From assembly GCA_019119305.1 (NCBI GenBank), contig DWXH01000023.1, forward strand, positions 1 through 64,000: DNA of 64,000 bases. Direction: 5' to 3'. Below, piece by piece: positions 1 through 64,000 of this stretch (its first letter is position 1; each line of letters starts with the position of its first letter). The position numbers and the translations under genes were made by a program. This DNA comes from Candidatus Alistipes merdigallinarum. GTDB taxonomy: Bacteria; Bacteroidota; Bacteroidia; Bacteroidales; Rikenellaceae. Below the pieces are notes generated by a model. The model was not told where the DNA came from, did no database searches, and worked only from the letters and a program-made list of their open reading frames with translations.

Positions 1-14
1 AATCTGTCGAAACT

Positions 15-989
15 ATGGTGAACAAGATTATCGCCGATTTTCTAAAGACCTCCAAACGCCTGGTCGTTCCTCAATTCGGAGCTTTTATCCGCAAAGAGGA
101 TAGTGGAACCATTGCATTCGTTCCGTTTTTGAAAAAAGATGACGGGGTATTGAACCAACTGTTGTGTGCAGCATACGGGCTGACACAGAACGATGCACAA
201 ACCATAATCAATGAATTCGTCGAAGAGGTCAAAGAGAGCGTATCGACGCGTGGCGTATATATTATTGAGGGGGTAGGGAGTATCACGGCCGATCCGAACG
301 GCATTTTACGGATGGAATCCGGAACGCCGTCGCAACCGACGGCTCAACAGTCAACGGTTATCCCTGAAGAGCCAAAACCGACACAACAGGCGGCGGCTCC
401 TAAAGTGGCGACAGAAGTCCAGACCCCTCCCGTTACACCGTTTGCGTCTCCTGTAAACAAAGGGACAACCGAACGGCCCGTTCCTCCGGCCCAAACGAGC
501 GAACCGCGGACTTCTCCCCCTGTTACACCTACTCCGCGCCCGTCCGTAGCGGCACAAGCGACACCTTTCCCAGCTCCGAGAACGGACTATACGCAACAAC
601 CGTCCTCTCAACAAAAAAACAGTGGTGCTCCAATCCCTACACCGCAAAAACCATATACGACATTCCAGCAAAGCAAGGGAAATACGTCACAACCTTCGGG
701 TCAACCGACTTCGAACCGTCCGTTCGGACCGTCGTCCCGCTCGGCACCGCAACAACCTCCCGTACGCCCTCCATACGGCCGTACGCCACAAGGACCACGC
801 CGTCCCGCAAAGAAGAACAAGGCCGATCTGTTTATCATCATCGCCATCATTGCGGCAGCCATTGCACTGGGTGTCATGATCTTCGGTTTTCTTGTCGGAC
901 GGTCGGGTCCGGATCTCGATTCGCTGATTTCACCCGCCGTTCAGGTCGACAGCACAGCAACCGATTCGACTACACTGCAGGTCGAATAA
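15..989 (+). CDS. HU-like N-terminal domain protein with Pro/Thr/Gln-rich linker and C-terminal transmembrane helix
   Basis: N-terminus (MVNKIIADFLKTSKRLVVPQFGAFIRKE...GVYIIEGVGSITADPNG) resembles the HU/SPOR-associated bacterial domain. It is followed by a ~150 aa P/T/Q-rich linker and a hydrophobic helix (LFIIIAIIAAAIALGVMIFGFLVG). Confidence 0.7.
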   Translation: MVNKIIADFLKTSKRLVVPQFGAFIRKEDSGTIAFVPFLKKDDGVLNQLLCAAYGLTQNDAQTIINEFVEEVKESVSTRGVYIIEGVGSITADPNGILRMESGTPSQPTAQQSTVIPEEPKPTQQAAAPKVATEVQTPPVTPFASPVNKGTTERPVPPAQTSEPRTSPPVTPTPRPSVAAQATPFPAPRTDYTQQPSSQQKNSGAPIPTPQKPYTTFQQSKGNTSQPSGQPTSNRPFGPSSRSAPQQPPVRPPYGRTPQGPRRPAKKNKADLFIIIAIIAAAIALGVMIFGFLVGRSGPDLDSLISPAVQVDSTATDSTTLQVE

Positions 990-1055
990 TAAACGAACAA
1001 AAGAAATCGTTTTGCGAAATCGAGAAGATTTGATCTTTAAACACTACGGACCAAC

Positions 1056-2279
1056 ATGGATTTAACGAGCGTAAAACAACGTTTTGGTATCATCGGCAAC
1101 GACAGTAGCCTGAATTGTGCATTGGAAATAGCCTTACGGGTAGCCGCAACAGACCTTTCGGTATTGGTCACCGGAGAGAGTGGCGTTGGCAAGGAGTTTT
1201 TCCCGCAGATCATCCATGCCAACAGCGCACGCAAACACGGAAACTACATCGCCGTCAACTGCGGTGCGATTCCAGAAGGAACGATCGATTCCGAGCTTTT
1301 CGGCCACGAGAAAGGTGCTTTCACCGGCGCGACCGAAGCCCGCAAGGGTTATTTCGAAGTGGCAGACGGAGGTACCATATTTTTGGATGAGGTTGCCGAA
1401 CTTCCCCATACGACACAAGTCCGCCTGCTTCGGGTCCTACAAACCGGAGAATTCATTCGGGTCGGGGCTTCAAAAGCCGGGAAAACCAACGTCCGAGTCG
1501 TCGCAGCCACCAATATCAACCTGCGAGAAGCTGTCGCCGAAGGACGTTTCCGGGAAGATCTATACTACCGATTGAATACCGTTCCCATCACCATTCCTCC
1601 TCTTAGAGAACGGAAAGGCGATATCTATCTCCTGTTCCGAAAATTTGCATCCGACATCGCCGCACAATACCGGATGCCGCAGATTACCCTCGACGAAGAG
1701 GCCCGGCAAATGCTCGAGAACTATCGTTGGCCGGGAAATATCCGACAGCTGAAAAACGTAGCCGAGCAAATCTCAGCAGTAGAAGAGACTCGCCTGATCA
1801 CCGGGGAGATCATCAAAAAGTATCTGCCCGATTACGACAAAAGCAGAATGCCGGTTGTCATGAAACCGACGGCGCCGTCGGAAGAGATGCACACGGAACG
1901 CGAATTACTGTACAAGGTTCTGTTTGACCTGCGGAGCGACATGAGCGAACTGAAACGGATGATGAGTGAGCTAATGGCTTCGAAACACTACGAAGAGCCC
2001 AAAGAGATCGTCGGTCTGTTGCCTCACAGCAACTCCTCATACCCGATCACCCAAACGGCCAAGGCCAATGAGACAGACGATGATTTTTACACGGACACAG
2101 AAGAGGTCATCGACGATCCGAAAGAGGGGATGACCAAAGAAAAGGCACAAAAAGAGGCCATCATCCGGGCTCTGAAACGGCACAACGGAAAAAGGAAAGA
2201 TGCAGCCCGTGAATTGTTCATCTCGGAACGGACGCTCTATCGAAAAATCAAAGAACTGGGAATCGACAAAATATTGTAA
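1056..2279 (+). CDS. Sigma-54-dependent transcriptional activator (AAA+ and Fis-type HTH, no receiver domain)
   Basis: Walker A GESGVGKE, GAFTGA motif (HEKGAFTGATEARKGYFE), GTIFLDEV Walker B, C-terminal Fis-like HTH (DAARELFISERTLYRKIKELGI). Confidence 0.93.
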   Translation: MDLTSVKQRFGIIGNDSSLNCALEIALRVAATDLSVLVTGESGVGKEFFPQIIHANSARKHGNYIAVNCGAIPEGTIDSELFGHEKGAFTGATEARKGYFEVADGGTIFLDEVAELPHTTQVRLLRVLQTGEFIRVGASKAGKTNVRVVAATNINLREAVAEGRFREDLYYRLNTVPITIPPLRERKGDIYLLFRKFASDIAAQYRMPQITLDEEARQMLENYRWPGNIRQLKNVAEQISAVEETRLITGEIIKKYLPDYDKSRMPVVMKPTAPSEEMHTERELLYKVLFDLRSDMSELKRMMSELMASKHYEEPKEIVGLLPHSNSSYPITQTAKANETDDDFYTDTEEVIDDPKEGMTKEKAQKEAIIRALKRHNGKRKDAARELFISERTLYRKIKELGIDKIL

Positions 2280-2287
2280 ATCGAAAT

Positions 2288-2803
2288 ATGAATAAGATCG
2301 CAAGATTAGTTGTTGCCGCACTTGCATGCATGATCCTGACACAAGGGTGTACGGTCCGCTACTCCTTTTCTGGTGCATCGATCTCACCCGAGGTGAAGAC
2401 CGTCAGCATCGCACGTTTTCCTAACAACGCCCTGCTGGTTGCCCCCATTTTGAGTTCGACCTTAACAGACGCCCTTCAGGATAAATTTTCAAGACAGACA
2501 AAACTGACCTTGGTCCCTGAAGGTGGCGACTTGAGTTTCGAAGGTGAGATCACCAACTACACGTCAACCCCTGCCGCCATCACCGGGAACGAGACCGCAG
2601 CTCTTAACAACCTGACCATCACGGTACGAGTCCGGTTCACCAATGCGATAGATCCGTCACAAAACTACGACAAAACATTTTCTTCGTTCTCGACCTATCC
2701 CAGCAGTACGTTACTGCAAGAGGCCGAACCGTCGTTAATTCCAGAAATTGTAGATCAGTTGGTCGAGGATATTTTCAATGCAGCCGTATCGAATTGGGAT
2801 TAA
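2288..2803 (+). CDS. lptE: LptE-family LPS assembly lipoprotein
   Basis: Lipobox-like signal (ALACMILTQGC), then TVRYSFSGASISPEVKTVSIARFPNNA, typical of Bacteroidetes LptE. Lies just downstream of the sigma-54 regulator. Confidence 0.85.
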   Translation: MNKIARLVVAALACMILTQGCTVRYSFSGASISPEVKTVSIARFPNNALLVAPILSSTLTDALQDKFSRQTKLTLVPEGGDLSFEGEITNYTSTPAAITGNETAALNNLTITVRVRFTNAIDPSQNYDKTFSSFSTYPSSTLLQEAEPSLIPEIVDQLVEDIFNAAVSNWD

Positions 2804-3309
2804 TGGAAATGGAAACAGGATTGCTTACCCTGGAGGCAGAAGAGTTGGAAAGGATTGTCGAACGGTATCCGTGGTGCTCATCGGCGCGGCTCCTGTTGTG
2901 GAACAGAGAAGGCGAATTGCCGTCCAAATTGTTGCTTCGTCAATCATTCTGCCGTATGCCGGATTATCTCCAAAAACGGCAGCCCGATAAAAACAAACCC
3001 GAACTCCAAGCTTCACACCCGTCCGAGATAATAGACCGTTTTCTGTCACTCTCTACGACACGGATCGATCCTTCGGCAAACACCGGATCACAAGAAGACC
3101 TATCGGCCGAATCCATCACAGAAAATTACGACATGGTGAGCGAAGAGTTGGCAGAAATATATACCGCACAGGGCCTGTTCTGCGAAGCGAGAAAAATTTA
3201 TGCGCGTTTAAGTTTGCTATATCCGGAAAAAAGTGTTTATTTTGCCGAAATTATTGCCGGATTGGAGGATTGTAACCCTCAAACCCGAACTGTTAAAAAA
3301 GAAGTATAA
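2794..3309 (+). CDS. Hypothetical protein with C-terminal TPR-like segment
   Basis: Overlaps the end of lptE; C-terminus ELAEIYTAQGLFCEARKIYARLSLLYPEKSVYFAEII is TPR-like. Confidence 0.65.
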   Translation: MGLMEMETGLLTLEAEELERIVERYPWCSSARLLLWNREGELPSKLLLRQSFCRMPDYLQKRQPDKNKPELQASHPSEIIDRFLSLSTTRIDPSANTGSQEDLSAESITENYDMVSEELAEIYTAQGLFCEARKIYARLSLLYPEKSVYFAEIIAGLEDCNPQTRTVKKEV

Positions 3310-3324
3310 CGTTTAAAAATAGAG

Positions 3325-3711
3325 TTGATAATGTATATTTTTTGCATTGTATTGATTGTTATCGCAAGCGTTCTATTGATTCTTGCCGTACTAGCCCAAA
3401 ATCCGAAGAGCGGGATGGCTGCCAATTTCGGAGCATCGAACCAAGTCATGGGAGTTCGCCAAACCGCCGATTTTCTCGAAAAATTCACGTGGGGACTGGC
3501 CATTGCAATCGTCGTATTGAGTTTAGCCGCTACGATGACCATGCCCTCCAACAATATTCTGTCGAGCAAAAGCGAAGTAGAGAAAATTCTGGAACAACAA
3601 GCCGTTCAGGCCAACGAGAACCTACTTCCTACCATTCCGACTGAAGGCTCGGATTCAACCTCCGCCGCTGCTGAAGCTCCTGCCGCACCTGCAGCCGACT
3701 CGATCGAATAA
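3325..3711 (+). CDS. secG: Preprotein translocase subunit SecG
   Basis: Two hydrophobic helices flanking the AVLAQNPKSGMAANFGASNQVMGVRQTADFLEKFTW motif. Confidence 0.92.
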   Translation: MIMYIFCIVLIVIASVLLILAVLAQNPKSGMAANFGASNQVMGVRQTADFLEKFTWGLAIAIVVLSLAATMTMPSNNILSSKSEVEKILEQQAVQANENLLPTIPTEGSDSTSAAAEAPAAPAADSIE

Positions 3712-3747
3712 TCGCTTTCGACCTGTTAATAAAAATTAATTCATATA

Positions 3748-3786
3748 GAGAACTGTCTCGGCTCTGCTGCGGACAGTTCTTTTATT
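3748..3786 (+). terminator. Rho-independent terminator after secG
   Basis: Inverted repeat AGAACTGTC ... GACAGTTCT followed by TTTATTAT. Confidence 0.7.
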
Positions 3787-3857
3787 ATCTTCTATCGGGA
3801 TGATGCCGGGAAATAGGACCGACCCACACAGATCCATCCAAAACAAATTTATCGAAC

Positions 3858-4295
3858 ATGATACGTATTCTCGAGCCACAAGATATGGATGCCGTACTGG
3901 ATATCTGGATGCAGGGATCGTTACAAGCACACGGTTTTATCGAAAAGTCGTATTGGAAGAGACAAAAAGAGCGGTTTAGAGAGACCCTGTTGTCACACTC
4001 GATAACTGCGGTTTATTGCGATCCGCAGACCGACCGGATCATCGGTTTCATGTCTCTCGTTGAAAATTTCATCACTGCGCTCTATGTTGTTCCGGAAGAA
4101 CAGGGTAGGGGTATTGGGCACCATCTGCTACGTCGTGCAAAATATCTATATCCCATATTGGAACTAACGGTATACACCGAAAACAAATCGGCTCTATCGT
4201 TTTATATAAACGAAGGTTTCCAGATCATTCGCTACCAGACCGACCAAGCAACCGGACACGAAGAGGCTCTTATGATTCATCGTCCCGTTCGATAA
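3858..4295 (+). CDS. GNAT family N-acetyltransferase
   Basis: ALYVVPEEQGRGIGHHLLRRAK acetyl-CoA binding motif and TVYTENKSALSFYINEGFQII. Confidence 0.88.
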   Translation: MIRILEPQDMDAVLDIWMQGSLQAHGFIEKSYWKRQKERFRETLLSHSITAVYCDPQTDRIIGFMSLVENFITALYVVPEEQGRGIGHHLLRRAKYLYPILELTVYTENKSALSFYINEGFQIIRYQTDQATGHEEALMIHRPVR

Positions 4296-4406
4296 AATTA
4301 TCACCTCTGTTCTCTCGATGGAATTAAGGCATATTCATATCGGAGTTGCCACCCTTCCCCCTAATTCCCTATGCCCTCCGCACAAGGCAGGCTTTATTTC
4401 ACTCCT

Positions 4407-4456
4407 CAAAAAAACGGCTCCATCGTCGGTCGAATAACCAAATACGACGGAGCCGC
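4407..4456 (-). terminator. Rho-independent terminator of the minus-strand 4487-7899 genes
   Basis: Read on the minus strand: CGGCTCCGTCG ... CGACGATGGAGCCG followed by TTTTTTT. Confidence 0.8.
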
Positions 4457-4486
4457 ATAAACAAGTTCAATTATTTTCACAAACGC

Positions 4487-5584
4487 CTATCGGGTAACCA
4501 CCTCCCAGACCTTGATTCGCCGGTCGGTTCCCTGCGGGCCTTCGACTTCGAGCGTTACTGTCCACTCCCCGGCCCGTTCGTAGCGATGTTGCGGATGTTG
4601 CTCTTCCGAGCCGGTTCCGTCTCCGAAATCCCATCGCCACCGGGTAATCTCACCCTGCGAACGATCCTCAAACAAAACAATGCGCTGTTCGCGGTCGACC
4701 TCCGTAAAACTCCAATCCGCATCAATCACTTTCCGATAAGGCTTCTCCAACGGCATCAACCGAAAAGCATTCAAGTAAGAGGCATCTCGGATCATCCGAA
4801 AATCGTGCGACAGGCACATCACCGGATCGGCCTGCGGTTTATCCGTATCGAAATCGATCATACACCACGAAATTCCAACCAACTCATTCTCGGTCAACTG
4901 CGACACGACCGAACGCCCGATCCCTTCTACTGCTGCATAATCGAACGGCGTGATCCAAAACTCCATCCGCAACCGTCCCGAAGAACCGTGTTCGAAATCG
5001 TAATCATACGCCACATTGGCATAGGGAAAATCCTTGATCCAAGGGGTAGCACCCCAGACCATAGCCCACTCCTTACCCTCCTGCACCGGAGTAAAGATGT
5101 GGTAATTCTGGGCATGTGCCCCGTGGCCTTTAAAATGCAAGTCCGAAATCGGCAATATGTTGCGATTACCGTTATCCTCTTTAATAAAAAGTCCTCCCGA
5201 AGCATCCCCGTCGACCACCAATTCGAATATATCCTGACGCAATCCCTTGTCGGAAAAGTCCCAACAATCGTCATAGGCTTCCAGATAAAAATAGAGCCTG
5301 TTTTCACCCTTTACCCATCCTACCTTGACCGTCAGATCGAATTCCGTAGAGTCGAGATCAGCACCTCGCCCGCCGTGTGTGTCAAACAATTCGGAGAGAC
5401 CCACGGCATAGGTTTCAGGCACCATATCCCAATCGGAAAAATCACCGTCAATACGCGGTATGGCCGTACGCGGAAACTGGAAAATTTTAAACTCCTTTTC
5501 AGGCCGTGCAAAAGCCAAAACTTCGGGTAGACACCCGAGATACAGCACACAAAACAATAAAATATACTTTAACGCTCTTTTCAT
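4487..5584 (-). CDS. Secreted CBM9-like and PKD-domain protein
   Basis: Signal peptide; PRIDGDFSDWDMVPETYA is CBM9-like; C-terminal RWRWDFGDGTGSEEQHPQHRYERAGEWTVTLEV is a PKD domain. Confidence 0.75.
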   Translation of the reverse strand: MKRALKYILLFCVLYLGCLPEVLAFARPEKEFKIFQFPRTAIPRIDGDFSDWDMVPETYAVGLSELFDTHGGRGADLDSTEFDLTVKVGWVKGENRLYFYLEAYDDCWDFSDKGLRQDIFELVVDGDASGGLFIKEDNGNRNILPISDLHFKGHGAHAQNYHIFTPVQEGKEWAMVWGATPWIKDFPYANVAYDYDFEHGSSGRLRMEFWITPFDYAAVEGIGRSVVSQLTENELVGISWCMIDFDTDKPQADPVMCLSHDFRMIRDASYLNAFRLMPLEKPYRKVIDADWSFTEVDREQRIVLFEDRSQGEITRWRWDFGDGTGSEEQHPQHRYERAGEWTVTLEVEGPQGTDRRIKVWEVVTR

Positions 5585-5586
5585 AA

Positions 5587-7899
5587 CTACTCTTTTTTAA
5601 GCCTGTCGCTCATGGAGAGCGGACAATCTTCCGGTGCGCTTCCCCAAGACTCGTTCGGCTCAGGTCCCATCTCGAATTCCAACGTCACGTCACCCGAAAA
5701 CAACTGTTTATGAGTCAGCCAGTTTTTGGAACAAGAGACACCGTTTACCCAAACCGACCGTATGTAACAATTTTCGCGGGATACGTTCGGTGCCAATACG
5801 GTCAACTGCCCCATCGGGTGCCGCACAACCGCCTTCTTGAAAATCGGGGAGCCGATAAAGTAAACGCCTTCACCATGGGTCACCGGATAGAACCCCAACG
5901 AACTGAACACATACCAAGCCGACATTTGTCCCGTATCGTCGTTCCCACAGATCCCTTCGGGCGAAACATCGTACATCGTATACAACACATCGCTGATCCG
6001 TTTCTGTCCTTTCCATGGTTGACCTGCATAATTGTACATGTAAAGCGTATGGTGTCCGGGTTCGTTTCCATGAGCGTACTGTCCGATCATTCCGGTAATA
6101 TCCGGTGCCGGATTGTCCCCATGAATCTCCTGGCTGACGATAAACAAAGAGTCCAGTTTTGCGACAAAAGCCTCCTTACTACCGAACAAATCAATCAGGC
6201 CTTTACCGTCATGGGGAACAAAAAAGGTCCATTGCCAAGCCGTTCCCTCACAGAAATCATCATCCGGACGATAATGGTTCGAGTGGAACGGATCGAACGG
6301 CGTCCGCCACGTCCCGTCACTCATCCTGCCTCGCATGAAATTCGTCGTCGAATCGAACAGGTTACGGTAAGAATCGGCCCGGTGTAAATAATAGGCATAA
6401 TCGTCCCAATGTCCCAACATCTTGGCCATTTGGGCAATACACCAGTCATCGTAACTATACTCCAAAGTTTTCGACACCGAATTGACCTCGAGATCACACG
6501 GTACATATCCGTACTGTTTATAATTACGGATACCTCTGAATCCTTTAAGAAAATAACCGAACGTATCGCGTTGCGCCGATGCTTTCATCGCCTCGAAAAG
6601 TGCTTCTGCATCGTATGCCTTGATCCCCTTGTTGTAGGCATCCGCAATGACCGGCATCGAGTGATAACCGATCATACACATGTTTTCGACTCCGGCCAAT
6701 GTCCAGATCGGCAGCTGTCCGCAATGGCGGTAATGTTCCAAAAACGTATTCATCAGATCGTTGGTCACATCCGGACGCAAAATAGCGATCAGCGGATTCT
6801 GTGCCCGGAACGTATCCCACAGGCCAAGTACTCCGGCAAAATAGCGGAAATTACCCTGATAGACCTTTGAATCCGAACTCCGGTATTCACCCGTCACATC
6901 CGAATAAAGTTGCGGATAGAGCAGGGCAAAATACAACGATGTGTAGAATACCTCTTTCCGGGATACGTTATCATCCTCTATCTGAATGGCGGAAAGTTCC
7001 GTATTCCACAGATCGCGAGCCTGTTGCTTCACCTGGTCGAAATTCCATGTCCGGATTTCGCTTTTTAGATTTTTTCGGGCACCCTCCATACTGACCGGCG
7101 ATATACCCACACGCACGATAATCGGACGATCCGATTTATTGGAAAAGCGCAACACGGCACGAACATCCGTGCCCTCTATATTCTGTACACCATCTTGTAG
7201 AACCTTATTCTCAAAAAGTTTACACGATTTTATCGGTTCGGAAAATTGTGCATAAAAATATACATGCTGTTCAGGAGCCCAACCGTTCGAAATACGGAAT
7301 CCTCGAACGGTACGGGCATCGACCCACTCCAATCGGGCGAGCTTGACCGTATCGAAATCCTCATCGGGCCAGATCGTTGTAGAGTGTTGACTGCCATGTT
7401 TGAGATCGATCACTAAATGTCGATCCGTTGTAGGATAGGTATATCGGTGCATGCCGCACCGTGCCGTAGCTGTCAATTCCGCATCGATGTCCGAATCCAA
7501 CAGTTTTACGCTGTAATAACCCGGCGCGACCGATTCCTGATCGTGAGAAAAACGGCTCGATACCGTCTCCAGATAACGTTCGCACGTTTGCCACGAATCC
7601 CCCGTCACGGGAAAGAACATAATATCCTGAAAGTCGGTACCACCACCACCCGATTTATGGGTATGGCTGAAACCGTACAGCACGGAATGGTCATAATGGT
7701 AACCCGAAGCCGTAAAATAGGTATCCGGCCCCAACTGTACCATTCCGAAAGGTACGGCAGCCACCGGGACTACACATCCCGCAGCTCCCGTACCCATCAT
7801 CGGACGGACATAGGAGACTGCGTCAAACTTCTCCTTTGCATGGAGTATGCCACACGACACCAATGCGAGAAGAGTCAAAAAGCACAATCTCTTTTTCAT
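5587..7899 (-). CDS. GH92 family alpha-mannosidase-like glycoside hydrolase
   Basis: GTGAAGCVVPVAAVPFGMVQLGPDT; GYHYDHSVLYGFSHTHKSGGGGTDFQDIMFFP; GNDDTGQMSAWYVFSSLGFYPV are GH92 signatures. Confidence 0.93.
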   Translation of the reverse strand: MKKRLCFLTLLALVSCGILHAKEKFDAVSYVRPMMGTGAAGCVVPVAAVPFGMVQLGPDTYFTASGYHYDHSVLYGFSHTHKSGGGGTDFQDIMFFPVTGDSWQTCERYLETVSSRFSHDQESVAPGYYSVKLLDSDIDAELTATARCGMHRYTYPTTDRHLVIDLKHGSQHSTTIWPDEDFDTVKLARLEWVDARTVRGFRISNGWAPEQHVYFYAQFSEPIKSCKLFENKVLQDGVQNIEGTDVRAVLRFSNKSDRPIIVRVGISPVSMEGARKNLKSEIRTWNFDQVKQQARDLWNTELSAIQIEDDNVSRKEVFYTSLYFALLYPQLYSDVTGEYRSSDSKVYQGNFRYFAGVLGLWDTFRAQNPLIAILRPDVTNDLMNTFLEHYRHCGQLPIWTLAGVENMCMIGYHSMPVIADAYNKGIKAYDAEALFEAMKASAQRDTFGYFLKGFRGIRNYKQYGYVPCDLEVNSVSKTLEYSYDDWCIAQMAKMLGHWDDYAYYLHRADSYRNLFDSTTNFMRGRMSDGTWRTPFDPFHSNHYRPDDDFCEGTAWQWTFFVPHDGKGLIDLFGSKEAFVAKLDSLFIVSQEIHGDNPAPDITGMIGQYAHGNEPGHHTLYMYNYAGQPWKGQKRISDVLYTMYDVSPEGICGNDDTGQMSAWYVFSSLGFYPVTHGEGVYFIGSPIFKKAVVRHPMGQLTVLAPNVSRENCYIRSVWVNGVSCSKNWLTHKQLFSGDVTLEFEMGPEPNESWGSAPEDCPLSMSDRLKKE

Positions 7900-7945
7900 G
7901 GATTTAATGTTAACTCATTAGACATATAGTCTTATCATGACCCCT

Positions 7946-10087
7946 TTATTTTTTCTTGGCCGGCTGTTCTGCCTCCCGATCAAGCAAATAGTAGATGTTA
8001 TCGGCAATGGCCGCTGGAGAGATGAACATACCACCATATTCACCGGTCGTCGCGTTGTGCGTGTCGGGGAAACAATAGTCGAACTCACCCGCCTTATACC
8101 GTTCATAGGTCTCCGGAATGTTGTGCGGACGCCAGTTGTCATCCGTATGGACATTCATCCAGCGAATTGCCGCATTCGTGATACCCCGATGGAACTTCAG
8201 CCAATCGATTTCGGGATCCACCTCTTCCCAGCGGATTCCGTTGCTGACCGATTGTGCGAAGACGGAAAGCACCTCCCATTGAACGTGATCGCGCACCCAG
8301 TTGGCAAAGTACCAGTCACTCGAACTCAGCACCGGTTTGGTGTTGTACAGCATCGGGATCTCTTTCGGCTCCCACAGGTGGGTAAACGGAATGATCGTTC
8401 TCATCCAATAAATCGCTTTCTCTTTGTATTTCTCATCACCGAACTGCTCGAATGCCTTGTAGTTTGCGATAGCCGCATGTCCGGCCGCGAACAGATTGGC
8501 CGCATGCAACGGAGTTTCCCAGAAATCGCCGCCTTCGGGACGGGTCATCGGCATACAGAAGTCGATGGCTTTCTTGGCTGCATCGAGGAAACGTTGCTCT
8601 CCGGTCTCCTTACCGATATGCAACAGTTCGATGGCCGGGAGAATCGTAATATCGAGCGCCGTAGCTCCATCCAGTCCCATCGGTTCTACGAACGAGGTAG
8701 CTACCTTGAAATCATCCTTGCGGTAGTGACGGCCATCGGGTTCGAAAGCAAATGATCCGTCAGCCCGCTGAATCTTCAGAATCTCATCGCCCTGTTTGGT
8801 CAACCGGGCCTTACGCGCCTCGGCACTTTCGGGAGCAGCCGGAGCGGCATCCCCTGTCTGCAAGGACTCTAACTTTGCCTGAAGCTCTTTGGTGACCTGA
8901 GCCTTCTTGTTTTCCTGCATGTATCGGTGCAAAAAGCCGGGAAGCGACGGAGAAGCCTCATTGATCGAGCGTTGAACCACTCCGAAACCGCGACCTTCGT
9001 GCCATAAATTCGTATTGTAGGCCTGAGCCATCAGATCGAGTGCCTCACGGTACTCCCACTTCGGGGTAGAGGGTTCCGGCAAGCCGTGGCGGATAACCCA
9101 GTCGGCAATGATATCCACGCTATTTCCCTTCTTCAACCACAGCTCGGCTTCAAATTCGATCTTCTGTCCGATCCGAACCTCCGGAGCCAGCTGCGAATAG
9201 AGTTCGTTCTCATGACCTTCGACCGAAGCATCCGGAATCATCAGCCCCATCAACTGGTTATTCATCCGATCGACAAAATTAGGCGAGGCGAAAACCGGCT
9301 GCGGATGCTGTGTCCGGTAGTTGAACCAACGGGCTGCCACCGCATTGGGATCCCAAGCCAGTCCGATCGCATCGCCGTCGTGGCTGATGGCCATCACCGG
9401 AACCGAAACCTTGTTGGGGTGGGGGGCCACACGGAGGGCCCACGGATCCTTGAAGAAGTCCGAACCGCTGGTCCACTCATCACCGATCGCCCAATCCACA
9501 CCGGGCAGGATCGCATCGTCCTTCTCGGTGCCGAACGACGATTCGCCCACCTTCAGCCACGGACCGCGCAGATAACGGAGGTAATAGTTTCCCGTAGCCG
9601 TCAGATCGTATTTCAACTTTACGACCGGCGAATCGGGGGTTATGGTTACCGTAACGGTTCCCGTAATGGCCGGCTCGGTATAGGGGTAGTGCATCCAGTT
9701 GTCAAACGACGTGCCCTTCAACATATCGCGAACGACTACCGATTTCACATGGAAAATCAGACTCTCGGCTTCGGCCGACTTTTCGCGGATGACCGAATCG
9801 GCCTCGAAACGCATCGGAATATCCTGATCGCGGATCATCAGTTCGCCCAGATGATCCATCACGGCCATCAGTTTCCCCTCCGGTGTGTGAATCTCGCCCC
9901 AGCCCCAACCTTTAATCCGTTTGAAAAAATTCATCGTGATATAGGGGTTCTCGAGCGTTACCGACTCATTCACATAGCTACTCTGTTTAAATTGGGGCGT
10001 CAATGCCTTATCGTCTCCGCCGTTCGCGCCGAACGCAACGCCCGACACACATACGCCCAACAACAGGGCAAAAAACATTTTTTTCAT
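7946..10087 (-). CDS. Secreted 713-aa protein of unassigned family; putative beta-sandwich plus alpha/alpha-barrel glycan-active enzyme
   Basis: Signal peptide MKKMFFALLLGVCVSGVAFGA; N-terminal half Trp-rich and beta-like; C-terminal half helical with EVLSVFAQSV, ATALDITILPAIELLHIG, DNWRPHNIPETYERYKAGEFDYCFPDTHNATTGEYGGMF. Flanked by glycoside hydrolases. Confidence 0.7.
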   Translation of the reverse strand: MKKMFFALLLGVCVSGVAFGANGGDDKALTPQFKQSSYVNESVTLENPYITMNFFKRIKGWGWGEIHTPEGKLMAVMDHLGELMIRDQDIPMRFEADSVIREKSAEAESLIFHVKSVVVRDMLKGTSFDNWMHYPYTEPAITGTVTVTITPDSPVVKLKYDLTATGNYYLRYLRGPWLKVGESSFGTEKDDAILPGVDWAIGDEWTSGSDFFKDPWALRVAPHPNKVSVPVMAISHDGDAIGLAWDPNAVAARWFNYRTQHPQPVFASPNFVDRMNNQLMGLMIPDASVEGHENELYSQLAPEVRIGQKIEFEAELWLKKGNSVDIIADWVIRHGLPEPSTPKWEYREALDLMAQAYNTNLWHEGRGFGVVQRSINEASPSLPGFLHRYMQENKKAQVTKELQAKLESLQTGDAAPAAPESAEARKARLTKQGDEILKIQRADGSFAFEPDGRHYRKDDFKVATSFVEPMGLDGATALDITILPAIELLHIGKETGEQRFLDAAKKAIDFCMPMTRPEGGDFWETPLHAANLFAAGHAAIANYKAFEQFGDEKYKEKAIYWMRTIIPFTHLWEPKEIPMLYNTKPVLSSSDWYFANWVRDHVQWEVLSVFAQSVSNGIRWEEVDPEIDWLKFHRGITNAAIRWMNVHTDDNWRPHNIPETYERYKAGEFDYCFPDTHNATTGEYGGMFISPAAIADNIYYLLDREAEQPAKKK

Positions 10088-10141
10088 CTTAATACTTCAG
10101 GTTTAGCAGTTTCTATTTTCATTCAACTTTTTATCGATGGA

Positions 10142-11977
10142 CTACTCCTCCTCAAACCGATAGTTCGCCCGACGCGACGGAGCCTGATCTCCATTGAGGA
10201 AAAACTCCTCGATGTCGCCCAGTTTCTGGATTCCGTCCGCCCAGTGGAAATCGAAAGCCAATTTTCCGGAACCGAAATAGGAGCGAGGGACGCGCACCAT
10301 CATCTCATTACCCTCATACCGGAACGCAACTCCTTTGGAGCCGCTCCACGACTCTCCATCGTAGGTTTTAACGGTCGAGGTCCGGTCGTTCTTAAACTCG
10401 GCATTGACCAACAGGTCGTAACCTTCCCAACCCGTCTCATGACTCTTGTCCGCATCGATAAACAACAGCATCCAATAGGGATCGGTATGAGGTGTCAGTG
10501 CTTCAGCCGTCTTCACATAGAAGTAGACATAATCATCATCGCGGGCCACCTTCGACTCGACAATGTCGTTCCGTCCGGTCTCGTTGATATAGGGCCCAGC
10601 CGCGAAGTTACCCGGACTGTTCCGATGGGTCACATCGCCGACATGATCGTAGTAGCTCTTCTTCACCCAACGCCACTGATCGAAATCGCCTTCCATGTCG
10701 ATCGTAACGGGTGCACCCACCGGCTCGGGACGCTCCACACCTTTGTATTTGCGGACATTCGCCACCAGTTGATAGTAATAGTTGTCGGAGTGTCCCCCTT
10801 TCATCGGCTCGATGTCGCGACTATACTCCTGATTGTACTGATCGATAAAATAGCCTTCACCCATGCGTACTTCGCGTCCGCCCTTTCCGCACTTGGCTCC
10901 GGGAAAAAAGTCCCACTTTTTCATCTCCTCTTCGTAATCCTGATTCGTACGGGTCATCTGACCGGCCGTCCACTCGTTCCATCCGGTCACAAAGACAAAC
11001 TCCGGATCGACCTCCAAGGCTCTTTGCCACTGTTGATCGAAATAGAGCCCCCGATCGGTCACGGGCGTCACATCGTACTCGTTTCTTTCGGGTTCGACAC
11101 CATCCTTAAAACTGCGGCCGATATTCGAAAGCGGATGTTGGGCTACGGCTACCGGAACATATTCGGGACGATCGGGAGACTCGTGCCAGCCCACCGACTG
11201 CGGATAGTGGTCGACCCACGGCCACTCATCATAACCGTTGTCGTACCACTTCAGCGTCGTCCAGGCCCAGCTCTGACGGATCGTAAAGAAGTCTGTTATC
11301 TCCTTCGGGAAGCGCACATCGTCCATCAGCTGCCGGTCACCGATGATGTGCTGCCCGAACATCAACAACGGTTTTCCTTTCCACCGGAACCATAAATCCG
11401 CATACAACCCCTTGCTGTAAATCTCATCCCAAAGCTGCATGACCGAATTCTGACTTGCCAGACATGCAATCTGCGGCGTCTTTTCCCCTTCGGCCCGCAT
11501 CCGACGAAATACGTCTGCGATAAAGACAAACACATCCTTATAAATCACATCGTTCGTATTATCCAAAATGATGACATCCACTCCCGCATCGGCCAACTGA
11601 CGGGCATGCCGGCGGATTATCCATTCGTCCTTCATGATATAGTATCCCGCTTCGGGTTCACCCCAATAGTGCGTTCCGCCGCCCCAACGGGGATTGACCG
11701 GGTCGGCTGCCAAAATTTCAGTTACGTTGTAGGGACCGTCTTTCGTTCCGTTATTGTTATGCGTCACGAAATAGAACATTCCGACAAACCGGTCCCCTTT
11801 TCTCGGACCACATTCGGCATATCCGGGAAGGGCACGCCCCAAAGCATCGGTCGCAACCCAAGTATCCGACTGCAAATCCCTATACAACGAATCGTTCTGT
11901 ACTCCCGACTGGGCCGACAGCATTGTCGTCCCTAAAATACAACATCCGGTAATAAAATTTCTTCTTATCGACATCAT
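10142..11977 (-). CDS. GH99/GH71-like glycoside hydrolase with C-terminal CBM9-like domain
   Basis: IIRRHARQLADAGVDVIILDNTND, WFRWKGKPLLMFGQ, WNEWTAGQ motifs; C-terminal DDDYVYFYVKTAEAL...MLLFIDADKS. Start moved from the 12067 ORF start to MMSIRRNF, because the longer N-terminus runs through a terminator hairpin. Confidence 0.8.
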   Translation of the reverse strand: MMSIRRNFITGCCILGTTMLSAQSGVQNDSLYRDLQSDTWVATDALGRALPGYAECGPRKGDRFVGMFYFVTHNNNGTKDGPYNVTEILAADPVNPRWGGGTHYWGEPEAGYYIMKDEWIIRRHARQLADAGVDVIILDNTNDVIYKDVFVFIADVFRRMRAEGEKTPQIACLASQNSVMQLWDEIYSKGLYADLWFRWKGKPLLMFGQHIIGDRQLMDDVRFPKEITDFFTIRQSWAWTTLKWYDNGYDEWPWVDHYPQSVGWHESPDRPEYVPVAVAQHPLSNIGRSFKDGVEPERNEYDVTPVTDRGLYFDQQWQRALEVDPEFVFVTGWNEWTAGQMTRTNQDYEEEMKKWDFFPGAKCGKGGREVRMGEGYFIDQYNQEYSRDIEPMKGGHSDNYYYQLVANVRKYKGVERPEPVGAPVTIDMEGDFDQWRWVKKSYYDHVGDVTHRNSPGNFAAGPYINETGRNDIVESKVARDDDYVYFYVKTAEALTPHTDPYWMLLFIDADKSHETGWEGYDLLVNAEFKNDRTSTVKTYDGESWSGSKGVAFRYEGNEMMVRVPRSYFGSGKLAFDFHWADGIQKLGDIEEFFLNGDQAPSRRANYRFEEE

Positions 11978-11998
11978 ATTATTCTTCGTTTTGATTAG

Positions 11999-12030
11999 AA
12001 AAAACCCCGTCTGAAATCCAAACGGGGCTA
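11999..12030 (-). terminator. Rho-independent terminator between the DUF5722-like gene and the GH99-like gene
   Basis: Minus strand: CCCCGT-TTGGATTTCAG-ACGGGG followed by TTTTTT. Confidence 0.75.
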
Positions 12031-12066
12031 TTGCAATTATGTGGGAGATTTCCGTACCCCGAACCA

Positions 12067-14196
12067 CTATTTTTTATCAGGGATCTCGATCGGACCTTTA
12101 TAAAGAATCTGATCCCAATCATCGATTCCGATAATCTCTTTGGCAAATTCGAAAACTTCATCCTCCCGATCGGTATCGAACGCCTGGAAAACAAACCATG
12201 CAGGTTTACGTCCCGACGGATCCTCCTCGTCATCCGGGAAACGACGGACTCCGATGCGCAAGCCTCCCTCACCGCGTTGGTCAAACCAGCCGTGCATCTG
12301 GTAAGCATCGATTCCGTCGCATGCCTTGAGTTTTTTCATCGCATAGGCCATTCCGGCAGCCTGTTCGAGCAGAGCCTGTTCAGAGTAATCTTTCGAATTG
12401 GGATTTTGCTCCGACAGATAGAGCGTACGTTTTTCTTTCCCTTGATACAACGCTCTGGGGTGTTTGATCCAAGCATCGAGCACCTCCAGATTCTTGAACG
12501 TAATCAACGGCGTATTGTAATCGAACGTTGCCTCCGTATCGAGCCATGCCTTCGGTTCGAAAAGCGACTGAGGATAGGGGTGATGTGCCACGCCCCATTT
12601 GAAATCGCCTTCAGCCTCGGTATAATCGAGCAACAGCTCCAGCAACTGGGCGGATGGATAGCAATATTCATTGTGGCGCGACTGCCAGTAATGGGTCAGC
12701 GTAATCAACACTTCGGCGTTCGGATTGTATTTCCGAGCGGTGTAATAGAGCAGACGCATCGATTTGACATAAATATCCATGAACCGAAGAGCCGTCTTGA
12801 TTCCGGCATTGGTCCACACCCAACCGGCATCCACCTCGTTGTGGGCGATCCAATGATGAACCCTTCCGTATTTCTTGTCCGGACGGCTGTACCTCGACGC
12901 CAGAAAATCGATCGCCGCAGCATACAGATTCAACGACTCGAGCGTCGTCATGTTGGGCATCGTGTAGATACCTGCCGGATCGAAATCGGGATGCTCGAAA
13001 AGACGTCCCGCCTCTTTATCGGCAAATGCACGTTCCGGAGCCACCAAAATAATCGCCGAAACGATCATGTTGCGTTGGGCTACGAATTGCAATGTCTTGT
13101 CGAAACCTTCGATCGTCTTGGCATCGGCATAATAGGTCTTACCGTTATATTCGAACGGAATCGAATTCTCCGAAGGGGTCAGCCGCATGAATCCCAGCCA
13201 CATATTGATCGTAATGCTGGTTGCCTGAAGGCTGTCCGCATCATACGAGTAGGGGCTGTTGTGGAAACCGCCGATTCCCTTCTTGGTGGTCACGACCTCA
13301 TGAGGCAGATCATACATAGCCTTAACCTCATCGGCATAGTGGCCGTGCGAACAGATCAGGAACCCTTTCTGCGATTTCTGAGCCAATACCCAACGGGAGT
13401 ACAGCCGATCATACTTTTGTCCGTCGATTTCGGCATAACGGTCAAACGTCATTTTAAACTTGGTCGGTTTTTCGACCTTCTGCTCTGTAATGAAATCCAG
13501 ATCCGTAAGCTCCCCGAACATGGGCACTTCACACAAATAGACATCTCCGGCCATCCCTTTGATGTTACCGGATACCTCTATTGCATCGTCCGTCACCTTG
13601 ACATCCGCCACCTCACACGGATAATCCTTTTTCAGATAGATATCGACGTCACGATTCAGTCGGGCTTCGCGCTTTTCGGTCTCGATCTTTTTCTGAGCCT
13701 GTTCCAACTCCTTATCCGTGTAGGCACGCAAACGAGGATTCTTGATGCGTATCGTGGTCGGTTTGGCGGCGTTGGGAGCAATCAGCAAGCTCAAAAAGTC
13801 ATTCGCCCCCGTCATTTTATCCAACTTTTCCGACACATCGACCGAAAAGGTACTCCAACCTTCGGCAATCGGCATACGGATCATATTCTCCTCGATACGC
13901 GAGTGGTCGTTATTGACCATCACGACCATAAATTCCATGCCGGATGCACAGAAATAGTCAAAACTCAGTACAGCAATGTCATCGGACAGCTCGCCGCTTT
14001 TCAACGGAGCGAACTCGATGATCGCATTTCCGGGAGCGGTTGTCGCCTCATAAACCCCTTGTTCCACCTCTTTTAAGGTGAAACCTTTACCCTCTTTGGG
14101 TACGACAGAAAGTTGCACGGAATTTTGAGCCTGGACACTCGTCGCCAACAACAAAAGTCCGGCGAGCCAAAGACTCATCAGATTTTTTTTCTTCAT
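12067..14196 (-). CDS. DUF5722-like secreted protein (putative glycosidase)
   Basis: Signal peptide; RVHHWIAHNEVDAGWVWTNAG, EVLITLTHYW, FKWGVAHHPYPQSLFEPK, LYLSEQNPNSKD: TIM-barrel-like pattern recognised as the DUF5722 family. Confidence 0.75.
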   Translation of the reverse strand: MKKKNLMSLWLAGLLLLATSVQAQNSVQLSVVPKEGKGFTLKEVEQGVYEATTAPGNAIIEFAPLKSGELSDDIAVLSFDYFCASGMEFMVVMVNNDHSRIEENMIRMPIAEGWSTFSVDVSEKLDKMTGANDFLSLLIAPNAAKPTTIRIKNPRLRAYTDKELEQAQKKIETEKREARLNRDVDIYLKKDYPCEVADVKVTDDAIEVSGNIKGMAGDVYLCEVPMFGELTDLDFITEQKVEKPTKFKMTFDRYAEIDGQKYDRLYSRWVLAQKSQKGFLICSHGHYADEVKAMYDLPHEVVTTKKGIGGFHNSPYSYDADSLQATSITINMWLGFMRLTPSENSIPFEYNGKTYYADAKTIEGFDKTLQFVAQRNMIVSAIILVAPERAFADKEAGRLFEHPDFDPAGIYTMPNMTTLESLNLYAAAIDFLASRYSRPDKKYGRVHHWIAHNEVDAGWVWTNAGIKTALRFMDIYVKSMRLLYYTARKYNPNAEVLITLTHYWQSRHNEYCYPSAQLLELLLDYTEAEGDFKWGVAHHPYPQSLFEPKAWLDTEATFDYNTPLITFKNLEVLDAWIKHPRALYQGKEKRTLYLSEQNPNSKDYSEQALLEQAAGMAYAMKKLKACDGIDAYQMHGWFDQRGEGGLRIGVRRFPDDEEDPSGRKPAWFVFQAFDTDREDEVFEFAKEIIGIDDWDQILYKGPIEIPDKK

Positions 14197-14410
14197 TTCG
14201 GTTAAATTAGGTTAATTAATTCGTACTGTCGACGTCAGTACATTTATTTTAGATTACAATGATACGATTTTTCAACCAAAAATCCTAATTGTCAATAAAA
14301 TTATTTTTCACAAAAAATATTTCCTTAAATTCGTTTGAAATACAAAAAAATAAGCTTATTTTTATGAAATAAACAACACGACGCCCAAATAACAGCAACA
14401 TAATATATAT

Positions 14411-17347
14411 ATGAATAGAAATACTACATTTCTTTACATATTTTTAATTTTTATTTTTTTGACCAATATTTCCTTTTCGCGACCAACCGAATCCCCGCGC
14501 AATTCAGAAAAGCCCATTGTATCAGCAAATGATTTGGATATATTCGTAAAAGAGAACCCTTATTCCAGAGACTCCCTTTTACGGGCCCACTTTACCTCCA
14601 TTGCCGGTCAATATCAGGAACGGCTATGGTTCCATACCGACAAACCCTATTACGGAGTAGGCGACACCGTCTGGTTCAGAGGTTACCTGATCGATGCTTC
14701 GATGCTGATACCAAACGCCATGTCCAATTATGTATATGTGGATTTGTTCGACCGTCGGAGAAGATTGGTTAAATCGAAAAAAATCAAACGGGACAGTATC
14801 GGATTTGCCAACAATATCATATTGCCGGACACACTCTCAGCAGGAGAATATACCCTGAGGGCCTATACCGGATGGATGCTGAATTTCGATCCGAAAAATT
14901 TCTTTCAACTCAATTTCACGGTCGGCAATCTCTATTCGGGAGTCAACAGCAACATTACATATACGGACAAACACATGATTATCGAGCTGTCGGACAAGAC
15001 CTCCAAACCATACAGCAACAAAAAGACCACATATAAAATCTTCTCTAAAGGCGGAACCCTATTGTCTAAAGGGAAAATGAAAACCACCGCAACGACGGGG
15101 GCCCTGTTCATACCGCTTCCCAACAAATCGTCACGCGATGGAAGTTATGTAGAAACCAATGTCGATATGGGATACCGGATCTATAACCGCACATTCTTCA
15201 TAGATCCGCCCGAATACGATTTCGACATCCAGTTCTTGCCGGAGGGAGGCGATCTCGTTCCGGGCTCTCCACAACGGATCGCATTCAAGGCCGTACGTTC
15301 AGACGGCTATCCGGTTTTAGTGAAGGGGGAAATCGTAAATGCTGCGGGCCAAACCGTCACATCGTTCCAAAGCGAGCACGACGGTATGGGGACATTCATG
15401 CTCACTCCCCAAGCCGGAGAATCGTATCAAGCCCATACAACATGCAATCTCGAGCACAATGGGAATCCCGAGTTAACGAAAGACTCTGTGTATGCAGACA
15501 GTCTGTTCGATGCCTCGATGTTCGATATAAAAGTCAAAACATCTTATTTGCCGACTGTAAATGACCAGGCATGTGCATTGACCGTCTCTCGGCAGGGTGA
15601 TCTCATTCATTATCGGTTTTTGGGCAGAATTCCCGAGATGAGTACACTCATAGGCCATACACGGAATCTTTATCTTTTCTCTCGATCGATGCCATCCGAT
15701 GGGTCTTCAGAGGGTTCGATCCATACCGACTCTCTACCCGAAGGAATTCTCCATCTGATGTTGGTCGATTCGTTGGGGCTACCGCTAACGGAGCGGTTGG
15801 TGTATGTTCCTCACCCGGAGTCACGTCCCCAATGGAGCGTTCGCCCCGATAAAGCCACCTACGGGAAAAGAGAAAAAGTAAAAATAGATCTTGAATTGGA
15901 CAAACCCGAATTTTTCTCCAATTATTATTCGGTAAGCATCACCGATCGCAGTACCATTTACTACGATTCATTGAGCGAAAATATAAACTCATATCTGTTG
16001 GTTACCTCCGATTTAAAAGGCTATATTCACAATCCGGGATACTATTTTCTCGATGACAGTCTGCCAAGAAAAGATGCACTCGACCTTGTAATGATGACAC
16101 ACGGATGGAGACGATTCGCCACAAATAGGGCTCCAGTTTATGAAGAAAAGAGAAATAACCGGAAAGACAATGAAAAATTCGACGCACGTCTTTCATATAC
16201 AGCATATACTGCATTGAAAGACTCGAACTCCCTGTTCAGCTACTTTCTGCCCTCTGCATTTTCGCCACAACATCGTGTCGAACAGAATCAATTCTTCACG
16301 GGAAAAGTAACAACCTTAATGTGGAATAAAGTGGCTAAAAATGTAAACGTCACGGCCATGACTCTCGACAAGGACAGTCTGATTTTCAAGACGGTTACGG
16401 ATAGTGTGGGACGATTCACGATCGATGGTTTCGATATCGCCGATACGACGCTTTTCCAATTTACATCACGAGGAGGAAAAAACGACAAAACCCCATATTA
16501 TGTCGAAGTGGACAAAATATATCCCCGACCTCTACATACGCCATTCTATCCCTATTCGAAAGGTGACATAAAATTGCCCTACGAGAAAAAACTCCAAGCC
16601 TATCTCAACTCCACAAACACAGATACCATCACAGGTTTTACACTCGACGAAGTGACCGTTACAGGACGAGATCCGTTCCTACCATTAAGATCGACCTACG
16701 GAAGAGTATACGACACAACATATATATCCAAACATAAATCATGGACCGTCTACCAATATCTGGCACGATTGGCCAATGTCGGACGATACGTCAGGGAACA
16801 ATTGTTCACCATTATTCTTCCTGGGGGGCGGGTAGAATTTCTTGCACAGGTTCGAGTCAACGATTCGATAATCGGCAGCCGTCAAATCAATTATTTGAAA
16901 GGCATCGACATGGAAGATGTGAAGTACGTGGGAGTCATTGTTCCCGAGGGAGTCGCCGGTGTACCACCCAGCCCCGGCAATGTAACGCATCCTTATTTAC
17001 AAAGTAAAATATATCCTTTCCGCATAGAAGTGATATTGAAAAAAGGAGCTATGATCACCCAGCCGGATTACACATTGTATGAATCTTTCGGATACGCAAA
17101 ACATGTAGAGTTCTACCATCAGAGATACGATCGTCCGTGGCGACTGAACAGCAAACATTTTGATCGTCGCTCGACACTATACTGGAACCCCTATCTGCCG
17201 GTATCAGAAGAGGGCAAGGCAACCATCGAATTTTATGCGGACGACAGCAACAATCCGCAATACGAGATCACGATTGAAGGAATTTCGCCAGCGGGAGTAC
17301 CTGTCTTCTATCGATCGGAAGTATCGAAAGAAGAGTTGAATAAGTGA
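14411..17347 (+). CDS. Large MG2-like / plug-like surface protein (paralog 1)
   Basis: QERLWFHTDKPYYGVGDTVWFRGYLIDA (MG2-like), YDFDIQFLPEGGDLVPG, DLVMMTHGWRRF, FTLDEVTVTGRDPF, C-terminal TLYWNPYLPVSEEGKATIEFYADDSNNPQYEITIEGISPAGVPVFYRSEV. Shares these blocks with the ORFs at 55355 and 58105. Confidence 0.85.
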   Translation: MNRNTTFLYIFLIFIFLTNISFSRPTESPRNSEKPIVSANDLDIFVKENPYSRDSLLRAHFTSIAGQYQERLWFHTDKPYYGVGDTVWFRGYLIDASMLIPNAMSNYVYVDLFDRRRRLVKSKKIKRDSIGFANNIILPDTLSAGEYTLRAYTGWMLNFDPKNFFQLNFTVGNLYSGVNSNITYTDKHMIIELSDKTSKPYSNKKTTYKIFSKGGTLLSKGKMKTTATTGALFIPLPNKSSRDGSYVETNVDMGYRIYNRTFFIDPPEYDFDIQFLPEGGDLVPGSPQRIAFKAVRSDGYPVLVKGEIVNAAGQTVTSFQSEHDGMGTFMLTPQAGESYQAHTTCNLEHNGNPELTKDSVYADSLFDASMFDIKVKTSYLPTVNDQACALTVSRQGDLIHYRFLGRIPEMSTLIGHTRNLYLFSRSMPSDGSSEGSIHTDSLPEGILHLMLVDSLGLPLTERLVYVPHPESRPQWSVRPDKATYGKREKVKIDLELDKPEFFSNYYSVSITDRSTIYYDSLSENINSYLLVTSDLKGYIHNPGYYFLDDSLPRKDALDLVMMTHGWRRFATNRAPVYEEKRNNRKDNEKFDARLSYTAYTALKDSNSLFSYFLPSAFSPQHRVEQNQFFTGKVTTLMWNKVAKNVNVTAMTLDKDSLIFKTVTDSVGRFTIDGFDIADTTLFQFTSRGGKNDKTPYYVEVDKIYPRPLHTPFYPYSKGDIKLPYEKKLQAYLNSTNTDTITGFTLDEVTVTGRDPFLPLRSTYGRVYDTTYISKHKSWTVYQYLARLANVGRYVREQLFTIILPGGRVEFLAQVRVNDSIIGSRQINYLKGIDMEDVKYVGVIVPEGVAGVPPSPGNVTHPYLQSKIYPFRIEVILKKGAMITQPDYTLYESFGYAKHVEFYHQRYDRPWRLNSKHFDRRSTLYWNPYLPVSEEGKATIEFYADDSNNPQYEITIEGISPAGVPVFYRSEVSKEELNK

Positions 17348-17412
17348 CACCCAGATATTTAACACAACATAAACCATCTATCATATCGATCCACATTAAA
17401 AACAATCATGTC

Positions 17413-18837
17413 ATGAAAACTTTCTCTGCTTTTTTTATCATCATCGTTTCGACAATGTGGCTTTGCATTTCTTGTTCCAAAGATGGTGAAGACCCTGTCG
17501 ACCGAAACTCGCTTACTCCGATTCTCAAAGTTATTCCGCTAAACGATCAACTCGTAGCCGAAATCGACAACAACGAAACCGAAGGTGAACGTACTATCTG
17601 GCTGTATAACTATGGAGTTCCTGATCTCGACTATTCGAATATCCAGCTTTACCTGACGCTCGACGAAGGGGCTACTATGTATACACCTTACGACAAAAAT
17701 CCAGTCACATTGGACTACACTCTAAAACCAGAATATCCCAATCTAGTTATTACGGCATATATGAACGGAGAGTATATCTATTATCGTGTAGTGATACAAT
17801 CTGTTCAAGCCATAACGAAAATAGAAGCTACAGCTAGTGGAGTTACCCAAACATACATCCCTTCAGATGCCCCTTTATCGAGTAGCAACCGCTATTTCGG
17901 TTTTAAATTTACCGAAAAACAGGTGGATTTATCCAAAACCCACCTAAAGTTCGAACTCGCACCGCTTGCCTCCATGACATCGACCGATACGATCGTAGAC
18001 CTTACCTATCCGATCGAACTGCCGATCAAGACTCCTTTAGGTAAAGAATTCATCTCCATCAACGCATCGACTCTATACCATAAACCCAATTATTTACCGA
18101 GCCATTGGACCCATTGCGATGAATTAGGCACAACGGTTCCTTTATTCCATGCCTCCGAGTTAAGCAGCACAAAATGCAATGCGTATTTGGCCGTCGCATG
18201 GAACGACATCGTCATATATCGGCCGACTCCTTCGACACCTTATTGGACCGGCTCCCAATTATTCTCCGAATTTTACCAAAATAATTTATGGTATTCCTAT
18301 AAGATAACACATCTTTTGAAAATATCTTCTTCGTTTTGTTTTGTAGCCAATGAAATAGAACGTAAGTATGTAATAGTAAGTTCCGACAATGCATTTGAAG
18401 GTCAACCTGCGTTCTACCAAGATCGGAACGGTAAAAGCAGCACGGGAATTATCCAAAAAAACGGTGATAGTTTTACCGTCGATGGAGTATTGCTAAGCAA
18501 AGCCATTCAAGGTAAATACATTCTGCGGCAAAACAGTATCTGGCAACAAGTTCCGGATGATGGCAAACCCCATGGATGGAACGTGATTGCAGCAAATGCA
18601 GAAAACGATATTTTCCTATTTTCATGTGAAAGTTCGGATGAATATCCCGGTCTGACTTTGGCCCAACTACGCGATGTATTATCCGAGTTAAGATGTATCC
18701 ATGCACTGATTACCGAAGACGGTGAAATGCTCGGTATGTATACCGACACTGGAAACTTAATCCGAACAGCTACTGCAGACACGGATTCAGATCCACCCTT
18801 TTACGTAGGTATTGCCGTCGGTGATGATTCCTATTAA
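17413..18837 (+). CDS. Hypothetical lipoprotein
   Basis: MKTFSAFFIIIVSTMWLCISCSKDGED lipobox; beta-rich body with LTPILKVIPLNDQLVAEID. ATG at 17413 preferred to the upstream start. Confidence 0.7.
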   Translation: MKTFSAFFIIIVSTMWLCISCSKDGEDPVDRNSLTPILKVIPLNDQLVAEIDNNETEGERTIWLYNYGVPDLDYSNIQLYLTLDEGATMYTPYDKNPVTLDYTLKPEYPNLVITAYMNGEYIYYRVVIQSVQAITKIEATASGVTQTYIPSDAPLSSSNRYFGFKFTEKQVDLSKTHLKFELAPLASMTSTDTIVDLTYPIELPIKTPLGKEFISINASTLYHKPNYLPSHWTHCDELGTTVPLFHASELSSTKCNAYLAVAWNDIVIYRPTPSTPYWTGSQLFSEFYQNNLWYSYKITHLLKISSSFCFVANEIERKYVIVSSDNAFEGQPAFYQDRNGKSSTGIIQKNGDSFTVDGVLLSKAIQGKYILRQNSIWQQVPDDGKPHGWNVIAANAENDIFLFSCESSDEYPGLTLAQLRDVLSELRCIHALITEDGEMLGMYTDTGNLIRTATADTDSDPPFYVGIAVGDDSY

Positions 18838-18987
18838 CGAATCATAAATAATAGTTGTATCTTTGCATCCGGAAAATGCCAATAGCCGTTTTGTGGTATT
18901 TTCCGGATGTTTGCCGTTATTTCAAGGTATTCGCGGAAATGATTTTCGCGTATATTTTTGCAGACGACACAAATCGAAAAAACACCC

Positions 18988-21471
18988 ATGGATAAAGAGA
19001 AAGGGGAGATTACATACAAACGCCTGTCCGAACTGAAAACGTCGGATGAGGGAGTCATCACTAAAGTATTCGGACACGGATCGTTCCGCAACCGAATTAC
19101 GGAGATGGGATTCATTCGGGGCAAGGTGGTCAAAGTCATCAAAAATGCTCCGCTGTCCGACCCCATCGAATACGAAATCATCGGATACCGAATCGCCCTA
19201 CGAAAAAGCGAAGCCGAACTGATCGAAGTATCCGTTCCGGCCTATATCGAAACCCATCCATTGACCGATGACGCGACGTTCCGGGACGAATCGGTCAATC
19301 GTTTCGTCCACGAAAGCGGACGGATCATCAACGTCGCCTTGGTCGGAAATCCCAACTGCGGCAAAACCTCCCTGTTCAATGTCGCTTCCGGGTCACACGA
19401 ACGGGTGGGAAACTATAGCGGCGTAACGGTCGATGCCAAACAGGCAACCTTTAGTCAGGACGGATATACATTCAACATCTGCGATCTGCCAGGAACCTAT
19501 TCGATAACGGAATACACCCCCGAAGAGCTGTACGTCCGCAGCCACATTCTCAACGACATGCCCGATGTGGTCGTCAATGTATTGGACGCCTCGAACCTCG
19601 AGCGAAACCTTTTTCTGACCACCCAGCTGATTGACATGGACCTGAAAGTCGTCATCGCGCTCAACATGTTCGACGAGACAAAAAAACAGGGCATCGCATT
19701 GGATTATGAAACATTGGGCCGCATGATCGGAATTCCGATCGTTCCCACCATAGCGTCAAAGAACGAAGGCATTGCCGAACTTTTCCGAACGGTCATCGCT
19801 GTTTTTGAAGACAACGAGCCCACCGTCCGACACATACACATCAACTACGGCCAGGACATTGAAAAGAGCATACGGTCGGTTCAGAAATACCTGTGGAAAA
19901 ATTCGGACATCGCCGCCCGTTATTCTACACGTTATTTGGCAATCAAGCTGCTATGCAATGACCACAATATTGCTAAACTGGTAGAACATGCCGGCAATTA
20001 TCCGGAAATCGAAAGCACGGCCTCTCGGGAACGGACAAAACTCGAAAGCCTGCACGGCGATCGGGTCGAAAACCTCATAACCGATGCCAAATACGGATTC
20101 ATAACCGGAGCCCTCGAAGAGACCTGCCGTAGGCCGGTCGCACAAAAGACTCGGAAAGACGACCGGATCGACCGAATCATGACCCACAAAATTTGGGGAA
20201 TGCCCATCTTTTTGCTGCTGATGTGGATCACATTCCAGGTCACGTTCACCGTCGGGGCTCTTCCTGCCGAATGGATCGAATCGGGGGTCGGATGGTTGGG
20301 CGAAACGATCGGCACCCACATGCAGGACGGTTCACTGAAAGAGCTGTTAGTCAATGGAATCATCAGTGGGGTAGGCGGCGTCATCGTCTTTTTGCCGAAC
20401 ATCCTGATCCTCTTCTTTTTCATTTCGTTGATGGAGGATACGGGATATATGGCCCGGGCGGCGTTTATCATGGACAAACTGATGCACAAAATCGGCCTGC
20501 ACGGGAAATCGTTCATTCCGCTGCTGATGGGGTTCGGATGCAACGTTCCGGCCATTATGGCTACCCGGACCCTCGAAAGCCGCAAAGACCGGGTGCTCAC
20601 GATGCTTATCGTACCGTTCATGTCGTGCAGCGCACGGCTACCCGTATACGTATTGTTGATCTCCGCTTTCTTCCCGAAAGGGCAGGGGCTGGTCCTTTTC
20701 TCCATCTACCTGATCGGTATTGCCGTTGCGGTTCTGTCTTCACTTTTATTCAAAAAGGTACTCTTCTCCAAAGAAGAAGCACCCTTCGTCATGGAACTTC
20801 CGCCATATCGAATCCCGACGGCCCGCAACGTGGTATTGCACATGTGGAGCAAAGGTTCGCAATACCTCCGGAAAATGGGTACGATCATTTTAGCGGCCTC
20901 GATCATCATCTGGGCATTGAGCTACTACCCCCGCAACATGCACAATTCGGAAAATTATAAGGCTCTGAAAAGCGAGATCTCCGCTTCGACGACTCTATCC
21001 CGGCAAGATAAAGATGAGAAGATCCACGAGCTGAACAACCGGATGCACGCCGAACAACAGGAGCAATCCTACATCGGACGTTTCGGGCACTTCATCGAAC
21101 CGATCATTCGTCCGTTGGGATTCGACTGGCAAATCGGTGTCAGCCTGACCAGCGGGCTGGCTGCCAAAGAGATCGTCGTGAGCACGATGGCCGTATTGAG
21201 CAACAGCGGAGACGATGAAAACGCCCTGCCGGAAAATCTGAAACAGCAAGTCTACACCCAAGGAAAGCATGCCGGAGAACCGGTGTACACTCCACTTGTA
21301 GCCTATTCGTTGATGCTGTTCATTCTGTTATACGTACCGTGTTTTGCGACTATTGCAGCGATTCGTCGCGAGGCAGGATCGAAATGGGCGCTCTTCTCCG
21401 TAATTTATTCGACCGCATGTGCCTGGGTGGCATCATTTATGGTCTACCAAATAGGCAGCCTCTTGCTGTAA
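18988..21471 (+). CDS. feoB: Ferrous iron transporter FeoA-FeoB fusion
   Basis: N-terminal FeoA-like domain (SELKTSDEGVITKVFGHGSFRNRITEMGFIRGKVVKV); G domain NPNCGKTSLFN, DLPGTYSI; membrane region GFGCNVPAIMATRTLE. Confidence 0.96.
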   Translation: MDKEKGEITYKRLSELKTSDEGVITKVFGHGSFRNRITEMGFIRGKVVKVIKNAPLSDPIEYEIIGYRIALRKSEAELIEVSVPAYIETHPLTDDATFRDESVNRFVHESGRIINVALVGNPNCGKTSLFNVASGSHERVGNYSGVTVDAKQATFSQDGYTFNICDLPGTYSITEYTPEELYVRSHILNDMPDVVVNVLDASNLERNLFLTTQLIDMDLKVVIALNMFDETKKQGIALDYETLGRMIGIPIVPTIASKNEGIAELFRTVIAVFEDNEPTVRHIHINYGQDIEKSIRSVQKYLWKNSDIAARYSTRYLAIKLLCNDHNIAKLVEHAGNYPEIESTASRERTKLESLHGDRVENLITDAKYGFITGALEETCRRPVAQKTRKDDRIDRIMTHKIWGMPIFLLLMWITFQVTFTVGALPAEWIESGVGWLGETIGTHMQDGSLKELLVNGIISGVGGVIVFLPNILILFFFISLMEDTGYMARAAFIMDKLMHKIGLHGKSFIPLLMGFGCNVPAIMATRTLESRKDRVLTMLIVPFMSCSARLPVYVLLISAFFPKGQGLVLFSIYLIGIAVAVLSSLLFKKVLFSKEEAPFVMELPPYRIPTARNVVLHMWSKGSQYLRKMGTIILAASIIIWALSYYPRNMHNSENYKALKSEISASTTLSRQDKDEKIHELNNRMHAEQQEQSYIGRFGHFIEPIIRPLGFDWQIGVSLTSGLAAKEIVVSTMAVLSNSGDDENALPENLKQQVYTQGKHAGEPVYTPLVAYSLMLFILLYVPCFATIAAIRREAGSKWALFSVIYSTACAWVASFMVYQIGSLLL

Positions 21472-21494
21472 AATCGACTCATAGAACAATCGCC

Positions 21495-21650
21495 ATGCAG
21501 GACATCATCACACTGGTTATCATTGTTCTCGCCATATTGGCACTGGCGGGCATCATCTACCGTAAAACGACCCGTAAAGGGTGTGACGGAGGATGCGGCT
21601 GCGGATGCTCCTCTTGCAGCACAAAAAAAGGCGACGGGAAAAATTCTTGA
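21495..21650 (+). CDS. FeoB-associated Cys-rich membrane protein
   Basis: MQDIITLVIIVLAILALAGIIYRKTTRKGCDGGCGCGCSSCSTKKGDGKNS, directly after feoB. Confidence 0.85.
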   Translation: MQDIITLVIIVLAILALAGIIYRKTTRKGCDGGCGCGCSSCSTKKGDGKNS

Positions 21651-21664
21651 TTTTTCCCGTCGCC
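21630..21664. terminator. Bidirectional terminator-like hairpin
   Basis: GGCGACGGGAAAAAT-TCTTG-ATTTTTCCCGTCGCC, a perfect 15-bp stem between convergent genes. Confidence 0.8.
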
Positions 21665-21687
21665 ATATCGCTTGAAAACCTCCCGTA

Positions 21688-21951
21688 TTATTGTTCCGAC
21701 AACAGCTGTTCCAAACCTCTCACGAGTTGATCGGGACATGAGGTTCCCTTTCCTTTGCAATCTATCCCTTTCAAACGGCTGATCACTTCATCCACCGGCA
21801 TTCCTTTAATCAGCGCACATACACCCTGCGTATTACCATGACACCCACCGATAAATGAGGCCTCGGTAACTTTACCGTCTTCGACCGTCAACCGAATCAA
21901 TTTTGAACACACTCCGCCTTGCGGTATGTAATCGATACTTTTTGTTCCCAT
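21688..21951 (-). CDS. TSCPD domain-containing protein (TIGR03905-like)
   Basis: YIPQGGVCSKLIRLTVEDGKVTEASFIGGCHGNTQGVCALIKG. Confidence 0.85.
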   Translation of the reverse strand: MGTKSIDYIPQGGVCSKLIRLTVEDGKVTEASFIGGCHGNTQGVCALIKGMPVDEVISRLKGIDCKGKGTSCPDQLVRGLEQLLSEQ

Positions 21952-22010
21952 ATTCTTGTACTTAAAAACCGGTGTAAGATACCGATTTTTCGGGAATTTT
22001 TCTCGTACAT

Positions 22011-22736
22011 CTATAAAATCAACGAACGCTGCGACAACACCTCCATAAAATGGTCCCGGTAGGAATCCGAGATAGGAATATACACCTTTCCGAACACGAT
22101 CCGATTCCGCTCGATCGTCCGAATCTTATCTACGTTAACAATAAATGAGCGGTGTACCCGAACGAAACGAGAAGGTGGCAAATTCTCCTCAATGGATCGC
22201 ATGCTCATCAATGTCATCACAGACTCACCCGTTTCGGTATGAATCTTTACATAATCCTTCAGGCTTTCGATGTATAGAATCTGATCCAGATGCAACTGAA
22301 CCATTTTATAGTCGGTCTTAACAAAGATCGAACGCGCTGCATTTTCTCCTTCCGATGCAGACATGACCGTTTGCTGCTGTTCGAAATAACGCCGGGCTTT
22401 ATTTGCCGCATGCAGGAACTCCGCATAGCTGATCGGCTTGAGCAGATAATCCAACGCATCGACCCGGAAACCCTCTAATGCATACTGCTCGAATGCCGTC
22501 GTGAAAACCACACGGGTCCGGTCGCCGATCATACGCGACAACTCAAGCCCGTTTAACTGGGGCATCTGTATGTCGAGAAAGACCAGATCGATCTTCTCCT
22601 GTTGTAAAATCGAGAGAGCCTCCACCGCACTCGAACTCGCTCCAACCAGATGCAGAAACGGAGTCTGTCCGACATACCCGGCCAACAGATCGCGGGCCAA
22701 CGGCTCATCATCCACTACAAGCGATTCGATCACCAT
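22011..22736 (-). CDS. LytTR family response regulator
   Basis: Receiver (VVDDEPLARDLL, LVFLDIQMPQLNGLEL) plus LytTR (YIESLKDYVKIHTETGE, FVRVHRSFIVNVDKI). Confidence 0.95.
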   Translation of the reverse strand: MVIESLVVDDEPLARDLLAGYVGQTPFLHLVGASSSAVEALSILQQEKIDLVFLDIQMPQLNGLELSRMIGDRTRVVFTTAFEQYALEGFRVDALDYLLKPISYAEFLHAANKARRYFEQQQTVMSASEGENAARSIFVKTDYKMVQLHLDQILYIESLKDYVKIHTETGESVMTLMSMRSIEENLPPSRFVRVHRSFIVNVDKIRTIERNRIVFGKVYIPISDSYRDHFMEVLSQRSLIL

Positions 22737-22741
22737 ACGCG

Positions 22742-23812
22742 CTAAAGATTTATAACCAGCTGTGAAACATATCGATCTCCCATACGTTCGGTCCGCAGGA
22801 TATGCCGGTTCGGATAGATCAGATTAAGCCGCTTCCGCAAATTCTCCAATCCGATACCCGATCCGCTGCGGTCGTTATCCGTTTTCGGGAAATAACTGTT
22901 CTCGATGGTGCATACCAGGGTATCCGACTCCGCAATCCGAAACGAAATGTTGACAAACGACTCTTCGGAGGGACTGACACCATGTTTGAATGCATTCTCG
23001 ATCAATGTGATAAACAGCAGCGGAGCGACCATATACCCCATACCGTCCTCAGGAATATCGATCTTCATATGCACCCGGTCCGAAGCGAGTCGCAGACTCA
23101 TCAGCTCGACATAATTTTTCATGAAAGCAAACTCCTTGTCAAGCGAAATGAAATTCTGGTTGTTTTCGTAGAGCACATAGCGCAACATGTGGCTCAGGCT
23201 GTGCACGGCATATTGAGCCTGCTGCGGGTTTACCTGGATCAAGGCATAAATGTTATTCAACGTATTGAACAGGAAATGCGGATTCAGTTGGTTCTTCAGG
23301 TTTTTCAATTCAGCCTGCGTCCGTTCCTTTTCGATCTCCCGTTTCTCGCTCTCGACATGATACCAGTTGGCCGTCATCTTAATCGCAACACTCAATGCAA
23401 CCGTCAACGCCAACAATATGGCATTCCACAAGAAAATAAATACCAAAAAGAATTCTGTCCGGTTCTCATGTCGGTTTTTCGGTACTGGCTGAGTCTCTTC
23501 AATAAAGTTTCGGAAAAATCCATGCCACCCGTGCTGTATCAGTACAAATACCGCAATCAGCACCAGATTCATAACGATGAAACGGGTGATATGCTTACCG
23601 AACAACTGACGGTCGATCAACCAACAATAGTTGATATAGAAGACCGACATGAACGATACCGGATTGATGCAGAAATCCAGATAACGCACCCACGAAAAGG
23701 TCTCGTTTCTCATATAGGAGAAGAAGATCGGCGAGAGGAACATCAGCACCCACGCGATCGTATGGATCACCACCTGAAAAACAGAATTGACTCTATTTTG
23801 GGACATAGCCAT
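22742..23812 (-). CDS. LytS-type sensor histidine kinase
   Basis: LKNQLNPHFLFNTLNNIYALI His_kinase motif; C-terminal GSGIGLENLRKRL. Confidence 0.94.
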   Translation of the reverse strand: MAMSQNRVNSVFQVVIHTIAWVLMFLSPIFFSYMRNETFSWVRYLDFCINPVSFMSVFYINYCWLIDRQLFGKHITRFIVMNLVLIAVFVLIQHGWHGFFRNFIEETQPVPKNRHENRTEFFLVFIFLWNAILLALTVALSVAIKMTANWYHVESEKREIEKERTQAELKNLKNQLNPHFLFNTLNNIYALIQVNPQQAQYAVHSLSHMLRYVLYENNQNFISLDKEFAFMKNYVELMSLRLASDRVHMKIDIPEDGMGYMVAPLLFITLIENAFKHGVSPSEESFVNISFRIAESDTLVCTIENSYFPKTDNDRSGSGIGLENLRKRLNLIYPNRHILRTERMGDRYVSQLVINL

Positions 23813-23857
23813 AACTTTTCTCCGGTAAATTTAAACGTTTTTATTCGATTTACGTAA

Positions 23858-25078
23858 CTACTCGTACCGAATTGCTTCGATCGGGTCGAGATTAGAGGCT
23901 TTCTTGGCCGGGTACCACCCGAAGAATATCCCGGTCACGGTACATACGGCGAACGAAAGGATCACCGAATAGGGTTGTACGAATACGGGCCAACCGGCAA
24001 TATACTTGATGGCCGCGGCTGCTCCAACCCCCAAAAGCACCCCGATAATACCTCCCACGACACTGATAATCACCGCCTCGATCAGGAATTGCCACAGGAT
24101 ATGGCGGCCTTTGGCCCCGATCGACATCCGCAGACCGATCTCCCGGGTCCGTTCCGTCACCGAAACGTACATGATGTTCATAATACCGATACCTCCGACC
24201 AACAGCGAAATTCCCGCAATACAAGCCAAAAGAACGGTCATCAAATCCGAGGTCGAGCTCATCATCGAGCTCAGCTCCTCCTGTGAACGGATATTGAAAT
24301 CGTCCTCCTCCCCGGGCCGGATGTTATGATTCTGTCTCAGGATGGCCGTCAGTTCATCAATCGCCTTGTCGGAGAGCTCCTCGGTTATGGCCGATGCAAA
24401 AATACCCTGAAGATAGGTGATGGCCAGGATACGTTTCTGCACGGTCGTATAGGGAGCCAGAATCAAATCGTCCTGATCCATTCCCATCGAGTTATATCCT
24501 TTCGAGGTCAACACCCCAATGATCTTGAACGGGATCTTCCCGAACCGAATGGTCTTGCCGAGCGGATCCTCCCCGTTGGGAAAGAGATTGTCGACGATGG
24601 TCTGTCCGACAACACAAACTTTTGCAGCCCGAATAACATCTTGATCGGTAAACATCTCTCCTTCACTGACCGTATATTTACGGATGTCCATATAGTCCTG
24701 ATTGATTCCATAAATGGTGGTCGGGGTGTTGTTCGCACCGTAGATCGCCTGACCGCTGCTGTTGACCGAAGGGGAACAGGCACTGATGTAAGAGGTTTCG
24801 TTGACGATCGTCCTGTAATCTTCGATCTTGAGCGTCTGCATGCTGCTGGCACTCTGCCGCACGCCACCGAAACGTCCGGTCCCCGGATGGATCATGATCA
24901 TGTTCGAACCCATCTCCGAGATCTGTGCCCGAATGCTGCGTTTCGACCCCTGACCGATCGCCAACATCGCGATCACCGATCCCACACCGATTATGATTCC
25001 GAGCATCGTCAAAAAGCCTCGAAACTTATTGTTGGAAAGCGCCTTGAGCGCAACCTTTATCAGATTTTTATAGTTCAT
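23858..25078 (-). CDS. MacB-type ABC transporter permease
   Basis: FRGFLTMLGIIIGVGSVIAMLAIGQG; LVGGIGIMNIMYVSVTERTREIGLRMSIGA; P-A-KKASNLDPIEAIRYE. Confidence 0.95.
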   Translation of the reverse strand: MNYKNLIKVALKALSNNKFRGFLTMLGIIIGVGSVIAMLAIGQGSKRSIRAQISEMGSNMIMIHPGTGRFGGVRQSASSMQTLKIEDYRTIVNETSYISACSPSVNSSGQAIYGANNTPTTIYGINQDYMDIRKYTVSEGEMFTDQDVIRAAKVCVVGQTIVDNLFPNGEDPLGKTIRFGKIPFKIIGVLTSKGYNSMGMDQDDLILAPYTTVQKRILAITYLQGIFASAITEELSDKAIDELTAILRQNHNIRPGEEDDFNIRSQEELSSMMSSTSDLMTVLLACIAGISLLVGGIGIMNIMYVSVTERTREIGLRMSIGAKGRHILWQFLIEAVIISVVGGIIGVLLGVGAAAAIKYIAGWPVFVQPYSVILSFAVCTVTGIFFGWYPAKKASNLDPIEAIRYE

Positions 25079-25092
25079 AATCTCATCCTTAA

Positions 25093-25839
25093 TTATAATC
25101 CGTTATCTACGGGAAGCGAATCGAGCACCTCTTTAGCCGACTTCACATTCGTGTTTGGGGTGTCTTCCGTAATCTTGCCGTCGCGCAAAACGATATTGCG
25201 GCTGCTGAACTGTGCGATTTCGGGATTGTGGGTCACGAATACGATCGTACGTCCGGCATGATACAACTTTTGAAACAGCGTGAGGATTTCGAACGAAGTC
25301 CGCGTATCGAGGTTACCGGTCGCCTCATCCGCCAAAATCATCACAGGATCATTGACCAATGCCCGAGCAATCGCCACACGCTGCTGCTGACCTCCGGACA
25401 TCTGATTCGAGCGGTGGTGGATCCGGTCCGCCAGTCCCACCTCGATCAACGCCTGCTCGGCACGGCGATGACGCTCGCGGGCCGACACTTCGGAGTTGTA
25501 AAAAAGCGGCAATTCCACATTTTCGAGTGCCGTGGTCTTGGGTAACAGATTGTAGGACTGGAACACGAATCCGATCTTCCGATTCCGCAATGTGGCCCGC
25601 TCGTTCCGGCTCATCTTCTGTACCGAGAAACCATCCAGATAGTACTCTCCCGAAGTTGGGGTATCGAGACACCCGAGCAGATTCAACAGAGTAGACTTTC
25701 CCGATCCGCTGGTACCCATAATCGTCACAAACTCCCCTTCCCGTATATTGAAAGAGACCCCCCGCAGCGCATGTACCGTCTCATCGCCCACAACGAAATC
25801 CCGCCTAAGGTTTTCGACCCTTATTATATAATTCTCCAT
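25093..25839 (-). CDS. ABC transporter ATP-binding protein (MacB/LolD-type)
   Basis: Walker A GTSGSGKST, signature MSGGQQQRVAIARAL, Walker B VMILADEATGNLD. Confidence 0.96.
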   Translation of the reverse strand: MENYIIRVENLRRDFVVGDETVHALRGVSFNIREGEFVTIMGTSGSGKSTLLNLLGCLDTPTSGEYYLDGFSVQKMSRNERATLRNRKIGFVFQSYNLLPKTTALENVELPLFYNSEVSARERHRRAEQALIEVGLADRIHHRSNQMSGGQQQRVAIARALVNDPVMILADEATGNLDTRTSFEILTLFQKLYHAGRTIVFVTHNPEIAQFSSRNIVLRDGKITEDTPNTNVKSAKEVLDSLPVDNGL

Positions 25840-25865
25840 GATATGATTTTCCTTTACGATTCCGT

Positions 25866-27044
25866 CTATTTCTTCTTGTTCTTGTCTCGATCCGGAGGAC
25901 CCGGCATAAACGGATTGGACTCTGTTTGCGAATCGGAAACCGAAGGTACACCCAGCTCAACAGCTGTAATGATTTGATCACCCTCCTGTATATCTCCGCT
26001 CACCTCTGCAAAAATACCGTCGTTACTACCCACTGTCACCTGTTTGGGCTGGGGACCCGATACCGTCGGAACCCAAAGCGTCTTTACCTTCGCATCAATA
26101 GAGTCGGACGTCGGGGTGTCGACTCCTTCCGGTGTGAAACGCAAGGCCCGCAAAGGAACGACCAATACACTGTCTTTCTGCATCGTATAAATAGTCAGAT
26201 TGGCAGTCAGACCGGGTTTCAGTTTCAAATCCGGATTGGGAGCGTCTACAACCACCTCATAAGTTACCACGTTCGATTCTGTAGTCGGCTGCAAACGCAC
26301 CTGCGTCACCGTACCGCTAAATTGATCTTCAGGGAAAGCGTCGACGGTAAACATAGCATTTTGACCCTCTTTGACCACTCCGATATCGGCTTCGTCCACA
26401 TCAGCGATTACACGCATCTGACGCAAATCATTTGCAATAGTAAACAGGGTAGGGGTATTGAAGCTCGAAGCCACAGTCTGTCCCTCCTCAACCTCACGGT
26501 CGATCACCACTCCGTCGATCGGCGAAGTAATCGTCGCATAAGCCAGATTCTGCCGCACACGGGTCATATCCGACTGGGATTTTTCGTAATTGCTTTTTGC
26601 CTTATTGTATTGATACTCGGCCGTCTCGTAATCCGTATCGCTGACCATATTTTTCTCGTGCAGGCCCTTTATCCGGTTAAAATTTTTCTCCTGATACTCA
26701 TACTCCGTTTTATTGGCCTCCAAAGTGGCTGTACTCGACTCGAGTTCGGCTTCCAAAGTCGTCCGGTCGAGCTCTGCAATGATCTCTCCCTCTTTGACGA
26801 TCGAATTATAATCCACATAAATGTGTTCGATGATACCGGACACCTGAGTACCCACCTCCACTTGGATAATCGGTTCAATCGTTCCCGTGGCGGTCACCGT
26901 ATTGACAATCGACCCGCGACGCACTTCCGTCGTTTTATAACTCATCTTTTGAGGGGCCTTCGATCGGGTGGCGAACAGGTAGATGCCGACAGCAATTACG
27001 ACCAGCACCAGCACCGGAATCAGAATTTTCTTCACTGTTTTCAT
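25866..27044 (-). CDS. MacA-like periplasmic adaptor (membrane fusion protein)
   Basis: TVTATGTIEPIIQVEVGTQVSGIIEHIYVDYNSIVKEGEIIAELD lipoyl-like motif; ITSPIDGVVIDREVEEGQTV. Confidence 0.94.
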   Translation of the reverse strand: MKTVKKILIPVLVLVVIAVGIYLFATRSKAPQKMSYKTTEVRRGSIVNTVTATGTIEPIIQVEVGTQVSGIIEHIYVDYNSIVKEGEIIAELDRTTLEAELESSTATLEANKTEYEYQEKNFNRIKGLHEKNMVSDTDYETAEYQYNKAKSNYEKSQSDMTRVRQNLAYATITSPIDGVVIDREVEEGQTVASSFNTPTLFTIANDLRQMRVIADVDEADIGVVKEGQNAMFTVDAFPEDQFSGTVTQVRLQPTTESNVVTYEVVVDAPNPDLKLKPGLTANLTIYTMQKDSVLVVPLRALRFTPEGVDTPTSDSIDAKVKTLWVPTVSGPQPKQVTVGSNDGIFAEVSGDIQEGDQIITAVELGVPSVSDSQTESNPFMPGPPDRDKNKKK

Positions 27045-27074
27045 ATCGCGTTTTTTTTAATTGTTTTTACTGAA

Positions 27075-28415
27075 TTATAAAGTGATCGGTTCGTTTTGAT
27101 AGAAGTTCAACAACTTGATCGAAAGAACCGCCTGGTATTTCGCCTGAATCTGTTCCTGTTGGGAGGCAAGGTATTCGTTCTTCTGGGTCAACAGATCGAC
27201 CGTGTTTTTCATACCGGCATTGAACTGCTCCAACACCAGATTGTAGCTGATTTCGGCCGATTTGACCTGATCGTTGGCTGCGACATAACGGCTCTGGGCC
27301 GAAACAGCATCCTGATACAACGACTCAATCGTCCGGAGCAGCTCCTTCTCCATATTGGTATAGTCCAATTCGGCCTGCCGGGTCTGGAGCCGGGCTTTAG
27401 CTATCGAGGTTTTCGCCTGACGACGATTGAAAATCGGCACGCTCAACGTTACTCCAATGTTTTCATTCAGCTGATTGTTCAACTGGTTATAAAACGAATA
27501 ATTCGTTCCGGAGATATTCCCCGTACCTACGGCTGCACTTGCCGTGATCGACGGGAGGGCCTCGCTGGCCGCTATCTTCTCGCCCAACTGTGACGACTCG
27601 ATACTCAACCGGCTGTTCTCCACCTCAGGCATCACCTCAAGGGCCCGGGCATACACATCGGCCAAAGCCGGAATCTCCACCAACACATCGGTGCTGTCCA
27701 GATCCGGAAACTCCACCTCGAAATGCTCGTTCAGCCCCAATTCGAGTAGCTGTTTCAACGTCAGGATGTCTTGTGACAAAGTCGTTTCGCTTACGGTCAG
27801 TTGATATTTGTCGCTGCTGTACTGCGACTCCATCTGTGCATAATCACTCGGAGCAATCGATCCGGCTTCCAACAACGCTTTCGAACGCTCCAACTGGGCT
27901 GCCGAAGACTCCACGTTTTGGCGGTTGATCTTTACATTCTCATTGGCGTACAGAATATTCAGGTAGGCCTGAGTTACGGCGATTTCGATATCGTTCATCG
28001 CCATGTCCACCTGATACCGCGCACTCTCACCGGCCACCTCCTGCTGCTTGAGCGAATTGGACAGCTTACCGCCGTTGTAAAGGGTTATTCCCGCATTCAA
28101 CGCATAGTTTCCGGAATAGGTTCCGTTGGCCTCATAACTGCCGTCTTCTTTCTGCTGTTTCTGATTGACGAGATTCTGCGACGTCGAAAAGTTCAACGAC
28201 GGCAAACGTTGAGCCTTGGCCTGAGCCAAATCCTCCGCTGCACTCTCTTGTGCGATCTGCGTCGTCTGGACCTGAATGTTGTTGCTTCTCGCGTAGTCGA
28301 TGCATTGACGCAACGACCAGCTTCCCTGCGTCGTCTGTCCGTTCAGTGCTACACAAAAGAACGACATCAGCCCGAGCGCTGCAATCCGTTTCATTTTCCC
28401 CGATTGATTTGTCAT
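27075..28415 (-). CDS. TolC-family outer membrane efflux protein
   Basis: WSLRQCIDYARSNNIQVQ...; long coiled-coil TolC-like pattern; last gene of the exporter operon. Confidence 0.93.
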   Translation of the reverse strand: MTNQSGKMKRIAALGLMSFFCVALNGQTTQGSWSLRQCIDYARSNNIQVQTTQIAQESAAEDLAQAKAQRLPSLNFSTSQNLVNQKQQKEDGSYEANGTYSGNYALNAGITLYNGGKLSNSLKQQEVAGESARYQVDMAMNDIEIAVTQAYLNILYANENVKINRQNVESSAAQLERSKALLEAGSIAPSDYAQMESQYSSDKYQLTVSETTLSQDILTLKQLLELGLNEHFEVEFPDLDSTDVLVEIPALADVYARALEVMPEVENSRLSIESSQLGEKIAASEALPSITASAAVGTGNISGTNYSFYNQLNNQLNENIGVTLSVPIFNRRQAKTSIAKARLQTRQAELDYTNMEKELLRTIESLYQDAVSAQSRYVAANDQVKSAEISYNLVLEQFNAGMKNTVDLLTQKNEYLASQQEQIQAKYQAVLSIKLLNFYQNEPITL

Positions 28416-28805
28416 ATCCGTTCGTATTATGATACATTTCGTATGCAAACGTACTATTTCATTTTACGAACGTCAATTAAAATATACCTACTCCCGAGTT
28501 TTGCCGACGAATCGCCGTTTTTTACCGATTTCTTCTGCCGGACTTCTGTTCAAAAACGCCTTCACAAAGCTCATCGGCCATCCTGGGTTTGAGGCAAGCG
28601 CCTGCAATACGGAGTTCAGTCCTCTTTCCGTTAAACTTGAGGAACCGGAAATATCCCTCCTGGAGCCGTCACGATCCATCGGTCAAGCAATTCCTCCGTC
28701 AACATCCTATTTTTTTTCATCCACACCGTTTTTCACTGCCGCTCAACCGTTCAGGCGCAGTTTTTGATAAACCGAACCGATAGATAAAATCAAAAACTCT
28801 GTACT

Positions 28806-29789
28806 ATGAAATTCGAAACAGCCACATTGTTCAGAACCATCCCTTTCATAACGGTTCTCTTTTGTCTCGGTTACGGTATCTATCTGCTTACCGGAAACGA
28901 CGAAATCACTAAAACCCTCTCCGGGACAGCACTTATATTTACAAGCGTATTTTGTTTTCTGTGGAGTATATTCCCTGCCTCTATCGGCACATACAAAAAA
29001 CGGCAAAACTCAGCGGCAAAAAAATCCGTACCCTTATATGGATACATCGCGAGTCTGGCGCTTATCGTCATCGGCATCATGCTGCTAAATCACCCCGAAC
29101 ACTTCATCGCGGGGCATATCGCATGCGGATTGGGTCTGGCAGCATGGAGTACCGCAACGATCACTGCCACGGTCGCCCGTTCCCAAAAGAGAAATAACTC
29201 TACCGATAATCCAACCGAAGATTCCGTTTCACAACAAAAACTGTGGCTCGAGATATCCGCAGCCTTCCCCGTCCTGGCAACCTGGACATGGGCAGTCCTG
29301 CTACTTTCCGGCAACGCCGATGAATCCTATTATATCGCCGGTCACATTATGGGAGCTATCGCCTGTTTATGTACGGCTCTGTTCGTGTCATTCGTTGCCA
29401 TACTCCGACAAAAACAGAACGGATACCTTCGTATCATCGCCTTTGCAGCAATCATCTGGGGTGTAATCCAATTCGCCCTTCAATACGGGCAATCGACCGA
29501 TTTCGTCGGTTTTATCCTGATCGGGAGCGGCATCGTCTGCTGGAGCCTCTCTTTCCCGATCGCAGCATCTATCCTCCCTGCCCGTGCCGAAGAACAGAAA
29601 AATGAATCGATCGCCCTTTTCCCTTTCGTACTCTTTATCATTTGCTTATTAATAAGCCTTTTCCTCTTCGAAGAGGCAGGTCTCAACGCCAAATTTTTGT
29701 TCCCCGCCCGGATGTTTTTGGGTTTCGGCGCCTTCTGCCTCACCTCGTTCGCCGCAACCGGCCTTATCCAAATCAGAACAAGACAATAG
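28806..29789 (+). CDS. YhiM-like (DUF2776) multipass membrane protein
   Basis: Repeated FIAGHIACGLGLAAWS / YIAGHIMGAIACLCTALF / ARMFLGFGAFCLTSFAA segments resemble E. coli YhiM. Confidence 0.75.
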   Translation: MKFETATLFRTIPFITVLFCLGYGIYLLTGNDEITKTLSGTALIFTSVFCFLWSIFPASIGTYKKRQNSAAKKSVPLYGYIASLALIVIGIMLLNHPEHFIAGHIACGLGLAAWSTATITATVARSQKRNNSTDNPTEDSVSQQKLWLEISAAFPVLATWTWAVLLLSGNADESYYIAGHIMGAIACLCTALFVSFVAILRQKQNGYLRIIAFAAIIWGVIQFALQYGQSTDFVGFILIGSGIVCWSLSFPIAASILPARAEEQKNESIALFPFVLFIICLLISLFLFEEAGLNAKFLFPARMFLGFGAFCLTSFAATGLIQIRTRQ

Positions 29790-29815
29790 TATTTTCGCAA
29801 TACCACATACGAAAT

Positions 29816-29842
29816 GAGGGAGCCCCTAAAAGGCTCCCTCAA
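29816..29842. terminator. Bidirectional terminator-like hairpin
   Basis: TGAGGGAGCC-CCTAAAA-GGCTCCCTCA between convergent genes. Confidence 0.7.
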
Positions 29843-29868
29843 TATTTCAATCATTTGTTGATTTCTTC

Positions 29869-30438
29869 TTAGAATCGATAACCTACGGTCAAAGCAAACG
29901 CATTATTATGAATCTTCGAATTGTCGTGAACTACATTAACTACACCGATATTATAGCGGGCATCGAGAATCAATTTTCCGAAGAACTCATAGCTTACACC
30001 CACCGGGAAAGCGAAATCGCCCGATTTATAAGACTTACCGATCGAATTGGTCGACTCTTCACCATTTTCTTTCTCTTTTGCTTTAGCAGAAAGGAACACA
30101 CCGGGTTGAATACCGATATTGAAAGCCAACTGATCGAGCACATAGAATTTGGCCATAATCGGAATATTCAAATAGTTCGATTTATTGATAAACTTCGCAT
30201 CATGGTCCGTTATTTTACCTCCCTCACGAGAAAACAATATTTCGGCCGATGCTCCGAACCAATCATTAAAACGATAATCAGCGAACACACCGGCAGTCAA
30301 TCCCGTTTTGGCATTTAAATCTGTATTACTCATACCCGAAACGTTCAATCCGGCTTTGACACCCCAGCCGAAACCTTGGGCAAAAGAGGCTGTCCCGATA
30401 GCCAACATGGCCACTGTTACAACAATAAATTTTTTCAT
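29869..30438 (-). CDS. Outer membrane beta-barrel (porin family) protein
   Basis: Signal peptide, GFGWGVKAGLNVSGMSNTD, terminal aromatic residue (ALTVGYRF). Confidence 0.9.
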   Translation of the reverse strand: MKKFIVVTVAMLAIGTASFAQGFGWGVKAGLNVSGMSNTDLNAKTGLTAGVFADYRFNDWFGASAEILFSREGGKITDHDAKFINKSNYLNIPIMAKFYVLDQLAFNIGIQPGVFLSAKAKEKENGEESTNSIGKSYKSGDFAFPVGVSYEFFGKLILDARYNIGVVNVVHDNSKIHNNAFALTVGYRF

Positions 30439-30544
30439 GATTAATTTTTTTGTTAGTGAATCTGTTGAGTTTTATTCTAAATCGTCTTTCAAAGATAACA
30501 TCTTTTCTGGCTCGTTAGTCTCCTCCGAAGCAGGTTTTACAGAG

Positions 30545-31396
30545 CTATAAGCTGACGGAATCATCGATACCTCGCATAACGAATTGTACGACAGCCCACC
30601 CATTCCGGTAACGCACCTGTTTTTTTTTCAAACCGAATTTTTCGGCACACCCGACAATCGCCGACACATCCGCTTCCAAAATACCGCTCACCAATAAAAT
30701 TCCTCCCGACGAAAGAGTCGACGCATAGGCTCCCATATCCGATAACAAAATATTCCGGTTGATATTCGCCAGAACAAAGTCGTAGTGCCGACCCGCCAGA
30801 AGAGATGCATCTCCCAGCTCCACGTTAACCGAATCCTGCATCCGGTTACCCTGTATATTTTCTGTACCGTTGCGGTATGCCCACTCATCAATGTCGATGG
30901 CATCAACATGCGCGGCACCACACAATACGGCAAGGATAGAGAGGACGGCTGTTCCGCTTCCCATATCGAGTCCGGAGAGTCCGGAAAGATTCAGATGCAT
31001 GATTTCGTCCGCCATCAGATAGGTCGTCGCATGGTGCCCCGTACCGAACGCCATCTTGGGCATTATCACTATATCGTAAAGGCTTTCGGAATTTTTCGGA
31101 TGGAACGGAGCCCGGATCCGACAACGCCCCGCCACATCGATCGGCTGAAAATTCGACTCCCAAACCGCATTCCAATCCTGATCGGGCAACTCCTCGACCC
31201 GATAGTTCCGTTTCGTGTCGCACAAAAAACGTTCAATCTCGTCGTGACGCTCCAACTCCTTGTCTTCCAAAATATAAGCTTTCAGCTCCCGATCCTCTTC
31301 GGCAAAACTGTCAAAAGAGAGGTCTCCCAAATCGGCGATCAGAATCTCCCGGTCCTGATCGTCAGCCACTTCAATGATATATTCCTTATATTTCAT
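30545..31396 (-). CDS. prmA: Ribosomal protein L11 methyltransferase
   Basis: MPKMAFGTGHHATTYLM, LDMGSGTAVLSILA, LANINRNIL motifs. Confidence 0.93.
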   Translation of the reverse strand: MKYKEYIIEVADDQDREILIADLGDLSFDSFAEEDRELKAYILEDKELERHDEIERFLCDTKRNYRVEELPDQDWNAVWESNFQPIDVAGRCRIRAPFHPKNSESLYDIVIMPKMAFGTGHHATTYLMADEIMHLNLSGLSGLDMGSGTAVLSILAVLCGAAHVDAIDIDEWAYRNGTENIQGNRMQDSVNVELGDASLLAGRHYDFVLANINRNILLSDMGAYASTLSSGGILLVSGILEADVSAIVGCAEKFGLKKKQVRYRNGWAVVQFVMRGIDDSVSL

Positions 31397-31455
31397 ATTC
31401 GGTATTCGATTCTCCAAACAAATGTAGTAAATTTGAGTCTAAAAACAGCCGGAAC

Positions 31456-32358
31456 ATGGGAACTTGGGAAAAAGAGCTGCAAGATTATACCTACTATATA
31501 CGATTGGAGAAAAAGCTGTCGGACAACACGGTAGAGGCCTATATCCGCGACCTGAAACAGATGGCCGAATACCTCGGGAGCGAGTTTTCGATCCTGCCTC
31601 AGCAAGCCGAAGAGCGTCATATCGAGGCTTTTCTTGCCCATCTGTACGACAAAGGAGTCAAAAAAACGACCCAGGCCCGAATCCTTAGCGGCATCAAAAG
31701 TTTTTTCTACTATCTGCTGATCAACGACCGTATAGAAAACCTTCCGACCGAGTTCATCGATCCCCCTAAGACAGGACGGAAACTCCCGGACGTGCTTACC
31801 GTTGCCGAAATCGAGTCGATCATCAACACGTTCGATTCGGACGAACGGTTCGGCATACGGAACAAAGCGATTGTCGAAACGCTGTATAGCTGCGGACTAC
31901 GCGTCTCGGAGCTGACCACCCTGCGGATCAGCGATCTTTTTTTCAACGACGGGTTTATCCGGGTGATCGGCAAAGGCGACAAGCAGCGGCTCGTTCCAAT
32001 CAGCGAAACAGCAAAACGCCGCATCGAAGCCTATCTGCTCCTGCGCCACACCATGCAAACGGATGCCCGTGATGCAGATATCGTTTTCCTGAACAATAAG
32101 GGTAGGGGACTGACCCGAGTCATGATTTTCCACATCATAAAAAAAGCGGCTCTGGCTGCAGGTATCACCAAAACGATCAGCCCGCATACCTTCCGTCACT
32201 CGTTTGCCACACATCTTCTCGAAGGCGGAGCCAGCATCCGTCAGGTCCAGGAGATGCTCGGACACGAATCGATCCTCACCACAGAAATCTACACACATCT
32301 CGACAGCGAAAGGCTACGCGAAAATGTCGATCTACACCACCCGCTATCCGATTTGTGA
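31456..32358 (+). CDS. xerD: Site-specific tyrosine recombinase XerD
   Basis: YSCGLRVSELTTLRISD, ISPHTFRHSFATHLLEGGASIRQVQEMLGHESILTTEIYTHLD. Confidence 0.93.
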   Translation: MGTWEKELQDYTYYIRLEKKLSDNTVEAYIRDLKQMAEYLGSEFSILPQQAEERHIEAFLAHLYDKGVKKTTQARILSGIKSFFYYLLINDRIENLPTEFIDPPKTGRKLPDVLTVAEIESIINTFDSDERFGIRNKAIVETLYSCGLRVSELTTLRISDLFFNDGFIRVIGKGDKQRLVPISETAKRRIEAYLLLRHTMQTDARDADIVFLNNKGRGLTRVMIFHIIKKAALAAGITKTISPHTFRHSFATHLLEGGASIRQVQEMLGHESILTTEIYTHLDSERLRENVDLHHPLSDL

Positions 32359-32641
32359 CAAATACCATTCTCTTTTACGGTCACCCGTCCACTTACGACA
32401 AAACGGTTCAAATCCCACCATATCGCCTATACCCCAAATACGATCAATACATCTCACCCGAACAATCGATGAAAGACGGGAAGGGCATAAAAAGGATCCG
32501 TAAACGGCCGACACACCAGTACCGCAACGAAATTCATAGGAGTTATACATTCCACCGTATTTACTATGTATATGATTGAGGGGAGTACCGCAAAGCACTC
32601 CCCCGATCATACAAACTAAACTATTTTATTTTATATCCGGA

Positions 32642-33265
32642 TCATTGGACCAGTTCATAACCGACCAACAATCCGTCGTACCCTTCAGCCAACTGTCCGA
32701 TGGTATTGAGCGTAGTATTTTGTGTTGCACTACCGATCGCAGTAAGGATTTTCAACAATTTATCAGCTTCGTACATGATACTGAGCGTATCTCCGCTTTT
32801 CTGAATAAACACCTTTACAGAACCGATATTCAGCAAACCTTCCACAGCCTGATAATGCAAAACAAACTGTTCCGACTCCTCCTCCTTCGAAACGGTCCCC
32901 GAAATCACCCGGTCTTTCAGCTGACAGGTAAAACTGCTGTCCGCCCCGAAGGTATAGGAGAACTGATCGGCCGCAAGACCGATTTTCGAATAGACTCCGG
33001 TCAACTTCTCCTCAATCTGATTGGATACCAAACTGCCGCCCGCTTTTTTCAACAGGTCATCGCTCTGGAACTCGCAAGCCGGTGCGCTGTATTTCCACGT
33101 TCCGACCAGATCGGCAACCGTCAAATCGTTCTGCTGCAACAACGTTCCGGCAAGATTTTCGACAGCATCCTTATTAAGCAGATTGCCTAACGAAAATTGC
33201 GCATGTAATTGATTTACACCTAATGCACATACGCATAAAAACATACAACAAATTATCTTCTTCAT
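32642..33265 (-). CDS. DUF4923-like lipocalin-fold secreted protein
   Basis: Signal peptide, VADLVGTWKYSAPACEFQSDDLLKKAGG. Confidence 0.75.
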   Translation of the reverse strand: MKKIICCMFLCVCALGVNQLHAQFSLGNLLNKDAVENLAGTLLQQNDLTVADLVGTWKYSAPACEFQSDDLLKKAGGSLVSNQIEEKLTGVYSKIGLAADQFSYTFGADSSFTCQLKDRVISGTVSKEEESEQFVLHYQAVEGLLNIGSVKVFIQKSGDTLSIMYEADKLLKILTAIGSATQNTTLNTIGQLAEGYDGLLVGYELVQ

Positions 33266-33328
33266 CTCTTTAATTTATTAAATAGTTTTACACACCTACA
33301 TACGATCTAATTAAATACCTTCCGTCGG

Positions 33329-33865
33329 CTATCGGGAGGCGACCCGGATCGGTTCATCACCCTCCTTATACCAATCGCCACGCGCCCGCATCACCTGCTC
33401 GATCACATCACGGACACACCCCTCGCCACCACGGAATTGCGACACATAACGCGATGCCTCCACCACCTCCGGAGCCGCATCGGCCGGACACACCGGCATC
33501 CCCACGTACCGCATAGGTTCCAGATCGGGCACATCGTCGCCCATATACATTACCTCATCGGGTTGTAAATCCAGCTTTTCGCACAACTGTTTCAGCGCCT
33601 TGAGCTTTTCGTGACAATCCATATAGACGTGCTGGATACCGATGGCATCGAAACGGACTTTCAGGCAATTTCCCCGTCCACCGGTAATAATGGCCAAATA
33701 GTATCCTTTCCGTTGGGCCAACGACATCGCATAACCGTCTTTCGAATTGTATTTTCGCATAAAATCACCGTCCGGCGTCACGATAATGCCGCCGTCGGTC
33801 AATACGCCATCTACATCAAGAACGATAGCCCGAACCTTTGCTATATCTTCTTTGAAGTTTCCCAT
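33329..33865 (-). CDS. KdsC-type HAD phosphatase
   Basis: VRAIVLDVDGVLTDGGIIVTPDG; MYMGDDVPDLEPMRYVGMPVCPADA. Confidence 0.92.
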   Translation of the reverse strand: MGNFKEDIAKVRAIVLDVDGVLTDGGIIVTPDGDFMRKYNSKDGYAMSLAQRKGYYLAIITGGRGNCLKVRFDAIGIQHVYMDCHEKLKALKQLCEKLDLQPDEVMYMGDDVPDLEPMRYVGMPVCPADAAPEVVEASRYVSQFRGGEGCVRDVIEQVMRARGDWYKEGDEPIRVASR

Positions 33866-34614
33866 ATACTTTGACTGATCATTTTATACAACTGTTGCAT
33901 CTGGGGCCGATCCTGTAACAGTTCGAGGTGTTTCCTCTGAGTCTCAAGATCGTTGCGCCGTGCCGGACCGGTCTGTACGGTTGCGGCAGACGAAGCCTGC
34001 AACGCCTTGTCGGCCGTCTCCCGCATCAGCGGTTTGATCCACTCGGCCGAAAGTCCGTACTCCTCCAACAGGTTCTCTCCGAGCGCAAACATGTGGTTCG
34101 CAAAATTCGAAACGAAAACCGCTGCGAGGTGGAGCCGTTTCCGCTCTTCGGACCGGATTTCAATCACCCGTCCGCTCAATGCGTCACCCAAATCACGCAA
34201 AGACTCCACAGCCCGGTCAGAGGAGCCTTCGATAAAGAACGGTACACCATGCAAGTCGAGCGAACGGCCGGCCGTAAAGGACTGTAAGGGGTAGAAGACA
34301 CCCGTATGTTCGGAACAACCCGAGAGTTCATCGATCGAAACGCTGCCGGCCGTATGTGCAACCACCGATCCGCCGAAGTCCAACGTCCTTGCAATCGGCC
34401 CTACCGCCGTATCGCTCACCGAGATCAGATAGATATCCGCTTCGGCAAGAGACTTCGGATCGTCGGTCCACCTACACCCGACCTTACCGGCGATATATTC
34501 GCCCCGCTCCCGATTACGTGCAAAAATCTGTACCGGGACATACTCCGATGCGGCGATCGCTCCGGCCAAAATCTCGGCGACATTTCCACTTCCTATGACA
34601 ACTACCCGTTTCAT
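33841..34614 (-). CDS. Rossmann-like / DUF2520 domain protein
   Basis: VVVIGSGNVAEILAGAI; VVAHTAGSVSIDEL; HLAAVFVSNFANHMFALGENLLEEYGL. Confidence 0.9.
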   Translation of the reverse strand: MKRVVVIGSGNVAEILAGAIAASEYVPVQIFARNRERGEYIAGKVGCRWTDDPKSLAEADIYLISVSDTAVGPIARTLDFGGSVVAHTAGSVSIDELSGCSEHTGVFYPLQSFTAGRSLDLHGVPFFIEGSSDRAVESLRDLGDALSGRVIEIRSEERKRLHLAAVFVSNFANHMFALGENLLEEYGLSAEWIKPLMRETADKALQASSAATVQTGPARRNDLETQRKHLELLQDRPQMQQLYKMISQSIWETSKKI

Positions 34615-35951
34615 ATTTGTACACTCGGCTTATTTCGTTCCAAATCAAGATCCTTCAACAAAACATTATCGTCACTCTCCGCTACCACCCGCTCCAAACG
34701 GTTAAGCACCGAATCGGCCCACTGAAATTCGCTGCTCTGCTGGGTATCGAACGAGGCCTTTCCGGCAGCCTCCACCTGATGGACCACATCGTAGACACGC
34801 AGTGTGTGAACATCCCTTGCCGGAACATATAGGTTCACTTTCTCCTCTTTACTGACAACCGAAGCGATCAACCCCACCTTTTCCAAATCGTAAATGGCAT
34901 CCCGGACCACACGCAGCGGCAGGTTGAGCGCACCGGCGATCGTCTCGGACGATACTCCTCCCGATTTATTTATAAAATGGTTGACGATCTGATACATAAC
35001 TACCACCAAAGCCTTTTTATGGTACTCATAGCTCATTTCGCGTGCCTGCTTTTCGTATTCGAACTTCTGGATATTCTGATAAGCAAACGACAGTTCGGCC
35101 CCGAACAGTACAATCTGCCAGCTGCTTTGCATCCAGATCAGGAACAACGGAACGGCCGCAAAACTTCCGTAAATCGCATTGTAGCTCGTCAGTCGCGACT
35201 GTATGTAGATATATGCCAACTGAAAGATCTGAAACGCTGTTCCGGCAATAACGCCGGCAATCACCGCATTGCGCAACTTCACTTTCGTATTGGGCATCAC
35301 CAGATAGACGAACGCAAACATCAGCCAAATCATAACGACCGACACAAACCCCAACAGGATTTGCACGACGGTCGATGAGGTGAAATGTTGCAACTGGCTC
35401 TGCAGCTGGACACCGAGTCCGCTGGATATTACCCCCAAAATCGGCGTTACGACCACGACGGTCGTGTAATCGCTGAATTTCCGCGCAAAACTCCGCGAAC
35501 GGTGCACCTCCCAAATGTTATTGAATGCATTTTCGATATTTCCGAATACCTTCAGGACCGACCAGAACAGCACCACCAATCCGACCGATGCGATCAGCCC
35601 TCCTTTGGTCCGCTGCAACAGCGCATTGGCAAAATCGATAATCTGATCGATCAGTACCGAATATTGCGGAAACTTTCCATACAGATAGTCGTTCAGACGG
35701 GTTTCGAGCCCGAACCCTTTGGCAATTCCGAATACCATGGCCGCAATGGGCACCAGCGACATCAATGTATAAAAGGTCAGGGCCGCCGACCGAACGAGAA
35801 TCTCGTGCTGGCCAAAACCCTGCGCCGTAAATATGACCACCTTGATCTGGCGCACGGCCCAACGGATCTTGCGCGACTTGTACTCGTGCTCTTTCTTCAC
35901 CCAAATGTCGTGGGTTATGTATTGGATAATCCGTTTCAGCAGTCCCATCAT
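34611..35951 (-). CDS. YihY/BrkB-family membrane protein with C-terminal HTH-like region
   Basis: LVRSAALTFYTLMSLVPIAAMVFGIAKGFG; NIENAFNNIWEVHRSRSFARKFSDY. Confidence 0.92.
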   Translation of the reverse strand: MMGLLKRIIQYITHDIWVKKEHEYKSRKIRWAVRQIKVVIFTAQGFGQHEILVRSAALTFYTLMSLVPIAAMVFGIAKGFGLETRLNDYLYGKFPQYSVLIDQIIDFANALLQRTKGGLIASVGLVVLFWSVLKVFGNIENAFNNIWEVHRSRSFARKFSDYTTVVVVTPILGVISSGLGVQLQSQLQHFTSSTVVQILLGFVSVVMIWLMFAFVYLVMPNTKVKLRNAVIAGVIAGTAFQIFQLAYIYIQSRLTSYNAIYGSFAAVPLFLIWMQSSWQIVLFGAELSFAYQNIQKFEYEKQAREMSYEYHKKALVVVMYQIVNHFINKSGGVSSETIAGALNLPLRVVRDAIYDLEKVGLIASVVSKEEKVNLYVPARDVHTLRVYDVVHQVEAAGKASFDTQQSSEFQWADSVLNRLERVVAESDDNVLLKDLDLERNKPSVQI

Positions 35952-35986
35952 CGTTGCGCTATTCTCTTACAAAAATACAATTTTAT

Positions 35987-37477
35987 TTAAGACTTTTTAT
36001 GACTTTCCTCATCCGGATTCGTCCCGTCATCCTTCAATCGGCGTATTTTAAAATTCAGGCAGGCCAGAAGAATCGACATCAACGGACTGAGGTAGCAGAA
36101 AAACGCATAGGGCAGGTAAGCCAACGTAGCCACATTCAGCACGCCCGACTGCGTGGCGCCGCACGTATTCCACGGGATCAGCACCGAAGTCACCGTACCG
36201 CCATCCTCCAGCGTCCGGCTCAAGACTTCGGGAGCCAACCTTTTTTTTCGATAGGCCGAATTGAAAATCTTTCCGGGGATGACAATGGCCAGATATTGAT
36301 CCGACGCGGTCGTATTGAACAGCACACAGGTTCCGACGGTCGTGGCCACGAGTCCGCAGGTCGAACGGACCTTTCGGATCAGCGCTTCGGTGATGCGTTC
36401 GAGGAAATGTCCGGCCTCCATGACCCCGCCGAAAATCATCGCCGAGAGGATCAGCCACACGGTATTCAACATACCGGCCATTCCTCGTGAAGTAAACAAC
36501 GAATCGATCTGCGCATTTCCCGTTTCGGGAGCAATCGTTCCATACATCGAGCGAAGAACGGTTTTATAGGCAGTTCCCGAGGTAAGCGCCGTATTGCCGT
36601 TCAGCGAACCGATCAACTCGGGCTGGAAAATCACCGCACAGATTCCCCCTACGAGGCTTCCGATAAAAAGGACCGGGACCGACGGCATTTTCAGGACGAT
36701 CAAAACGATAACCAGAATCGGGACGACAAACAACCACGGAGTGATCCGATAGCATGCACCGATCATCCGCTGAGTCTCGGCAACCGACACCTCCGACGAG
36801 AACGACCCGTCATGAGCAAGTGAAATTCCCGCAAAAATCAGCAGGGTCAAGACAATAGCGGGAACTGTCGTATACATCATATAGCGGATGTGCGTAAAAA
36901 GCTCGGTCCCGGTCGTTGCCGCAGCCAGATTCGTCGTATCGCTCAGCGGAGAGATCTTATCGCCGAAATAGGCTCCGGATATAATTGCTCCTGCCACCAA
37001 CGCTTCGTCGAACCCCAATGTCCGGCCGATGCCGAGCAGTGCAACGCCAACCGTCGCGACCGTCGACCACGAACTCCCCGTCGCTACCGATATAAGCGCA
37101 GAAATTGCTACGGTTGCCGGCAAGAAGTACTCGGGCTGCAACACATAGAGTCCGTAGTGGATCATCGCCGGAATGATGCCGCTCAGCATCCAGGTCCCCG
37201 ACAGAACTCCGATCATCAGGAGAATCATGATGGCCGGGATCGCTCCGGCCACGGTCCGCACCATCCCGTCCTGCAACTCATTCCACCGGTATCCATTATA
37301 AAGAGCCACACAAACAGCCGCACCGGCAGCAATCAACAGGGTCATCTGGTTGGCCCCCGACAAAACGTCATCGCCGATTAACGACACGTTGACCCCGATC
37401 AGCACGATCAGAAATACGATCAACCCGACCGACTGAATCAACGAAGGCCGTCTTCTATTCTTCTTTCCCATTATCAT
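35987..37477 (-). CDS. nhaC: Na+/H+ antiporter NhaC family
   Basis: GAIISGAYFGDKISPLSDTTNLAAA; LIPWNTCGATQSGVL. Confidence 0.93.
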   Translation of the reverse strand: MIMGKKNRRRPSLIQSVGLIVFLIVLIGVNVSLIGDDVLSGANQMTLLIAAGAAVCVALYNGYRWNELQDGMVRTVAGAIPAIMILLMIGVLSGTWMLSGIIPAMIHYGLYVLQPEYFLPATVAISALISVATGSSWSTVATVGVALLGIGRTLGFDEALVAGAIISGAYFGDKISPLSDTTNLAAATTGTELFTHIRYMMYTTVPAIVLTLLIFAGISLAHDGSFSSEVSVAETQRMIGACYRITPWLFVVPILVIVLIVLKMPSVPVLFIGSLVGGICAVIFQPELIGSLNGNTALTSGTAYKTVLRSMYGTIAPETGNAQIDSLFTSRGMAGMLNTVWLILSAMIFGGVMEAGHFLERITEALIRKVRSTCGLVATTVGTCVLFNTTASDQYLAIVIPGKIFNSAYRKKRLAPEVLSRTLEDGGTVTSVLIPWNTCGATQSGVLNVATLAYLPYAFFCYLSPLMSILLACLNFKIRRLKDDGTNPDEESHKKS

Positions 37478-38660
37478 TTCCCTTACCGTTCAATCTCTCG
37501 GGTCCCAACAAAAACACGTATGGCTCAGTCCCGATCTTCGTAAACGCTATTTTATCACTGCCTCCCTCCCGGACTCCCAACGACCGGAGAATCGTCTCGA
37601 CCGAGTAGGGAAACTCTTTTTTCATCACCTCGCAACGTACAATACTCAAATCCTTCAACCGCCGACGCAATGATTTGGGATGATAGGGTATCGACTCCCG
37701 GAGCGGAAACAGCCGTCCGAAAAAGTGCTCCGGTTCCGATCTGAAAAGGCAGTACCCGCTCGGCGAAGTCGCAAAAGCCCCGAGACGTGCCGCATAACGT
37801 CCGACCAAACGTGCCTTACCCAATCCCACATCCGGAACACCGAACCACACGTAAGGAGGCTCGAACGCCTCCGCTTCGGCCTGCTGCCCACTTCGATCGA
37901 AAAGCAGCGAATCCTCTTCGGAACGTGACACCCGAATCGTCCCCGATTCAGGCTCCGGGTCGGAGGAAACACGCACCAAAACCTCCTTGCACTCTCCGCG
38001 GAGCGACATGACCTCGACCGAAGCCACATCACCGAAAATCCGGAACGTCTCCTCCACATCGAACATCGGCGACAGTTTCGCCACAACACTCTTTCCCTTT
38101 TTCAGCAACTCGGGCAAAAGTCCGAGGAGATTCGGAGAACAATCCTCCAGCAGAAACACCTTACGGGTTCCGTCACGCCGTGCCGGATCAATATAGAAAA
38201 GATCGGCCCGCCCGGCAAACGCATCGATGAACCGTTCCGCCGTATCACACACAACCTCCATGTTGTCCGCCCCGAGACGTCCGAAATTGATCTCGGCCAC
38301 ACGGGCCGTCACCGGATCCCGTTCGACCGCGATCACCCGTTTGAACCGACGGCTCAAAATGTAGGCATCGACTCCCAACCCGCAAGTCAGATCGACACAC
38401 AGATCTCCCGCATATCGTCTCCTTCGGGCCACATCCTCGCTGCTCGACTGTTCGAACGCCAGCGGCGGTATAATACACCCCGCCCGGTAATAGGAAGGAA
38501 GCTTTGTCCGAGCCCGTTGCAGATATTTGACCTGCGTCGCCAAAAGAGCTCCATACTCCCGCGCATGCAGAGCCACCCGATCGGGAGGCTCTTCTCGCAG
38601 ATCGAACAACCTCCTTTTGACCGCTTCGCTATCCAATATTTCAACCTCTTCCAACGTCAT
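37455..38660 (-). CDS. Class I SAM-dependent methyltransferase with THUMP-like C-terminus
   Basis: DLCVDLTCGLGVDAYILSRRFKRVIAVERD; LFYIDPARRDGTRKVFLLEDCSPNL. Confidence 0.87.
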   Translation of the reverse strand: MTLEEVEILDSEAVKRRLFDLREEPPDRVALHAREYGALLATQVKYLQRARTKLPSYYRAGCIIPPLAFEQSSSEDVARRRRYAGDLCVDLTCGLGVDAYILSRRFKRVIAVERDPVTARVAEINFGRLGADNMEVVCDTAERFIDAFAGRADLFYIDPARRDGTRKVFLLEDCSPNLLGLLPELLKKGKSVVAKLSPMFDVEETFRIFGDVASVEVMSLRGECKEVLVRVSSDPEPESGTIRVSRSEEDSLLFDRSGQQAEAEAFEPPYVWFGVPDVGLGKARLVGRYAARLGAFATSPSGYCLFRSEPEHFFGRLFPLRESIPYHPKSLRRRLKDLSIVRCEVMKKEFPYSVETILRSLGVREGGSDKIAFTKIGTEPYVFLLGPERLNGKGNDNGKEE

Positions 38661-40179
38661 AGTTCAACCTGTTTTTCGAGAATCCGCCGACCCGCTCCTC
38701 ATAAAGTTTCCATCCCAACACGGCAAGTCCAAGCAGAAAATAAAACAATACGATCCAATACCCTTCGACATGGATTTTCCCTATGCCGGCAACCGGCGTG
38801 GAGGCAGCCCACGAGACGGTTCCATTCTGAATCCGCAACACCACTTCGATCAGCGCGCTGCACACACCATTCAACCACGGGAACGGCAAAATCAGCCAGA
38901 CAAGCCCAAGCAGAATACAGACAAAGGCCGTAAATATCACCACCGGATTGATCAGCAGGGACATCAACGGCAGGTTTCCGAAATTATAAAGGACGATCGG
39001 CAACGTTCCGATCTGAGCCGCTGCACCGAGCAGGAGTGAGCTCCACAAAATATCCAACAACTTGTTGCGGGACAAGCGCTGACGATACATGCGCGGATAG
39101 AAGAAAAGGATCGACAGCACCGCCGCAAAAGAGAGCTGGAAACTCACATCATAAAGATAAAACGGACGGATAGCGAGCATCAGCGTCGCTGCACCCAGAA
39201 CGATATTGTACCCGCCACCAACAACCGAGCAGGCAAACGCGAGTTGTGCACCCGAACACATGAGCGCTGCACGGACCACCGACGGCGAAAGCCCCGCCAT
39301 GACCGCATAGAGCCACAACGCCAATATGACCAGCACGTTTTTCAGAATATGTCCTCTACGGAACAATACGAGCCAACCGAACAGCATGTTGGCGATAATC
39401 AGCACAAACCCCATGTGCAATCCCGAAACCGCCAGAATGTGTGCCACACCGGTCCGGGAGTACTCCTCTTTGAGGCGGGGGTCGAATGCTCTCTTCTCTC
39501 CGGCCACCAATGCCGCAACCATATCCTTATCCGCATCGTCGATGTTCAGTTGTGCGATACGGTCCACCGCTGCCTGATGCAACATCGAGGCAGTTCGAAT
39601 CAACCGTCGGCCGTTCCCCTCCAGACGAGCCACGATACCGTTTTCTACGACATACGTCCGCGCACTGATTCCACGACTCCGCATCAACTTTCCGTATCGG
39701 CTTCCCGTCGTATCGAGCGGATTCAAATATCCGGTCACGCAAAGCTGATCGCCGACGGCAACCCTCATCGAAGTATCCACCCGCAACTCGATCCGCTCAT
39801 CGGTCGGGGTCCATGTACCCGCAGCCGCATCGGTCCGACGGAACGATCCGACATCCGCCGTTGTTCGCTGCCATCTTCCCTGTGTGACCGGCGTATCGTT
39901 CACTTCCAAAACCATCGCCAAACGAGCTCCACGCGGCATCACCTCCCTTGTTGCAGCAATTGCCGTCACCAAAATACCGCACATGAACAGTGCGGCAGCC
40001 GAATAGCATCCGCCCCATACGCTCTTGCGCAACGCCCATGCAAGCAGATAACAGACGATCGTCGCCGACACGATTACCCAATCGGGCGCCGTGACATAGC
40101 CGAACGCAAAAATCCCCGCCGCAAAGCAGGGCAGAATTTTCAGAAAAGGTGTAATGCGTAATCGTTCGGAGAGCAACAT
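38641..40179 (-). CDS. comEC: ComEC/Rec2 family competence protein
   Basis: EYSRTGVAHILAVSGLHMGFVLIIANMLF; GLSPSVVRAALMC. Start MLLSERLR avoids a 95-nt overlap with yifB. Confidence 0.9.
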   Translation of the reverse strand: MLLSERLRITPFLKILPCFAAGIFAFGYVTAPDWVIVSATIVCYLLAWALRKSVWGGCYSAAALFMCGILVTAIAATREVMPRGARLAMVLEVNDTPVTQGRWQRTTADVGSFRRTDAAAGTWTPTDERIELRVDTSMRVAVGDQLCVTGYLNPLDTTGSRYGKLMRSRGISARTYVVENGIVARLEGNGRRLIRTASMLHQAAVDRIAQLNIDDADKDMVAALVAGEKRAFDPRLKEEYSRTGVAHILAVSGLHMGFVLIIANMLFGWLVLFRRGHILKNVLVILALWLYAVMAGLSPSVVRAALMCSGAQLAFACSVVGGGYNIVLGAATLMLAIRPFYLYDVSFQLSFAAVLSILFFYPRMYRQRLSRNKLLDILWSSLLLGAAAQIGTLPIVLYNFGNLPLMSLLINPVVIFTAFVCILLGLVWLILPFPWLNGVCSALIEVVLRIQNGTVSWAASTPVAGIGKIHVEGYWIVLFYFLLGLAVLGWKLYEERVGGFSKNRLNYDVGRG

Positions 40180-40192
40180 GACGGATCGTTTT

Positions 40193-41728
40193 TCAATTTC
40201 CCCAACTGTCTCGATCGAGTGTTCTGTATCCGATCGCTTCGGCGATGTGTGCCGGTTCAATCTGCTCCGTTCCCGCCAGATCGGCAATCGTCCGGGCCAC
40301 CTTGATGATCCGATCGTAAGCCCGGGCGGACAGGTTGAAGCGCTCCATAGCCCGCCGCAACAGTACGCTCGACTCCTCCGAGAGCGGACAGAACTCCCGC
40401 AAACAGCGGCTGTTCATCATCGAATTGGTGTGAATCGACATACCAGCAAAACGAGCGGACTGAATCTTACGTGCCGCCACAACCCGCTGCCGGATAACCG
40501 CACTCGACTCCTCTCCACCGCTCCGGGAGAGTTCGTCAAACTCCACGGGAATGACCTCGATGTGCATATCGATCCGATCGAGCATCGGGCCCGAAATCCG
40601 GTTCATATATTTGAACACCGCACCGGGCGAACAGACACACGCCTTCGTCGGATGGTTATAATAGCCGCAAGGGCAGGGGTTCATCGCCGCGATCAACATA
40701 AAGTTCGCCGGGTACTGAACCGTATATTTCGATCGGGAAACCGTAATCATGTGGTCTTCCATAGGCTGCCGCAGAGTCTCCAACAGGTTTCGGCCGAATT
40801 CGGGCAACTCATCGGCAAACAGAATGCCGTTATGGGCCAGCGAAATCTCCCCCGGCATAGGTGTCGAACCGCCTCCGGCCAAGGCCGCCTGTGAGGTCAG
40901 ATGATGCGGCGCCCGGAAAGGTCGGGTCAACATCAATCCCGCATGGGCACCCAATTTTCCGGCAACGGAGTGAATCTTGGTCGTTTCGAGGGCCTCTTCG
41001 AGGGTCATCGGCGGCATGATCGAGGGCATGCGTCGGGCCAGCATCGTCTTACCCGATCCCGGAGGTCCGATCATCAGCACGTTGTGTCCGCCGGCAGCAG
41101 CGATTTCCAACGCCCTTTTGGCCCGGACCGCTCCCCGCACATCCGCAAAATCGAGGTCAAAAACTTCAGACTCCTCGCGAAACAGCCGTTCCAGATCGAT
41201 CCGAACCGGTGTCAACTCTTTTTCTCCCCGCAGAAAATCCACCACCTCGCGCAGATGTTCTACACCGTATACCTCCAATCCATCAACTACAGCAGCTTCT
41301 GCTGCATTATGGGCCGGTAATATAACTCCTCGAAAGCCCTGTTTCTTCGCCTCCAACGCAATGGGCAATGCACCCCGAACCGGCAACACCGATCCGTCAA
41401 GCGACAGTTCACCCATAATCACGAAATCAGCGATCCGTTCGTCCGACAGCTGTTCCGATGCCGCCAATATGGCGATAGCGATCGGCAGATCGTAAGCCGA
41501 GCCCTCCTTTCGGATGTCGGCAGGTGCCAGATTGACCACTATCTTCTTTCCGCTCATCCGATAGGAGCAGTTTCCGAATGCGGCACGAATCCGTTCCTGA
41601 CTCTCCCGAACCGCATTGTCGGGCAATCCGACCATATACATGCCTATGCCTTGCGTAATATTCACCTCAACAGAGACCGTCAAGGCCTCTATACCGATCA
41701 GTGCACTCGCATAGCTTTTGACAAACAT
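40193..41728 (-). CDS. YifB/ComM-like Mg-chelatase-family AAA ATPase
   Basis: MIGPPGSGKTMLARRMPSIMPPM; RPFRAPHHLTSQAALAGGG; MNPCPCGYYNHPTKACVCSPGAVFKYMNRISGPMLDRIDMHIEV. Confidence 0.95.
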   Translation of the reverse strand: MFVKSYASALIGIEALTVSVEVNITQGIGMYMVGLPDNAVRESQERIRAAFGNCSYRMSGKKIVVNLAPADIRKEGSAYDLPIAIAILAASEQLSDERIADFVIMGELSLDGSVLPVRGALPIALEAKKQGFRGVILPAHNAAEAAVVDGLEVYGVEHLREVVDFLRGEKELTPVRIDLERLFREESEVFDLDFADVRGAVRAKRALEIAAAGGHNVLMIGPPGSGKTMLARRMPSIMPPMTLEEALETTKIHSVAGKLGAHAGLMLTRPFRAPHHLTSQAALAGGGSTPMPGEISLAHNGILFADELPEFGRNLLETLRQPMEDHMITVSRSKYTVQYPANFMLIAAMNPCPCGYYNHPTKACVCSPGAVFKYMNRISGPMLDRIDMHIEVIPVEFDELSRSGGEESSAVIRQRVVAARKIQSARFAGMSIHTNSMMNSRCLREFCPLSEESSVLLRRAMERFNLSARAYDRIIKVARTIADLAGTEQIEPAHIAEAIGYRTLDRDSWGN

Positions 41729-41777
41729 ACGGACGTTGGGGTTATTTAAACGTTTTTATAGACTTGTTCTCTCGAGA

Positions 41778-43379
41778 TCAGAACGGAGAATTTTCATCAT
41801 CGGGCGGAGCTCCGAATCCACCCAGGCTCTCTTTCGCTCCGCCAAGCGATCCGGACGGGATGCCGAATTCGCCATATCCTCCGAAATCGTTCAATGCTCC
41901 GGCAGCACCGGCTCCACCGCCGTCAATCGCCGAACCGAACTCCTGATTCATACCACCCGACATCATGCCGCCATCCATCGAAATGTCGTCATAATCCAAA
42001 AACTTGGCCTGCTCCTTACGGAAACGCAACTTGATCGTATCGACAGCCCCGTTACGGTGCTTTGCCACAATGATTTCGGCCATACCCTGCGTCGAATTGC
42101 CCGCTTCGTCCACATTCAGTCCATAATATTCGGGACGATGGATGAAGGCTACCAAGTCGGCATCCTGTTCGATCGCTCCGGATTCACGCAGGTCGGAGAG
42201 CTGCGGACGTTTGTCTCCGCCCCGGGACTCCACCGAACGGTTCAACTGCGACAACGCGATAATCGGGATGTTCAGCTCCTTGGCAATCGCCTTCAGCGAA
42301 CGGGAGATCATGGCAACTTCCTGCTCCCGATTACCCCGTGTATCGACCGATGCCGTCATCAACTGCAAATAGTCGATAACTATTAACTGGATATCATACT
42401 GGGTTTTGAGCCGACGGGCCTTCGAACGGAACTCATAAATCGACAGCGCCGGCGTATCATCGATAAAGAGGGGAGCACCGGCAAGGGGTTTGATCGAGGC
42501 TTCGAGATGTTTCCACTGTTCGGGAGTCAGTTGCCCGTTACGCACGTCCCGGGAGTCAAGTCCCGACTCACCGACGATCAGTCGCATCATCAGCTGCTCG
42601 GCACTCATTTCCAATGAGAAAAAGGCCACCCCCTTCTCGTAATCGACCGCAACGTTCCGGGCCAACGAAAGGACAAAAGCCGTCTTACCCATAGAGGGAC
42701 GTGCCGCAATAATAATCAAATCCGAAGGCTGCCACCCCAGCGTCAAACGGTCCAAATGGGTGAATCCCGACGGCACGCCGCTAAAACTGCCTTCACGTTT
42801 GGAGGCCTCTTCGATTGCCTGCAACGTCTTCGTCAAAATATCTTTCGATTTCTGCACATCGCGTTTGACGTGTCCCTCCGACACTTTAAAAATCTCTCCT
42901 TCGGCCAGATCGATCAGGTCGGTCACATCCATCGACTCGTCGTAGGCTTTTTTCTGTATTTCGGTCGCCGCCCGGATCAGCTCACGTTGCACGAACTTCT
43001 GGGCGATAATCTTACTGTGGTATTCGACGTGCGCCGCTGAACCCACCTTTTGGGTCAACTGGGCGAGATAAGCCGCACCACCCACCGCCGAAAGTTTCCG
43101 ATTCTGTTTCAACTTCTCGGTCACCGTATAGAGGTCGATCGGCTTCAGCTCCATCGACAGATCGAGAATCGCCTTATAGATAATCTGATGTGCTTCTTTA
43201 TAGAAAGCTTCGGGCGTAATTACGCCCTGTACTTCAATCACCGCATCCTTCTCCAGCATCAGCGCCCCCAATACGGCCTCCTCCAGTTCGATGGATTGAG
43301 GCGGGACCAAGCCGACCGAATCGGTCAACACAGAGGCAGCTTCACGATTGTTTTCGTTCGGTGTATACTGTTTTGCCAT
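41778..43379 (-). CDS. dnaB: Replicative DNA helicase DnaB
   Basis: LIIIAARPSMGKTAFVLSLARN; FSLEMSAEQLMMRL; PIIALSQLNRSVESRGGDKRPQLSDLRESGAIEQDAD. Confidence 0.97.
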   Translation of the reverse strand: MAKQYTPNENNREAASVLTDSVGLVPPQSIELEEAVLGALMLEKDAVIEVQGVITPEAFYKEAHQIIYKAILDLSMELKPIDLYTVTEKLKQNRKLSAVGGAAYLAQLTQKVGSAAHVEYHSKIIAQKFVQRELIRAATEIQKKAYDESMDVTDLIDLAEGEIFKVSEGHVKRDVQKSKDILTKTLQAIEEASKREGSFSGVPSGFTHLDRLTLGWQPSDLIIIAARPSMGKTAFVLSLARNVAVDYEKGVAFFSLEMSAEQLMMRLIVGESGLDSRDVRNGQLTPEQWKHLEASIKPLAGAPLFIDDTPALSIYEFRSKARRLKTQYDIQLIVIDYLQLMTASVDTRGNREQEVAMISRSLKAIAKELNIPIIALSQLNRSVESRGGDKRPQLSDLRESGAIEQDADLVAFIHRPEYYGLNVDEAGNSTQGMAEIIVAKHRNGAVDTIKLRFRKEQAKFLDYDDISMDGGMMSGGMNQEFGSAIDGGGAGAAGALNDFGGYGEFGIPSGSLGGAKESLGGFGAPPDDENSPF

Positions 43380-43424
43380 GCCACAAAATTTCTATTCTCA
43401 ACTGAAAGGTAAAGGTACGATTTT

Positions 43425-45209
43425 CTATCGAGAACGCGAACGGTTTTTTGCTATTTTTACGGATCGAGATAGGTAGGGCGTCTCCTTTTTCCAAGTAAAA
43501 AAATAACTCTTCTGCCGCCGTTTCTCCTCTTGCGTCCGAGCGACGTAGACCTTCTCCCCAGTATAGGGATTCACCCCGGTGTAGAACATGACCGACGAAA
43601 GGGTCATCGGAGTCGGGGTCAGGTCCTGAACCTGTTCCAGCCGGAAATTGAGCCGTCGCACCTTTTCGGAGAGCCGCTGCATATCCTGTTCGGTACACCC
43701 CGGATGGCTCGAAATGAAGTAGGGGATCAGCTGATAATTCAACCCTTCCTCGGCGCAAATACGGTGAAAACGCCGGTTCAGATCCTCGAACAGCGAAAAA
43801 GAGGGTTTGCGCATCAGTTTCAGAACCCCGTCTTCGGTGTGCTCAGGAGCCACCTTCAACCGTCCCGATACATGATTCACGATCACCTCACGCAAATAGG
43901 CATCCCGATCCGGTTCGAAAAGGTCATAACGAATCCCGCTGCCGATAAAAGCCTTTTTCACCCCCTTGATCTTTGTCGCCTTGCGGTAGAGTTCGATCAA
44001 CGGCGTATGGTCGTTGTTCAGGTTCCGGCACGGCGACGGATGGAGACAAGAGGGCCGGCTGCATTTGCGGCACAACCGTTCGTCGCGTCCTCCCATGCGG
44101 TACATATTGGCCGAAGGTCCTCCCAGATCGGAGATATATCCCTTGAAGTCGGGCTGTTTCGTCACCCGTTCCACTTCTTTGAGGATCGACCGTTCGCTCC
44201 GACTCGAGACGAATTTTCCCTGATGCACCGAAATCGTACAGAAACTGCATCCGCCGAAGCATCCCCGATGCAGATTGACCGAAAACTTGATCATCTCGTA
44301 GGCCGGAATGGCTCCCTTGTCCCGATAGCGGGGGTGGGGCAGTCGCGTATAGGGCAGGTCGAAGCTGTGATCGAGCTCAGCCTCAGTCAGTTTCGGGTAG
44401 GGCGGATTCACCACCACATACCGATCGCCCACCGGCTCAACCAGCGTCCGCGACTCCATCCGGTTCGACTCGGTCTCAATACGGACGAAATTTTCGCCGA
44501 AAGCCTGTTTGTTTTTCAGACAGGTTTCGAAAGCGTGTAAGCGGATCGGAGCCTCGCCGAGCGAAGCGACATATTTTTCATCGGCCAGAAAGGCCACCTG
44601 GTTCAATTTACGCAACAGATGAAGATTAAATCCGTTGTTGAGCGTCCGGGCAATATCAACCACCACACGGTCGCCCATGCCGTAAGCCAACAGATCGGCC
44701 CCGCTGTCGACCAATACGGAGGGTTTGATCGAATCGCTCCAATAGTCATAATGGGCAAAACGACGGAGCGAGGCCTCGATCCCGCCAATCACCACCGGCA
44801 CATCGGGGAAGAGCTGCTTCAGGATACGGCTATACACGGTCACGGCATAATCCGGACGGAATCCGGCCTTTCCTCCCGGTGTATAGGCATCGTCGCTGCG
44901 CAACCTTTTGTTCGCGGTGTAGTGGTTGACCATCGAGTCCATGCTTCCGGCCGACACGCCGAAAAACAACCGGGGGCGCCCCAGTTTCTTGAAATCACGC
45001 AGGTCGTCCCGCCAGTTGGGTTGGGGGACAATCGCTACCCGCAACCCTTCGGCTTCGAGCAGACGACCGATCACGGCCGCCCCGAACGAAGGGTGATCCA
45101 CATAGGCGTCGCCCGAGAAGAGGATCACATCCAGTTCTTCCCAGCCCCGGGCCCGCACCTCCTTGACCGATGTGGGCAACCAATCCCGTATGTCGTATCG
45201 ATGTTCCAT
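43425..45209 (-). CDS. YgiQ family radical SAM protein
   Basis: SVNLHRGCFGGCSFCTISVHQGKFVSSRS (CxxxCxxC); VVIGGIEASLRRFAHYDYW; VQDLTPTPMTLSSVMFYTG. Confidence 0.96.
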   Translation of the reverse strand: MEHRYDIRDWLPTSVKEVRARGWEELDVILFSGDAYVDHPSFGAAVIGRLLEAEGLRVAIVPQPNWRDDLRDFKKLGRPRLFFGVSAGSMDSMVNHYTANKRLRSDDAYTPGGKAGFRPDYAVTVYSRILKQLFPDVPVVIGGIEASLRRFAHYDYWSDSIKPSVLVDSGADLLAYGMGDRVVVDIARTLNNGFNLHLLRKLNQVAFLADEKYVASLGEAPIRLHAFETCLKNKQAFGENFVRIETESNRMESRTLVEPVGDRYVVVNPPYPKLTEAELDHSFDLPYTRLPHPRYRDKGAIPAYEMIKFSVNLHRGCFGGCSFCTISVHQGKFVSSRSERSILKEVERVTKQPDFKGYISDLGGPSANMYRMGGRDERLCRKCSRPSCLHPSPCRNLNNDHTPLIELYRKATKIKGVKKAFIGSGIRYDLFEPDRDAYLREVIVNHVSGRLKVAPEHTEDGVLKLMRKPSFSLFEDLNRRFHRICAEEGLNYQLIPYFISSHPGCTEQDMQRLSEKVRRLNFRLEQVQDLTPTPMTLSSVMFYTGVNPYTGEKVYVARTQEEKRRQKSYFFTWKKETPYLSRSVKIAKNRSRSR

Positions 45210-45217
45210 CTGCTCTT

Positions 45218-46423
45218 CTATGGGATCAACAGCGAACTGTCGCCGTAACTCAAAAACCGGAATCCGTTATCCAACGCATAACGGTAGACCTCCCGCCATC
45301 GATCGCCGATCAGTGCCGACACGAGCAACAGCAACGTACTTTTCGGCTGGTGGAAATTGGTAATCAACGAGGTCACGATACGAAACCGGTATCCGGGCAT
45401 GATCATGATCCGGGTTGCTGTCCGGATGCGGTCCATACTCTGCGCCTCCATCCATTCGACAAGTGCACCCAACAGTTGTTTTGTCTCCAGCGTTTCGGGT
45501 ACATCGTAGATCTCCCACTGTCCGACAGGCGTTTCGGCATCGGGCGTTCCATGCTGCAGGATCCGGTACCCCAATGCCGGCAACGACTCCAGCGTCCGGA
45601 CCGAAGTGGTTCCCACGGCCGTCACGTTTCCATCGTGCAGGATCAGGTCCCTCAATACCGAAAGCCTGATTTCGAAGTGTTCCGTGTGCATGCGGTGTTC
45701 GGTCACGCGATCCGTCTTGACCGGCAAAAAAGTTCCGGCCCCGACATGCAGCGTCACCTCTCCGAAAGGATGTCCTTCGCGTTGCAACGCCTCGAAAATC
45801 TCGGGCGTAAAGTGAAGTCCAGCCGTAGGCGCCGCCACCGACCCCTCGTAACGGGAATAGACCGTCTGGTAGCGGCTGTTGTCGGAGTCCTCGCTCTCCC
45901 GACGCAAATAGGGTGGAATCGGAATCCGGCCCAACGCATCGAGCAGTTGTCCGAAGGTCATATCGGCATCCCAAGAGAAACGAACAATCTGCTCTTTCTC
46001 TGCCACCTCCACCTTTTCCGCACTCAACCGGCAGGAGACTCCACCGGTCTCGAAATCGATATGCAACGGATCCTCCTTCCACTTTTTCAGATTCCCGACA
46101 ATGCACTTCCACTGTGCTTCTCCCTTTACGGAAAACGCACGTTCGTAATCGGCCGGATCGTACGGCTCAAGGCAAAACACCTCAATCCTCGCTCCGGTCT
46201 CTTTATGAAAAATCAGCCGGGCCCGGATCACCTTCGTATTGTTGAACACAAGCATGCTTCCCTGAGGCAGATGATTCCCGATGTGGCTGAACCGGTCATC
46301 CGAAATCACTCCTCCTTTATATAGCAACAATTTGGAATCTTCCCGGTGTGCCAACGGAAATTTTGCAATACGTTCCTCCGGCAGTGTATAGTCATAATCC
46401 GATATGCGAATTTCCCTCTCCAT
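45218..46423 (-). CDS. queA: S-adenosylmethionine:tRNA ribosyltransferase-isomerase QueA
   Basis: YDYTLPEERIAKFPLAHREDSKLL; VAAPTAGLHFTPEI; VGAGTFLPVKTDRVTEHRMHTE; FHQPKSTLLLLVSAL. Confidence 0.96.
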   Translation of the reverse strand: MEREIRISDYDYTLPEERIAKFPLAHREDSKLLLYKGGVISDDRFSHIGNHLPQGSMLVFNNTKVIRARLIFHKETGARIEVFCLEPYDPADYERAFSVKGEAQWKCIVGNLKKWKEDPLHIDFETGGVSCRLSAEKVEVAEKEQIVRFSWDADMTFGQLLDALGRIPIPPYLRRESEDSDNSRYQTVYSRYEGSVAAPTAGLHFTPEIFEALQREGHPFGEVTLHVGAGTFLPVKTDRVTEHRMHTEHFEIRLSVLRDLILHDGNVTAVGTTSVRTLESLPALGYRILQHGTPDAETPVGQWEIYDVPETLETKQLLGALVEWMEAQSMDRIRTATRIMIMPGYRFRIVTSLITNFHQPKSTLLLLVSALIGDRWREVYRYALDNGFRFLSYGDSSLLIP

Positions 46424-46555
46424 AAACAAAATATCGTTCAATCGTCCGATTTCGGTACAAAGGAAATAAAAATCGACCGTTTTTCACTACACATATGCTT
46501 TCCGCTAAATCTTTTTCCTATTTTTGCTAACAATATGCATTAAAACAGTACGTAC

Positions 46556-47716
46556 ATGAAACGAATCGCTTCGCTTTTTATTCTTCTTTTTTTGGCCGGA
46601 TGGACCGGCACCTCGGCCCAAACCTACCGGTTCGATCACGGGCCCTATCTGCAAGAGCTGACCAATACGGGGGTAACTTTCGTATTCACCACCAACAAAA
46701 AGGGGATTTCGTGGATCGAGCTGAAAGACAATAACGGCAAAATCACCAGCCATTACGACGTAAAAAACGGACTCCGCAACGCTTACACGACCTTCAATAC
46801 GATCAGGGTCGAAGGGCTGCACCCGGATACCCGGTACCAATACCGAATGATCTCCAAGCAGATCACCGACTTCCAACCCTATAAAGTGACCTTCGGCGAC
46901 AGCATCACATCGCAGTGGTACGAATTCTCCACATGGGATCCGAAAACGGAGCGTTGTTCCTTTATTGCCTTGAGCGACATGCATCAGGACCACGACAAAC
47001 TGGCCCAACTGCTGAATCTCGCCGACGTACAAAGCGCCGATATCATCTTCTACGTGGGCGACATGATGAACTATTACGACAACGAAACGGTTCCTTTCCA
47101 GAGCTTCATCGATACGAGCGTTTCGCTTTTCGCTACGGAACGTCCGTTTGTTCTGGTCCGCGGCAACCACGAGACACGCGGCAACAAGGCACGCGAATAC
47201 AACCGCTACGTCCCGAAAAGCGATGGCAAATATTACGGGGCCTACCGCATCGGCGATGTGATGTTCGTCATCATGGATTGCGGAGAGGACAAGCCGGACG
47301 ACTTCTGGGTCTATGCGGGTTTGACCGATTTCGACGGCTACCGCAAGGAGCAGGCCGAGTGGTTCAGTAAAATCATCCAGTCGAAAGAGTATAAAACCGC
47401 CCGTTGGCACGTCGTTATGAACCATTTTCCGCCCATATCCCATCTCGCGGAGGACCACCCGGAACGGCACGGCGTACAACACATGTTGGATCTGTTCCTC
47501 CCGCTATACAAGCGGGCGAAAATCGATCTGATGATCTCGGGACACAACCACAAATATGAGTTCATGTCTCCCGAAGAGTATGATGAGATAAACTTTCCGG
47601 TTATCATCAACAGCACCGAGAGCGTCGCACGCGTAGACATCGATGGGGAAAAGATGGAGGTCAAGGTAGAGGACCGAAACGGCAACGCCCTGAAAACGTT
47701 TACCGTAGAAAAATAA
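46556..47716 (+). CDS. Secreted metallophosphoesterase with N-terminal purple-acid-phosphatase-like Ig domain
   Basis: Signal peptide; GPYLQELTNTGVTFVFTT; LSDMHQD, YVGDMMNYYD, RGNHETRG, SGHNHKYE metallophosphatase motifs. Confidence 0.9.
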   Translation: MKRIASLFILLFLAGWTGTSAQTYRFDHGPYLQELTNTGVTFVFTTNKKGISWIELKDNNGKITSHYDVKNGLRNAYTTFNTIRVEGLHPDTRYQYRMISKQITDFQPYKVTFGDSITSQWYEFSTWDPKTERCSFIALSDMHQDHDKLAQLLNLADVQSADIIFYVGDMMNYYDNETVPFQSFIDTSVSLFATERPFVLVRGNHETRGNKAREYNRYVPKSDGKYYGAYRIGDVMFVIMDCGEDKPDDFWVYAGLTDFDGYRKEQAEWFSKIIQSKEYKTARWHVVMNHFPPISHLAEDHPERHGVQHMLDLFLPLYKRAKIDLMISGHNHKYEFMSPEEYDEINFPVIINSTESVARVDIDGEKMEVKVEDRNGNALKTFTVEK

Positions 47717-47797
47717 TTTCTTACTCCGATCGACTCTTCTTGCCCCTTTTCCCCGATTAAATACGGAAAACGTTCGGCGATTTTGATACAAAATATA

Positions 47798-47805
47798 TAC
47801 CTTTG
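47798..47805 (+). promoter_or_regulatory. Bacteroidetes -7 promoter element upstream of rnpB
   Basis: TACCTTTG matches TAnnTTTG, ~6 nt before the RNA 5' end; no clear -33 TTTG at standard spacing. Confidence 0.6.
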
Positions 47806-47810
47806 CACGA

Positions 47811-48206
47811 CACAGCAGGGAGGCTCTGTCGCTGCTTCCGCCCGCATTGGAGTCCGTCTCCGGTGTGGAGCGGGAGGGGAGGAAAGTCCGGGCAACAAAG
47901 GGCACCGCGCTTCCTAACGGGAAGATCTTCGTGAGGGGATAGCCGCGTAACAGAAAACAACCGCCGCTCGTTCAGAACGGTAAGGGTGAAAAGGCGGGGT
48001 AAGAGCCCACCGCGACCATGGTGACATGTGCCGGCCGTACGTCTCGCGGGTTGCAAGACCATGTATACCGACAGTTTTAAGGACGGCCCGTCCGATGTCG
48101 GGGGGTAGGTTGCTGATGAGCCGGCGGGTGACCGTCGACCTAGATAAATGACAGAGGCCTCGATTCGAGGTACAGAACCCGGCTTACACGCCCTGCTGTG
48201 TTTTTT
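47811..48206 (+). ncRNA. rnpB: RNase P RNA (bacterial class A)
   Basis: 5' CACAGCAGGG pairs perfectly with 3' CCCTGCTGTG (P1), followed by TTTTTT. Conserved GAGGAAAGTCCGGGC, AGAGCCCACCGC, and ACCTAGATAAATGACAG...ACAGAACCCGGCTTA. Confidence 0.96.
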
Positions 48207-48237
48207 ACCTATTCCGATTTTCCCTTCGTTCGACCTA

Positions 48238-48999
48238 TTACTCGGTTTTCACGGCCACAATAAGAATCGGATGGTAGGTCAACGAAACCCGACCATCGTC
48301 CGCCCCGAAAAGCGTCCGGTACGTCGAATCGAAATTTTCGAGATTCGGCCGCTGCCATCCGATACGGCGTACGGCATTTACGCCGGTCTCCCGAATGTGG
48401 CCCAATACCTCCTGCGGCGTATCAAACATCAGCACCCGGGTATACTCTAAAGTTTCAGCGATCGAAAATCCTGCCCCCACAAGTATTTGTTGCAACTCCT
48501 CGCAAGAATAATAGGAGAGTCCGTCCCCTGTCGTTTTTCGGATTTCCCGGAAATTATCGGGACCGAACGTCGTAAAGGCAAACATGCCACCCGCAACGAG
48601 TGCATCGGCCGCCTTTTTAATAAACGCAGGGACATCATCGAACCACTGCACCGTAGAGGCCGAAGCCAGCAGGTCCGTTCCGATAGGAAGAGGAAGCAGT
48701 TCGGCGTCACCCCACATATAGGCGACATTCCGTCCGGCGGCATAGGGTTTCAGATACTCTACCGTCGTCTCGATCATATCGTTAAGCATCCATTTCGCAT
48801 CCGGGAAACGGTCCAGCAGCAATCGGGTCAAAAATCCGGTTCCCGCACCGATCTCCATCGCCCGATCGACGGGCAAAACACGGATGCGGCCGATCATCTC
48901 ATCCAAACGGATGCAGATCTCGTTCTGTACGGCGGCATGCGTATCGTATCTGGGCAGTGCCGCTTCAAAGCGTTTCTTCAATAAGGGTTTATCGATCAT
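48238..48999 (-). CDS. bioC: Malonyl-ACP O-methyltransferase BioC
   Basis: LPRYDTHAAVQNEICIRLDEMI; MEIGAGTGFLTRLLL; LLASASTVQWFDDVPAFIKKAADALVAGGMFAFTTFGPDNF. Confidence 0.93.
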   Translation of the reverse strand: MIDKPLLKKRFEAALPRYDTHAAVQNEICIRLDEMIGRIRVLPVDRAMEIGAGTGFLTRLLLDRFPDAKWMLNDMIETTVEYLKPYAAGRNVAYMWGDAELLPLPIGTDLLASASTVQWFDDVPAFIKKAADALVAGGMFAFTTFGPDNFREIRKTTGDGLSYYSCEELQQILVGAGFSIAETLEYTRVLMFDTPQEVLGHIRETGVNAVRRIGWQRPNLENFDSTYRTLFGADDGRVSLTYHPILIVAVKTE

Positions 49000-49002
49000 A
49001 TC

Positions 49003-49659
49003 TCAAATCGTTTGAAGATAGTTATACATCAAGGAAGTGTCGCCGAAAGGGTAGTGGGGTAACGGGAGGCGAAGCACCTCGCCGCTCCACTTTTCGGTCC
49101 AATAGGCAGACATGTTCGCTACCGGAAAAATCCGATCCTCCGTGCCGATAACGGCGTCTGTCCACCTCAAACGGGGTTCGTACGGCACCGAAGCCTGTTC
49201 GACTAAACGCTCCAGCTCTTCGCACCGTTCCCCGAAAGCCCGCTCTTCGGACTGAAGGCTCATTTGAGGGTAATACTCTCCATAGGCCTTGCGGTCGAAC
49301 CGTTCCATTCCTGCCTGACGGATTCCTTTCAACGTAACTGTCAAATATTTCCGCGGAATACCGAAGCGGTCGTCCACCGGCAACGGGGTTCCGTTAAAGG
49401 CTACGGCACGGTTCCACCCGATCGCCGGGCAGGCCTGCTCGGCCGCCCACACCCCGAACGACCAGGCAAAAAGGGTGGTACTCCGATAGGAGGCAAAATC
49501 CGCAGGGTCGAATGGCTCGATCGTGCGATAGTCATACACGGTCAGCACATCGTATCCGGCAGGGAGGAAATGCGACACCGCACGGTGACTACACGCCCAT
49601 CCCAACATAAAAAGGATCAACCTCTCGTTTCCTTCCCGTTTCAACCAATACTTCTGCAT
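49003..49659 (-). CDS. bioG: BioG-like pimeloyl-ACP methyl esterase (DUF452)
   Basis: LILFMLGWACS; VLTVYDYRTIEPFD; LFAWSFGVWAAEQ; AFNGTPLPVDDRFGIP. Located between bioC and bioF. Confidence 0.9.
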   Translation of the reverse strand: MQKYWLKREGNERLILFMLGWACSHRAVSHFLPAGYDVLTVYDYRTIEPFDPADFASYRSTTLFAWSFGVWAAEQACPAIGWNRAVAFNGTPLPVDDRFGIPRKYLTVTLKGIRQAGMERFDRKAYGEYYPQMSLQSEERAFGERCEELERLVEQASVPYEPRLRWTDAVIGTEDRIFPVANMSAYWTEKWSGEVLRLPLPHYPFGDTSLMYNYLQTI

Positions 49660-50762
49660 AGTTCGGCAAAATTATCCACCTGTTCGTCCGAGAGAGCCGC
49701 CGTCAGCGAAATGCGGATACGGGCCTTACCCTGCGGTACGGTCGGCGGACGGATCGGCATAACCCAATAACCCGCCTCGCGAAACCGCCGGCTCATCTCG
49801 ATCGCCCGACGATTCTCTCCGGCCATCAAGGGTATAATGTGTGTCCGGTCGCTCTCCCCGGTAATCCGTTCGACATAACGGGCGAGGCGTTCCCGGCGGT
49901 CATTCATTCGGGGCAAGCGGTCGATCAGAAACTCGGTCCACCGCAACGATATCGGAGGCAGGGCAGTCGAAAAGATCAGGGTCCGCATCCGATTCACCAA
50001 AAAGTCGCGGGTCAAGGCATCGGTCACCACAAAAGCACCCTGCGAGGCAAGTGCCTTACCCAGTGTCGCCATCCGTACATCGCAGGCATCCTCCACACCG
50101 GCCTCTGCCGCACCACCGCGTCCGTCCGGACCGTACACGCCGAAGGCATGGGCTTCGTCAAGATAGATTTTCGTATCGTAACGCCGTTTCAAATCGACGA
50201 TTTCCCGAAGAGGAGCCCGATCGCCATCCATACTGAAAACCGATTCGGTCACGATCCACACGTCTCGGTAGTCCGACCTGTATTTTTCGAGCAATCGTTC
50301 CAGATGCTCCATGTCGTTGTGATTGAACCGTTTCCAATCGGCTTCGCATTGCCGAAGCCCATCGATCAGGCTGGCGTGGATCAGTTTGTCGGCCAGAATC
50401 AGATCGCCTTTCCGGGTAACAGCCGGCAATACGCCCGTATTGGCCATATAGCCGCACCCTACCACCAAAACGGCTTTACCGTCGTACATCGCCGAGAGTT
50501 TCCGCTCCAGACGCGTGTAGTCCGGGCTGTTTCCGGTAATCAATCTCGAGGAGGGGTTGCTCAGCAAAAAAGTCCCCTCGGCAGCGGCCTGCGCCATGAA
50601 CTCCCGGTACAGACCGCTGCACGACAACCCCAAATAGTCGTTCGACGAGAGATTCAGATACCTTTTCCCCTCACTCACGACATAAGCCCCCTCGATCTCG
50701 ATCTGAGGCAAATGCCTTAAATTTCCTTCTGCCGCCAGCCGCTCCAACTCCTCGCGCATCAT
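49641..50762 (-). CDS. bioF: 8-amino-7-oxononanoate synthase
   Basis: YLNLSSNDYLGL; NPSSRLITGNSPDYTRLE; IYLDEAHAFGVYGPDGRG; TLGKALASQGAFV. Start at internal MMREELERL; the longer ORF overlaps mqnD out of frame. Confidence 0.93.
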   Translation of the reverse strand: MMREELERLAAEGNLRHLPQIEIEGAYVVSEGKRYLNLSSNDYLGLSCSGLYREFMAQAAAEGTFLLSNPSSRLITGNSPDYTRLERKLSAMYDGKAVLVVGCGYMANTGVLPAVTRKGDLILADKLIHASLIDGLRQCEADWKRFNHNDMEHLERLLEKYRSDYRDVWIVTESVFSMDGDRAPLREIVDLKRRYDTKIYLDEAHAFGVYGPDGRGGAAEAGVEDACDVRMATLGKALASQGAFVVTDALTRDFLVNRMRTLIFSTALPPISLRWTEFLIDRLPRMNDRRERLARYVERITGESDRTHIIPLMAGENRRAIEMSRRFREAGYWVMPIRPPTVPQGKARIRISLTAALSDEQVDNFAELCRSIG

Positions 50763-51559
50763 ACGAAAATCTCCTCGTCCTTTAGATCCAGCAAACGCAC
50801 AACGGCCTGACGGCCCTCTTCTCCCAAATCGACGGAATACGCATTGACAAACAACTCGATATGGTTTCTCATCACCTCGTCGTCGAGCTCCTGAGCATGT
50901 TCCCGCACGAACTCGGCGGAAGCCTGAGGATGGGCCATGGCATACGTCACACTGCGGCGCAAAACCCGATCGATCGTGTGTCTCAACGCAGGATCGAGCT
51001 CCCGCGACACGACGATCGCCCCTAACGGGAGCGGCAGTCCGGTCCGCTTTTCCCACTCCTCACCGAGATCGGCCACCAGTTGCAACCCCTTTTTCCGGTA
51101 GGTAAACCGACCTTCGTGGATCAGTACACCGGCATCACACTCGTCGCTCATCACCGCATCCGCCACATCCGAGAAAAGATAGACCCGACGCCGTGAGATT
51201 TCGGGAAAGATAACGGACAACAACCGATTGGCCGTCGTATACTCTCCGGGAATGGCCACACACACATCGCCCAACTCATCGGGATAGAGCTTGTGGCGGC
51301 TGACCAACAACGGGCCGTTTCCCCGTCCCAAGGCACTCCCGCTGTTGAGCACCTGATAGCGGTCGCTCACACGAGGTACGACCGCATAGCTCAATTTCGA
51401 GATGTGGGGCGTCCCCTGAAGCGCCTCCCGGTTCAGCTCTTCGATATCGCCCATAAAAAGGTCGAACTCCAATCCTTCGGTATCGATCCGCCGATGGATC
51501 ATCGCATCGAACATGAACGTATCGTTCGGACAGGTCGATATATTCAATCGTAATTTCAT
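50759..51559 (-). CDS. mqnD: 1,4-dihydroxy-6-naphthoate synthase-like (futalosine pathway MqnD)
   Basis: LNISTCPNDTFMFDAMIHRRID; FDLFMGDIEELNREALQG; ISKLSYAVV; DAGVLIHEGRFTYRKKGLQLVADLGEEWEKRTGLPLPLGAIVVSREL. Confidence 0.92.
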   Translation of the reverse strand: MKLRLNISTCPNDTFMFDAMIHRRIDTEGLEFDLFMGDIEELNREALQGTPHISKLSYAVVPRVSDRYQVLNSGSALGRGNGPLLVSRHKLYPDELGDVCVAIPGEYTTANRLLSVIFPEISRRRVYLFSDVADAVMSDECDAGVLIHEGRFTYRKKGLQLVADLGEEWEKRTGLPLPLGAIVVSRELDPALRHTIDRVLRRSVTYAMAHPQASAEFVREHAQELDDEVMRNHIELFVNAYSVDLGEEGRQAVVRLLDLKDEEIFV

Positions 51560-52137
51560 GACTGTCTTATTAATTCCAACAACGACACCAACGCACGGGC
51601 CAACTCCTCTGTTGCCCGTCCGACTTCCCACTGTGCAAAAGGATCGCCCACACGATTGGAAAGGCTCCGCAACTCCAAAAAAGGAATTCCGAACTCCTTA
51701 CACACGCGGAAGAAAGCGGCCCCCTCCATGTTCTCGATCTGCACGCCGTCACGCCTGACAAAAGGCGAAGCGGCCGCACTCACGCTGTTGCTCGCAACAA
51801 GCGGCCAACGGCTGAACTTCTCTACATACGGGCACCCATACCGTGCCGCAAACTTGTCTGTAAACGTCCCCTCCGAAAAACTGCCCACATCGGCCGTCCG
51901 TTCGGTTTCAACCAACACACATTCGCCAACCTTCACTCCGCTCTCAGGGTAACATCCAGCAATACCCGCCAACACGATCCAATCCGGCCGCTCGGCACAA
52001 ACTGCCGCCGTCACCGCCGCACACCGGTAGGGTCCGACTCCGGCAAGACGCACATCAGTCCGAGGCATTATCCGGCGAAATATCCCGATCTCCGATTCGG
52101 TCGGAACAAGAATCACTATTTTCGCTTCACTTTTCAC
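51556..52137 (-). CDS. mqnB: Futalosine hydrolase-like nucleosidase (MqnB)
   Basis: VCAERPDWIVLAGIAGCYPESGVKVGECVLVETERTADVG; QIENMEGAAFFRVCKEFGIPFLELRSLSNRVGD. Overlaps mqnD by 4 nt. Confidence 0.9.
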   Translation of the reverse strand: MKSEAKIVILVPTESEIGIFRRIMPRTDVRLAGVGPYRCAAVTAAVCAERPDWIVLAGIAGCYPESGVKVGECVLVETERTADVGSFSEGTFTDKFAARYGCPYVEKFSRWPLVASNSVSAAASPFVRRDGVQIENMEGAAFFRVCKEFGIPFLELRSLSNRVGDPFAQWEVGRATEELARALVSLLELIRQS

Positions 52138-52498
52138 ATCGAGCCGTTTTCTGATTCAACACATGGATCGAGACGAACAAAGATACGCCAAAAAGCAATA
52201 TCTTCACCCACACTCTATCCGTAAGAACGATTGCCGAAAAAGAAATCGTACTCCACAGCATCACCAAAATGGCAAATTTGACCGACACGGGAATTCCTCT
52301 TCCGCCTCTGTAATCCCGAAGATACCGGCCGAAAAAACGGTTTCTCATCAACCACCGATTCAGCCGGGGATCGCTTCTCGAAAAGCACCACGCCGCAAGC
52401 AACAGGAACGGAGTGGTCGGCAACACAGGAAGGAAAATTCCGGCAAACCCTAAAGCTACCGCCGAATACCCAGCTATTTTGAATAATATCGTTCTCAT
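52127..52498 (-). CDS. YbaN family (DUF454) inner membrane protein
   Basis: GFAGIFLPVLPTTPFLLLAAWCFSRSDPRLNRWLMRNRFFG. Confidence 0.92.
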   Translation of the reverse strand: MRTILFKIAGYSAVALGFAGIFLPVLPTTPFLLLAAWCFSRSDPRLNRWLMRNRFFGRYLRDYRGGRGIPVSVKFAILVMLWSTISFSAIVLTDRVWVKILLFGVSLFVSIHVLNQKTARCEK

Positions 52499-52678
52499 GT
52501 CGTCAGCGTCGGGGCGAAGATACGGAATAAAACAAAAAAATGCTTACCTTTGCGGGACTTCGTATGTGTCGGTACGCGATCCGGGGAAAGTATATACAGC
52601 GACACCCCCTTACGCCTTTTATGAAAACAAATACGGAGCCATCGTTCTAATACACACGAATAATTATCGATACGCAAT

Positions 52679-53764
52679 ATGTCTGACAACTCGATTTTAT
52701 CTCGCCTCGACGGGCTGAAAATCAAATACGAAGAGATCGGCCAGCAGATGACCGACCCCGAAGTGATCGCCGACATGAAAAAGTTCGTAGCTCTGAACAA
52801 AGAGTACAAAGAGCTGCAACCGGTAGTGGAAACCAGTGAAAAATACCGCACGGCCCTGAACCACCTGAACGAAGCCAAAGAGATTCTCGCTACGGAAAAA
52901 GACGACGAACTGCGCGAGATGGCCCGTATGGAGGTTGCAGAACTGGAGCCCCAACTCGTCCAACTGGAAGAGGATATCAAATTGCTGCTCATCCCGGCCG
53001 ATCCGCAGGACAGCAAAAACGCCATCGTCGAAATTCGAGGCGGTACGGGTGGAGACGAAGCTGCCATTTTCGCCGGAGACCTTTTCCGCATGTATACCAA
53101 ATACATCGAAAAACGGGGCTGGAAATATGAAATCAACAGCGCCAGCGAGGGCAGTTCGGGCGGTTTCAAGGAGATCGTCATGAAGGTCACGGGCGAAGGG
53201 GTGTATGGAGTGCTCAAATACGAATCGGGGGTTCATCGCGTACAACGGGTTCCACAGACCGAAACGCAGGGTCGGGTACATACTTCGGCCGCATCGGTCG
53301 CAGTGCTTCCGGAAGCCGAAGAGTTCGATCTGGAGATCAACATGAACGATGTCCGCAAGGATATTTTCTGTGCATCGGGCCCCGGTGGACAATCGGTCAA
53401 CACGACCTACTCGGCCATCCGACTGACACACATTCCGACCGGTATCGTCGTACAGTGTCAGGACCAGAAGTCACAGCTCAAAAACTTCGACAAGGCATTC
53501 GAAGAGTTGCGGACCCGTATCTACAACCTCGAGTACCAGAAATATCTGGACGAAATCGCCAGCAAACGTAAAACCATGGTATCGACCGGCGACCGGAGTG
53601 CGAAAATCCGCACCTACAACTATCCTCAGGGGCGGGTTACCGACCACCGGATCAACCTGACCCTCTATAACCTGAATGCTGTGATGGACGGTGACCTGCA
53701 AGAGATCATCGACAAACTGCAAGTCGCAGAAAACACAGAACGTCTGCGCGCCAGCGAAGAGTAA
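52679..53764 (+). CDS. prfA: Peptide chain release factor 1
   Basis: EIRGGTGGDEAAIFAGDLFRMY; GVHRVQRVPQTETQGRVHTSAASVAVLPEAEE; ASGPGGQSVNTTYSAIRLTHIPTGI. Confidence 0.97.
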   Translation: MSDNSILSRLDGLKIKYEEIGQQMTDPEVIADMKKFVALNKEYKELQPVVETSEKYRTALNHLNEAKEILATEKDDELREMARMEVAELEPQLVQLEEDIKLLLIPADPQDSKNAIVEIRGGTGGDEAAIFAGDLFRMYTKYIEKRGWKYEINSASEGSSGGFKEIVMKVTGEGVYGVLKYESGVHRVQRVPQTETQGRVHTSAASVAVLPEAEEFDLEINMNDVRKDIFCASGPGGQSVNTTYSAIRLTHIPTGIVVQCQDQKSQLKNFDKAFEELRTRIYNLEYQKYLDEIASKRKTMVSTGDRSAKIRTYNYPQGRVTDHRINLTLYNLNAVMDGDLQEIIDKLQVAENTERLRASEE

Positions 53765-53805
53765 ATGCACGACGACCTTAATCCAACACCAAAAACTCAC
53801 GAAAA

Positions 53806-54633
53806 ATGACCGTTTCCGAACTGTTCGAACAGATCCGCCGCAAGCAGAGTTTTCTCTGCGTAGGCCTGGATACCGACATCCGAAAAATTCCGCAACACCT
53901 GTTGTCCTGCGACGATCCGGTATTTAGCTTCAACCGCCAGATTATCGATGCGACGGCCGCTTACGCCGTTTGTTACAAACCCAATCTGGCTTTCTATGAG
54001 GAAAACGGCTGTGCGGGGTGGGAGAGTCTGGGAAAAACCATCCAGTACATACGAGAGAATTATCCGGAGATCCTTATCATCGCCGATGCCAAACGGGGTG
54101 ATATCGGGAACACCTCGCAAATGTATGCAAGGGCTTTTTTCGAACATGACTTAGCCGACGGAGTAACCCTCTCACCCTATATGGGACGGGACACGGTTGA
54201 TCCGTTCCTCAAGTTCGACGGAAAGTGGGCCGTACTGCTGGCACTCACTTCGAATCCCAGTGCAGCCGACTTCGAATTACAGCGTCTCGAAGATGGTAGT
54301 CTCCTGTATGAAAAGGTAATCAAAACCTCGAGCCAATGGGGTACACCCGACAACATGATGTATGTCGTGGGAGCGACTCAGGCTCGGATGTTGACCAACA
54401 TCCGTCAGTTGATTCCCGACCACTTCCTGCTAGTACCGGGTGTCGGAGCACAAGGCGGGAGTCTCGAAGAGGTCGCTCAGTACGGAATGAACCGTCGGTG
54501 CGGATTGTTAGTCAACTCCTCTCGCGGTATTATCTATGCCGATACGACCGAACGTTTCGCGGAAGCCGCAGCCGACACCGCTTCACAAATGGCCACACAA
54601 ATGAGCCAACTGCTCAAAAGCTATTTACGATAA
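53806..54633 (+). CDS. pyrF: Orotidine 5'-phosphate decarboxylase
   Basis: [51 protein letters not shown]. Confidence 0.96.
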
Positions 54634-54762
54634 TTTTTTCAAGTTTCAATCGAAAAAACGAAAACACTATCTCCATAATATACAAATACGAGAAGATAGA
54701 CATAGAGTAATTTATTTATAATCTAAAGATTACCTACGGAATAGTAGAAAATAAATTACAAT

Positions 54763-54799
54763 AAAAAAAGAGAGAGGTTTGGAGACTCTCTCTTTTTTG
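54763..54799. terminator. Bidirectional terminator-like hairpin
   Basis: AAAAAAGAGAGAG-GTTTGGAGA-CTCTCTCTTTTTT, a 13-bp perfect stem. Confidence 0.75.
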
Positions 54800-55278
54800 T
54801 TATGCACATACCTGAATCAATCAAGATTTTTCTCTGAATGGAAGGAATAATACCCTCAAAACTGTTTTTCACAAAAGTGATGAAGACAAGACTCATCCAC
54901 ATAAAACACTCAAAAACAACAATGGGATCCTCTCTACTGCGTTTATAAAAACAATTTATACCCCGAAACGATTTCACCATGAAAACCCAATACTAGTTTT
55001 TTTCCGACATTGCGTTATTATAGCTCGAAATTTCTGCACACAAGCAAATATACAACCTCAAGAAACGTTCTGCATCTAATTTGACGTAACCGCGTACATC
55101 AATTACAAATAGTTTCCAATATCGATCATTTATATAAATATATAAATCGCGAATGGACTTATCATTCTTATCTAATCTGATGTCCTATATAAATTACCAA
55201 ATAACTTTCTTTTTCAAATTATCACTATTTTTTTTAGTCTACTAACTATATTAATTAGTTTTATATGATAAATAACAT

Positions 55279-55286
55279 TATATTTG
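55279..55286 (+). promoter_or_regulatory. Candidate -7 promoter element for the tandem MG2/plug-like genes
   Basis: TATATTTG matches TAnnTTTG, ~70 nt upstream of the ATG at 55355; the -33 box is degenerate (TTAG at spacing 20). Confidence 0.5.
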
Positions 55287-55354
55287 TGATAAGGGAAAAA
55301 GGGAAAGAATATCCATTCCTATTGTTCTAATTGATAATTATAAAGGGTAAACAG

Positions 55355-58054
55355 ATGCAGACACGGTACATTATTCTGACCTTACTTCTTTTGCTCTGCT
55401 TTAGGTTGAGCATCTCTTCGGGTTACGGACAAACGGCAAAGACAGATCACGGCATCGACAGCATTGCGCTGTATTTCGAAGGGCTCCGGAACCAGCAGCA
55501 GGAGAAGCTGTGGCTGCACCTGAACCAACCCTACTATGCCGCCGGAGATACAATCTGGTTCCGGGCATACCTGACCAATGCCATGACACACCGGCGAGAT
55601 ACCCTCTCAAACTTTGTATATGTCGATCTGGTCGACCAACGGGGAAGTTTTATCCTCTCGAAGAAAATTAAACGGGACTCCCTCGGGTTTGCCAACGGAA
55701 TACCCCTCTCCGATACCCTGCCCACCGGTGACTATACCCTCCGGGCATATACCGGATGGATGCTCAACTTCGACTCCTCGTTTTACTACCAGCACAACCT
55801 CAAGATCGGCAGTGTCCGGGTCAAAGAGATGCACACCGAGGTCACTTATCTTACCGGACGGGCCATCGTCCGATTCATGGATGATCGGGGGAACCCGTTT
55901 CAAGGGGTGGAGGCACGCTGTATCCTCTACGACAGAACAGGCAAAAAAGTATCGGGATTCAAACAAGAGTCCAGTACGACGGGTGCCATATTCGTGGACT
56001 TCGAGGATGACTCATTACGTGTTGGGGAATACATGGAGGCAGAGTTCGAGGATCAGGGATTCAGATACCGGGAACGGGTCTACTTCGAACCGGTAAAGCG
56101 GACCTACACCGTACAGTTCCTGCCCGAAGGAGGGGAGATGCTCTCGGGAGTACTTCGCCGTATAGCGTTCAAGAGCGAGGGGTCGGACGGATATCCTATG
56201 GATATTGAAGGATGTATACTGAACAGTTCGGGAGGTACGGTAACCTCCTTCCGCAGCGAACACGACGGTATGGGGTCGTTCTTCATGCAGGGAACAACGG
56301 GTGAACAGTACCGGGCAGTCTGTACGTCGGAAGATGGAGAGCAGAAGAGTTTCCCGCTGCCCGAGGTAAAAGAGCAGGGGAGTGCTCTGAGTATCTTCCA
56401 GACACAGGGTGGTATCCGTTACCGGATAGACGGAACATTTCCGGAGGGAGGATTCTTAGTGGGGCATCAGCGGGGAAGGTGCTGTTTTGTAGTGTCCCTC
56501 GAAGAGTCCCGTACGACAGGCAAGATCTGTACGGATTCCATAGGGAGCGGGATTCTGCATCTGTTGTTGACGGACCATACGGGACGCCGGTTGAGCGAGC
56601 GGCTCGTCTTTGTCGAGGGGCAGGAGCTGACCCGAGTATCGGTCGCGGCGGACAAGCCTGCCTACGGAAAAAGGGAGCGGGTGCGCATAGACCTGGACAT
56701 ACAGGACAAAAAGGGAATACCAATAGAGGCCGACCTGTCGGTCAGTGTGACCAACCGGAAGGTCATCAGCTACGACTCATTAGGCGGAAACATAAAAAAT
56801 TACCTGCTACTGACCTCCGACCTGAAGGGGTATATCCACAATCCGGGGTACTATTTCGAACAGGGTGGGGACTCGATAGCACGCCGCTATCATCTGGATT
56901 TAGTCATGATGACACACGGCTGGAGACGCTTCCCCTCAGACAACCTTTTCCGACCTGCGCCATTCTCCCCAAAACACTTCTTCGAACGGGGACAATATAT
57001 TTCAGGACAAGTTATCAGTACAGTCGGACTATCGGCAAAAAATGCCCAAGTCGATGCCATAGCACTTACCGGAGACAATGTATTGGGAATGACTATCACC
57101 GATTCTTCTGGATATTTTATACTTGACGGCTTGGATTATAAAGGTCCTACATTATTTATGATCACAGCAAAAACCGCACGAGGGAAAGGAAAGACAATTC
57201 CATTTATTGAATTTGATACGCTTTATCCACGACCTGAGGTAAAACAAAAAAAATTATACAATTCGATCGATTCATCTGAAGATTCATCCATCATCAACAG
57301 TTATGTCGATCAACGCAAGAGAAATTATGAACAGTCTCATTTTTTTAATGGATATGATTTGGATGAAATAGTTGTCGAAGCAACAAATCTTCGGAAACCC
57401 CAGACTTCGCCGATGGGAAATTTGTATGATACAGCCGATTTGGCTCCATATAAAAAAGTACCCTTATATATGTATTTATCGACTTTACCCGGTATTACCA
57501 CCGGAACTACAGGAGACGAAGAGAATATCCGGTGTTTCAAATTAAAAAAAATAGATGGTCTCGGTTTTACTCCGGCTCAATTAAGAATAGACAATAGAAT
57601 AGTTTCCAATATTAATGAAGTCAGGTCTTATAATGTTGACGATGTCGAGTATCTTAATATTGTCAAAACAACAGGAGGAAAAGATGGAGATGCGGGAATC
57701 AATATGTTAGACTATCCCTATCGGATAGAAATCTATTTGAAAGAAGATAGAAATACAAAAAAGAATTATATGACATATAGAACTTTGGGATATTCAGAGA
57801 AGATGGAGTTCTACTCGCCGATATACGATACGCCGGAACGGGCGGACAATCCCCATCCGGACAACCGAACCACCCTGTACTGGAATCCCTACGTACAAAC
57901 CGACACGGCCGGTAAAAGTTTTGTGGAGTTCTATTCCGATGACCGCGAAGATGCAGAACTCGAAATCACGATTGAAGGGGTTACCGATGAAGGGGTGCCG
58001 GTCTTTCATCGGTCCGGGGTTATTGCAAACGGGGATAAGGCCAACAATCCATAG
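55355..58054 (+). CDS. Large MG2-like / plug-like surface protein (paralog 2)
   Basis: Signal peptide MQTRYIILTLLLLLCFRLSISSGYGQ; QEKLWLHLNQPYYAAGDTIWFRAYLTNA; DLVMMTHGWRRFPSDNLFRPAPF; plug-like QLRIDNRIVSNINEVRSYNVDDVEYLNIVK; TLYWNPYVQTDTAGKSFVEFYSDD. Confidence 0.87.
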   Translation: MQTRYIILTLLLLLCFRLSISSGYGQTAKTDHGIDSIALYFEGLRNQQQEKLWLHLNQPYYAAGDTIWFRAYLTNAMTHRRDTLSNFVYVDLVDQRGSFILSKKIKRDSLGFANGIPLSDTLPTGDYTLRAYTGWMLNFDSSFYYQHNLKIGSVRVKEMHTEVTYLTGRAIVRFMDDRGNPFQGVEARCILYDRTGKKVSGFKQESSTTGAIFVDFEDDSLRVGEYMEAEFEDQGFRYRERVYFEPVKRTYTVQFLPEGGEMLSGVLRRIAFKSEGSDGYPMDIEGCILNSSGGTVTSFRSEHDGMGSFFMQGTTGEQYRAVCTSEDGEQKSFPLPEVKEQGSALSIFQTQGGIRYRIDGTFPEGGFLVGHQRGRCCFVVSLEESRTTGKICTDSIGSGILHLLLTDHTGRRLSERLVFVEGQELTRVSVAADKPAYGKRERVRIDLDIQDKKGIPIEADLSVSVTNRKVISYDSLGGNIKNYLLLTSDLKGYIHNPGYYFEQGGDSIARRYHLDLVMMTHGWRRFPSDNLFRPAPFSPKHFFERGQYISGQVISTVGLSAKNAQVDAIALTGDNVLGMTITDSSGYFILDGLDYKGPTLFMITAKTARGKGKTIPFIEFDTLYPRPEVKQKKLYNSIDSSEDSSIINSYVDQRKRNYEQSHFFNGYDLDEIVVEATNLRKPQTSPMGNLYDTADLAPYKKVPLYMYLSTLPGITTGTTGDEENIRCFKLKKIDGLGFTPAQLRIDNRIVSNINEVRSYNVDDVEYLNIVKTTGGKDGDAGINMLDYPYRIEIYLKEDRNTKKNYMTYRTLGYSEKMEFYSPIYDTPERADNPHPDNRTTLYWNPYVQTDTAGKSFVEFYSDDREDAELEITIEGVTDEGVPVFHRSGVIANGDKANNP

Positions 58055-58104
58055 GTAAAGTAAAATATCGACCGTTTTAATCGATAACCATAAAAGATAA
58101 ACAA

Positions 58105-60768
58105 ATGCAGACACGGTACATTATTCTGTCCTTACTTCTTTTGCTCTGCTTTAAGTTGAGCATCTCTTCGGGTTACGGACAAACGGCAAAAACAAATCAC
58201 GGCATCGACAGCGTTGCATTGTATTTTGAAGGGCTCCGAAACCAGCAACAGGAGAAGCTGTGGATGCACCTGAACCAACCCTACTATGCCGCTGGCGATA
58301 CAATCTGGTTCCGGGCATACCTGACCGATGCCATGACCCATCGGCGAGATACCCTCTCCAATTTCATCTATGTCGACCTGTTCGACCGGGCAAAACGGTT
58401 GGTAGCATCCCGAAAAATTAAACGGGACTCTCTCGGGTTTGCTAACTGCCTCCCGTTGCCCGATACCCTCGCTTCCGGCGAATACACCCTCCGGGCATAT
58501 ACCGGCTGGATGCTCAACTTCGACCCCGAGGGTTTCTTCCAAAAAAACATCTCTATCGGACAAGAACTTTCAAAAGTCAACCACTCCGTCGTTTATACTG
58601 ATAAACGGATGATCGTCCGTTTCTCCGACCTGCGAGGACGGCCTCTCGCAAAAAAAGAGGTTCTGCTCGAACTCTACGACAAGGACGGAAACCATCTCTC
58701 TGAGGGGTGGCAAACATCCTCTTCCACCGGGGCCATATTTATTCCGATACCTGCTGACTCCATCATTAAAGGGGCTTACGCCGATATTCGCTTTTCGATC
58801 TCGGAGGATTCGGTATTCCGCCGTACGATCTTTGTCGAACCACCGGCCAAAGAGACGTTCGACATCCAGTTCCTCCCGGAGGGTGGGGAACTCATCGCCG
58901 GTATTCCCCAGCGCGTCGCTTTCAAGGCGGTCCGCTCCAACGGCGATCCGGCAGAGGTACACGGCTTTCTGCTGAACAATCGTAACGACACCGTAGCCCG
59001 ATTCCACAGCGAACACAACGGTATGGGAAGTTTTGTGCTATCGGCCCAATCCGGAGAGCAGTACCGTGCCGAAACCTTCTGCGATACCCTTGCCGTATCC
59101 TCCTCTTTGCCGACGGTAAAGGAGCACTCCTGTGCCCTTCAGGTGGTCCGCAGAAATCAGGATATCCGATATCGGATATTGGGAGAGCTTCCTCAAGGGG
59201 CTATTCTCGTCGGACACATGCGGGGGATATGCAACATCCTGACTCCTATCGATCCGAAACAAAGTGCCGGAATCATCAAAACCGACTCCCTGCAGGAGGG
59301 AATCCTGCATCTGTTGCTGGTCGACAACTCCGGACATCCGAGAACCGAACGGCTGATCTATATCCACAAACCCGGACAAGCCCCTCTCGTCTCTGCCCTT
59401 GCCGACAAACCCGAATATGCAGCACGAGAGAGAGTGAAGGTCGATCTCTCGCTGTCCCAAGACGGTAAACCGCTCTCCGGGTGCTTCTCAGTCAGTATAA
59501 CTGATGCCCATGCCGTCAAAGCGGACTCCCTCGAGGAGAACATCCGCTCCTACCTCCTGCTCTCGTCCGACCTCAAAGGGTATATTCATGATCCCCAGTA
59601 CTATTTCCTCGACGACTCCCCTCAAAGACTCTATCATCTGGATTTGGTCATGATGACGCACGGATGGAGACGGTTCCCGACCGATAACCTCTTCCGGCCA
59701 GCTCCATTCGCCCCGAAATTCTTCCTCGAACACGGACAGTTCTTCTCCGGACAGGTCAACAATATGGTGGGCAAAGGGGTGAAGGAGGCTACCTTGACGG
59801 CATTTGCCGTACGGGGGGAAGGAACGAACGACAAGGCTTTTACGACTACCACGGACAGTGCGGGACACTTTCTGTTCGAGGGCCTCGACTTTCAGGATAC
59901 AACCGTATTCATGATCCCCTTCTACAACAAAAGGGGAAGGATTCCCTACGACATACAGTTCGACAAATCCTACTACCGCCCGAGACTATCCCCGATAGCT
60001 CCCTTCAAAAAGGAGAATCAGCAACTCGACCAAGCGGATGAGACCATATTGCAGATGTATAAAAACGAATCTTGGGGTTCTCTCCGGGAGTACTCGATGG
60101 AGGCGTTTACCGTACATGCAAAGGACCCTGATGCCCCGGCTGTACGGATCGAACAGAAAATCCACAACGATACCGCTAAATTCAATGAATTCAATACACT
60201 TTCATTAGAATCATATGTGCGAAACTTTCCGGGTATGATTTTAACAGACGATGGGTGGTGTTTAGAAATGGATTTAGGATACAGTGTTCCGCTTCAATTC
60301 AGATTAAATGATGAGATTATCATGAGTATGGCCCCGTTAAGTTTATATACAGTTGGTGACCTTGAATATATCCGAACTGATCTCATGCGCTGGCTTACTC
60401 CCCCAGAACTTCCGTATTTACCAATTCGCACTAGTGAAAACTATCCCTGCCGCTTTGAGGTTTATGTAAAAGAGGATGCCCATGGGGCACGACGGTTTGG
60501 GTTGTACAAGACGGTGGGGTACATACCAGGACCCGAGTTTTACCATCCGGTGTACGACACGCCCGAAAAACGGGAAAACAAAACACCGGATCGCAGAACA
60601 ACACTCTATTGGGAACCCTATCTACAGGTCGGCCCCGACGGGAAAGGCTGTCTTGAATTTTATACCAACGACAACAAAAAATCCGATCTCGAGATCACAA
60701 TAGAAGGAATTACAGTTGATGGGATCCCGGTCTTTCACCGGTCGACATTATCCGAAAAGAAACAATAA
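58105..60768 (+). CDS. Large MG2-like / plug-like surface protein (paralog 3)
   Basis: Near-identical signal peptide and N-terminus to paralog 2; DLVMMTHGWRRFPTDNLFRPAPFAPKFFLEHGQFFSGQV; TLYWEPYLQVGPDGKGCLEFYTNDNKKSDLEITIEGITVDGIPVFHRS. Confidence 0.87.
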   Translation: MQTRYIILSLLLLLCFKLSISSGYGQTAKTNHGIDSVALYFEGLRNQQQEKLWMHLNQPYYAAGDTIWFRAYLTDAMTHRRDTLSNFIYVDLFDRAKRLVASRKIKRDSLGFANCLPLPDTLASGEYTLRAYTGWMLNFDPEGFFQKNISIGQELSKVNHSVVYTDKRMIVRFSDLRGRPLAKKEVLLELYDKDGNHLSEGWQTSSSTGAIFIPIPADSIIKGAYADIRFSISEDSVFRRTIFVEPPAKETFDIQFLPEGGELIAGIPQRVAFKAVRSNGDPAEVHGFLLNNRNDTVARFHSEHNGMGSFVLSAQSGEQYRAETFCDTLAVSSSLPTVKEHSCALQVVRRNQDIRYRILGELPQGAILVGHMRGICNILTPIDPKQSAGIIKTDSLQEGILHLLLVDNSGHPRTERLIYIHKPGQAPLVSALADKPEYAARERVKVDLSLSQDGKPLSGCFSVSITDAHAVKADSLEENIRSYLLLSSDLKGYIHDPQYYFLDDSPQRLYHLDLVMMTHGWRRFPTDNLFRPAPFAPKFFLEHGQFFSGQVNNMVGKGVKEATLTAFAVRGEGTNDKAFTTTTDSAGHFLFEGLDFQDTTVFMIPFYNKRGRIPYDIQFDKSYYRPRLSPIAPFKKENQQLDQADETILQMYKNESWGSLREYSMEAFTVHAKDPDAPAVRIEQKIHNDTAKFNEFNTLSLESYVRNFPGMILTDDGWCLEMDLGYSVPLQFRLNDEIIMSMAPLSLYTVGDLEYIRTDLMRWLTPPELPYLPIRTSENYPCRFEVYVKEDAHGARRFGLYKTVGYIPGPEFYHPVYDTPEKRENKTPDRRTTLYWEPYLQVGPDGKGCLEFYTNDNKKSDLEITIEGITVDGIPVFHRSTLSEKKQ

Positions 60769-60971
60769 GTTTTATCCAACGGAGCCAACCCGAAAATCCG
60801 TAAAACAGACTAGGGGAAACGATTAATCTTTCATATCAAATATTGCTATCTTGGCTCAAAACACATTCTCTTCTGCGAATGAATAAACTCGTGTCTAATT
60901 CAAAACCACCTACCTTTACGTTAAGGAAGCTCAAAAGTGAAGAGAAATGTTTATACAAAAAGCAGATGTTC

Positions 60972-62339
60972 TCACTCACACCAACACCTCATTTGTGTGA
61001 AATCGAATGTAATTCGCTTCATCTTTTTCATTGCAGAAAATCCCATGAACCCATTACTTAATGGATATGGATCGATCTGGGCCATTTCATTCCCCGCTCC
61101 AGCCAACACCTCAACTCCGGTTAGATCACAACGTTTATCACCGATCTCCGTCCGCAGCGGACCGACTGCAAAACATTCATATTCGAGTAATCGGCCTGGC
61201 AACAACATGCTCCGGGTCACTGTATCGTCGGATACTCGAGAGGACAACCCATTCTCATTCTGTCGATAGTACGAATTATAAAGAACCAAATCCCCCTTGC
61301 CGCCCATGCCGGTATCCATATAGCTAACTATGTCAAGACTGTTTAATTTATATTTCAGATATAAATTATTGTTGATCAGACAAAAGTCACTTCCTCCTAC
61401 TTTTTCGTCCGATACACTCATCGAAAACGTAACCGTCCGGTTTTCTATGTCGAATATGATTCTTTCGAATCGTTTCATCACGGGAATTCCGAATACAGCC
61501 TGTTCCATCTTTTTTTCAGCAGTCTCCCGAACCTCTTCATAACGCGATACGACATCCGGATCATCCGAATGGGACTCGATCACCTCCTCAAGCCTGTTTT
61601 TCAATACGTATACCGGCATATTATAGATCACCATTCCCTCGATACTCAACGAATCGACTACGGCACATAACAAATCTAAATCATTCTTGGTCGCTTGTAA
61701 CGGATCCGCCGAAACATATCTCACTCCGATGCGATCGGCCATCTCCTCTGTCAATACCGAAACCTGTGCTCCCGTATCGAACAGGGTAGGCAACGGACAA
61801 CCGTTCCACTCCATTTCACAGCTCAAATCGTCTTCTCCGATTAATTGAGCGGAGGCTTCCGAACCAGACAAAACAATACGCATTTCCGGGAATTGAACCA
61901 AACCGGCCATTCTGTTCCGTATCGACCGAATATGTCCGAACATCAATGAATCCAAGCCTTCCGTTTCCAACAGCCCGTCACAAACATCAATTCCTTTCTC
62001 ATAATCTCCCGTATCTTCATACGCACCCATCAACAAATAGTTGTACCCGAATTTCGCATTTGAATCCAACACTTTGTCATACTGATCAAGCAATTTGTTC
62101 CAATTATTGACAGCAGCCCGGGAATCGTTAAAATAGGTATGAACGAGGGCCGTTCCACACAATCGGATAAAACCATTCAAGCTGTCACTGTTTTTATCCA
62201 GAAACGTTCTGAGCGCAAACCAATCCTGCGTATTCATCATTTCTGTTGCTCTTGCATCATATGTATTTTGACCGTATATATCATACGAACAGAAAATTAC
62301 TACCGATAACACGATAAATGTTGCCAATTTTCTTTTCAT
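60972..62339 (-). CDS. Secreted retropepsin/pepsin-like aspartic protease homolog with TPR-like N-terminal region
   Basis: Signal peptide from MKRKLATFIVLSVVIFCSYDIYGQ; two DTG motifs: PTLFDTGAQVSVLTEEMADRIG and VSYMDTGMGGKGDLVLYN. Confidence 0.8.
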   Translation of the reverse strand: MKRKLATFIVLSVVIFCSYDIYGQNTYDARATEMMNTQDWFALRTFLDKNSDSLNGFIRLCGTALVHTYFNDSRAAVNNWNKLLDQYDKVLDSNAKFGYNYLLMGAYEDTGDYEKGIDVCDGLLETEGLDSLMFGHIRSIRNRMAGLVQFPEMRIVLSGSEASAQLIGEDDLSCEMEWNGCPLPTLFDTGAQVSVLTEEMADRIGVRYVSADPLQATKNDLDLLCAVVDSLSIEGMVIYNMPVYVLKNRLEEVIESHSDDPDVVSRYEEVRETAEKKMEQAVFGIPVMKRFERIIFDIENRTVTFSMSVSDEKVGGSDFCLINNNLYLKYKLNSLDIVSYMDTGMGGKGDLVLYNSYYRQNENGLSSRVSDDTVTRSMLLPGRLLEYECFAVGPLRTEIGDKRCDLTGVEVLAGAGNEMAQIDPYPLSNGFMGFSAMKKMKRITFDFTQMRCWCE

Positions 62340-62430
62340 CACAGATCTTTTAGGAAAGAAATAAATTAGAAAATACAAGAGAAAATCAATGTTATAAACA
62401 AATTTACAAATAATTTTTACAACATGATGC

Positions 62431-62464
62431 AAAAAAAGGAGTTAAGTCTTTGACTTAACTCCTT
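62431..62464 (-). terminator. Rho-independent terminator of tRNA-Pro
   Basis: Minus strand AAGGAGTTAAGTC-AAA-GACTTAACTCCTT followed by a T run; perfect 13-bp stem with 3-nt loop. Confidence 0.85.
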
Positions 62465-62480
62465 CATTCATTTTCACCAG

Positions 62481-62555
62481 TCGGGGTGACTGGATTCGAA
62501 CCAGCGACCACACGCCCCCCAGACGTATACTCTAACCGGGCTGAGCTACACCCCG
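62481..62555 (-). tRNA. tRNA-Pro (anticodon GGG)
   Basis: CGGGGTG...CACCCCG acceptor stem, D-arm GCTCAGCCCGGTTAGAGT, anticodon loop CTGGGGG, T-arm GCTGGTTCGAATCCAGT, discriminator A; CCA not encoded. Confidence 0.95.
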
Positions 62556-62570
62556 AGCTCTAAAGCAGTG

Positions 62571-62601
62571 CAAATGTAGAACAAAAAATGTTTCCTGCAA
62601 A
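62571..62601 (-). promoter_or_regulatory. Bacteroidetes-type promoter of tRNA-Pro
   Basis: Minus strand TTTG-N19-TACATTTG, an exact match to the -33/-7 consensus TTTG / TAnnTTTG. Confidence 0.85.
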
Positions 62602-62627
62602 ATTTAAATCCACATTTTTCGAAATAT

Positions 62628-64000
62628 TTACACTACCTGCTGGGTGCGCTGGATCACCATATCTTGCCACTCCTTACATAACGTCGTAAATCGAGCCGAC
62701 CATCCTGCCACACGTACGGGTAAGTTCGGATAACGGTCCGGATGCATCTGTGCATCGATCAATGTCGCCGTATCCACCACATCCACATGCATATAGAATC
62801 CACCTTTTTCGCGGAACGTCTTCATCAATCCGACCAAAGCTACCACGCCATTTTCGCCTTTGACCGAATCGGGCAACACCTTCAGTTCGATCGTCGCCCC
62901 ATTCGGACAACGCGTAAAGTCCAATTTACAATACGAATTCAACACCGCGGTCGGCCCTTTGCGATCGCTTCCCGGAGTAGGGGAGCAGTTCGTCGCCAAA
63001 ATATCGCCTACACGACTGCCTTCGGGTGTAGCCCGACGCATCATACGCCAATCGACTTCTCGACCGAACGTGCTGATACCACAGGGACGTTTCACGCCGT
63101 TACGCTCTTTTACCTGGGCTACAATATTCGAATAGTCGTTAAACACCCGAACCATCATCTCATCACTCTCGGCATTGTCATTTCCATAAAACTCAAAACG
63201 GTTCTGTACCAAACGACGCAGACCTTCGTTGCCTTCCCAGTTTTTCCGCAGTATATCGACAAAATCGTTCAACTCGATATAATGCTCCTCGAATACCAAT
63301 TTTTTAAGCACCTGAAGGCTATTGGCCGTATCACTGACTCCTCCGTAATGGATCCCGTTCACCGTATATTTCGGTCCGCGTTCGGCATATCCCAATCCTT
63401 TTTCGATACACCCTTCGACAAACATCGAGACCAGCGGATTCGGCGTCACATGATCCTGCCAGCTATTATCGAGAGCCGACTGCAGATTATTGACATCCTT
63501 GTCCAATTCGACTACAAAAGATTTATAGAGCGAATCAAAATCGGTATAAGGAAGCGCCTCGTTCTGATCGAGTTTCAAAGCCCGGAACAACGGCTGCATC
63601 ATATCGGTCGGGGAGTAGATAAACGCCGTTTTACCGGGAATAATCGCCTCCCAACATCCGTCGTTGGTAAATTCACGGGCCTCCTCTTCTGGGTATCCGA
63701 ATTTGATCAAACCGTCAATCACCACATTCTCGTTGTATACAGACACGATTCCTCCTCCGAAACGCTGCACCTCGGCAATCCGTCGATAAAGCTTTTCGGG
63801 CGTCTTGTCGCCAATGCGTACCGCAATGGGGTAGTCGCTGATATGTAACTCCTCAACCACATCCAACACCAGATAAGTCAATGCATTGGTTACCTCTTTT
63901 CCGTTACGGTCAATTCCGCCGAGCACAATATTTTGATAAAATTGAGCATCTCCCGTAGCATTATGTTCCCCAATCCACTCAGTTCCCTTGATCCAGAAAT
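62628..64000 (-). CDS. Glycyl radical enzyme (PFL-like family), N-terminus beyond the window
   Basis: EFTNDGCWEAIIPGK active-site Cys with CxE; C-terminal glycyl-radical-type loop LPVRVAGWSARFTTL. The reading frame stays open to base 64000 (FWIKGTEWIGEHNATGDAQFYQNIVLGGID...). Confidence 0.9.
   Translation of the reverse strand, partial: FWIKGTEWIGEHNATGDAQFYQNIVLGGIDRNGKEVTNALTYLVLDVVEELHISDYPIAVRIGDKTPEKLYRRIAEVQRFGGGIVSVYNENVVIDGLIKFGYPEEEAREFTNDGCWEAIIPGKTAFIYSPTDMMQPLFRALKLDQNEALPYTDFDSLYKSFVVELDKDVNNLQSALDNSWQDHVTPNPLVSMFVEGCIEKGLGYAERGPKYTVNGIHYGGVSDTANSLQVLKKLVFEEHYIELNDFVDILRKNWEGNEGLRRLVQNRFEFYGNDNAESDEMMVRVFNDYSNIVAQVKERNGVKRPCGISTFGREVDWRMMRRATPEGSRVGDILATNCSPTPGSDRKGPTAVLNSYCKLDFTRCPNGATIELKVLPDSVKGENGVVALVGLMKTFREKGGFYMHVDVVDTATLIDAQMHPDRYPNLPVRVAGWSARFTTLCKEWQDMVIQRTQQVV

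Follow-up and report, generated by a model that had tools for sequence, protein, structure and literature searches.

Bacteroidota macroglobulins that carry a TonB-receptor-type plug in the bait slot

Described macroglobulins and plug-bearing transporters

The alpha-2-macroglobulins (A2Ms), the complement proteins C3-C5, CD109, and the bacterial type I A2Ms (E. coli ECAM and Salmonella A2M) share a run of domains, MG2-MG6, in which a slot within MG6 is filled by other sequence. In C3, this slot carries the anaphylatoxin. In A2M, MG6 is interrupted by a linker and the bait region, and cleavage of the bait triggers a change in shape (PMC9352918). The type II A2M MagD of Pseudomonas aeruginosa is periplasmic and has no working thioester, but it keeps the fold of the thioester domain (TED) and an ordinary bait, and it is encoded in the mag operon. 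The SusC/RagA transporters, in turn, contain a CarboxypepD-regulatory-like domain, a Ton box, and a plug, followed by a barrel. Deletion or mutation of the Ton box of SusC Bt1763 results in a growth defect resembling that of a SusD deletion (PMC7782687).

The window analyzed here (the whole stretch of 64,000 nucleotides from Candidatus Alistipes merdigallinarum) encodes three proteins, A, B, and C, that can be compared with each of these systems. Like the A2M and complement proteins, they have MG2-MG6 and a filled MG6 slot; unlike them, they lack the thioester domain, CUB, MG7, MG8, and the receptor-binding domains, and the bait is replaced by a CarboxypepD_reg domain, a Ton-box-like motif, and a plug. 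Like MagD, they are A2Ms without a working thioester; however, they end at MG6, and no operon like mag was seen. Because TED itself is absent, they do not belong with the type II A2Ms, in which TED is kept and CXEQ is lost. With SusC and RagA they share the CarboxypepD-regulatory-like domain, Ton-box-like motif, and plug, but not the barrel. The family is therefore a barrel-less, thioester-less A2M variant, new within the superfamily, and neither a TonB receptor nor a type II A2M. Among the papers listed by a literature search, none describes an A2M chain with a plug in the bait slot, and the available part of a paper on the Bacteroidota BAM describes no subunit like A-C (PMC12611786). The combination of domains may already appear in public annotation under generic names.

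The genes

The three genes of the window are as follows:

55355-58054, + strand: gene A, a TED-less macroglobulin with a plug, 899 aa from its ATG
58105-60768, + strand: gene B, the tandem paralogue of A, 887 aa
14411-17347, + strand: gene C, a further paralogue, 978 aa

All three ORFs are intact; for A, an upstream TTG at 55331 is an alternative start that would give 907 aa. A and B are 47% identical over their full length (E=6e-259, far beyond chance), and the three paralogues diverge chiefly in the plug and linker. An orthologue of C in genome G149 is 83% identical overall and 90% identical in the plug. Comparison of the two plugs gives a dN/dS of about 0.03, which indicates purifying selection, though as a guide only, because dS is near saturation. 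A fourth copy, which brings the total for the genome to four, lies outside the window (G000:C18:3230-5851; L003, L117) and has a canonical plug (Pfam Plug, 1.4e-9) and the Ton box LKEVVVHGKQ. NCBIfam holds no model for A-C, and a single-sequence search of the PDB with a family protein gave no match; a profile is needed.

The 5' ends of A and B (window 55324-55774 and 58074-58524) are 86% identical over the first 450 nt or so, after which identity falls to about 50%. Within the first 120 nt or so, identity is about 95%, and synonymous third positions are equal in 19 of 20 cases. This pattern suggests a gene-conversion tract between the tandem copies.

A macroglobulin chain reduced to MG2-MG6

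Computation establishes A, B, and C as members of the A2M superfamily that have been cut back to MG2-MG6 preceded by a signal peptide. In A, the parts of this chain are:

55355-55429, + strand: signal peptide; AlphaFold helix at residues 2-21, likely signal-peptidase-I (SPI) cleavage between SGYG and Q (Q-rule, PMC5837995)
55496-55810, + strand: MG2, residues 48-152, 7 strands; Pfam MG2 at 3e-6, strand count, and C3 MG2 by profile
55811-56089, + strand: MG3, residues 153-245, 7 strands; strand count, with bMG3 detected in 3 of 48 members
56102-56362, + strand: MG4, residues 250-336, about 7 strands; strand count, with MG4 detected in 3 of 48 members
56372-56617, + strand: MG5, residues 340-421, 7 strands; strand count, with A2M_BRD overlapping the region in relatives
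56630-56755, + strand: first half of MG6, residues 426-467, 3 strands; strand count, with A2M_BRD ending here in relatives
57866-58024, + strand: second half of MG6, residues 840-890, 4 strands, followed by the stop; hhalign of the tail

MG1 seems to be missing. Pfam MG2 scores E 1.5e-6 to 3.7e-6 in A-C, just short of the curated cut-off, and is found in 47 of the 48 family members scanned; the family profile also matches C3 MG2 (E=7e-4). The AlphaFold model of A (pLDDT 84, pTM 0.79) was compared with known structures using Foldseek, and only complement/A2M proteins were present among the 50 matches listed: CD109 (E=1.1e-19), C3, C4, C5, TEP1, and the A2Ms of E. coli and Salmonella. The full-chain TM-scores are low because the arrangement of the domains differs; consequently, the matches signify homology of domains rather than of overall shape. 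Furthermore, the profile of the short family aligns with thioester-bearing A2Ms over residues 28-890 (prob 100, E=6e-128). The tail alone aligns with the A2M domain of the thioester-bearing relatives (hhalign, E 4.9e-21, prob 99.4), whereas a control region gives a prob of 3.9. From the strand order and this homology, the two halves of MG6 are predicted to pair across the insert.

A plug in the MG6 slot

Within the slot, the family has a helical segment with DLVMMTHGWRRF, then the CarboxypepD_reg domain and a further helix, and finally a Ton-box-like motif followed by the plug. The corresponding features are:

56756-56989, + strand: helical segment of A with DLVMMTHGWRRF, where the insert in the MG6 slot begins
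56993-57214, + strand: carboxypeptidase-regulatory-like Ig domain of A; Pfam CarboxypepD_reg, E 0.0024
57359-57382, + strand: Ton-box-like motif of A, LDEIVVEA, better conserved than any other 6-column window of the insert
57416-57754, + strand: plug domain of TonB-receptor type in A; AlphaFold segment with pLDDT 81, Foldseek
16643-16666, + strand: Ton-box-like motif of C, LDEVTVTG

When the plug segment of A was folded separately and compared by Foldseek, TonB-dependent transporters alone appeared among the 50 matches listed. In addition, the family profile matches the plugs of SusC, RagA, Cir, and BtuB, the best being SusC (E=2.3e-13), and Pfam detects Plug in 28 of 48 members. In A-C, the core of the plug is degenerate by comparison with the fourth copy and several relatives, with loss of the usual K-G...G-x-R-G signature. 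A folded plug, rather than a flexible protease bait region, occupies the slot.

The chain continues for only about 95 residues beyond the plug, and the 22-strand beta-barrel is absent. Nearly all of the roughly 80 full-length homologues, which come from Bacteroidales, Sphingobacteriales, and Cytophagales, end at the same point, about 50 residues past the YWxP motif. A search of the whole genome with PF00207 at E<=1 gave no match, and no thioester domain with GCxEQ was found.

A preliminary description of this DNA had reported three ORFs of 887-978 aa with a common domain order, the third at 14.4 kb. All are present, and every motif that it quoted has been located in A-C. Its MG2-like fold is borne out by Pfam, by the profile match to C3 MG2, and by the strand count; its carboxypeptidase-regulatory-like segment agrees with Pfam CarboxypepD_reg (31 of 48 members, weak in A-C); and its plug-like fold and missing barrel are upheld by Foldseek and by the common end point. 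The structure prediction that it proposed, run for A, yielded both macroglobulin units and a plug fold. It missed, however, that the entire chain is an alpha-2-macroglobulin, as Foldseek reveals, and that the plug occupies the bait slot. The "repeated beta blocks" it described are real but are macroglobulin domains (the QFLPEGGE...HDGMGSF block of A is MG4), and the conserved tail, also real, is the second half of MG6.

The Ton-box-like motif and cellular location

A putative Ton box, recognized as a sequence motif, lies upstream of the plug in A and C and in degraded form in B (MEAFTVHA). The family motif, LxEVxV, aligns with the Ton box of SusC Bt1763, DEVVVTG (PMC7782687). Of 149 windows across the insert region, the hexamer ranks first (2.67 bits); it is matched by 49 of 58 members and is better conserved than every window of the plug. 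Conservation is lowest in the linker that precedes it (1.39 bits). In the AlphaFold model of A, the surroundings of the motif (residues 661-680) are disordered, with a pLDDT of 43-49. The genome encodes five TonB C-terminal domains.

The type of signal peptide suggests that A-C are probably soluble in the periplasm. In Bacteroidetes, signal peptidase I cleaves after A, G, or S and before Q (PMC5837995). This rule fits 53 of 84 members, whose signal peptides look like SPI substrates, although a match to the Q-rule does not by itself prove a periplasmic location. A scan of the 84 members for a type II lipobox gave two regex matches, both inside signal-peptide cores, and a Pfam scan of 48 members detected no T9SS tail or C-terminal sorting domain. 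The conserved Ton box also favors the periplasm.

Long relatives and history of the family

In longer Bacteroidota relatives, some with a plug and some without, the same chain leads into a thioester domain; some relatives of the same order, 1464-1573 aa in length, extend beyond the conserved tail. Their Pfam order is MG2 - A2M_BRD - CarboxypepD_reg - Plug - A2M - TED_complement with GCFEQ, although not every protein shows every domain. Five of the plug-bearing proteins (L016, L023, L145-L147) have the same MG2-...-Plug-A2M order as A-C but continue into a TED with GCFEQ, which A-C do not. In the plug-less, thioester-bearing A2Ms (L019, L021, L025, and L144), a charged low-complexity linker fills the slot. 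Three of these (L019, L025, and L144) also have CarboxypepD_reg; consequently, this domain probably arrived with the A2M and not with the plug. To our knowledge, A2Ms outside Bacteroidota lack the plug.

A tree of the shared core, which was built without the plug and tail and gives no direction of change, needs one change for the presence or absence of the thioester domain and one for that of the plug. Several members (L028, L031, L014, L018, and L036) have long branches, and their places in the tree are therefore unsure. The simplest series is one in which a plug entered the bait slot of an ordinary A2M and the C-terminal half was then lost.

Of the 299 genomes sampled from the phylum, at least 44, belonging to 32 of 142 genera, have a strong match to the family profile; a few of the matches are long relatives, and the total is an undercount, since scoring was limited to three candidates in each genome. 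Within the genus, the number of match places varies from 0 to 7. Tandem arrays recur, with five copies in Pedobacter foliorum (L073).

The five plug-bearing proteins are themselves full A2Ms with the GCFEQ thioester motif, a textbook SusC Ton box (in L145, NLDEVVVVGYGT...LTGAV), and a plug in the bait slot; they are possibly a more striking version of the same idea. Broken copies are present in G152 and G160 (genus and family relatives), and contig-end copies are found in G149; these point to frequent duplication and loss in the family.

What the plug might do

The model we favor, tentatively and short of calling it probable, is one in which these proteins are periplasmic macroglobulins whose MG6 is moved by the action of TonB on the Ton box and plug. 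One of the cell's TonB proteins would engage the protein through its Ton box and pull on or remodel the plug. Both ends of the plug are tied into MG6, so the pull would pass to the macroglobulin chain, which would then change shape or release or capture a partner. The force from TonB would thus stand in for the protease cut of an ordinary A2M bait, in the same slot. That proton-motive force, acting through the plug, switches a complement-like periplasmic protein in place of proteolysis is a more doubtful proposition. The Ton box of B is degraded, and so not every copy need be driven by TonB. The lost plug signature of A-C and the lack of a dedicated partner gene beside the family also count against the model. 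We know of no earlier work that ties the A2M/complement fold to the TonB motor. If the model is correct, TonB powers something besides an outer-membrane barrel; if TonB binds, it gains a client that is not a transporter, and the evolution of A2Ms gains a force-triggered branch. The protease-sensing slot of A2M, the source of the anaphylatoxin in C3, is here taken by a module of a kind on which TonB is known to act, in a family that is widespread in Bacteroidota and often multicopy.

The main rival, somewhat unlikely in our estimate, holds that the plug is static: a docking or packing domain in a protein that serves as a scaffold or binding protein in the periplasm without any action by TonB, the Ton box being kept for internal contacts. 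The Ton box of SusC is able to pack against the body of the plug (PMC7782687), and retention of the sequence in this family could likewise reflect packing on the plug instead of binding of TonB. The degenerate plug cores of A-C and the lack of a proper Ton box in B would also fit a static plug. However, the hexamer is conserved beyond any window of the plug, and it is modeled as disordered.

Less likely than either is a noncovalent trap or inhibitor of proteases, with the plug module as a cleavable bait. The proteins belong to the A2M superfamily, the insert occupies the bait slot, and MagD captures a protease without a thioester (PMC5764988). MagD, however, retains TED and the downstream domains, whereas this family stops at MG6, and the plug of C evolves slowly between orthologues, which sets it apart from a bait. 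The paralogues do differ most in the plug, as they would if it evolved fast in the manner of a bait, but the C orthologues do not, and this possibility was therefore rejected.

The preliminary description had favored a surface or soluble protein that captures or binds partners. Large secreted multi-domain chains with several diverged paralogues would suit such a role, but with no lipobox, no T9SS tail, and so many members fitting the SPI rule, a surface location is not supported. Furthermore, a Ton box is sensible only if it faces the periplasm, leaving capture at the surface weaker than action by TonB and, in our judgment, improbable. Finally, that these proteins are the decaying remains of either a full A2M or a TonB receptor, to which the broken copies in the sister genomes might point, is scarcely credible and already largely refuted by the shared end point of about 80 homologues from three orders, the purifying selection on the C plug, and the spread of the family or its long relatives through the phylum.

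Gene neighborhood

Across 80 family loci, no dedicated partner gene was found, and the recurring neighbors are housekeeping genes. The stop codon of C is overlapped by a 497-aa lipoprotein-like gene (window 17344-18837) with CSKDGEDP after its signal peptide and a weak NAGPA match; it was rejected as a partner of C, since it is not kept beside the 83%-identical orthologue. FeoB, which occurs only near C (window 14411-21471) and at L046 (738-5972), is likely there by chance. Next to C on the minus strand (window 5587-14196) is a cluster of genes for a GH92 enzyme, a DUF5722 protein, and a protein that weakly matches GH99. Convergent with B (window 60972-62432, minus strand) is a gene whose secreted product has a retropepsin-like aspartyl protease domain (PF13650, 1.8e-9). 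At another locus (L043, 1495-8144), a family copy lies beside a small, Cys/Thr-rich peptide with a GG motif, which is flanked by two related-looking proteins of about 230 and 397 aa and by glycosyltransferase-like ORFs; this region looks like a modified-peptide cluster.
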